A stretch of 37,984 nt of DNA. It comes from Deltaproteobacteria bacterium (GTDB lineage Bacteria; Desulfobacterota; DSM-4660; Desulfatiglandales; HGW-15). Location: NCBI GenBank assembly GCA_016931115.1, contig JAFGFM010000093.1, positions 1 through 37,984 of the forward strand, given 5' to 3'. Of this stretch, positions 1 to 37,984 are shown one piece after another. A program made the translations under genes and the position numbers. Numbering within the stretch: the stretch's first letter is position 1; every line of letters begins with the position of its first letter. Under the pieces are notes generated by a model, which saw nothing but the letters and a program-made list of their open reading frames with translations, was not told where the DNA came from and did no database searches.

Positions 1-142
1 ACTGCATCTTTTTTAAGTACAATATAATATTGTAATATAATTGTATTATTTATGATGTTTACAAGGAAAGATCTTTCAATTATTCCTCAGATAAAAGAGA
101 TTTAATTGAACGGCGCTGAGAACTTGTAGCAAATATCAAGTT

Positions 143-246
143 ATTCTGTATACAGGCCACAAACCACCAACCTCAGCCAAACAGGTGAATTGGTAAATCC
201 TCCCCTCCAATTCTTAAAAGAGTGGTTTGTGGCCTGTGTGCAGAAT
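143..246. repeat. Large nested inverted repeat, possible structured RNA
   Basis: Two 25-nt arms (143-167 and 222-246) are complementary at 23 of 25 positions. The two differences are G:U-compatible in RNA, and the inner 15 nt (caggccacaaaccac and its complement) pair perfectly. The 54-nt loop holds a second perfect stem, gaattgg (187-193) with ccaattc (207-213). Its 13-nt loop contains TCCTCCCC, which is complementary to Shine-Dalgarno sequences. No ORF explains the structure. It could be a small RNA, a MITE-like remnant or a cruciform; the sequence alone does not decide. Confidence 0.6.
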
Positions 247-427
247 CGTATTAAAGGTTATGTGAATGGTGTTTTAATTGGTACAAATTTTAAACACTCC
301 AGGAGGAAGCTGCATGCTGGGTAAAGTAAATCTTCAATGTATATACAGACTTTTTTCTTTTTAAATCAAATTGTTAACCTGTTTTAACATCCCTGTGATT
401 GATGCGGATTATGAGTTTATAATTTAC

Positions 428-473
428 CTGATAGTCTTCTGGTTATACATATACATAATCAGAAGACCATCAG
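428..473 (-). terminator. Hairpin downstream of the 494-616 microprotein
   Basis: Arms 428-446 and 455-473 (19 nt each) pair with one G:U and one A-C mismatch around the 8-nt loop acatatac. The hairpin starts 21 nt beyond the stop codon of the minus-strand microprotein, so it probably ends or protects that transcript. There is no strong U-tract on the minus strand. On the plus strand only TTTT follows, so it may instead be a processing or stability hairpin. Confidence 0.4.
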
Positions 474-493
474 TTTTGTGGGATGTTTTAACA

Positions 494-616
494 TTATCTG
501 ATAAACCCGGTAAAGATTATCAGGGTTAGCAGTAATGAAACCAGACCAGGGAACCTGTCCATCAGGGAAATGATATTTTCATAAACCGTGCTTTTATCTT
601 TATTTATTGTTTCCAT
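494..616 (-). CDS. Predicted 40-residue single-pass membrane microprotein
   Basis: An ATG at 616 opens a 40-codon frame ending in TAA at 494-496. An AGGAG ribosome-binding site lies just upstream (about 623-629). The N-terminal ~20 residues are polar (METINKDKSTVYENIISLMD). The C-terminal half is a single hydrophobic helix (FPGLVSLLLTLIIFTGFI) ending in Arg, the layout of a small inner-membrane or tail-anchored protein. A sigma-54-like promoter sits upstream at 657-675, and a stable hairpin follows the stop codon. I recognise no family. Promoter, RBS, ORF and hairpin in the right order are the main argument that it is real; the alternative is a chance ORF in a regulatory gap. Confidence 0.5.
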   Translation of the reverse strand: METINKDKSTVYENIISLMDRFPGLVSLLLTLIIFTGFIR

Positions 617-656
617 TTTTTTCTCCTTTTCCTTTTTGGTTGTTTAATTATAGTTA

Positions 657-675
657 TAGCTAAAACCGTGCCAGA
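657..675 (-). promoter_or_regulatory. Sigma-54-type (-24/-12) promoter candidate
   Basis: Reading the minus strand, cTGGCACGGTTTTAGCTa has the invariant GG (672-671) and GC (660-659) separated by exactly 10 nt. It matches the YTGGCACG-N4-TTGCW consensus except for TAGC in place of TTGC. The predicted start would be near 648, about 30 nt upstream of the microprotein ATG at 616. A TATAAT (652-647) overlaps the predicted start, so a sigma-70 reading is possible, but it lacks a convincing -35. Confidence 0.5.
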
Positions 676-746
676 AGAAGTAAATATAGTTATTGCCAGT
701 AAAATCAGAATGTTATGTGGATTTTAAAAAAGTATAAAAATTTAAA

Positions 747-806
747 TGGGTATTATGTCTCCATTATTGTAAACAAAATCATAACAACTGGGTACTATGT
801 CTCCAT
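747..806. repeat. Short direct repeat pair, 18 bp
   Basis: tgggtattatgtctccat (747-764) and tgggtactatgtctccat (789-806) match at 17 of 18 positions, with 24 bp between them, in an AT-rich gap downstream of epmA. They might be paired protein-binding sites or the residue of a lost mobile element. No other copy was noticed in the window. Confidence 0.5.
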
Positions 807-853
807 ATAAAAAATTATTAACCTGTTTACAGGGGTATCTTAGGGAAGATCAA

Positions 854-1756
854 CTACAATCTTTCAGGGGTGAATGTAACCACATCGTCTATTGAGGGGC
901 TGTCTGTGAGGAGCATGATAAGCCTGTCAACACCAAAGGCAATCCCGGCAGACCAGGGCATGAATTCAAGGTCATTTATAAATTTGTCAGGAAAGGGGTA
1001 TGCGGTTTTTCCATTCCTTTTTCTGCTGGCCAACTCCTCTAAAAACCGCTTTTTTTGTTCATCTACATTTGTAAGCTCGGAAAAGGCATTTGCCAGTTCA
1101 AGCCCGCCCATATAAAGCTCAAACCTCTCAGCCACACCCGGATCATCCTTTTTTGTTCGTGAAAGCGCTGCCTGTGAAGCAGGGTAGTCATAAAGAAAAA
1201 CCGGCCTGCCCATATCAAGCGAAGGCTCTATCTCTGTCACCATTATTTCATCATAGGTTCCGGCCTCTATCGCCCTTTCAGGGGTAATCCCGGCATATTT
1301 TAAAAAGGCATCCCTTACGGTTATTCTCTCCCATGCGCCTGAGATATCAATGTCCTTTCCCTGAAAGAATAGTCGTTCTCCTTTGTCCAGGGCGCGGGTA
1401 ACATGCCTTATCATCTGCTCGCATTCATCCATCAGGAAAAGGTAATCCGTCTCAGTCTTATACCACTCAAGCATGGTGAATTCAGGCAGATGCCTCTCTC
1501 CCCTTTCAGCTTTTCTAAAACACTTGCATATCTGGAATATTTGGTTGTAACCAAAGGCAAGAAGACGCTTCATGCAGAGTTCAGGTGAGGTCTGTAAAAA
1601 CCAGCCTGATGCCTCTATAGCATCGATATTGGCCTCAGGCGCTGGAGCAGGAATAACAACAGGGGTTTCTACCTCGAGATAACCCCTGTTAATAAAAAAC
1701 TCACGTATGGATTGTATTGCCCTGGCGCGTATAAAAAGGCGTGATTTATCAGGCAA
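854..1756 (-). CDS. epmA: EF-P (R)-beta-lysine ligase EpmA
   Basis: This is a class II lysyl-tRNA-synthetase-like enzyme without an anticodon-binding domain. It activates (R)-beta-lysine with ATP and attaches it to the conserved lysine of elongation factor P. Class II motif 2 is visible (FRKAERGERHLPEFTMLEWY, about residues 81-100), and so is motif 3 near the C-terminus (GIAFGVDRLIML). Its 300 residues fit the EpmA/GenX/PoxA family and are far shorter than LysRS. It starts 8 nt after the efp stop, apparently at TTG 1756, so translation is probably coupled to efp; the exact start is uncertain. The partner aminomutase EpmB is not in this window. Confidence 0.93.
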   Translation of the reverse strand: MPDKSRLFIRARAIQSIREFFINRGYLEVETPVVIPAPAPEANIDAIEASGWFLQTSPELCMKRLLAFGYNQIFQICKCFRKAERGERHLPEFTMLEWYKTETDYLFLMDECEQMIRHVTRALDKGERLFFQGKDIDISGAWERITVRDAFLKYAGITPERAIEAGTYDEIMVTEIEPSLDMGRPVFLYDYPASQAALSRTKKDDPGVAERFELYMGGLELANAFSELTNVDEQKKRFLEELASRKRNGKTAYPFPDKFINDLEFMPWSAGIAFGVDRLIMLLTDSPSIDDVVTFTPERL

Positions 1757-1764
1757 TGGTAAGG

Positions 1765-2328
1765 TTAATCCTTGACCCTTGTTACGTATTCCCCTGTACG
1801 GGTATCCACCTGTATCTTTGTACCCTCCTCAACAAATGGGGGAACCCTGAGCTCATAACCTGTTTCAAGTGTTACAGGCTTGCTGTCGCCGGCTGATGTA
1901 TCCCCCTTCATCCAGGGGTCTGACCTGGTAACAACAAGGTTTACAAAGTTGGGCGGAGTGATCCCTATTGGCAGGGTGCCAAAAAAGAGGATTGAGACCT
2001 CTATGTTATCTATAAGGTAGTTCTTTACATCACCTACCTGCTCTCCGTTGAGTACGACCTGCTCATAATTGGCAACATCCATAAAGCAGTATTCATTTTC
2101 CTGATTATATAGATACTGCATCTTTCGCTCATCCAGAATTGCAGGCTCAAATGTCTCGCCTGATCTGTAGGTGCGTTCAAAGCCGGTACCATTAATCATA
2201 TTTTTTAGTTTGCATTTATAAAGGGCCTGTCCCTTACCCGGTTTGGCAAACGTAAAGTCGGTTATTATATATGGGTCACCGTCTATCTGTATCTTTAAAC
2301 CCTTTCTTAAATCACCTGCGTTGTACAT
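1765..2328 (-). CDS. efp: Elongation factor P
   Basis: EF-P binds the ribosome between the P and E sites and relieves stalling at polyproline stretches. The 187-residue length is normal, with an N-terminal KOW-like domain followed by two OB folds. The modification loop KPGKGQA is present with the target lysine at residue 32. This is the beta-lysylated type, consistent with epmA directly downstream. The C-terminal signature (GYELRVPPFVEEGTKIQVDTRTG) is intact. ATG 2328 follows a GGAAG ribosome-binding site. Confidence 0.97.
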   Translation of the reverse strand: MYNAGDLRKGLKIQIDGDPYIITDFTFAKPGKGQALYKCKLKNMINGTGFERTYRSGETFEPAILDERKMQYLYNQENEYCFMDVANYEQVVLNGEQVGDVKNYLIDNIEVSILFFGTLPIGITPPNFVNLVVTRSDPWMKGDTSAGDSKPVTLETGYELRVPPFVEEGTKIQVDTRTGEYVTRVKD

Positions 2329-2407
2329 AATTATCTTCCTTCTTTCAAAATGTTGCAGGGAATATATGGAAGAGATGTTTATCTGTCAAGGAGAAAAGAA
2401 GGATTAT

Positions 2408-2491
2408 GGGCTCAGGGCGCAAGGTTCAGGGCTAAAGGCTCAGGGCGCATCCGCCTTCGCTTGCAGCTATGGCGGGACAAGAGGCGCAGGG
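2408..2491. repeat. Dispersed intergenic GGCTCAGGGCGCAAGG-type repeat
   Basis: A run of imperfect units such as ggctcagggcgcaagg and ggctcagggcgca lies between the efp promoter side and the flotillin terminator. The same unit family occurs at 16211-16360 and 29847-29991, always between genes. It is best read as a genome-wide intergenic repeat. It has no coding potential, although long spurious frames cross it. Confidence 0.55.
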
Positions 2492-2514
2492 GAAAATGAG
2501 CATTAATAACTATG

Positions 2515-2548
2515 AAAAAAAGGTAGGGGCACGACGCATCGTGCCCCT
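2515..2548 (-). terminator. Rho-independent terminator of the nfeD-flotillin operon
   Basis: Perfect 10-bp arms aggggcacga (2525-2534) and tcgtgcccct (2539-2548) enclose a 4-nt loop. On the minus strand the hairpin is followed by ACC and seven T residues (complement of 2515-2521). It starts 20 nt past the flotillin stop. Confidence 0.85.
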
Positions 2549-2567
2549 AAGATTCGTTACACAATTT

Positions 2568-4115
2568 CTACTTTTTCTCCTGCTGATCCGCCTTTTTGGG
2601 GCCTTCAGATACCTTCAGGTCGCCCAGGTATTTGGGCAGATCCAGCCCTGCCATCTCTGCTATATCATGGAGCGGGGGGAGGCTCTTTACCATGCCGGAC
2701 AGAAAATTGGCTGTTGTGTTGCCATTTTTACCATCTGAGCCAGAATCCCATACCGTGATCTTGTCTATCTTGAGGTTCCTTATGGCCTCGACCTGCATTG
2801 TAACCATGCTTTCAAGTTTTTCTATCATGAGCAGGGTGGCAGCGGCCTTTGCATCACCTGCGCAGCTTTTAACCAGCTCGGAATAACCCTCAGCCTTGCT
2901 CTCAAGCACCTGCTTAAGACCCTTTGCCTCAGCCTCATATTTTAAGAGTATTGCATCCGCGGTACCCTTTGCCTCTCGTCTTGTCTTTTCCGCCTCTGCC
3001 TCGGCAGCTATCTCGATCTTGCGCTTTTCTATCTCTTTCTGTACGACCTCTGCGGCATTAAGCCTTTCTGCCTCTGCCCTGTACTGGGCCTTCTGTATCT
3101 CCTCCTCTGCCGCACGCTTTGCCACCTCACCACGCATAAAGGCATCTGCCTTTTTTATGGCAAGAAGCGCCTCAGATTCTGCAATATCAGCCTTTGCTGT
3201 ATTTTCTCCTGTTACTGCTGAGGCCTCCTGCTGCTGAATATAAATACGTTTTTCAGCCTCTGCCTTTTTCTTACCCTTTTCAGATCCGGCCACATTTTCA
3301 GCTACCTTTATCTCCTTTTCCCTGTTTGCCTCAGCCTCACCGATTGTTGCATTGGTTTCCTGCTGCTGGACATAAACCCTTCTCTCTGCATCCGCCTTTT
3401 TCTTTCCCTTTTCAGCCTCTGCAATATTTTCGGCTACCCTGATTTCTCTCTCTTTTGTATTTTCAGCCTGCCCTATCTCTCCATGCTTTTCCTGCACCGC
3501 TACGTCGATCTTTGCCTGGTTGATCGCCTCTGCTGCGGCCTTCTTGCCAATGCTTTCTATATAGGTAGACTCATCAGTAATATCAGTAATATTTACGTTG
3601 ATAAGATAGAGCCCGATCTTGTTCAGTTCAGGGGAGACATTCATTCTAATCTCTTCCAGAAACTTTTCCCTGTCCTGGTTGATCTGCTCGATTGTAAGGG
3701 ATGCGACAGTAAGCCTGAGCTGACCAAAGATGATCTCCTTTGCCATCTCTTCTATATCGGTAGGGGGCAGGTTCAGGAGTCTTTCTGCAGCATTATTCAT
3801 TATACCCGGCTCAGTACTTATGCCGACCGTAAATGTGCTCGGCACATTTATCCTGATATTCTGAAAAGAGAGGGCATTCTGCAAGGGAATGCTGATTGTC
3901 ATGGGGGTCAAATCCATGTAGGCATAATCCTGAATAAGTGGCCATACAAGTGTTCCACCTCCATGTATACACTCTGCGGACTGGTTTTCTCCAACCTTTC
4001 CAAAGATAACCAGTATCTTATCAGAGGGGCATCTTTTGTAACGCGATGCAAGAAACATCAGCGTCATAAAAACAAGAATCAAAACAGCAATAATAGCAAG
4101 CATCCACGGTTCCAT
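2568..4115 (-). CDS. Flotillin-like SPFH membrane protein
   Basis: A 515-residue flotillin/YuaG-type scaffold of ordered membrane domains. An N-terminal membrane segment (residues ~5-24, LAIIAVLILVFMTLMFLASR) is followed by an SPFH/band-7 domain to about residue 200. A long Ala/Glu/Lys-rich coiled coil comes next, then a Gly-rich C-terminal part. The coiled coil carries two near-identical units of ~40 residues around GKKKADAERRVYVQQQE and GKKKAEAEKRIYIQQQE, a local duplication. Its start (ATG, AAGGAG RBS) lies 29 nt after the upstream NfeD-like gene. The pairing matches the Bacillus NfeD-flotillin (yuaF-floT) arrangement. It ends at a strong terminator. Confidence 0.92.
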   Translation of the reverse strand: MEPWMLAIIAVLILVFMTLMFLASRYKRCPSDKILVIFGKVGENQSAECIHGGGTLVWPLIQDYAYMDLTPMTISIPLQNALSFQNIRINVPSTFTVGISTEPGIMNNAAERLLNLPPTDIEEMAKEIIFGQLRLTVASLTIEQINQDREKFLEEIRMNVSPELNKIGLYLINVNITDITDESTYIESIGKKAAAEAINQAKIDVAVQEKHGEIGQAENTKEREIRVAENIAEAEKGKKKADAERRVYVQQQETNATIGEAEANREKEIKVAENVAGSEKGKKKAEAEKRIYIQQQEASAVTGENTAKADIAESEALLAIKKADAFMRGEVAKRAAEEEIQKAQYRAEAERLNAAEVVQKEIEKRKIEIAAEAEAEKTRREAKGTADAILLKYEAEAKGLKQVLESKAEGYSELVKSCAGDAKAAATLLMIEKLESMVTMQVEAIRNLKIDKITVWDSGSDGKNGNTTANFLSGMVKSLPPLHDIAEMAGLDLPKYLGDLKVSEGPKKADQQEKK

Positions 4116-4144
4116 AGTTAAATCTCCTTTTCGTTTATCTTAAA

Positions 4145-4726
4145 TTATATTCTTTCAACCACCAGCTGATTTCCATCTACCCATACAACCCTTACAGGTG
4201 TCCCTGTATCAAGGGCTTTGCCATCATTTGAGGTGGCATCATACTCCCTGAGGCTGTTATTTACAGTCACAAGGACCCTGCCTGACCCCTTTTCAGGTAT
4301 ATGCATATAAACCTTACCCTGGGCGCCAACCGTATTATCTATGGGTATTGTACCGCTCGACTTCATTTTACTGGCAAGCATAAATATCTTTCCGATAATC
4401 CAGACCGAGGCACACCCGGCAATAACAGCGCCTATCAGGGACATCATGATCCCCATGCGGCTCTGCCTGTACATTGCCAGACCGACAAGCCCGAACATCA
4501 TTAAAAAGGAGGTGATCCCGTGAAGGGAGAGGACATGAAATCCTAAATCCGAATCGGAATGATGGGTATCTATATTGTGGCTGTCCAGGTTAAGATCGTG
4601 TGTTGAATCGGTATCCATCCCCATAAACTGCATAATAAATTTAACTATGACAAAAAAGCCGCCTACAACCGCACATATAATAAAAAAGATCTCAATGGCG
4701 CTGTAATGAGAAAAGAATGTCCCCAT
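4145..4726 (-). CDS. NfeD-like membrane protein with C-terminal OB fold
   Basis: A 193-residue partner of the flotillin. Three hydrophobic segments (about residues 12-34, 65-86 and 91-116) precede a soluble beta domain of about 70 residues (GAQGKVYMHIPEKGSGRV through the C-terminal LVVERI). This is the layout of the truncated, protease-less NfeD/YuaF type. A His/Asp-rich stretch (residues ~38-60) lies between the first two membrane segments and may bind metal. The RBS AAGGAGG is strong. A decayed copy of this gene's 3' end lies at 14664-14734, beyond the ABC cluster. Confidence 0.85.
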   Translation of the reverse strand: MGTFFSHYSAIEIFFIICAVVGGFFVIVKFIMQFMGMDTDSTHDLNLDSHNIDTHHSDSDLGFHVLSLHGITSFLMMFGLVGLAMYRQSRMGIMMSLIGAVIAGCASVWIIGKIFMLASKMKSSGTIPIDNTVGAQGKVYMHIPEKGSGRVLVTVNNSLREYDATSNDGKALDTGTPVRVVWVDGNQLVVERI

Positions 4727-5541
4727 GCTTATTACCTCCTTATACGTGAATCTGATAAATATTGATGTGTGACCGTTTTAAAAACTACAGCAAACTACAT
4801 AAACAAAAAGATTGTTAATACAGAAAAAACAAAAAACAGATTATGTAAAAAAAGCCCCTCTCAAAAATGGCTCTAATCAAAGCCCAAGATCATCTGAAAG
4901 GGTTAAAACTTTAATGAGAATAATTTGTTGATATAAAAAAGATAACCTTCTATTATTTTTTAAACCTATGGAAATCATAATTCGTTGTCAAGGAATTAGT
5001 TGTAATACCCCTTTTAATCAGCTAAAAACCTGCTTTTGTAAAGCCAAATGGAATATAGAGATCACTCTCTATGTTTATGTTAAAGAATAAAAATAAGGTA
5101 TTTCCAGGCATTATAAGAAAACAACATTACATTATTTACTTTAAAACTTAACTCATATATTAATTGGCATCATTTTTTTTGTTTCATTAAAGATTTGCCA
5201 AAAAATCATTAAAGGATCATTCTCCAGTGGGTAACTATAGCCTCACTGGTCAGATATTTTTGATTAAGGTAAAGGGATGTCGATTTTTGTGGGTTTTATC
5301 AACGGTAGGATTGGAGTTCCAAGTCGATAATTATCAGGAATGATGATGGAGCCGTTATAAAAAAATTTGGGTTTTTTAACTGAACACAGAATATTGCACT
5401 GTTACCTAAAAAGCACTTAACGTTTTCTGTATTCTGTATATTTTATTGATTATATATAGCTTGCTGCTTTAACAGATAAGATATACCCGTTAAGGTCTAT
5501 TGAAGTATATTAAATTATCATTTTTAAAAAGGGGATAACAC
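4727..5541. other. 815-bp AT-rich intergenic region between divergent operons
   Basis: No plausible protein gene or RNA gene was found. The region must hold the promoters for nfeD-flotillin (-) and for the SBP-OmpA/TelA cluster (+), but I see no sigma-70 site strong enough to call. Visible elements are the 20-bp repeat at 4984-5003, the small palindrome atagaga-tcac-tctctat (5055-5072), and an imperfect hairpin built on ccagtg/cactgg near 5226-5251. The size and AT content are consistent with a regulated, possibly silenced upstream region. Confidence 0.5.
4984..5003. repeat. Left copy of 20-bp direct repeat bracketing the cluster
   Basis: gttgtcaaggaattagttgt is found exactly again at 14732-14751 in the same orientation, 9.7 kb away on the other side of the eight-gene cluster. 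Flanking bases differ at both ends, so the perfect match is 20 bp. Such a match is not expected by chance in a window this size. Confidence 0.85.
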
Positions 5542-7263
5542 ATGAAAAGAAAATTGATACTTTTAATCTTAATAACTGCCTTATTTAGCCTTACATCAGG
5601 ATTTTCATACTCCATACAATACATAGATGCGCCTCCCTTAAAAGGCGTTATCAATGTCCCAATAGGCAATGTTAAAATCGGTGAGTATACGCGTATCCCT
5701 CTTATTACCTGGGGCGGTGATCAAGCAACAATTCTTGGTAATGGCAACGCAAGAGAAACAGCAGCAAAAAGCATTTTTTCCCAGGAGGGTCTGAGACTTA
5801 AACTCCATCGCGAAGATGATTTTAAAAAACAGGTTGAGTCATATATGCGTGGAGACACCCCCTATCTTCGCGGGACCTATGGGATGATAAATATGGCATC
5901 TGAAGTTTTATCCGAGGACCCCAGGACCAGACCGATAATAGTATATCAACTGACATGGTCAAATGGCGGGGATTGTCTTGTAGTCAAGCCAGGGATACAG
6001 ACAACCAAGGACCTGAAAGGAAAAACAATTGCGGTACAGGCCTATGGGCCCCATGTCTATTATCTTTCAAAAATACTTACCGATGCGAACCTGTCAATTA
6101 ATGATGTTACAATCAAATGGGTAAGAGATTTGACCGGCACCGACAACACACCTATGGAAGCATTTTACGAATCAGATATCGACGCTGCGATGATGATAAT
6201 CCCTGACGGATTAATCCTGACATCTAACGGGACTGTAGGAAATGAATCGGAGGGCTCTGTTAAAGGTGCAAAAATATTACTCTCCACAAAAACTGCCAAC
6301 AGGATAATCAGTGATGTTTATGCAGTGCGAGCTGATTATATGGAATCTAATTCAAGTGAAGTAACAAATTTTGTTCATGGTCTTATGATGGCTGAAGAGG
6401 AATTGCGCGAGATTTATAAAAATAAGGAATCACAGATAGGTAATTTTACAAAAATGATAAAGGCTTCTGCGGAAATCCTTTTGGACAGCCCCGAGGCAGT
6501 AGCGGATGCGGAGGCATTATATACAGACTGCGAATACGTAGGGTTTAGCGGAAACATCAAGTTTTTTATGGATCCTAATTACCCTAGAAACATGGATAAT
6601 CTCACAGCTCAGATTCAAAGCGCATTTATAAAAATTGGGCTGATATCAAAGAAGGTATCAATAAATAAAGCGAATCTCGATTTTAAAAACCTTCAAGTTG
6701 GGCTTAAAAACACTTCTGGTTTAGAAGTCCCAAGATTCGATCCTACTCAGGTAGCTGCCGTTGTCCAGCAAAAACAAAGACAGGACTCTCTCCGGGAAGG
6801 CGAGCTGTTTTCCTTTGAGGTATATTTTCAGCCTAACCAAAATAATTTTTCTGCGGACATGTATTCTGATGACTTTATCAGGGTTATTAATCTGGCATCT
6901 ACATACGGAGGAGCTATCATTACTATTGAAGGGCATTCAGATCCTCTTGGATATTTGAAGTCAAAAAAGAGTGGGGAGACAGAGATTGTCCTAAAAAATA
7001 TTATACAATCAGCTAAAAATCTCAGCCTTTCAAGGGCAAACAGCGTCAAGAGCAGTGTAATCGAATTTGCTAAAAGTAAAGGAATAATACTTGATGACAC
7101 ACAATTTGCTGTTGTTGGACATGGAATAATGAAACCCCAGAACGGTATGTGCGGATCGGATCCATGTGCGCCTGTAACAGAGCAGGAATGGAGAAATAAT
7201 ATGAGAGTTGAATTCAGAATTATTCAGGTTGAAGCGGAAAGCTCTGTTTTCAAACCATTATAA
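5542..7263 (+). CDS. Solute-binding/OmpA fusion protein 1
   Basis: A 573-residue exported protein and first gene of the cluster. It has a signal peptide (residues 1-~22) and a type-2 periplasmic solute-binding domain of NitT/TauT or phosphonate style (about 45-380; note DLKGKTIAVQAYGPHVYYLSKIL). A C-terminal OmpA-like peptidoglycan-binding domain follows (about 425-565). In that domain GHSDPLG holds the diaminopimelate-contacting Asp, and LSLSRANSV holds the Arg. They are 31 residues apart instead of the usual 15, a 16-residue insertion. The product is probably periplasmic and bound to the cell wall. RBS AGGGG precedes ATG 5542. The ligand is unknown. Confidence 0.8.
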   Translation: MKRKLILLILITALFSLTSGFSYSIQYIDAPPLKGVINVPIGNVKIGEYTRIPLITWGGDQATILGNGNARETAAKSIFSQEGLRLKLHREDDFKKQVESYMRGDTPYLRGTYGMINMASEVLSEDPRTRPIIVYQLTWSNGGDCLVVKPGIQTTKDLKGKTIAVQAYGPHVYYLSKILTDANLSINDVTIKWVRDLTGTDNTPMEAFYESDIDAAMMIIPDGLILTSNGTVGNESEGSVKGAKILLSTKTANRIISDVYAVRADYMESNSSEVTNFVHGLMMAEEELREIYKNKESQIGNFTKMIKASAEILLDSPEAVADAEALYTDCEYVGFSGNIKFFMDPNYPRNMDNLTAQIQSAFIKIGLISKKVSINKANLDFKNLQVGLKNTSGLEVPRFDPTQVAAVVQQKQRQDSLREGELFSFEVYFQPNQNNFSADMYSDDFIRVINLASTYGGAIITIEGHSDPLGYLKSKKSGETEIVLKNIIQSAKNLSLSRANSVKSSVIEFAKSKGIILDDTQFAVVGHGIMKPQNGMCGSDPCAPVTEQEWRNNMRVEFRIIQVEAESSVFKPL

Positions 7264-7283
7264 GCAGAAGGGGAGATAATACG

Positions 7284-8054
7284 ATGAAAAGAGTTAAATA
7301 TATTCTATGTTTAACAGCTCTATGTATATTGCTTCAGGGTTGCGATAGTCAATCTCCACAACAGGGACAAACGCAACAGAAAATGCAATTTGATAAACCT
7401 GCTCAGCATTCTGTAAAAAGAGATATCCCTTGGCCGCCTGAAGTTAAAGATCTGGATATTGAACTGACAAAAAACCTATTGGCAAAAAATTATTATGTTA
7501 TACTTGATGGCAGCGGGTCTATGCGGGATTCAGGTTGTTCCGGAAACAGGGAAAAATTTGCTGTTGCTAAAGAGGCATTAACTCAGTTTGCCAATATTGT
7601 CCCTCCTGATGCAAATCTTGGTCTTCTTATTTTTTATGATGGTCAGATTCAGGAAAAGGTTGCTTTAGCTACGGGTAACAGAGAGGAATTTATATCAGCA
7701 GTAAATTCAAGCAATGCCAATGGAGGCACACCCCTTTATTCTGCTATTAAAAAAGGATACCAGACCATTGAAAGGCAGGCACAGAGCCAGCTCGGATATG
7801 GAGAATATATCCTTGTTACCGTAACAGATGGTGAAGCAGGTCCCGGGGAAGATCCCAAAAAGATAGTAAATTGGATACTGGATAATTCGCCTGTTCAGAT
7901 TCATACAATAGGTTTTTGTATTGGCGAAAATCATTCACTAAATATCCCCGGGCAAACTGTATACAAACCGGCCGATAGCCCTGATCAGTTGCAAAAAGGA
8001 TTACAGGATGTTTTAGCCGAGGCAGAGCAGTTTGAAATAATGGAATTTAAATAA
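7284..8054 (+). CDS. VWA-domain lipoprotein
   Basis: 256 residues. A lipoprotein signal peptide ends in the lipobox LLQGC (Cys ~20), so the protein should be membrane-anchored on the periplasmic face. A von Willebrand A domain spans about residues 65-240 with a complete MIDAS metal site: DGSGSM, the Thr in GGTPLYSA and the Asp in TVTDGEAG. Metal-dependent binding of a partner protein is therefore likely. It starts 20 nt after the first SBP-OmpA gene, within the same operon. A likely role is to bridge the SBP-OmpA proteins to the membrane components; the partner is not evident from sequence. Confidence 0.85.
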   Translation: MKRVKYILCLTALCILLQGCDSQSPQQGQTQQKMQFDKPAQHSVKRDIPWPPEVKDLDIELTKNLLAKNYYVILDGSGSMRDSGCSGNREKFAVAKEALTQFANIVPPDANLGLLIFYDGQIQEKVALATGNREEFISAVNSSNANGGTPLYSAIKKGYQTIERQAQSQLGYGEYILVTVTDGEAGPGEDPKKIVNWILDNSPVQIHTIGFCIGENHSLNIPGQTVYKPADSPDQLQKGLQDVLAEAEQFEIMEFK

Positions 8055-8092
8055 AATTATTTTGGTTTTGTAAACAATGGAGGAGGGCGGAT

Positions 8093-9661
8093 TTGAATAA
8101 AAAAATCTTTGGCGCTATCCTGCTGTTTATCATCTTACTGGCTGCAATTCTTCTTCTATGGTTATTATTGCCCAGATTTATGGACAGGCAGCAAAAAATC
8201 ACGAGCGATGCTACAAAAACCAGGGGAAAGATTCGAATAGCAATGGATAACTGGATCGGTTATTTCCCTCTCAGGTCCAATGAGATGAAAAATGCCATGA
8301 GAAGGATGGGATGGATTCTGAGTTGCGAAGATGATAATGCCGATTATGAAGGCCGAATGATGAGGCTTAAAGATGGAGACATAGACTTTGCTGTTGCGAC
8401 TGTGGACTCTTTTATCCTGAATGCACATCAGCATGGCTTTCCCGGGACGATTATAGCGGTTATAGATGAATCAAAAGGAGGTGATGCCATCCTGGCCCTG
8501 AAAAATAAAATAGATAGCCTTGATGCACTTAAGGGCAGGTCAGATGTCAGGATAGCCTTCACACCAAACAGCCCAAGCCATCATCTTGCAAAGGCAGCAG
8601 CAGACCATTTTAATATCCCCGAACTCCTTCCCTCCGGCTCGATGTATGAGGAGACCGAAGGATCGGAGAAGGCCAGGGAGAAACTTTTATCCGGAAAAGC
8701 GGATGTGGCTATTTTATGGGAACCGGACGTGTCACGCGCCCTTGACCATAAAGATATCATAAAACTTCTTGGAACAGAGGATACCGAAAAACTGATTGTA
8801 GACATCCTGATTGTCAGGAGACAATTTTCTCAAAAAAATCCTGAGGTCATTAACCAGCTTCTGGATAATTATTTTAGAGTGCTGAAAAAATATCGTGATA
8901 GCCCTGGTTTGCTTGTCAGCCACGTAAAAGAAGAAACCGGGCTTTCTGAAGATAAAATTGAATCTATGCTGAAGGGTGTTGAATGGGCCAGTTTCGGTGA
9001 TAACTGTGACAAATGGTTCGGGATAGCAGCCCCGGGGAGTTATGCCTCTGAAGGTATTATTGACACAATTCAGTCAACAATAAATATCCTAATTAATTCA
9101 AATGATTTTAAAACCAGCCCGATACCTGATGAAGATCCTTACCGCCTTACAAACAGCGCACATCTTGAATACCTTTTTTCAAAAGGCATCTCCGGATTTT
9201 CTTCACCAAAGCAGGCAAGTAACACTGCGGAGCCGATTAGTTCAATTGAAACAAAGTTTTCACAATTAACTGAAAAAGAGTGGAACGCCCTTAAGGAAGT
9301 AGGAACCCTGAAAGTTGATCCAATTGTATTTCAACACGGAACAAATGAACTCAGTATGCTTGCAAAAAAAGTTGTCGACCAGGCGGTTGAAAGGCTCAAG
9401 CACTATCCCAATTTTCGGGTTACTATCAAGGGGCATACAGGAATAAGAGGAGACCAGAAAGAAAATTTACGTCTTTCCCAGGAGCGCGCTGAGGCAGTAG
9501 CGCGATATCTGAATGTAGTATACAACATTGACCCAAACAGGCTATTTTCTATTGGTTTTGCTGGTAAGGAACCTTTGCCCCTAATACAGGGGGAATCAAA
9601 GAGGTCGTATGAATATAGACTCCCAAGAGTGGAGCTTGTACTTGTGCGAGAGGATTACTAA
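8093..9661 (+). CDS. Solute-binding/OmpA fusion protein 2
   Basis: 522 residues. An uncleaved-looking membrane anchor (residues ~5-28) is followed by an NMT1/TauT-like solute-binding domain (about 45-330; KIRIAMDNWIGYFPL, KADVAILWEPDVSRAL). A C-terminal OmpA-like domain occupies about 390-520. The start is TTG 8093 with GGAGGAGGG just upstream; no ATG fits. In the OmpA motif GHTGIRG and LSQERAEAV keep the canonical 15-residue spacing. The diaminopimelate-binding Asp is replaced by Gly, while the Arg is kept, so peptidoglycan binding may be weak or altered. It is similar in layout to the first fusion protein but diverged in sequence, so it is not a recent duplicate. Confidence 0.8.
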   Translation: MNKKIFGAILLFIILLAAILLLWLLLPRFMDRQQKITSDATKTRGKIRIAMDNWIGYFPLRSNEMKNAMRRMGWILSCEDDNADYEGRMMRLKDGDIDFAVATVDSFILNAHQHGFPGTIIAVIDESKGGDAILALKNKIDSLDALKGRSDVRIAFTPNSPSHHLAKAAADHFNIPELLPSGSMYEETEGSEKAREKLLSGKADVAILWEPDVSRALDHKDIIKLLGTEDTEKLIVDILIVRRQFSQKNPEVINQLLDNYFRVLKKYRDSPGLLVSHVKEETGLSEDKIESMLKGVEWASFGDNCDKWFGIAAPGSYASEGIIDTIQSTINILINSNDFKTSPIPDEDPYRLTNSAHLEYLFSKGISGFSSPKQASNTAEPISSIETKFSQLTEKEWNALKEVGTLKVDPIVFQHGTNELSMLAKKVVDQAVERLKHYPNFRVTIKGHTGIRGDQKENLRLSQERAEAVARYLNVVYNIDPNRLFSIGFAGKEPLPLIQGESKRSYEYRLPRVELVLVREDY

Positions 9662-9682
9662 TCATGAGAGGATTATCTTAAC

Positions 9683-10528
9683 ATGTATGAAAAATATAGT
9701 GTGCCACGGTTAAGCGACTTCTCAAACAAGGCCATGAAAAAAGTTGTTCGAAGGACAGGATTGACACACTGGCTAACCATATATCCTCCGGCGATAGGGG
9801 TCCCCTGTGGTATTGCAGGACTGCTTTTTAATTTACCATTTCTTTACCTTGTTCCGCTTGGAGCATGTTTTCTCTCAATGATGAATATCGTTATTAACAT
9901 CTTTTTCAAGAGTGATCAGATTTCAAGCAACTATATTAATGAATTAAACAAAAAGCTCAAAAGACATGAAGAAATAATCAAACAATCTCTGCATGATAAC
10001 CTGTTAAAATGCATGGATATAAAAGGCTCTGAACAATATGCGATACAGGGGACTGAACAATTTAAAAGAATTCAGCAAAAATACCAGAATGTAAATGAGT
10101 TGCTTAAAAAGAAACTTGATAGCGGAGAATTGACATTTGGTAGGTTTATAGGGGCTGCAGAGCAGGTTTACCTGAGTACTCTGGATAATTTGAAACAGGT
10201 GGTAAATATTTTACAAAGCGCTGGAAGTATTGATCCTGAGTATATAAACAACCGGATAAAAAAACTGAGTGTGAATCATAAAAATTCGACTTCAGAAAGA
10301 AAGGAACTGGATGCCCTCAATAAAAGACTTGAGTTAAGAGATGAACAATTCCAAAAAGTAGAAACATACCTTTCAAACAATGAAGAGGCTATGACAAGGA
10401 TGGAAGAGACTACCGCTGCCATTGCCATGATGAGAACAGAAGGAAACCTTGCTGCAACAGATTTTGAAACCGCTATAAAGCAATTACATGAACTGGCGCA
10501 ACGTGCCCAAATTTATAACAACAATTAA
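9683..10528 (+). CDS. Membrane coiled-coil protein, XpaC-like by position
   Basis: 281 residues. Two closely spaced hydrophobic helices (about 32-52 and 54-75) are followed by ~200 charged, helix-rich residues predicted to form coiled coils in the cytoplasm. The gene stands immediately before telA (5 nt gap). This repeats the order xpaC-yaaN of Bacillus subtilis, where a two-helix membrane protein precedes a TelA homologue. Sequence similarity to XpaC cannot be judged by eye, so the name is by analogy. It probably anchors or docks the TelA protein at the membrane. Confidence 0.6.
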   Translation: MYEKYSVPRLSDFSNKAMKKVVRRTGLTHWLTIYPPAIGVPCGIAGLLFNLPFLYLVPLGACFLSMMNIVINIFFKSDQISSNYINELNKKLKRHEEIIKQSLHDNLLKCMDIKGSEQYAIQGTEQFKRIQQKYQNVNELLKKKLDSGELTFGRFIGAAEQVYLSTLDNLKQVVNILQSAGSIDPEYINNRIKKLSVNHKNSTSERKELDALNKRLELRDEQFQKVETYLSNNEEAMTRMEETTAAIAMMRTEGNLAATDFETAIKQLHELAQRAQIYNNN

Positions 10529-10539
10529 GGAGGATGAAT

Positions 10540-11772
10540 ATGGTAACAATGACTCAACAACAGAACGAGAAAGGGCTTATTATATCGGATTCAAAGAAAG
10601 TACAACAGGAACTGGGGCTTGTGGACCCTAAAAGCTTGACCCTTGATAAAAAACCAGATCCTGTATTGGAAAAATTAGCGGATGACTTTATTAAAAAGAT
10701 AATGGAATGCAACCCTGATGATCCGGCTCAGGCAGATCTGAAACTCCAGAATATGGCTGCGGTAGAGAATCTTGGAGCACAGACACAGAAAGAGGCATCA
10801 ATAAGAAGTGGCATGCTTAAAGAACCTATCAGAAAGCTTGCGGCAAAAGGAGAGGATGGCGGAGATGTGGCGAATGCCCTGGTTGATCTCAATATGAAAG
10901 TCGAAGACCTTGATCCCGCAGGGTTTAATTTTGAACCCGGCTGGTTTGCCCGCACTTTAGGTTTTATTCCGGGTTTTGGTAAACCCCTTAAACGATATTT
11001 TATTAAATTTGAATCATCTCAGACTATTCTGGACGCTATTTTTCGTTCACTGGAGCAGGGGGCTGAAATGTTGCAAAGGGATAATCTGACCCTTTCGGAA
11101 GATCAAAAAAATATGAGGATGCTCACACTGAGGCTTCAGCAAACTATTCAACTGGGCATGCTTCTCGATAAAAAACTCAGTAACCTTGTTGAGCGTGAAG
11201 TACTGGGAGAAGATCCGCGCCGTAAATTCGTTCAGGATGAAATCCTTTTCCCTGTAAGACAGCGAATAATGGATCTTCAACAACAACTTGCAGTTAACCA
11301 ACAGGGAGTCCTCTCGATTGAGATAATCATTCGAAACAATAAAGAGCTTATCAGAGGTGTTAACAGGGCAATCAATGTAACTATAAATGCACTAAATGTT
11401 GCCGTAATAGTTGCTTTAGCCCTGGCCAATCAAAAAATTGTGCTGGATAAAATTAATATGATCAACAAGACCACAGACAAGCTTATTGGCGACACAGCAC
11501 GTAAACTAAAAACTCAAGGAGCTGCCATCCATAAGGATGCTGCTACCAGTAAACTCGATATTAACACACTGAAACAGGCATTTTCAGATATCAAAGCCGC
11601 AATGGATGATATCTCCAAGTTCCGCCAGGAGGCATTACCTCAGATGGCAAATACAATTCTTGAGATGGATAAACTCACTTTATCTGCTGAAGATGCTATC
11701 AGGAAAATGGAACAGGGCAATCATGTGGCGCCAATGGTCACTCTGGATGTTGGTGAGTTTGGGAGTATGTAA
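10540..11772 (+). CDS. TelA-family (toxic anion resistance) protein
   Basis: 410 residues, cytoplasmic and mostly helical. TelA-family hallmarks are present: the GFIPGFGKPLKRYFIKFESS segment (about residues 144-163), a long helical region, and the hydrophobic stretch INVTINALNVAVIVALALAN near residues 283-302. ATG 10540 is chosen because AAGGAGG then has ideal spacing; ATG 10534 abuts the RBS. Family members are linked to tellurite, bacteriocin or envelope stress tolerance, with unknown mechanism. In this cluster it is best seen as the cytoplasmic partner of the preceding membrane protein. Confidence 0.82.
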   Translation: MVTMTQQQNEKGLIISDSKKVQQELGLVDPKSLTLDKKPDPVLEKLADDFIKKIMECNPDDPAQADLKLQNMAAVENLGAQTQKEASIRSGMLKEPIRKLAAKGEDGGDVANALVDLNMKVEDLDPAGFNFEPGWFARTLGFIPGFGKPLKRYFIKFESSQTILDAIFRSLEQGAEMLQRDNLTLSEDQKNMRMLTLRLQQTIQLGMLLDKKLSNLVEREVLGEDPRRKFVQDEILFPVRQRIMDLQQQLAVNQQGVLSIEIIIRNNKELIRGVNRAINVTINALNVAVIVALALANQKIVLDKINMINKTTDKLIGDTARKLKTQGAAIHKDAATSKLDINTLKQAFSDIKAAMDDISKFRQEALPQMANTILEMDKLTLSAEDAIRKMEQGNHVAPMVTLDVGEFGSM

Positions 11773-11814
11773 CATTCAAATGTTTGTAATTATATAATAC
11801 GAAGGAGATGAACT

Positions 11815-12879
11815 ATGAAAAAATCAGGTTGGGTACTTTCTATAGCATTTTTGTTTGTTATTAGCCTTAATCTTTCCACCTTTGCAGGTGAGAGTTATAA
11901 GATAGCATGGTCCCATTATACGGGCTGGGAACCCTGGGGCTATATTCAAGAATCCGGAATTATGGATAAATGGGCAAAAAAATATGAGATTGACAGCATA
12001 GAGATTCGACTGATTAATGACTATGTTGAAAGCATTAATATGTATACAGCAGGGCAGTTTGATGGCTGTGTTATGACTAACATGGACGCCCTTACGATAC
12101 CCGCTGTCGGCGGTATTGACTCAACTGTTCTCATTGTCGGCGATTTTTCAAATGGAAATGATGGAATAGTCCTGAAAAACGGTCAGAAGATCAAAGATCT
12201 GAAAGGAAGAAAGGTCAGGATTGTCGAGTTATCAGTTTCCCATTATCTTTTAAGCAGGGCCTTGGACATGAATGGCATGACTGAACGTGACATGACACTT
12301 GTCAACACAAGTGACGCCGATATTGCAAGCCTTTTTATAGCAGAGTCAGAAAAAGACCCGAAAGCTGCTGTTTGCACCTGGAATCCTCCTCTTATGCAAG
12401 TGAGAAACGTCAATGGCGCAACCCTAGTATTTGATTCATCTACAATTCCAGGTGAAATAATTGATTGTCTAGTTGTCCGAACAGATGCTCCTGAAAATCT
12501 CAAAAAGGCACTGACTGGTGCCTGGTATGAGGCTATGCGAATCATGTCAAGTCGCACCAAAGAAGGCAAAGAAGCTATACAAATCATGGCAAAAATAGCT
12601 GGAGGCACCGAGGCTGAATTCAAGGCGCAACTTAAAACAACCTTTATGTATTATCAACCTTCAGCTGCTACAGAATTTACAAAAAGTCCAAAGTTGAAAG
12701 AAACTATGGAATATGTAAGGACATTCAGTTTTGATCATGGCCTGTATGGTGATGGCGCTCCTGATAAAAACCTGGTCGGCATCATATTCCCGGATGGTTC
12801 TATCCTGGGAGATAATAAAAATATTAAATTACGTTTTGACGCAAAATACATGCAGATGGCAGCAGATAATAAACTTTAG
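11815..12879 (+). CDS. ABC transporter solute-binding protein, urea-carboxylase-associated (UctT) type
   Basis: 354 residues with a cleavable signal peptide (cleavage near TFA-G, residue ~24). The mature protein is a NitT/TauT-like periplasmic binding protein. Segments such as YTGWEPWGYI, NDYVESINMYTAGQFDG, MTNMDALTIPAVGG and ELSVSHYLLSRAL resemble the solute-binding proteins found beside urea carboxylase operons. No urea carboxylase, allophanate hydrolase or guanidine gene is present, so the substrate could be urea, guanidine or another small nitrogen compound. RBS GAAGGAG precedes ATG 11815. Unlike the two fusion proteins it has no OmpA domain and is the conventional binding protein for the permease and ATPase that follow. 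Confidence 0.8.
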   Translation: MKKSGWVLSIAFLFVISLNLSTFAGESYKIAWSHYTGWEPWGYIQESGIMDKWAKKYEIDSIEIRLINDYVESINMYTAGQFDGCVMTNMDALTIPAVGGIDSTVLIVGDFSNGNDGIVLKNGQKIKDLKGRKVRIVELSVSHYLLSRALDMNGMTERDMTLVNTSDADIASLFIAESEKDPKAAVCTWNPPLMQVRNVNGATLVFDSSTIPGEIIDCLVVRTDAPENLKKALTGAWYEAMRIMSSRTKEGKEAIQIMAKIAGGTEAEFKAQLKTTFMYYQPSAATEFTKSPKLKETMEYVRTFSFDHGLYGDGAPDKNLVGIIFPDGSILGDNKNIKLRFDAKYMQMAADNKL

Positions 12880-12925
12880 AGATTTGATATCAGCTACATT
12901 TAAATTCTGGTGAGGTATAGAAAAT

Positions 12926-13759
12926 ATGAATAGAATGCCGCAGTTTTGGGGTATACATGCAGCGCCTTCTCCTGTTCTGAACTGGTTACTTTTTTTGTTG
13001 CCATTTATAATTGTTATTGCTGTTTACATAATCGCTTCAGATTACAGGCATAGCAAAAATCCTTCGGATAAGCTGCTGCCCCCCGTCTCCAAGATGTATG
13101 AGTCCATGAAGAGTGCTGCTTTTGAGAAGCATAAAAGAACAGGTGAATATCAACTGTGGACGGATACTGGGGCAAGCCTTAAACGTATCGGCATTGGATT
13201 AGGTGCCTCAGCTATATGCGGATTATTGATGGGGTTACACCTTGGATTATTACCGGGGATTCGCAGTTTTCTTTTACCATTCATTACTTTTGTATCGATA
13301 ATTCCTCCGCTGGCTGTCCTTCCGATACTATTCATTGTTTTTGGTGTTGATGAGCTGGCTAAAGTCATGTTGATTTTCCTCGGTACATTTCCTGTCATTG
13401 CGCGTGACATATACCTCACTGTAAAAAAGACCCCAAATGAGCAGATTGTCAAAGCCCTCACCTTGGGAGCCTCACAATTCGATGTCATCTATCGAGTTAT
13501 TGCTCCCCAGATAATACCCAGACTTATTGATACAGTCCGGATAAATATGGGGCCTGCATGGCTATTTTTAATTGCATCTGAGGCTATCGCAGCAACATCA
13601 GGGCTGGGCTATCGCATTTTTCTTGTCCGAAGGTATCTGGCGATGGATACAATTATACCTTATGTTTTATGGATAGTCTTGATAGGTTTAACCATAGACG
13701 GGCTAATGAAAAAAATCATCCAGATGAAATACTCCTGGTACCTTGTTTCACAGGATTAA
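12926..13759 (+). CDS. ABC transporter permease, NitT/TauT family
   Basis: 277 residues with about six membrane helices. The EAA loop is readable near residues 173-195 (ALTLGASQFDVIYRVIAPQ), where the permease contacts the ATPase. An extra hydrophilic segment (residues ~40-70) follows the first helix. The gene lies 46 nt after the binding protein and 11 nt before the ATPase start at 13771. The three form one importer that should move the bound solute across the inner membrane. Confidence 0.9.
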   Translation: MNRMPQFWGIHAAPSPVLNWLLFLLPFIIVIAVYIIASDYRHSKNPSDKLLPPVSKMYESMKSAAFEKHKRTGEYQLWTDTGASLKRIGIGLGASAICGLLMGLHLGLLPGIRSFLLPFITFVSIIPPLAVLPILFIVFGVDELAKVMLIFLGTFPVIARDIYLTVKKTPNEQIVKALTLGASQFDVIYRVIAPQIIPRLIDTVRINMGPAWLFLIASEAIAATSGLGYRIFLVRRYLAMDTIIPYVLWIVLIGLTIDGLMKKIIQMKYSWYLVSQD

Positions 13760-13770
13760 AGGAGCTAAAA

Positions 13771-14670
13771 ATGAATAATTTAAAAAATACCAGCATTCTT
13801 TATCTGGAAGATGTTTTTAAACTTTACGGGACAAAAGTTATACTTGATGATATTGATCTGGCAGTAGGGGAGAAAGAGATAGTTACTGTTGTTGGACCAA
13901 GCGGGTGCGGCAAGTCAACCCTGCTGCGCCTTATTCTCGGACAGGAGGCGCCTACCTCTGGCACACTTTTATTAAATGGAAAGCCAATTGGGCTCCCTGA
14001 TTCAACAAGGGGAATAGTATATCAAAAGTACTCGCTTTTCCCCAATAGAACTGTGCTTGGCAATGTACTGGAAGGATCGCGGCTTAGCTTAGGATTTTAT
14101 GAAAGACATCACAGGAAAAAAGAATTAATTGATGAGGCAATTCATTATATTGAAAAAGTGAAGCTGGAAAAACACATGCATAAATATCCTCATGAATTGT
14201 CAGGAGGAATGCGTCAAAGGGTCGCGATTGCCCAGTCGCTTATCATGAAGCCAAAGTTTCTATTAATGGATGAACCTTTTGGTGCGCTTGACCCCGGAAC
14301 TAGAGAGAGCATGCAGATTTTTTTATTGGAAGTGTGGGAAGAATATGGCATGAATATTTTTTTTGTTACCCATGATCTTGAGGAAGCCGTGTTTGTCGGC
14401 ACCAGAATACTTGTCCTGTCGCAATACTATACAGATGACCGGGGAAATGGTGGGGATATAAACCGTGGTTCAAAAATAGTATGTGACTATTGCTTACCTG
14501 CTATGGCCACCTCTACGAAGGTCAAAGAAACAGCAGAATTTGGAGAACTTATCCAGCAGATCAGGCATGAAGGATTTGATCCTGAATATACACAGCATGC
14601 TAAAAATTTTAATCTTAAACATCCGCATTCTTTCCAAACATTAGGAGAAGAAATATGTCAACCCCAATAA
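13771..14670 (+). CDS. ABC transporter ATP-binding protein, NitT/TauT family
   Basis: 299 residues. Walker A is GPSGCGKST (from residue ~43), the signature is LSGGMRQRV (143-151), Walker B is FLLMDEP with Asp167/Glu168, and the switch histidine is in THDLEEA. ATG 13771 is preceded by AAAGGAG; a longer frame from 13669 would overlap the permease and is not supported. A C-terminal extension of ~60 residues after the core could be regulatory. The stop codon (14668-14670) falls inside sequence that resembles the 3' end of nfeD in antisense, so the last few residues may derive from the rearrangement junction. Confidence 0.92.
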   Translation: MNNLKNTSILYLEDVFKLYGTKVILDDIDLAVGEKEIVTVVGPSGCGKSTLLRLILGQEAPTSGTLLLNGKPIGLPDSTRGIVYQKYSLFPNRTVLGNVLEGSRLSLGFYERHHRKKELIDEAIHYIEKVKLEKHMHKYPHELSGGMRQRVAIAQSLIMKPKFLLMDEPFGALDPGTRESMQIFLLEVWEEYGMNIFFVTHDLEEAVFVGTRILVLSQYYTDDRGNGGDINRGSKIVCDYCLPAMATSTKVKETAEFGELIQQIRHEGFDPEYTQHAKNFNLKHPHSFQTLGEEICQPQ

Positions 14671-14734
14671 CCCTAATAGGTGTACCTGTATCAATGATTT
14701 TTCTGTCGTTTGAGGTGGTATTATCTTCACTGTT
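14664..14734 (-). pseudogene. Relic of an nfeD 3' end
   Basis: Translated on the minus strand, this stretch reads TTSNDRKIIDTGTPIRVIGVD. Intact NfeD near its C-terminus reads ATSNDGKALDTGTPVRVVWVD. About 14 of 21 positions are identical, and DNA similarity continues on both sides. There is no start codon and the rest of the gene is missing; the relic runs straight into the 20-bp repeat at 14732. It overlaps the last bases of the ABC ATPase gene on the opposite strand. Confidence 0.7.
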
Positions 14735-14751
14735 GTCAAGGAATTAGTTGT
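14732..14751. repeat. Right copy of 20-bp direct repeat bracketing the cluster
   Basis: This is an exact copy of 4984-5003. Here it directly adjoins the nfeD relic, whereas the left copy lies 257 bp upstream of the intact nfeD start. This is consistent with a second nfeD unit that lost everything between its 3' end and the repeat. Confidence 0.85.
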
Positions 14752-14797
14752 TTACAACCATTTTTCATCATTTGCTTACATCATTAAAAGGGTTTTT

Positions 14798-16159
14798 ATG
14801 GAAAAGAGAGACGGGAACATACTGGAACAGATGAGATCAGATGCCTTAAAATGCTTTAAGGCTGCAATTGATAGCGTTAATCCCTATGATGCTGTAAAGA
14901 GGGCGCTGACCCTTTCGGGGAATATCATTACTGTTGCTGCTGGCGGGGAAAGATACGATTTTGACCTTGAAAAATTTGACAGGATATTTCTTGTAGGAGG
15001 GGGAAAGGCTGGGGCCCCTATGGCGGCTGCCCTGGAAGATACTCTTGGCAACAGGATTACAGAGGGGTTGATTGTTGTTAAATATGGATTCACCAGGAAT
15101 CTGTTATACACCGAGATTATAGAGGCAGGGCACCCTGTGCCCGATGAAAAGGGCAGGGCAGGGGCAAAAAGGATAATGGATATCCTCAAGAAGGCGGGGG
15201 AGAGGGATCTGGTTTTTTCCATTATTTCAGGAGGGGGCTCTGCCCTTTTGCCTCTTCCAGTGGAAGGCATATCCTTTGAACATAAACAGAAGATCACTCA
15301 GATGCTGCTGGATTGCGGGGCAGGTATTGATGAGATAAACTGCATAAGAAAGCATATATCTGCAACCAAGGGCGGCCAGATGGCAAGGGCCGCCTTTCCT
15401 GCCACTACCATTAACCTCATGCTTTCGGATGTTGTTGGGGATAAAATGGATGTAATAGCATCAGGCCCCTTTGTCCCGGATAACAGCAGCTTCAAAGATG
15501 CCTGGGATATTGTGACAAAATACAGGCTTAATGATCTTATCCCTCATCCCATCAGGGATCACCTGAAGGCGGGGGTGGATAAAAAAATAGAGGAAACGCC
15601 GAAACATGGTGACGAGATATTTACAAGGGTCTTTAACCTTATTATTGGCAGTAACATGATCGCGCTTGAGGCGGCGGAAAAAGAGGCCCGGAGGCTTGGA
15701 TATAGCACCCTTATCCTCTCCTCCATGATCGAGGGCGAAACAAGGGATATTGCGAATGTGCACACAGCAATAGCCCGTGAGGTCATAAAGAGCGGCAAGC
15801 CCATTGCACCTCCATGCTCTATTATTTCAGGGGGTGAGACAACTGTGACAATCAGAGGGAATGGAAAGGGGGGTAGAAACCAGGAGTTCTGCCTCGCCGC
15901 TGCAATGGATATCCATGACATGCCTGAAAGGGTTGTTATTTTAAGCGGTGGAACAGATGGCAATGACGGCCCTACGAATGCAGCAGGGGCAATAGTCGAC
16001 CCCTTTACCATAAAGAGAGGAGATACAGCAGGGATAAGTGCTTCAGGACATCTTGCAAATAATGATTCATATCATTATCTGGAAAAGACAGGGGATCTGC
16101 TCATTACAGGGCCAACCAATACAAATGTGATGGATGTGAGGGTCATGCTTGTCAGATAA
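14798..16159 (+). CDS. Glycerate 2-kinase (GckA/MOFRL family)
   Basis: 453 residues, normal for the family. It phosphorylates D-glycerate with ATP to 2-phosphoglycerate, feeding lower glycolysis. An N-terminal Rossmann-like domain carries VGGGKAGAPMAAALED and FSIISGGGSALLPLP. A C-terminal MOFRL domain carries SGGETTVTIRGNGKGGRNQE and SGGTDGNDGPTNAAGAIVD. Only a weak RBS precedes ATG 14798. It converges on the GT81-like glycosyltransferase gene, whose family uses glycerate or phosphoglycerate as acceptor, so a shared metabolite is possible. Hydroxypyruvate reductase/kinase names used in databases for this family refer to the same fold. Confidence 0.9.
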   Translation: MEKRDGNILEQMRSDALKCFKAAIDSVNPYDAVKRALTLSGNIITVAAGGERYDFDLEKFDRIFLVGGGKAGAPMAAALEDTLGNRITEGLIVVKYGFTRNLLYTEIIEAGHPVPDEKGRAGAKRIMDILKKAGERDLVFSIISGGGSALLPLPVEGISFEHKQKITQMLLDCGAGIDEINCIRKHISATKGGQMARAAFPATTINLMLSDVVGDKMDVIASGPFVPDNSSFKDAWDIVTKYRLNDLIPHPIRDHLKAGVDKKIEETPKHGDEIFTRVFNLIIGSNMIALEAAEKEARRLGYSTLILSSMIEGETRDIANVHTAIAREVIKSGKPIAPPCSIISGGETTVTIRGNGKGGRNQEFCLAAAMDIHDMPERVVILSGGTDGNDGPTNAAGAIVDPFTIKRGDTAGISASGHLANNDSYHYLEKTGDLLITGPTNTNVMDVRVMLVR

Positions 16160-16210
16160 GGAAATGAGCCATCTTTCTTGTGGATGGGGATGATGACAGG
16201 GATTACCAAA

Positions 16211-16366
16211 GGGCGCAAGGCGCAGGGGGCAGGGCACAGGGTTAAAGATTCAAGATTCAAGATTAAGGTCCAATGTTCCAGGTTTAAGGGAACAGGTTAA
16301 CAAGTTAACAGGTTAAGGCTTTTTAATTAAATCTTCACCCTGCACCTTGTGCCCTGTGCCTTTATT
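16211..16366. repeat. Intergenic repeat in inverted halves with terminator-like end
   Basis: Left half (16211-16241) has units gggcgcaagg, cgcaggggg and agggcacaggg. Right half (16337-16360) carries the same unit family in inverted orientation. Nine bases, ggcacaggg (16233-16241) and ccctgtgcc (16352-16360), are perfectly complementary, and TTTATTTT follows. The middle holds short tandem repeats (ttcaaga; ggttaacaagttaacagg). Lying between two convergent genes, it may serve as a terminator for the glycerate kinase. Confidence 0.5.
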
Positions 16367-17579
16367 TTCTCTTCCCCCACTTCCTTACGAGATAGGGTTT
16401 TACAGATTCAAAGACCATGCACTCCTCCTCTATGGCTGCCTCTGTCTGATGTGTGGTCATCTTTTCGGTCTTCCTGATAAAGGATAATGTCTTGCCAAAG
16501 TATAGGGGAACAAGGGCATCCATCAATCTATCAGGATTATCCGCATCCCTGTATTCAACAGCCCAGTCATACAGGACCCTTGCCCATAGCTCTACCGGGA
16601 AGGTAAAATCACCTGTGGTCATTCCCTTTATTTCATAAAGCTTCCCAAAGATATCCGGTGAGAGTGTCTTTTTCCATACCTCATCATATTCCCTGAACCC
16701 GTCATGAAAACAGTTCAGCAGGCTTACCGGGTCTATCTCCACCTTTGGAGGAAACTCTGTTTCCCATGAACCAAAACCGTTTATGGCAGTGGGTTTACTG
16801 TTTTTCACCCTGCGCCAGTTATGATCCAGCCTCTTCATAAGAGAAAAGATTGTCCCAACCTCCTGCCTGAACATCGGGTAAACGGTTGCAAACAGCTCCC
16901 TGTTTCTGTGCTCCTTGGGTCTGCCTATAAAAGACTGGCATAGCCTGACCTGCTGATTCATGGCAATGGTGCTCATCCAGATGTCAATACCAAAACTCAT
17001 AACCGCATCATTCCGTATTTCAGTTTCAAGGTATCTCCTGGTCAGCTCTCCGCTGAATCCAAAATCCCCTCCAATGGGCTGGCGCACCCTTCTTCCATAC
17101 AGCGCCCTTGAAAGGGGATATGCAATGCTGTTTGTTATGGTGCCGTCATATTTGTGTCTTACATACAGAGGTGTGACAAAAGAAAAACCTTTAAACAGGG
17201 GCTCTCCCATGCATTTGATCCATTCAGGTGTTATGCTTTTAAGGTCTGCATCCACCACCAGCACTGCCTCTGCCCCAAGCTCCTTAACCTTCCTGAAAAG
17301 GTTAATAAAATTGTTTCCTTTGCCCTTAACCCCGGGGGGAGTGGAGATATATATCTTCGGTACATCAGTAGGGGTCGCAAGGAATGCCTTTTTTGTATTG
17401 TCAGGGGAATTATTATCACAGTTGATAATGACCGCCTGTTTTTCAGGAAAATACCTCTTTATCCCGAGGCTTATCTGAATGGTAGGATAGGCAATGGTAT
17501 CTGCCTCATTGCAGGAGGGGATACCCACAACAAGGTCTGCCCTCCCTATTTTTCCCGGGTTGACCTCCTTTTCAAACAT
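16362..17579 (-). CDS. GT81-like glycosyltransferase (GpgS/mannosylglycerate-synthase style)
   Basis: 405 residues with a GT-A fold. An N-terminal VVGIPSCNEADTI is followed by the metal motif DADL (residues ~116-119). The block RQPIGGDFGFSGEL comes next, then SFGIDIW and EHRNR. These line up in order with QPLGGE, GYGVEIG and AHRNR of glucosyl-3-phosphoglycerate synthases, including the metal-binding His. A retaining transfer from a nucleotide sugar to glycerate, phosphoglycerate or a similar acceptor is therefore likely. The C-terminal ~150 residues are extra and unassigned. The gene lies 22 nt after ruvB and may be its operon's last member. A generic family 2 transferase is the alternative. 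Confidence 0.65.
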   Translation of the reverse strand: MFEKEVNPGKIGRADLVVGIPSCNEADTIAYPTIQISLGIKRYFPEKQAVIINCDNNSPDNTKKAFLATPTDVPKIYISTPPGVKGKGNNFINLFRKVKELGAEAVLVVDADLKSITPEWIKCMGEPLFKGFSFVTPLYVRHKYDGTITNSIAYPLSRALYGRRVRQPIGGDFGFSGELTRRYLETEIRNDAVMSFGIDIWMSTIAMNQQVRLCQSFIGRPKEHRNRELFATVYPMFRQEVGTIFSLMKRLDHNWRRVKNSKPTAINGFGSWETEFPPKVEIDPVSLLNCFHDGFREYDEVWKKTLSPDIFGKLYEIKGMTTGDFTFPVELWARVLYDWAVEYRDADNPDRLMDALVPLYFGKTLSFIRKTEKMTTHQTEAAIEEECMVFESVKPYLVRKWGKRK

Positions 17580-17601
17580 AGGAAAGGTCCTCTCTTTCTA
17601 C

Positions 17602-18639
17602 CTAAAAAAGCCTTTTCTGCGCCTCTTCTTTATCGCCTTTGTATTCCAGTTTGAAATGGCTGTATGCCGGCCTTGTGGCTACTCTTCCCCTCGGTGTCCT
17701 TTTTATAAAACCCTTCTGTATCAGAAAGGGCTCATACACATCCTCTATGGTGTCTTTTTCCTCGCACACGGCCGCTGCAAGGGTGTCAAGCCCTATTGGG
17801 CCACCATCATAGTTGTTGATTATGGTAAGCATGATGCTCCTGTCCATCTTGTCAAGGCCAAGCTCATCCACATCAAGCATGTTAAGGGCGTGCATGGATA
17901 TCTTTTTTGTAATTACACCGTCACCATCAATCTGGGCAAAATCCCTCACCCTGCGTAAGATGCGGTTGGCCACCCTTGGGGTGCCCCTTGATCTTCTTGC
18001 TATCTCCATTGCGCCGTCATCCTGGATGGGGATATCAAGGATTGCAGCAGATCTTGTGACAATCTGTTTCAGCTCCGCATCATTGTAAAATTCCACACGC
18101 TGAATCACCCCGAAACGATCCCTTAATGGGGGTGTTAAAAGCCCTGTCCTGGTTGTTGCGCCAACAAGGGTAAAGGGTTTAAGGGGTATCTTCATGGTGC
18201 GGGCAGATGGCCCCTGGCCGATTATAAGGTCAAGCTGGAAATCCTCCATTGCAGGGTACAGTATCTCTTCCACAACATGGTTGAGCCTGTGGATCTCATC
18301 AATAAAGAGCACATCCCTGGGCTGAAGGCTTGTGAGAATGGCAGCAAGGTCACCGGGCCTCTCTATTACTGGTCCTGATGTGCTTATAAAATTTACACCA
18401 AGTTCAATAGCTATTACATTTGCAAGGGAGGTTTTACCAAGGCCTGGAGAGCCATGGAACAGCACATGATCAAGTGCATCTGAACGCGCCTTGGCTGCCT
18501 CAATAAATACCTTCAGGTTCCTCTTTACCTCGGTCTGACCGATATATTCGGCAAAACAGGTGGGCCTGAGACTTGTCTCTGCAGGTATCTCATCATCATG
18601 CAGTTCAGGGTCTATTATTCTTTGATCATCTGTATCCAT
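17602..18639 (-). CDS. ruvB: Holliday junction helicase motor RuvB
   Basis: 345 residues. This AAA+ motor forms hexameric rings that pump DNA through RuvA-bound Holliday junctions. Walker [12 protein letters not shown], Walker [10 protein letters not shown] and sensor region [18 protein letters not shown] are intact. The C-terminal winged helix follows, with [13 protein letters not shown] near the end. It lies 20 nt downstream of ruvA. The ruvC-ruvA-ruvB order with yebC in front is a common bacterial arrangement. Confidence 0.98.
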
Positions 18640-18659
18640 GTTAATCCATAAGGTAAATA

Positions 18660-19268
18660 TCAGACAAGCACCCTCAGCGCCTCTGTGATAACAAATTCAA
18701 GTGTTTTATCGCCAGGCCCGGTTAATGCCTTTTCAACCGCCTTTTCAGCGGCCTTAAGGGTGTAACCCAGGTTTACAAGGGCAGAGATTGCATCATCCTT
18801 TATCAGCCTCTCTTCATGGGAGGCAATCTTTGTTGGTGGCATGTCAGCAGAGTCAGGCCTTATCAGTTTAGCCTTGTCCTTGAGTTCAAGAGCGATTCTC
18901 TCAGCTGTCTTTTTCCCCACTCCGGGGATTGATTGAAGCCTTGCCACATCCCCCTGTGCGATTGCCGTTAGCAGTGCGTCAGGCCCTATGCCTGAAAGGA
19001 TATTCATACCAAGCTTTGGCCCGATACCTGAAACAGATATGAGCAGCCTGAATATCCTCTTTTCCAGGATGGTCTTAAAACCATAGAGGAGGAGGGCATC
19101 CTCCCTTACATGGGTGTGGATGTGGAGGCTTATCTCATGACCCTGTTCATCCGGCAGCGTATAAAAGGTGGAAAGGGGGACAAAGACCTCATAGCCCAGC
19201 CCGTTTACATCTATGATAACAGAGTCGGTTGCTTTGGATAATAGTGTGCCTTTCAGATGAGCGATCAT
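18660..19268 (-). CDS. ruvA: Holliday junction-binding protein RuvA
   Basis: 202 residues. An N-terminal OB fold ([19 protein letters not shown]) is followed by tandem helix-hairpin-helix motifs ([19 protein letters not shown] and [19 protein letters not shown]) and a C-terminal UBA-like domain that contacts RuvB ([20 protein letters not shown]). The start overlaps the ruvC stop by 4 nt (ATGA), so the two are translationally coupled. Confidence 0.98.
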
Positions 19269-19747
19269 ATCTTCTTCTCATACCTTGTCCAGTTAAGGTG
19301 GCATATTGCTGCTGCCAGGGCATCAGTGGTATCAGCCCTCTTAATAGAGGGCAGTTTAAGAATCATCCTTACCATGGAACTGACCTGCTCCTTTGTTGCC
19401 CTGCCATACCCTACAACCGACTGTTTTATCTCAAGCGGGGTGTATTCATATATCTTTACATTACACTTTACGGCAGCAATCAGGGCCGCGCCCCTTGCAT
19501 GGCCCAGCTTCAGACTGCTCTTTACATTTTTTGCAAAAAACACATCCTCTATAGCCATCTCATCCGGCCTGTACTGCTCCATAAGCTCGACCATCTTCTC
19601 AAATATTTTAAAGATCCGGTCGTAAAAGGGGACATTACCAGTTGATTCTATTGCCCCAGATGTGATGCAGGTGAAAAGATTATTCTTTTTACTTACAATG
19701 CCGTATCCGGTAGTTATGGAGCCGGGATCAACCCCCAGCACCAGCAT
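19265..19747 (-). CDS. ruvC: Holliday junction resolvase RuvC
   Basis: 160 residues. The RNase-H-like nuclease cuts Holliday junctions symmetrically. Acidic catalytic residues are in place: Asp in VLGVDPGSITTGYG, Glu in MAIEDVFFAKN, and the Asp pair in RADTTDALAAAICH. Its ATG overlaps the last base of the yebC stop codon (TGATG), giving tight coupling. Confidence 0.97.
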   Translation of the reverse strand: MLVLGVDPGSITTGYGIVSKKNNLFTCITSGAIESTGNVPFYDRIFKIFEKMVELMEQYRPDEMAIEDVFFAKNVKSSLKLGHARGAALIAAVKCNVKIYEYTPLEIKQSVVGYGRATKEQVSSMVRMILKLPSIKRADTTDALAAAICHLNWTRYEKKI

Positions 19748-20493
19748 CAGCCTATTGCCTCCATGACTTCGTCCGGGATATCAAAATTGGCATACACATT
19801 GTTTACATCGTCGTTTTCTTCAAGGGCCTCCATCAGGTTGATCATCTGCTCCGCCTTTTTGCCCTCAAGCCTTACAGTCATCTGGGGAATCATGCTAATC
19901 TCAGCGCTGCTGTATTCTAACTTTGCATCGTCAAATGCCTTTTTGACCGTTTCAAAATCGTTAGGGGCGGTCACAACCTCAAACTCATCATCCTCTTCCT
20001 TAACATCCTCTGCCCCTGCATCAAGGGCGAGCTCCATAAGCTTTTCCTCGTCTGCCTTGTCCTTGTCAAAAGTTATAATGCCCTTTTTATCAAACTTCCA
20101 TGCAACACATCCTGGCTCACCCAGGCTACCGCCGTGACGGTCAAATATATATTTTACTTCGGCAACAGTCCTGTTTTTATTGTCCGTAAGACATGCAACA
20201 AGCATGGCAACACCACCGGGGCCATATCCCTCGTAAGTCATCTCTTCATAATTTACACCCTCAAGCTCTCCTGTACCTTTTTTTATCGCCCTTTCAATAT
20301 TATCCTTGGGCATGTTTTCCGCCTTGGCAGCAATGACTGCTGACCTCAGCCTGGGGTTACTATCTGCGTCCCCGCCCCCCATCCTGGCAGCTATGGTAAT
20401 TTCTTTGATAAGACGGGTAAATATCCTTCCCCTCTTTGCATCAGCTGCACCTTTTTTATGTTTAATTGTACTCCATTTTGAATGTCCGGACAT
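19747..20493 (-). CDS. yebC: YebC/PmpR-family protein
   Basis: 248 residues from ATG 20493, which has AGGAGG at good spacing; an upstream TTG would add one residue. The N-terminus [14 protein letters not shown] and the body [14 protein letters not shown] are diagnostic. Family members have been described as transcription factors and, more recently, as ribosome-associated factors that ease stalling. That function would fit with efp elsewhere in the window, but this is inference. The acidic C-terminal part (residues 175-190) is typical. Confidence 0.96.
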
Positions 20494-20518
20494 CAATTGC
20501 CTCCTAAAATGACTGTTA

Positions 20519-21109
20519 TTATAACCTTTTTATCCCGAGCAGATAGATTTCACGGCTTCTTTTTCTTACAGCCAACGGCCGTATAAGCCTTACCTGCCCG
20601 AAATATTCTGAAACTCTTTCTTTAAAATATTTAAAATCCTCCCCCTCAAAGACCTTGCATAAAAAATCATGCTCTTTTCTGAGGAGTCTTACTGCTATAT
20701 CAAGTGCCCTCCCTGCAAGCTCAAGGGAGCGGGCACAATCCGTGATATTATTACCGGTTGTGTTGGGCGCCATATCACTTAAGAGGAGGTCTATTTCTCC
20801 TGCCTCCTGAAAGAGCGCCTCCATGTCAATATTAAGGGCATTACCCCTGATAAACCTGAAATTTGGGGCCGAGATCTTTTGGGGAATTTCTATATCAAGG
20901 CCGATAACCTCGCCATTTTTCCCCACCTTTTCAAGCACATATTGCGACCATGAACCCGGATAACAGCCAAGGTCCATTACTCGTGCGCCATTTTTAATCA
21001 GTCTATGCTTTCTGTCAATCTCTTCAAGCTTATATACTGACCGGGCAAGCCAATTTTCCTCCTTTGCCCTCTTTGTATAGTGATCATCCCAGTTGTTACC
21101 TTTTTTCAT
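20519..21109 (-). CDS. rlmE: 23S rRNA 2'-O-methyltransferase RlmE (FtsJ/RrmJ)
   Basis: 196 residues from ATG 21109. An in-frame ATG at 21136 would add nine residues, but homologues start near [14 protein letters not shown] and neither start has a strong RBS. The SAM site ([15 protein letters not shown]) and the K-D-K-E catalytic set are present: Lys in [11 protein letters not shown], Asp in [11 protein letters not shown], Lys in [10 protein letters not shown] and Glu in RSREIYLLG. It methylates U2552 (E. coli numbering) in late 50S assembly. It lies 25 nt upstream of yebC in the same direction. Confidence 0.95.
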
Positions 21110-21356
21110 TCTATTATTGCCTGAAACCTGAAGCATAGCAGTTTTTTTTAATCAAGTACCATATATTATTGTCTTTTGTAAAAAGATTTCTTTGTAAAAC
21201 CATGAAGAAAAACAGCTGTTTCCTGTAAATTATGGCCAGAGATTAGATGGTATTAAAAAATATTTAAGAAAGGCAAATATTATGTCGATAAGATACTGAA
21301 GGCATCTCATTTGGAATAACCGGGAGCAATCCCTCTGGTTTTATAAGGAGGCAAAA

Positions 21357-21710
21357 ATGATATCTTCAATAGGGAACACCATATCTGCCCTCAATGCCTA
21401 TGGAACAGGCCTTAATGTAAAGGCCAACAATATAGCCAATGCAGACTCCGAGAACTTCAAAAAAAGCCGGGCCGTGTATGTTGAAGGAGAGAACGGTGAT
21501 GTAATAGCCGAGATCAGCAAGGTCGGGCTGGAAAGCGAACTTCTTTCATTCTCTGGTGCTGAAGCTGTTACAGAGGCTCAGCCCTCAAATGTGGAACTGG
21601 CCGAGGAGATTCCGGGCATGATGATAGACCAGAAGGGGTTTGAGGCGAACCTCTCTGTTATCAAAACAAAGGATGAGATGCTGGGTTCCATACTGGATAT
21701 AATCGCCTGA
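21357..21710 (+). CDS. Orphan miniature flagellar rod/hook-like protein
   Basis: 117 residues. The N-terminus matches the flagellar rod signature (ALNAYGTGLNVKANNIANAD, with NNIAN at residues 24-28). The C-terminus matches the rod/hook C-terminal motif (SNVELAEEIPGMMIDQKGFEANL followed by KTKDEML). The two coiled-coil ends are joined by only ~45 residues, so it is smaller than FlgB or FlgC. The strong RBS TAAGGAGG supports expression. No other flagellar gene is in the window. It may be a real but relocated axial protein, or one that polymerises outside the flagellum. Confidence 0.75.
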   Translation: MISSIGNTISALNAYGTGLNVKANNIANADSENFKKSRAVYVEGENGDVIAEISKVGLESELLSFSGAEAVTEAQPSNVELAEEIPGMMIDQKGFEANLSVIKTKDEMLGSILDIIA

Positions 21711-21882
21711 TCTTGTTTATAACCTAACCAAAAGACTTCGATTTGGCCTGCTTAACAAGAAGTCTCTAATTATAGCCCTGCCACATTGATTAGCTTGATT
21801 AATACTCTTTATTTTAATATTATTTAAAAGCTCTGAAACTATATGGTTATTATATTAAAATCACCTTTAACATAAAATCATT

Positions 21883-22221
21883 ATGCAGATATTACCTGAA
21901 AATAAAAAAACAATTCCAATCCAAATCTTTAATCTATTCTGGGAGTATGCCCCCGAATCTATCGATATTGATGCCCACCGGGATCTAATAATAGCCAGAA
22001 TTACTGAGAGGGGATCGTGGGATTCCATGAAATGGCTCCTCCAAACATATTCAAAGGAACAGATACTATCCTTTCTCAACAAAAAAGGAATACAGACACT
22101 TCCTCTTCGGGAACTTAATTACTGGTTATTAATGATGGGGATATCATCAGAGGAAAGAGATCAGATCATTAATAAAACAAGCGAGTCGAACCATGTCTGG
22201 AACAACCGATATTCATACTGA
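21883..22221 (+). CDS. Putative AbiE-type antitoxin partner
   Basis: 112 residues. Features are NLFWEYAPESIDIDAHRDLI and a helical middle (DSMKWLLQTYSKEQILSFL), resembling small DUF6922-like proteins that stand before AbiEii genes. Its 3' end overlaps the nucleotidyltransferase gene by 29 nt, the usual arrangement for a coupled antitoxin-toxin pair. There is no classical helix-turn-helix that I can see, so DNA-binding autoregulation is uncertain. Confidence 0.6.
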   Translation: MQILPENKKTIPIQIFNLFWEYAPESIDIDAHRDLIIARITERGSWDSMKWLLQTYSKEQILSFLNKKGIQTLPLRELNYWLLMMGISSEERDQIINKTSESNHVWNNRYSY

Positions 22222-22837
22222 GATATTAAATGATGCCCAGGTGAACCTGCTACATCATTTATCAGAAGCATTTATGAATTCTGACTATTATCTTGCCGGA
22301 GGCACTGCACTTGCACTAAAACTGGGGCATCGGCTTTCAAAAGACTTTGACTGGTTTATTAACAGGCTCGGTGACCCGGAAGACCTTTTTAGAAGGTTGA
22401 GATCGACTAATGTGTCATTTACCGTGCTTTCGACTGCCTGTGAGACAGTATACCTGAATATAGATTCAGTACAGGTGAGTTTTATCGGCTATGATTATCC
22501 TTTGCTGGATTCTCCTGGGATAGCATCTGCAAAATACCCATTCCGGATCGCCGGGTATGACGATATTGCCTGTATGAAGCTTTCAGCAATCGCCTCAAGG
22601 GGATCAAGAAAAGACTTTGTGGATCTTTATTTTTTAATAAAAAATTTTAAACCTCTTAACGCATATCTGGAGCTTTTCATCAAAAAATACAAAAACAGGG
22701 ATATCGGCCATGTAATAAGGAGCCTGGCCTATTTCAAGGATGCAGAAGCGGAACCGGAACTAAATATTATTGCGCCATTTGACTGGGGAAAAATGAAGGT
22801 TGATTTTGAAGGCTGGGTAAAAAGTATTAGTTGCTAA
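22193..22837 (+). CDS. AbiEii/AbiGii-family nucleotidyltransferase (toxin-like)
   Basis: 214 residues. The nucleotidyltransferase core motif is LAGGTALALKLGHRLSKDFDWF (from residue ~34), with the Gly-Gly and the Asp-x-Asp-like KDFDWF. The family block DDIACMKLSAIASRGSRKDF and VDLYFL follows. AbiEii proteins are toxins of type IV-like abortive infection systems that use GTP or CTP to modify RNA targets; many short homologues are uncharacterised. With the overlapping upstream gene it forms a likely toxin-antitoxin or phage-defence pair. The protein is shorter than classical AbiEii (about 300 residues). Confidence 0.8.
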   Translation: MSGTTDIHTEILNDAQVNLLHHLSEAFMNSDYYLAGGTALALKLGHRLSKDFDWFINRLGDPEDLFRRLRSTNVSFTVLSTACETVYLNIDSVQVSFIGYDYPLLDSPGIASAKYPFRIAGYDDIACMKLSAIASRGSRKDFVDLYFLIKNFKPLNAYLELFIKKYKNRDIGHVIRSLAYFKDAEAEPELNIIAPFDWGKMKVDFEGWVKSISC

Positions 22838-22851
22838 GGAGGTCTGCCACC

Positions 22852-23919
22852 ATGTTAAAACGAGTTGCTTTTACACTTATAATTACAAGTTTGATAAATA
22901 GTGCTGTCCTGCTGCTTTCGGGCACTGCACTGGCAGCATCGTCCTGTAAGGATATTAAAAATTTAAAGCTTGATCATGCTGTAATTACCAGCACATCTAT
23001 GGTTTCCAAAGGACCTGCCCCCAAAATTGCAGGTATTGGCGGAGGCACCCAGAATGAAATGCCACAGCCTGATCTCCCTGCCCATTGCAGGGTTGAGATT
23101 GATCTCACACCCACAACCGACTCCATGATTAAGATGGAGCTCTGGCTGCCAGTGGAAAACTGGAACAGGAAATTTATGGGCGTAGGTAATGGTTTTTTTG
23201 CCGGCTCTATCCAGGGTATGATGTTTGATATGCCTGAGGCATTAAGGCTCGGTTATGCCACTGCTGGTACTGATACAGGGCACCAGGAGCAGGGCGGGGA
23301 ATGGGCCATTGGTCACCCTGAAAAGATGATTGATTTTGCCTATCGCTCAACCCATGAGATGACTCTAAAGGCAAAAGAGATCATCAAGGCATTTTATAAT
23401 AGAGATGGTGTCCTGTTTGATATTGTCCGCATTGCCTTTAATGATCCAAAACTGGACTGGCGTAAATTTGATCTTGATCGAGATATGCCGCTTATTAACA
23501 AGGCGGTTGGTTATGTTGATGCCGTGGACCCTGATCTGAGCAGATTCAAGGCCAGCAATGGAAAGCTGCTATTTGCCCACGGATGGAGCGATACAGGTAT
23601 TACCCCTGAAACAACCATCTGGTATTATGAGAGTGTGCTTGAAAAAATGGGTAAGGATCAGGGGGACTGGGTGCGACTTTTTCTTGTGCCAGGCATGGGG
23701 CATTGCGGCGGCGGCCATGGTGTAAACAGTATGGACTCTATTGGAATACTTGAGCAATGGGTAGAAAAGGGTGTTGCCCCGGATCAGATTATGGGGTATG
23801 GCAAGGATGGTCTAACACGCCCCCTGTGCCCTTATCCAAAATATGCCGAATATAAAGGGACGGGAGATCTGAAGGATAAAGATAGGTGGCAATGCGTAGA
23901 GCCTGCGAAGAGGAAATAA
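22852..23919 (+). CDS. Tannase/feruloyl esterase homologue lacking the catalytic-serine segment
   Basis: 355 residues from ATG 22852 (AAGGAGG upstream; a TTG at 22831 adds seven residues). A signal peptide ends near ALAAS. The N-terminal half follows the family (WNRKFMGVGNGFFAG, GYATAGTDTGHQ, YRSTHEMTLKAKEIIKAFY). At about residue 184 it jumps directly to the late segment FDIVRIAFNDPKLDWRKFD. The intervening ~150-200 residues, including the GCSTGG serine and lid domain, are absent. The D (HGWSD, residue 247) and HC (GMGHC, 284-285) parts of the CS-D-HC motif remain. The frame is open, so this is an in-frame deletion. It is probably inactive as an esterase. Confidence 0.8.
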   Translation: MLKRVAFTLIITSLINSAVLLLSGTALAASSCKDIKNLKLDHAVITSTSMVSKGPAPKIAGIGGGTQNEMPQPDLPAHCRVEIDLTPTTDSMIKMELWLPVENWNRKFMGVGNGFFAGSIQGMMFDMPEALRLGYATAGTDTGHQEQGGEWAIGHPEKMIDFAYRSTHEMTLKAKEIIKAFYNRDGVLFDIVRIAFNDPKLDWRKFDLDRDMPLINKAVGYVDAVDPDLSRFKASNGKLLFAHGWSDTGITPETTIWYYESVLEKMGKDQGDWVRLFLVPGMGHCGGGHGVNSMDSIGILEQWVEKGVAPDQIMGYGKDGLTRPLCPYPKYAEYKGTGDLKDKDRWQCVEPAKRK

Positions 23920-23927
23920 ACGGTCTT

Positions 23928-24878
23928 TTATTTTCCCCACTCTTCTCTCTCAAGCGGCAACGATACAGAGCAGCAGGTCTTTTGATATTTTATCTCAAGG
24001 CCATACGCCTTTGCATGCGCTATGGCCTCTTCAGACGGAATGGCCATCCGGTTTATACCTGCATCTATGGCGAGCAGCTCCTTTTTGATATCTCCCCTCT
24101 GGCGTGCGCAGCCCAGGCTCAATATTGTATCAGGCATCATGAGCCTTGCCTTTACTATTATCTCTGCGATCTCTTCGGCAGTGGGAGGTGTTCTTCCCCA
24201 GAGCGGGGTTTTAGGGAGGGGCATAAGAGATATTATTACCAGTTGCCGCGGCTTATAACCTGACACAGCTTCAAGGGCCTTTTCTTCATATCTTATTCTG
24301 CCATGCTCAAGCCCGCATATGATATGGGGTATAAAATCTATCCCTTCATTTGCAAGGTATCTGATAGTGTCATATATCCTTGAAACGCCGTGCCTTACAT
24401 GGCATATGTTCTGATATGTAGAGTCATCTCCAATCACATCCATTAATGCCTGATCAACCCCTGCATTTCTGAACTCTTTTGCTGTCTCGGCATCAAGTAT
24501 GCCGCTGTGTGCAGAGATAAAAAGCCCTGTCTTCGCCTTTATCTCTTTGACTGCGGGAAGAAATGTCTTCCAGGGAAGCCTCCCCTCACGGTCGCACCCG
24601 CCAGTAATGAGTATACCAGGGCAGCCTTTCTTTTCGTAATCTATCGCCTTTTCCACCAGCGCTTCAGGGGTAAGCGCAGGGGGCATTGTCTTCAACAATT
24701 GACCTTTACAGTGGTCACATAAAAGGGAGCATTTTTTGCCGGTCATGGAGATGGCAGGGTAATCTCCCCTCATGCCGTCAAGGGAGAACATGCCGGGCAG
24801 ATACATGGTGATCTTTTTCCCGAACCTCTTCCATGATAGTTCTCTTGCCTGTTTTAGGCGGTCATTAAGGTCTGTCAA
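23928..24878 (-). CDS. Radical SAM protein of LipS1/LipS2 type (lipoyl synthase subunit)
   Basis: 316 residues. Radical SAM cluster motif CSLLCDHC at residues 50-57 (CX3CX2C), followed by ILITGGCDREGRLPW. A Cys-rich tail (SLGCARQRG and KTCCSV) could hold an auxiliary cluster. TTG 24878 overlaps the stop of the LipT-like gene by 4 nt, so it ends a tightly coupled operon LplA-DUF116, LipT, radical SAM. In the bacterial/archaeal LipS1/LipS2 pathway two radical SAM proteins insert sulfur into protein-bound octanoate; this is one of them. I cannot tell LipS1 from LipS2 by eye. It stops 8 nt from the convergent tannase-like gene. Confidence 0.7.
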   Translation of the reverse strand: MTDLNDRLKQARELSWKRFGKKITMYLPGMFSLDGMRGDYPAISMTGKKCSLLCDHCKGQLLKTMPPALTPEALVEKAIDYEKKGCPGILITGGCDREGRLPWKTFLPAVKEIKAKTGLFISAHSGILDAETAKEFRNAGVDQALMDVIGDDSTYQNICHVRHGVSRIYDTIRYLANEGIDFIPHIICGLEHGRIRYEEKALEAVSGYKPRQLVIISLMPLPKTPLWGRTPPTAEEIAEIIVKARLMMPDTILSLGCARQRGDIKKELLAIDAGINRMAIPSEEAIAHAKAYGLEIKYQKTCCSVSLPLEREEWGK

Positions 24879-25930
24879 TCTTTATAATACTCCTCAAAAA
24901 TAACCCAGCATTTTTTAATGATCTTATCAAGGTGATCCCAACTGTTTTCCATCAGCTCTCTTCTTTTATATGCCCGTTCCTGAGTTTCACCATAAAGGTC
25001 CATCCATTCCTCTTCATACCCTTTAAGTACATTCGCGTCACCTTTTTTTACTGCCTCTGCTGCCCATTTGCCGGCCATTTTACCTATAATAACCGCCTGG
25101 CTAACCCCTGCCCCTGTTATGGGGTGGGTATGGCCAGCGGCGTCTCCAACCAGCATTATATTGCCTTTTACTATTTTTCTGGGGGCCTCTGCGGGTATCC
25201 ACCCTGCATTATAACCTGCGACCTCACCAGTTATCCTGTTCTGTTCTTTCAGCTTTTGCAGGAAGCAATATAGAGATTTTCGGATATTATCAGGGCTGCC
25301 ACCGCGTTTGATGCCAAGCCCTACATTGGCAACATCGCCCTTTGGAAAGAGCCATGCATAACCGCCGAAGAAATGCCTATCAAAATACACCTCTGTGCTC
25401 CCGGTTGCCTCTGTTAAGTGAACTTTTGCCTGCACAGCAGGGATAAGGTTCCTGTTTGTTGACCCTATCCATCTCCCAACCCTTGTATGCGGCCCGTCTG
25501 CACCGATTATAACACGCGCCTTTATCCTGATCTGCTCCCGCTCTTTGACTGCCATGACGCAACCATTATCATATTCAATGGCACTGGTTTCTGTCCAAAT
25601 AACAGCCCCGGCCTCTTTTGCCTTTTGAGCCAGGGCCTGATCAAGGATATCCCTGTTTATCATAAGACCGGGTGCAGGGGTTTCTACTATGTTGTTATCC
25701 GGCAGAAAACTTTTCATGGTTTTTACAGGCTGGACAATAAAATCCCTTTTACAATCCAGTTCGCTTAGAAGCTGTCTCGGGATAAACTCGGCGCATCGAA
25801 CAGGTGCGCCTATTACCTTTTTTCTATCTATCAGAAGTACCTTTACACCGGTCAGGGCAGCTATACTTGCCGCACATGCGCCCGCAGGCCCTGCGCCTAT
25901 GACAAGGATATCGCACCTCTCCTCCTTCAT
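24875..25930 (-). CDS. lipT: LipT-like FAD-dependent oxidoreductase (geranylgeranyl reductase family)
   Basis: 351 residues. The N-terminal FAD motif is ILVIGAGPAGACAASIAAL, then PVRCAEFIP. A mid motif GADGPHTRVGRWIG and the C-terminal FAD motif MLVGDAAGHTHPITGAG follow. This is a geranylgeranyl-reductase-type flavoprotein. Start and stop each overlap the neighbours by 4 nt. In the LipS1/LipS2 lipoate pathway such a flavoprotein (LipT) is thought to supply electrons to the radical SAM enzymes, and the operon position supports this reading. The alternative is a lipid-prenyl reductase, which the context argues against. Confidence 0.7.
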   Translation of the reverse strand: MKEERCDILVIGAGPAGACAASIAALTGVKVLLIDRKKVIGAPVRCAEFIPRQLLSELDCKRDFIVQPVKTMKSFLPDNNIVETPAPGLMINRDILDQALAQKAKEAGAVIWTETSAIEYDNGCVMAVKEREQIRIKARVIIGADGPHTRVGRWIGSTNRNLIPAVQAKVHLTEATGSTEVYFDRHFFGGYAWLFPKGDVANVGLGIKRGGSPDNIRKSLYCFLQKLKEQNRITGEVAGYNAGWIPAEAPRKIVKGNIMLVGDAAGHTHPITGAGVSQAVIIGKMAGKWAAEAVKKGDANVLKGYEEEWMDLYGETQERAYKRRELMENSWDHLDKIIKKCWVIFEEYYKD

Positions 25931-27513
25931 GCAGCCCCTCTGGCCTTGTACTCATCCACCACATTCAGCACTGTCTCAAGCAGTGTAATGTTTACATGGG
26001 TCTGACTCTTAAACTCCCCTTTATAGGCCTCCTTTGCCTGATCCAGATCATAACAGGTAGTGTTATCTATATTCAGGAGTATGCCAGGGATACCTGCCTT
26101 TTCAAAATCATGCACATGCTTGGTAAAAAAGGGCTGGCAGCAGCAGCCTATAAAGGCCTTTTCCTTGAGAATCCTGATTCTGTCAAGCTCTGATAAAAGA
26201 TCCTCAAAGCTGTTAACGGACCGCACATCCATTTTTCTTTTCCAGCCGAGGCCCCATGCCTCACCAATAGAGCAGGCGCCGCACTGGCGGCAGCTCTTTT
26301 TATACCTGAGTGGGCATGTAAGACTTTTAGCACAGTAGGGAAGAAGTAGCACGGTTGGCTCTGCGGCTATAACATCCTTAAAAGAGCCGTTTGTAACAGA
26401 TATCTGGTTGCACACCTCAAGCGGGATGCCATATTCAGACCCTATGGCCGCCTTTTCAATGGCTATCTCCAGGGGTTTAAAAAACTGGTCCGGGTTTATC
26501 CCGGGTATGGTTATGCGGCCTTCGCTGAAAAAATTATCCACAATATTAAAAAGCTCATCACGGGAAAAGGGCTGCCCCCTGAGTGCTGACTCAAGGTCAT
26601 AAAGCGCCCTGGATGGAAATGAGAGAAAGTCTCCTGTTATATAGATATCCTGGATCCTGTTTCTTGCCCGATCCACAGCAATGGTAAAGCGTACAAGGCC
26701 GTTTTCCACCTTGTTTGCTGCCTGCAAGACCTCTTTGCCTGATACCTTTGGTTTTACCCTCTCGATCCATTCAGTGGATGAATAATATGCAAGCTTTTGT
26801 CTGAAAAGCCCTTCTTCCTCTTTTGTAAGCCCGGAAGGCACCAGCTTTATATCAAGGGATTCTTCAAAACCCCTTACAATGGCCCTTTTTATCTCCTCAG
26901 ACGCGGGTGTATGACCAAGCTCCCAGTTAAGGCAGGTGACCCTCTCCTTTACCGAGTTGATCTCCTTTGCCTTGAGTTTTTCAACAGGTATCTTGAGTGC
27001 CTTTAGCATTGTATCCACATCAAAATCCACAAGCATGGTGCCCTGAAAAAAGAATGCCCTGTCAGCTTCTGTCCCTCCTGTCCCGGAGATCTTTCTGCCG
27101 TTTATCTCTATATCGTTCCTGGGGCGAAAGGCTGCCTTTAAACCCATGTAGCCGATGGCATTAACTACCGGTTCACAAAGGGCCTTAAACAACCTCTGGT
27201 TTGGGATCTCCATGTTAAAGAAATCCTTGTCACATATGACCTCCCAGCCTATCTGGTTCTCATCAAAAAAGATCGCACCCCCGCCTGTGATGCGCCTGTT
27301 TATATCTATACCATTTTCAAGGCAGTATGATTCACGAATCTCTTCATTAACCGCCTGATGAAACCCTACAAGTACAGATGGGGGGGAAAACTGCAAAAAA
27401 CGTATGGTATCAGGGGTCTTAAGCTCCCCCTTGAGTTCAAGAAGTGTATCATCCATGGCCATATTCTGTGCTGCTGTCATATGGCCGGTATCAAGTAATC
27501 GCCATTCTTTCAA
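25927..27513 (-). CDS. lplA: Lipoate-protein ligase fused to a DUF116 domain
   Basis: 528 residues in three parts. Residues 1-~230 are the ligase core (WRLLDTG, RRITGGGA at 73-80, catalytic Lys141 in KISGTGG). Residues ~240-355 are the lipoate-ligase accessory domain. Residues ~385-525 are a DUF116 domain with Cys394, 400, 408, 411, 414, 457-459 and 487, probably binding an iron-sulfur cluster. The start is TTG 27513; the conserved EWRLLDTG confirms it. The ligase should attach octanoate or lipoate to carrier lysines, providing substrate for sulfur insertion. Fusing DUF116 places a possible metal cluster in the same complex. Confidence 0.85.
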   Translation of the reverse strand: MKEWRLLDTGHMTAAQNMAMDDTLLELKGELKTPDTIRFLQFSPPSVLVGFHQAVNEEIRESYCLENGIDINRRITGGGAIFFDENQIGWEVICDKDFFNMEIPNQRLFKALCEPVVNAIGYMGLKAAFRPRNDIEINGRKISGTGGTEADRAFFFQGTMLVDFDVDTMLKALKIPVEKLKAKEINSVKERVTCLNWELGHTPASEEIKRAIVRGFEESLDIKLVPSGLTKEEEGLFRQKLAYYSSTEWIERVKPKVSGKEVLQAANKVENGLVRFTIAVDRARNRIQDIYITGDFLSFPSRALYDLESALRGQPFSRDELFNIVDNFFSEGRITIPGINPDQFFKPLEIAIEKAAIGSEYGIPLEVCNQISVTNGSFKDVIAAEPTVLLLPYCAKSLTCPLRYKKSCRQCGACSIGEAWGLGWKRKMDVRSVNSFEDLLSELDRIRILKEKAFIGCCCQPFFTKHVHDFEKAGIPGILLNIDNTTCYDLDQAKEAYKGEFKSQTHVNITLLETVLNVVDEYKARGAA

Positions 27514-27525
27514 AACCTGGCTCCC

Positions 27526-27559
27526 AAAAAATAAAGGGCATGAAAACCATGCCCTTTAT
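27526..27559 (-). terminator. Rho-independent terminator after the TPR gene
   Basis: Perfect 12-bp arms ataaagggcatg (27531-27542) and catgccctttat (27548-27559) enclose a 5-nt loop. On the minus strand a run of six T (complement of 27526-27531) follows. It separates the TPR gene from the lipoate operon, whose start is only 13 nt further on. Confidence 0.88.
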
Positions 27560-27584
27560 AAAAGATGAATTAATTTTCTTTATT

Positions 27585-28265
27585 TCAGGATGATATAGAG
27601 GCCTTAGCTACCTCGACAAATGAAGAGGATGGAAATTTTTCTATAAAATCCTTTAATATCTCGTTAGATTTAGTGAAATCCTTTTTAATCCTGTATATGC
27701 CTGCAAGGCTCAGCATTGCCTGCTCTTTTGAATAGCCTTCTGCCTTTGCGACCGCCTTTTCAAGGGTCTTAATTGCCATGTCATATTCCCCCTTTTCTTC
27801 ATAACAGGTGGAAAGTGCCAGCAGGGCATATGAGTAATAGGGTTCATCAGGCTTTTTGTCCAGATAATCCTGGTATTTTTTGATCGCGTCATCATACTTT
27901 TTTTCCAGAAAATCAATGTGGGCCATCTGGGGAATGGTAAGAGGTGCGGCCTTTGACATTTTATATTCCGCAAGCACCTTTCCGAAATCCGCCCTTGCTT
28001 TTGCGTAGATTTCCTGTTTTTTCTCAGGGGTGATACTGCCTGATATTTCATAATACCCGGTATTGTAAGCCTCCTGTGCCCTGATATTTCGGTGTTTCAG
28101 ATAAATATTTCCGGCTATAAACAGGATAATAATCGCAAGTATGCAGTACCCTACGATATAAAGCTGCTTTTTATGTTCACCGGCCAGGACAAACATCCGG
28201 GCAGAAAAGGTGATAAACTCATCGTTGGTTGATAACAGTTCTTTTCTTGATTTTTCCTTTGTCAT
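27585..28265 (-). CDS. Membrane-anchored TPR protein (YfgM-like)
   Basis: 226 residues. A cytoplasmic N-terminus of ~35 residues is followed by one membrane helix (QLYIVGYCILAIIILFIAGNIYL). The periplasmic part is made of TPR units from about residue 105 (YDDAIKKYQDYLDKKPDEP, GEYDMAIKTLEKAVAKAEG). This resembles the YfgM/TPR_21 group, ancillary to the SecYEG translocon or periplasmic chaperones. It appears monocistronic, with its own terminator and RBS AGAGGT. The specific role is not determined. Confidence 0.75.
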   Translation of the reverse strand: MTKEKSRKELLSTNDEFITFSARMFVLAGEHKKQLYIVGYCILAIIILFIAGNIYLKHRNIRAQEAYNTGYYEISGSITPEKKQEIYAKARADFGKVLAEYKMSKAAPLTIPQMAHIDFLEKKYDDAIKKYQDYLDKKPDEPYYSYALLALSTCYEEKGEYDMAIKTLEKAVAKAEGYSKEQAMLSLAGIYRIKKDFTKSNEILKDFIEKFPSSSFVEVAKASISS

Positions 28266-28377
28266 ATTACTACCTCTTTATGGAAAGTGCCCAGATTGTC
28301 TAACAGACACCATATGTTCAGTCAAGTGAAAAGATATTCGCTGATTATCATAAAATTGATTTACCATTGAATCAGGG

Positions 28378-28406
28378 TTGACACTTTTGGCCGGTAATTT
28401 TAGTAT
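28378..28406 (+). promoter_or_regulatory. Sigma-70-like promoter for purA
   Basis: A perfect -35 TTGACA (28378-28383), a 17-nt spacer and a -10 TAGTAT (28401-28406, four of six consensus bases). Predicted start near 28413 gives a leader of about 95 nt before the purA ATG at 28509. No clear PurR-type operator was seen. Confidence 0.6.
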
Positions 28407-28469
28407 ATCGTGCGGTTTTCTGGCTGTAATCGGTTATTGGTATAATAGAAATTCTTTACCGGTCCATGA

Positions 28470-29804
<1,335 letters not shown>

Positions 29805-29846
29805 CGACTTTTTCGAAAGGGAAAATGTTTTTCGTTTTTTCAAACA

Positions 29847-29991
29847 GGCTCAAGGCGCAGGGCACAGGGTGTAAAAATAAAGGCACAAGGCTCATGGCGC
29901 AAGGCACAAGGTTTAAGACAAAAGACGTAAGGTTCGTACAGGGGTTAAGAAAATATGTTTTTTATTTTCCTTGCGCCCTGCGCCTTGAGCC
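29847..29991. repeat. Inverted intergenic repeat with 17-bp perfect arms
   Basis: ggctcaaggcgcagggc (29847-29863) is perfectly complementary to 29975-29991. The 111-nt loop holds further units (aaggcacaaggctc, gcgcaaggcacaagg). The right arm is followed by ATTTTTTAT. It lies between purA and mnmG and may act as the purA terminator. It belongs to the family also seen at 2408 and 16211. Confidence 0.7.
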
Positions 29992-30043
29992 ATTTTTTAT
30001 ATTAACATGATTCAACTTTTTGACCATATTTATTAAAAAAACT

Positions 30044-31924
30044 ATGCCTACCTATAGTAAACAATTCGACATCATCGTGGTCGGTGCAGGCCATGCAGGG
30101 TGCGAGGCTGCCCTTGCTGCCTCCCGCATGGGGCATGCTACACTCCTCATAACTGTAAACCTTGACCATATTGCGGCCATGAGCTGCAACCCTGCCATTG
30201 GTGGGCTTGCAAAGGGACACCTTGTAAAGGAGATAGACGCCCTTGGCGGTGAGATGGCAAAAAACACCGATGCAACCGCTATACAGTTCAGGCGGCTCAA
30301 TACAAGAAAAGGTGTTGCGGTACAGGGGTCAAGGGCACAGAGCGACATGGACCTCTACAGAAAAAGGATGAAGTCCATAGTGGAGGATCAAGTTAACCTT
30401 GATATAAGACAGGCTCTGGTAGAACGACTTCTGGTGGATGATGGCACTGTCTATGGGGTAGAGACCCAGATCCACGAGCGTTTTTTATCAAAGGCTGTAA
30501 TCCTTACCACTGGTACATCCCTCAGGGGGCTGATCCATGTGGGTCTCGATCACTTCCCAGCAGGCAGAATGGGTGACCCTGCAGCTGAAGGGCTTTCAAA
30601 GCATCTGGCGGAGCTGGGGTTTGAGATAGGAAGGCTCAAGACCGGCACTACACCCAGGCTTAACAGCCGCACAATAGACTATTCCGGCCTTGAAAGGCAG
30701 GATGGGGATAAAGACCCCAGGCCATTCTCATTTTCCACAACGGAGATCACGCTGCCCCAGCTCCCATGTTACATAACCTATACAAATGAAAAGACCCATG
30801 ATGCCATAAGGGCAGGGCTTGATAAATCCCCACTTTACAGCGGGATTATTGAGGGTGTGGGCGCAAGATACTGCCCTTCTATAGAAGACAAGGTTGTTCG
30901 CTTTGCTGAGAGGGAAAGGCACCAGATATTCCTTGAACCGGAAGGGCTTGATACAAAAGAGGTCTATCCGAACGGCATACCCACGAGCCTCCCGGTTGAT
31001 GTGCAGGAGCGGATGGTAAAATCCATACCAGGGCTTGAAAGGGCAGAGATAGTAAGGCCAGGTTATGCCATTGAGTATGACTATGTGAACCCCATACAGC
31101 TTAAGCCCACACAGGAGACAAAACTTGTTAAAAACCTGTACCATGCAGGCCAGATAAACGGCACATCTGGTTATGAAGAGGCTGCGGCCCAGGGCATGCT
31201 TGCGGGTATTAATGCGGTATTAAAGATCAGGGGTGAAGAGCCCCTTATCCTCTCAAGGGCCTTAGCCTATACAGGAGTGCTGATAGATGATCTTGTCACA
31301 AAGGGGACACAGGAGCCCTACCGCATGTTTACATCAAGGGCAGAGTACAGGCTGCTTTTAAGGGAAGACAATGCGGATGCCAGACTCAGGAAAATTGGTT
31401 ATGAGCTGGGCCTTGTGCCTGAAGAGATATACAGGGAATTCCTTGATAAGATGGCGAGGATAGAGGGCCTGGAAAAGAGGCTTAATGAGATCAGGATCAT
31501 GCCTGATGCCTCAACGCTTGATAAACTAAAGGATATTGGGTCATCACCAATAAAAAATCCCTCAACCCTTGCGCAGCTTCTAAGAAGGAGCGAGCTCTTT
31601 TATGAAGATCTCTTTATCTTTGCCCCTGAACTGGCAGGAGAGAGCGCTGTCATATATGAAGAGGTTGAAACCAGGATAAAATATGAGGGGTATATCAACC
31701 GGCAGCAGGAGTATGTGGAAAAATCCAAACGAATGGAAGAGGCAGGCATACCTTCTGACATCAATTATAGTGAGGTGTATGGTCTGACCAGGGAGGTAAG
31801 GGAAAAACTCCATAGAATAAGGCCTGTTAACCTGGGGCAGGCATCCCGAATATCAGGGATAACCCCTGCTGCCATCATGGCTCTTCAGGTGCACTTCAAA
31901 AGGATCAGGCAGGCTAAGGATTAG
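30044..31924 (+). CDS. mnmG: tRNA uridine-5-carboxymethylaminomethyl modification enzyme MnmG (GidA)
   Basis: 626 residues from ATG 30044 ([19 protein letters not shown]); a TTG at 30020 would add eight residues and neither has a strong RBS. It uses FAD and works with MnmE to modify wobble uridine 34 of several tRNAs. The FAD motif [19 protein letters not shown], the GidA signature ([20 protein letters not shown]) and the C-terminal helical MnmE-binding region are all there. MnmE is not in this window. It is followed by two terminator-like hairpins. Confidence 0.97.
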
Positions 31925-31998
31925 CCCAAGAAAGTGTCAAATATTTTTGTACATATTTTTATTAATGCTAAATTAACATCAATTTATAATGATATTGG

Positions 31999-32042
31999 TT
32001 AAACATCTTTCCAAAAAAAATAGAAAAGATGTTTAAGTTTTT
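31999..32042 (+). terminator. Rho-independent terminator after mnmG
   Basis: Complementary arms ttaaacatcttt (from 31999) and aaagatgtttaa (to 32036), with GTTTTT immediately after (T-run 32038-32042). It starts 75 nt after the mnmG stop. Confidence 0.8.
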
Positions 32043-32094
32043 CCGGCTTATGTCGATAAGTAAGGCAGAGGGTTTGATACTCTTTTCTCCTATT

Positions 32095-32131
32095 ACCCCC
32101 CGCTGCTTTTTACGAGTCGGGGGGTCTCCTT
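32095..32131 (+). terminator. Second plus-strand terminator-like hairpin
   Basis: accccccg (32095-32102) pairs perfectly with cggggggt (32118-32125) around a 15-nt loop, followed by CTCC and six T. It lies ~60 nt beyond the first terminator and faces the convergent GH3 gene. It may be a backup, or may end a short transcript of its own (32043-32131). Confidence 0.7.
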
Positions 32132-32147
32132 TTTTAGGGGTAAATAA

Positions 32148-34796
32148 TTACTTCTGTTCCTTCACAACAATATTTTCCTTTGCTGAAACTGTCGCCTTTA
32201 TACCGGATGCAGAATTTCCACCGACCATTACCGTAAAATCTCCGGGTTCGATGATCCTCTGCATGTTATCGTCATAAAGGGCAAAATCATCCGGCCTTAG
32301 CGAAAAGGTTATATTTCGCTTTTCACCGGCCTTTAACCCCACCCTTTTAAATGCCCTGAGTGATTTATAGGGTACTGGAAATGAGGCGCTGTTATCGGTA
32401 ATATAAACCTGAACAACCTCGGCCCCATCCCTCTCTGATGTGTTTTTCAAATCAACAGAGATGGTTACATCCTTGTCTTTGTTTATCTCACCCGGCTCCA
32501 GCCTGATATTTGAATATTCAAAGGTTGAGTAGCTTAATCCATGCCCAAAGGGATAAAGCACATCTCCATCAAAGTACCTGTAGGTGCGTCCAGCCATTGC
32601 GTAATCCTCATATGGGGGAAGCTGCTCCTCTGATCTGTAGAAGGTAACAGGCAGACGGCCAGAGGGATTATAATTACCGAATATGATATCCGCAATTGCC
32701 TCCCCTCCTGCCTCTCCGGGATACCATGCCTGAATTATGGCTGGGACATTTTCATTCTCCCAAACAAAGGATACTGCGCTCCCGCTCATATTCACAAACA
32801 CAACCGGTTTACCCAGTTTCATAAGGGCCTTCATCATCTCTGTCTGGGCAGTAGGCAGTGATATCTTTGTCCTGTCGCCCCTGTAAAACCCCTCAAACTT
32901 AATATCCTCGCCCATCTCTTCACCTTCAAGACGCGGGGTAATTCCTCCAGCAAATATTATTGCGTCCGCATCAGTGGCGATTTTAATGGCCTCTTCAAAG
33001 AGGTCATAACCCGGCTCATGCCATCCGAACATCAGCTGTGCATTGTTGCTGCCATCATAATATTCAATCTTAAAGGGGTAAAGTTTGCCTGCTGTAAGCT
33101 CCACCTCGCAGACTGTAGTCTTCTTGCCCCTGCTTAACCATGAGTCAATAACAGGTTTATCTTCAAGGTATAGCCTGTAACCATCATCACCGGTTATACC
33201 GAGATAATATTTCCCGGTTTTATCAGGCCTAAATTCCCCCTCAAAGCGGATGGAAAAATTATCCACGGGCATCCCCTCCAGAGGTGCACCATAGGAGTAT
33301 TCCCTGTTTATATCCTGCTCTGTTGCAACTTTGAAGGGTTCATCTTTAAGTTCAACATTTGAATAATATGAGGTTTTTATCCCCTTCTCACCATTTACTG
33401 AAAAGGCCTCTGCTGGTACAGGCTTAAGCCGGTATTTTTCTCCAAGGTAATTTACACCCAGGGTATAGGTAACAGTGGCCGACACAGGGAGCACCTTTTT
33501 CACACCAGTAAGCACGGTAGAATACTCTACTGGCGTACCATTGTAATTGCCCAGCAGCACCTCGTAGTCATCTGCGTTTGGGCCAATAACAGCAACCTTT
33601 TTAATCTCTTTAGATAAAGGCAGTATGGAGTTTGCATTTTTCAGGAGCACAATGGACTGCCTTGCTGTCTCAAGTGCAAGCCTGCCATGTTCAGGGGCAG
33701 TGTTCTTATCATAGGGTATCTGTGCATAGGAGACCATCTCAGGCGGGTCAAACATCCCCAGCTTAAAACGTGTATTTAATAATCGCCTTAAGGCTGTATT
33801 GATCTCTTCTTCTGATACAAGCCCCTGCGTTACAGCCTCCTTTAATGCGGGCTCTCCCCATCCGCACCTGACATCTGTGCCGCTTTTGATGGCTATGGCT
33901 GCTGCCTCTGGGGCAGTCTTAACAATCTTGTGATTCATAAATATGTCTTCTATGGCGCCGCAGTCTGATACAATGTGCCCTTCAAACCCCCACTGGTTTC
34001 TGAGGATGTCATGTAGTAGCGTGTCGCTTCCGCAGCAGGCATCGCCGTCGTATCTGTTATAGGCACACATGACAGCCTCCACATTCGCCTCAATAACAAG
34101 TGTCTTAAAGGCTGGTAGATATGTCTCCCACAGGTCCCTGTCACTTACTGTTATATCAAACTCGTGCCTGAGATGCTCAGGCCCGCTGTGCACAGCATAG
34201 TGTTTTGCACAGGCTGCTGCCTTCATGTATTCAGGATCATCACCCTGCAAACCCTTTACAAATGCAACACCGATACGGGAGGTAAGAAACGGGTCTTCAC
34301 CATATGTTTCCTGGCCCCTGCCCCACCTGGGGTCACGGAATATATTTATATTGGGGGACCAGAATGTAAGCCCCTTGTACCGGCCATAATCCCCATTTCT
34401 AAATGCCTCGTGGTGTTTTGCCCTGGCCTCAGTTGATATTACATCTGCGATTTCATGTATAAGTTCTGTATCCCATGTTGCAGCAAGGCCTATGGCCTGA
34501 GGGAATACCGTGGCATTCCCTGCCCTTGCAACACCATGCAGCGCCTCATTCCACCACTCATATGCAGGTATACCAAGCCTTTCAACAGCCGGGGATGTAT
34601 TTGTAAGTTGTGAGATCTTTTCATCAAGGGTCATCCTGGTCAAAAGGTCATTGATCCTTGTTTCGACCGGAAGGGCTGGATTCTGGAAGGTAAATTCATA
34701 TACCTTTTGTTCACTTACCTCCTTCTTTTCAGTACATGAAAAAAACAGCACAGGAATAATGGAAAAAATAAATAATCTGAAATAGTGTCGCATCAT
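32148..34796 (-). CDS. GH3 beta-glycosidase lipoprotein with PA14 insert
   Basis: 882 residues. The lipoprotein signal ends at LFFSC (Cys21). The GH3 barrel contains the catalytic nucleophile Asp278 in HIVSDCGAIED, typical of the beta-xylosidase/beta-glucosidase branch, and KHY at 198-200. A second GH3 domain is interrupted by a PA14 domain (about residues 470-600, GKYYLGITGDDGYRLYLED). A C-terminal fibronectin-III-like domain follows. The enzyme should remove terminal beta-glucose, xylose or similar sugars in the periplasm or at the cell surface. It stands alone, with no transporter or other CAZyme beside it. The exact sugar cannot be read from sequence. Confidence 0.92.
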   Translation of the reverse strand: MMRHYFRLFIFSIIPVLFFSCTEKKEVSEQKVYEFTFQNPALPVETRINDLLTRMTLDEKISQLTNTSPAVERLGIPAYEWWNEALHGVARAGNATVFPQAIGLAATWDTELIHEIADVISTEARAKHHEAFRNGDYGRYKGLTFWSPNINIFRDPRWGRGQETYGEDPFLTSRIGVAFVKGLQGDDPEYMKAAACAKHYAVHSGPEHLRHEFDITVSDRDLWETYLPAFKTLVIEANVEAVMCAYNRYDGDACCGSDTLLHDILRNQWGFEGHIVSDCGAIEDIFMNHKIVKTAPEAAAIAIKSGTDVRCGWGEPALKEAVTQGLVSEEEINTALRRLLNTRFKLGMFDPPEMVSYAQIPYDKNTAPEHGRLALETARQSIVLLKNANSILPLSKEIKKVAVIGPNADDYEVLLGNYNGTPVEYSTVLTGVKKVLPVSATVTYTLGVNYLGEKYRLKPVPAEAFSVNGEKGIKTSYYSNVELKDEPFKVATEQDINREYSYGAPLEGMPVDNFSIRFEGEFRPDKTGKYYLGITGDDGYRLYLEDKPVIDSWLSRGKKTTVCEVELTAGKLYPFKIEYYDGSNNAQLMFGWHEPGYDLFEEAIKIATDADAIIFAGGITPRLEGEEMGEDIKFEGFYRGDRTKISLPTAQTEMMKALMKLGKPVVFVNMSGSAVSFVWENENVPAIIQAWYPGEAGGEAIADIIFGNYNPSGRLPVTFYRSEEQLPPYEDYAMAGRTYRYFDGDVLYPFGHGLSYSTFEYSNIRLEPGEINKDKDVTISVDLKNTSERDGAEVVQVYITDNSASFPVPYKSLRAFKRVGLKAGEKRNITFSLRPDDFALYDDNMQRIIEPGDFTVMVGGNSASGIKATVSAKENIVVKEQK

Positions 34797-34982
34797 GTTA
34801 ACCCCTCTTTGTTTTTAAAATAATCTTAAAAATATGAAAATCACAGTAAGATTAATATGGTTCCTAAACATTGGTATAGTTTTAGTAGATTTTTTGTTTT
34901 TGGACAAGATTATACTGTATCTCATTTCTTCTTGATTTGCGGCCATAAATAGGTTTATACCCCCGATAAAGATTAACAGGAG

Positions 34983-36038
34983 ATGTTTTATAAAAAAACA
35001 AGTATGGAAGCGAATAAAAAGGAAATCCCGGAATATTTGAGAATGAGCCTTGCAGCAGCCATGACCCTTGGTTTCAAGCCGGGGCTCTTTTACCGGAACG
35101 CGAGGCTATATTGCATTAACGTGCTACTCACCTATGAAGAGGGGTGTGCTGCAAGATGCGCCTACTGCGGGTTGTCCAGTAACAGGCCGGGCGCATATAC
35201 AAAAAAGAGCTTTATAAGGGTCACATGGCCGGAGTACAGCCTTGATCAAATTATCGAGGGAATATCTAACAGGCAGGAGAGGGTAAAAAGGATATGTATC
35301 TCCATGGTGACAAATGGCCGCGCGGTTAAAGACACAAATGAGATATGCAAAAGGCTGCGCTCCTCCTTTGATATCCCTGTCTCCCTGCTTATATCTCCCA
35401 CCATATTGAAATTTGAAGACCTTGAGGCGTTCAAGGCCGCTGGCGCTGATAAGATAGGCGTTGCCATAGACCTTGCCACAGAGGAGCTGTTTGAAAAATA
35501 CAGGGGAAAGGGAGTTAAAGGGCCGCACAAATGGGAAAGATACTGGCAGTGCCTTGCTGGCTCCTTAAAACTTTTTGGAAAAGGTAATGCCGGGTCTCAT
35601 TTTATGGCAGGCATGGGCGAAACAGAAAAAGAGATGTGTGAGGCTATGCAAAAGGTTAGGGATATGGGCGGCAATACTCACCTCTTTTCATTCTTTCCAG
35701 AGGCCAGTTCCCCTATGTCCGATCACCCCATGCCGCCAATGGCCCAGTACAGACGCATACAGGTCGCGAGATACCTCATAGATAACAGTATCTCAGATAT
35801 CTCCCGGTTCAGTTTTGATGATTCAGGGCGAATTATAGAATTCGGATTATCGTCAGCGGATATAGAAAAGGTTATAGAAACAGGTGAACCCTTTCGCACA
35901 AGCGGATGCACAGGTTATGATGGCGAGGTTGCCTGCAACAGGCCATTTGCCAATTCCCGCCCCGGGCCGGATATAAGAAATTTCCCTTTCAAACCTGAAG
36001 AGGCGGATATAACACGAATTAAAAAACAGATGGAGTGA
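34983..36038 (+). CDS. Second radical SAM protein, probable LipS partner
   Basis: 351 residues. Radical SAM motif CAARCAYC at residues 55-62 (CX3CX2C), in a BioB-like region with LYCINVLLTYEEG just before. A C-terminal SGCTGYDGEVACNRPFAN supplies further cysteines that could bind an auxiliary cluster. BioB/LipS-type proteins of this style act with a second radical SAM enzyme in lipoyl formation, and the required partner genes are at 23928-27513. It lies alone, ~7.5 kb from that operon and in opposite orientation. GGAG abuts ATG 34983; ATG 35004 is an alternative start without a clear RBS. A role in another sulfur insertion is possible. Confidence 0.65.
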   Translation: MFYKKTSMEANKKEIPEYLRMSLAAAMTLGFKPGLFYRNARLYCINVLLTYEEGCAARCAYCGLSSNRPGAYTKKSFIRVTWPEYSLDQIIEGISNRQERVKRICISMVTNGRAVKDTNEICKRLRSSFDIPVSLLISPTILKFEDLEAFKAAGADKIGVAIDLATEELFEKYRGKGVKGPHKWERYWQCLAGSLKLFGKGNAGSHFMAGMGETEKEMCEAMQKVRDMGGNTHLFSFFPEASSPMSDHPMPPMAQYRRIQVARYLIDNSISDISRFSFDDSGRIIEFGLSSADIEKVIETGEPFRTSGCTGYDGEVACNRPFANSRPGPDIRNFPFKPEEADITRIKKQME

Positions 36039-36210
36039 AAAGGTATTATCAGAATTGGATTTCAGGCTGAGGAACCAAAAGCAGAGTATAAGGTTAAAAG
36101 TAGTCTTTGATAAAAATATCATGAGCAGGGAAATATATGTTCTCCAATGTCAAGGGCTGGCCCTGGTCTTTCAAGGAAAGGTTACTCTATGTGGTAAGGC
36201 ATTTATCTGT

Positions 36211-37695
36211 TTAGTGAATCGCTGTATTTCGTAATGTCTTATCAATCACATCATACCATGTTGTAACTGAATCTATAATACTGTCACAGGAGTTACTTCG
36301 ACTCTCAGCAAACAGCTCAAATTCATCTATGTATTCACGCATCTGTTTAAGTGGTGTATCCATACAGGATACAGTTTTTTTAAGGCTTTCCTTCACATCG
36401 GTTGCTGCATTATTCTCCTGCGAATAGGTTAGTAAAAGAGGTTCGGTGATTCCTGCTTCTCGAATCACCCTGCTGATCTGAAAAGCGTTTGAACATATCC
36501 GGTTGCAATAATCTGTTACTTTGGGATGGGATGATTTTACTTCGTCAAAATGCAAATTCATCATAAACCCTGCTGCTTTTTCTATCCCGATAAAAATGTT
36601 TTGAATAGCCTTTATTTCATCTTTAGATACTCTTTCTCCAATTACCATGGCCATAGCCGGGGTATAAAACGCGGTTAAAATATCCACATATATAGGGTCA
36701 TACCAGCCCTGGCCTGCCATTTTTGTTAGCCAATCCAGCGTGTCGGTTATCATATTTATCTCATGGTGATCTTTCTCTGATTCTCTTGGACCCTTTATTG
36801 AAGCCCTTAGCATATTATCAAATTTGCTGGCGATAGTGATGATCCGTGCGAAATCACCTATTTTATCCCCTCTTATTCCCCTGGGAAAACCGCCCTCGCT
36901 GGTCGGTCGCTCATGATGATCTCCTACACCCCTGATAATCTTCACATCATATTTTTTCTTGAGTATGAAGGTTGCCCCTTCAAGTATATATTCACCTATA
37001 AGCGGGTGGGCCTTTATCTGCCTCTTTTCCTGATCTGTTAATTCATTCTCCTGCTTTTTCCATATGTCGGGGTCAATGGCTATTTTACCAATATCGTGCA
37101 GGTATCCTGCCTTTGCAAGATCTACCAGGGTATTTTTATTCAGGCCATACCCTGTTCCTATCTTTATCGCAAAGATAGCGGTATTCTGAGCGTGCTGGAC
37201 ATACCTGCCTTCATGTTCCTGTTCGTAAAGGATATTCAGATTTTCCAGCATAATCTTATCAAAATCTATCTGCTTAATGATATTTTCTATCAACTCCGCT
37301 TTGCCGGTTTCAAAAATAATACTGTGTATGGGAGATTCCTCTTTTAAACGCTCTATGCTTGAGATAATGGCTTCATGATTTATTTTACCATCAATGGTCA
37401 TGCATTTATCAATCCTTTCCCATAATCTTCGCTTTATTATATCTGAAAAAGTCCCAGAATCTATCACCCCTCCTTTGGATATAATTTTTGATCCGCGTTT
37501 TTCCTTGCCATCTGCATCTGTTATCCTGGCATATATATCCTTTTCAACTCGGTATGATAATCCTTTAGCCGTTCTTAATTTTTGCAGATACCCCTCTTTA
37601 TGCATGCTTTCAATTAATTCAGGGGTTGCTCCGGTTTTTATCAAGGTATCATCTTCTAGAAATACTGTGTCAAAGGTTGAGATATTGTTATCCAT
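36211..37695 (-). CDS. HD-GYP domain protein (putative c-di-GMP phosphodiesterase)
   Basis: 494 residues. An N-terminal half of ~150 residues without a recognisable receiver or PAS domain is followed by an HD-GYP domain: His168 in YVQHAQ, HD at 200-201 with DIGK, His230, and HH at 260-261 (GVGDHHERP). The GYP loop is EGGFPRGIRGD, so GYP has become GFP, with three residues (PTS) where the usual DG begins. Later, FDN replaces the usual FDA. Metal ligands are kept, so activity is possible. The N-terminal part resembles response-type HD-GYP proteins only in length. Confidence 0.8.
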   Translation of the reverse strand: MDNNISTFDTVFLEDDTLIKTGATPELIESMHKEGYLQKLRTAKGLSYRVEKDIYARITDADGKEKRGSKIISKGGVIDSGTFSDIIKRRLWERIDKCMTIDGKINHEAIISSIERLKEESPIHSIIFETGKAELIENIIKQIDFDKIMLENLNILYEQEHEGRYVQHAQNTAIFAIKIGTGYGLNKNTLVDLAKAGYLHDIGKIAIDPDIWKKQENELTDQEKRQIKAHPLIGEYILEGATFILKKKYDVKIIRGVGDHHERPTSEGGFPRGIRGDKIGDFARIITIASKFDNMLRASIKGPRESEKDHHEINMITDTLDWLTKMAGQGWYDPIYVDILTAFYTPAMAMVIGERVSKDEIKAIQNIFIGIEKAAGFMMNLHFDEVKSSHPKVTDYCNRICSNAFQISRVIREAGITEPLLLTYSQENNAATDVKESLKKTVSCMDTPLKQMREYIDEFELFAESRSNSCDSIIDSVTTWYDVIDKTLRNTAIH

Positions 37696-37763
37696 GATAT
37701 TTTCTCGCTGTTTCTGAATTTATGTCTCAAAAGTTATATTTACAATACATGGTATAGATGTCG

Positions 37764-37811
37764 GGAAGTGGTAATGGAGGGAGCCCGCAGGGCGACCGAT
37801 GTACCCCTTCC
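37764..37811 (+). ncRNA. Possible structured 5' leader
   Basis: An outer stem ggaagtggta (37764-37773) with taccccttcc (37802-37811) pairs at 9 of 10 positions. It encloses a tight inner hairpin gccc-gca-gggc (37783-37793). It lies between the HD-GYP start and a small plus-strand ORF, whose RBS begins ~15 nt later. It does not match a riboswitch that I recognise, including the c-di-GMP GEMM core. Confidence 0.3.
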
Positions 37812-37837
37812 GCGGCGATATTTGAGAGGAGTATACC

Positions 37838-37981
37838 ATGAGTAATGAAAAGGACAAGAACAATTCTGGAGATAAGAAAGAGAATAAGGTCTGCAAACAC
37901 GCTTTGGAAATGTTTGTATCAGATCCGATAAAAGTAGATAAAATTAAAAAATATACAAGAGATGAACTTCATACCAGATAA
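37838..37981 (+). CDS. Small hydrophilic ORF, 47 residues
   Basis: ATG 37838 follows GAGAGGAG at 7-nt spacing, a strong site. The frame runs to TAA at 37979-37981, just inside the window. The product is Lys/Asn/Asp-rich at the start (NEKDKNNSGDKKENK) and then has a short helix-forming end (CKHALEMFVSDPIKVDKIKK). No family is recognised. It is divergent from the HD-GYP gene and behind the possible leader at 37764-37811. Confidence 0.5.
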   Translation: MSNEKDKNNSGDKKENKVCKHALEMFVSDPIKVDKIKKYTRDELHTR

Positions 37982-37984
37982 GCC

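Follow-up and report, generated by a model that had tools for sequence, protein, structure and literature searches.

TelA is a common protein family whose biochemical role is still unsettled. In Bacillus, the xpaC-yaaN pair encodes a membrane coiled-coil protein followed by TelA, as do related TelA/XpaC operons, and Ter (tellurite/phage-stress) systems contain TelA together with a VWA-domain protein. Among ABC importers, the closest described systems are those of the TIGR03427/TauBC type. A further relative is found in a single sentence of Ravi et al. 2024 (mSystems, PMC11237479), which connects genes for PspA and Snf7-TM to AAA, ABC and PBPB-OmpA genes; the main text of that paper does not mention tellurite, VWA or SBP (solute-binding protein).

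The DNA analysed here (the window) is a stretch of 37,984 nucleotides on contig C134 of a 5.18-Mb, 240-contig assembly of a Deltaproteobacteria bacterium. A sequence-only reading had placed eight closely spaced, same-strand genes at 5542-14670, and both their span and their content were confirmed by the ORF listing of the window and by the Pfam and NCBIfam profile scans used to assign the genes to families. All eight genes lie on the + strand with intergenic gaps of 5-46 bp, and their products are 573, 256, 522, 281, 412, 354, 277 and ~299 amino acids long. The features of the locus are as follows.

4984..5003, no strand: left copy of a 20-bp direct repeat, GTTGTCAAGGAATTAGTTGT, perfect, at the edge of the apparently inserted block; the single copy at the empty site of sister species G208 matches at 17/18 positions
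5542..7263, +: gene 1, exported NMT1/SsuA-type solute-binding domain with an OmpA-like peptidoglycan-binding domain; Asp467 and Arg498 kept
7284..8054, +: gene 2, lipoprotein with a VWA domain and an intact MIDAS; lipobox LQGC
8093..9661, +: gene 3, SsuA-type binding domain preceded by an N-terminal membrane anchor and combined with an OmpA-like domain in which the canonical Asp is replaced by Gly450
9683..10528, +: gene 4, coiled-coil protein with a membrane anchor; its likeness to XpaC is positional only
10534..11772, +: gene 5, TelA (PF05816)
11815..12879, +: gene 6, free periplasmic binding protein, TIGR03427, 494 bits
12926..13759, +: gene 7, TauC-like ABC permease
13771..14670, +: gene 8, TauB-like ABC ATPase; the ORF opens at 13669, and the start is probably Met 13771
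14732..14751, no strand: right copy of the 20-bp direct repeat

The cluster is flanked by flotillin-NfeD genes on the left and by a glycerate kinase gene on the right, and the wider neighbourhood is chromosomal, with genes for EF-P, RuvAB and MnmG. The flotillin-NfeD genes were considered as part of the system and rejected, because no homologue lies near any other cluster; they are an incidental, old neighbour of the insertion site. Scans for sigma-70 promoters and terminators gave counts no higher than those in shuffled sequence.

Genes 6-8 match importers of the TIGR03427/TauBC type. The product of gene 6 scored 494.4 bits against the TIGR03427 model, annotated as a 'putative urea' SBP (NCBI cut-off 333.9), and genes 7 and 8 were closest to the taurine systems TauC and TauB among NCBIfam models, bearing out the earlier suggestion of a complete ABC importer with its own binding protein. 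The solute would be small and probably nitrogen- or sulfur-containing. Unlike described importers of this type, the cluster pairs genes 6-8 with two tethered, homologous binding proteins, and no ykkC-type riboswitch was found nearby: a scan of positions 4000-17000 gave zero Rfam matches, and a ykkC/guanidine link was rejected.

The two tethered binding proteins differ in how they appear to be held. The product of gene 1 has a hydrophobic, signal-like N-terminus, an SBP domain of NMT1/SsuA type and a weak OmpA match (Omp38, 3.5e-4) containing the motif GHSD...NLSLSR. In OmpA domains, an Asp and an Arg contact the diaminopimelate of peptidoglycan; this canonical pair was kept in gene 1 homologues, with Asp467 in 51/55 and Arg498 in 53/55. 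Gene 3 gave matches to an SsuA-type SBP and to OmpA (8.7e-14), and an N-terminal membrane anchor was present in 48/49 of its homologues. Arg465 of its OmpA-like domain was retained in all homologues compared (44/44), whereas the canonical Asp (GHTD) is Gly in the window protein, Asp in 3/44 homologues and Gly, Ala or Ser in 38/44. The proposal of two SBP domains fused to peptidoglycan-binding OmpA domains thus holds for gene 1, for which canonical binding is predicted with safety from the kept Asp and Arg, but is doubtful for gene 3, which lacks the Asp. The proposal of a MIDAS-intact VWA lipoprotein was upheld in full: gene 2 has the lipobox LQGC, and the residues of the MIDAS pattern DxSxS...T...D (D75, S77, S79, T149 and D182) were retained in at least 53/55 homologues. 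The three binding domains of the cluster are mutually homologous (hhalign, 99%), and each conserves its own set of residues, a pattern that fits different ligands or different roles.

Gene 5 is a clear TelA, matching positions 6-330 of the 332 in PF05816 with 236 bits (Pfam gathering cut-off 30). As in Bacillus, TelA follows a membrane coiled-coil protein, and this arrangement was seen in about two dozen loci, including divergent copies in L054 and L088 that were detected by Pfam only. The suggested parallel with xpaC-yaaN stood as regards this fixed TelA slot, and it is strengthened by a true XpaC (PF10112) that occupies slot 4 in an archaeal bin (L088) and occurs in the parallel operon described below. 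It did not stand for the window's gene 4, which is not detectably XpaC: no PF10112 match was above the cut-off, and direct profile comparison gave a probability of 13.5%, so that kinship was not established. The cluster also differs from the Bacillus pair in its added periplasmic and transport parts.

Ter systems share with the cluster the combination of TelA and a VWA-domain protein. Unlike in Ter systems, the VWA protein here is a predicted lipoprotein, and TerB, TerC and TerD gave no match within the cluster; a scan of the eight genes and of neighbouring ones showed no TerC/TerD-type partner. A PADLOC scan gave no convincing defence-system match. Zorya was also considered and rejected, as the ZorB profile covers only ~30 residues of the gene 3 OmpA domain and no ZorA match was found among the proteins scanned.

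When the profile of gene 1 was run against GTDB representative genomes, it yielded 48 loci. The order SBP-OmpA1, VWA, SBP-OmpA2, membrane coiled-coil protein, TelA, SBP, permease, ATPase recurred at gene 1 identities of ~40-74% and was conserved in Desulfobacterota, Spirochaetota, Nitrospinota, Gammaproteobacteria, Bacteroidota and other groups; a Cyclobacteriaceae bin and two archaeal bins also carried it, with the caveat that bins may be misassigned. All eight genes were present on Vibrio megaplasmids (gene 1 ~41% identical), with the ATPase gene at the front. As read from the gene maps, the VWA gene came after gene 1 in all loci whose contig extended far enough, and binding-protein and/or permease genes were adjacent in ~28/34 loci with room. 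The importer genes were divergent in two Spirochaetes. The importer is partly separable from genes 1-5, because ABC genes are missing beside genes 1-5 in some loci (L062, L063 and L086). Gene distance matrices were correlated (Mantel r 0.74-0.89 for the pairs tested, 0.34 for the ATPase), to which shared organism history also contributes. The linkage claim withstood this neighbourhood survey, which had been set in advance as its refutation test: the order was kept in dozens of loci across phyla. Because the order is shared across phyla, divergence is correlated and the cluster is exactly absent from a sister species, it is a real conserved unit and more than a chance assembly.

In some members of the cluster, TelA is replaced or absent. 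The same order with a replaced TelA slot was found in Acidobacteriota, KSB1, Aminicenantes and Poribacteria; in these lineages and in a huge phage (LR756511, 595 kb) the slot is filled by an all-helical protein of ~276 residues, and downstream of the ATPase gene there is often a classic AAA gene. Sulfidibacter, which carries the replacement, is also without TelA, and TelA is missing genome-wide, with no replacement beside gene 4, in G385 and in a Desulfomonile bin (L048). The predicted hairpin of the slot protein had residues 1-144 of E. coli PspA as its first row in VIA-align (Z 13.1, 122 residues, 2.2 A), although a helical hairpin resembles many unrelated folds at such Z; Vipp1 and Snf7 stood lower in that list, and Vipp1 was the first row in Foldseek. 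Against PspA, the slot protein gave no PF04012 match and an hhalign probability of 0.8%, and profile comparison did not establish sequence homology with PspA, TelA or gene 4. A fold search with the window's TelA, using a low-confidence model (pLDDT 63), gave no informative match, and no TelA relative was found among solved structures.

The operons noted by Ravi et al. appear to be a TelA-less variant of the cluster with an AAA gene. Both link an ABC permease, an ATPase and a binding-domain-OmpA protein to a cytoplasmic membrane-remodelling protein. The window differs: it has TelA instead of PspA, its block contains no AAA gene, and it adds two differently anchored SBP-OmpA proteins, the VWA lipoprotein and the free TIGR03427 binding protein. 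One variant of the cluster thus appears to have been described before, in that one sentence; nothing on the TelA version was found in the openly accessible literature searched. This agrees with the earlier statement that the set has no assigned function; none was found in the literature searched.

A TelA-centred survey of the phylum (6/297 genomes) revealed a parallel operon. In L118 and L121, it combines TelA with an SBP-like protein that is membrane-anchored and ~362 amino acids long, an SBP_bac_11-VWA fusion, and either a true XpaC (PF10112) or a comparable membrane protein; no recognised permease or ATPase lies alongside. L119 has this operon without an adjacent TelA, and a matching set is present on a Sphaerotilus plasmid. 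The combination of binding domain, VWA, membrane coiled coil and TelA thus appears to occur in a second architecture.

Reduced forms of the cluster were found in viruses. Phage G, Lak phages and further IMG/VR contigs encode a membrane-anchored SBP-OmpA beside a permease and an ATPase, and a terminase match backs the phage nature of three of the records; a 359-kb IMG/VR contig with a fuller cluster (L089) gave no terminase match. The viral trios are without TelA. Because they also contain no free binding protein, their gene content suggests that SBP-OmpA can act as the importer's own binding protein. They are the strongest sign that an SBP-OmpA protein cooperates with the transporter; in the earlier reading, one of the three binding domains would transport and two would sense.

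The distribution of the cluster is patchy: full-strength gene 1 was detected in 2/395 sampled genomes of the phylum, and TelA in 1/85 genomes of the order. In sister species G208 (RuvB 98.6% identical), NfeD lies directly beside glycerate kinase; both flanks align, and window positions 5002-14731 (9.7 kb) are missing. The block is bracketed by the perfect 20-bp direct repeats at 4984-5003 and 14732-14751 (longest repeat in shuffled controls, 14), of which the empty site retains a single copy. No recombinase-, toxin- or nuclease-like gene was found inside it. The block appears, from this comparison, to have entered the window's genome as one 9.7-kb piece. The sister species may instead have lost it through recombination between the repeats; acquisition is more parsimonious, since the block is also missing beside glycerate kinase in other members of the family.

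We interpret the cluster, with a probability of about 0.42, as an importer with binding proteins anchored to the wall and the inner membrane, coupled to a sub-membrane scaffold of TelA (or a PspA-like protein). Genes 6-8 would import a small solute, gene 1 would be held on peptidoglycan as an extra binding protein, and gene 3 would sit in the inner membrane with its OmpA-like domain extending towards the wall; both would capture solute and pass it to the permease. The MIDAS VWA lipoprotein could be a metal-dependent adaptor that joins the periplasmic parts, while gene 4 and TelA would form a scaffold on the cytoplasmic side that couples transporter activity to membrane state, with TelA as a putative signal receiver. 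Conserved order, Mantel correlations, absence from the sister species, homologous binding domains, the viral trios, the parallel operon and the gene 3 anchor speak for such an importer; the separable ABC genes, the TelA-free carriers, the out-of-step ATPase (r 0.34) and the TelA model of pLDDT 63 speak against it. The conserved unit would be common to a tethered importer and to a machine that mainly serves envelope integrity, the two differing in output, transport or membrane repair. In the latter, the main rival and somewhat less probable, TelA (or a PspA/ESCRT-III-like protein with an AAA ATPase) would remodel or prop the inner membrane, the binding domains and VWA would sense wall or solute, and transport would be secondary. 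A TelA slot filled by a PspA/Vipp1-like hairpin (VIA-align, Foldseek), AAA genes near the slot-replacement clusters and the PspA/Snf7, AAA, ABC and PBPB-OmpA linkage of PMC11237479 are consistent with this, as are the loci with genes 1-5 but no adjacent ABC genes and a parallel operon with SBP and VWA but no recognised transporter. However, the hairpin likeness is shared by many unrelated folds at Z 13.1 and contrasts with the 0.8% profile comparison, and the viral trios have retained the importer and shed every other part.

Mobility raises a different explanation, in which the cluster is a mobile cassette for fitness or conflict (tolerance of xenobiotics or anions, or superinfection exclusion) travelling on plasmids, phages and genomic islands, with TelA as a Ter-type effector. 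The patchy distribution, the presence or absence of the block between direct repeats and the Vibrio megaplasmid and 595-kb phage carriers are in keeping with it, and a jumbo-phage review (PMC7824862) has proposed a role for Ter/TelA in phage conflict. We consider this unlikely, given the lack of a TerD/TerC match and of a convincing PADLOC match and a block devoid of toxin-, nuclease- or recombinase-like genes. Genes 6-8 taken alone would pass for an ordinary taurine/urea-type ABC importer, but its chance placement beside unrelated envelope genes is very improbable, contradicted by the order across phyla, the correlated divergence and the exact presence or absence of the block.

We tentatively raise the possibility that the cluster represents an undescribed, horizontally moving class of wall-tethered ABC importers. 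Its anchored binding proteins would be physically coupled, through the MIDAS VWA lipoprotein and the membrane coiled coil, to a TelA or ESCRT-III-like scaffold, and the huge-phage trio of SBP-OmpA, permease and ATPase would be its minimal form. To our knowledge, an importer with wall-fixed rather than diffusing binding proteins would be a new design, and very large phages would appear to carry it in reduced form. TelA would then be a functional stand-in for PspA-type membrane remodelling: the slot swap predicts a PspA/ESCRT-III-like job for TelA, and a slot that holds TelA or a PspA-like protein beside named periplasmic partners makes this role testable.

AAA and radical-SAM-like accessory genes were also considered as core parts and rejected, since neither adjoins the window's cluster. 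No AAA gene was found in the window's block by the ORF list and family scans, and the radical-SAM-like accessory protein had no match in the window's genome. That genome encodes PspA elsewhere, and a full-length relative of the AAA protein of locus L041 is encoded on another of its contigs.

The block that carries the cluster in the window was flanked by a perfect direct repeat, and the empty site of the sister species contained one near-identical copy of this 20-bp sequence. No recombinase gene was found within the inserted block. Direct repeats also flanked the cluster at two other loci, and both of these were longer than the maximum observed in shuffled controls.

Window 4984-5003 and 14732-14751: perfect 20-bp direct repeat
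Locus L058, 9057 and 20404: 42-bp direct repeat
Locus L083, 9856 and 19141: 18-bp direct repeat

Acanthopleuribacter pedis carried the cluster twice, on separate scaffolds (L077 and L081), with 39-bp repeats flanking the copies. This double occurrence may reflect a duplication or an assembly artefact. On a contig labelled Parcubacteria (L042), which is probably misbinned, gene 1 of the cluster was 62% identical to that of the window.

In Vibrio megaplasmids (L033 and L034), an RctB-type replication initiator gene was located close to the cluster, and an additional upstream gene of about 200 aa (alignment A5) was shared with Alteromonadales loci. Nine loci (L041 19182-20201 and eight more; alignment A4) had, in linkage with the cluster, a gene for a conserved 340-aa protein whose cysteine motif, CxxxxCxGC, resembles that of radical-SAM proteins. 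Contig C163 of the window's own genome (L095 299-2286) encodes an AAA ATPase with 43% identity to the one upstream of the L041 cluster; the adjoining gene encodes a small protein that may resemble DUF1257/Ycf35.

A parallel operon combined a VWA fusion of a solute-binding protein (SBP), an XpaC or similar membrane protein, a membrane-anchored SBP-like protein of about 362 aa, and TelA.

L118 4757-9282: parallel operon
L121 3849-8539: parallel operon
L119 5669-9175: parallel operon, TelA not adjacent to the rest
L036 6719-11435: parallel operon

On viral contigs from phage G, Lak phages and IMG/VR (L039, L040, L127, L128 and L129), ABC permease and ATPase genes adjoined a gene for a membrane-anchored SBP-OmpA protein, and no free binding protein accompanied these sets. 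It is possible that they constitute a phage-encoded, self-tethered importer.

Elsewhere in the window (22193-23919), a tannase-family gene adjoins an AbiEii-type nucleotidyltransferase gene.
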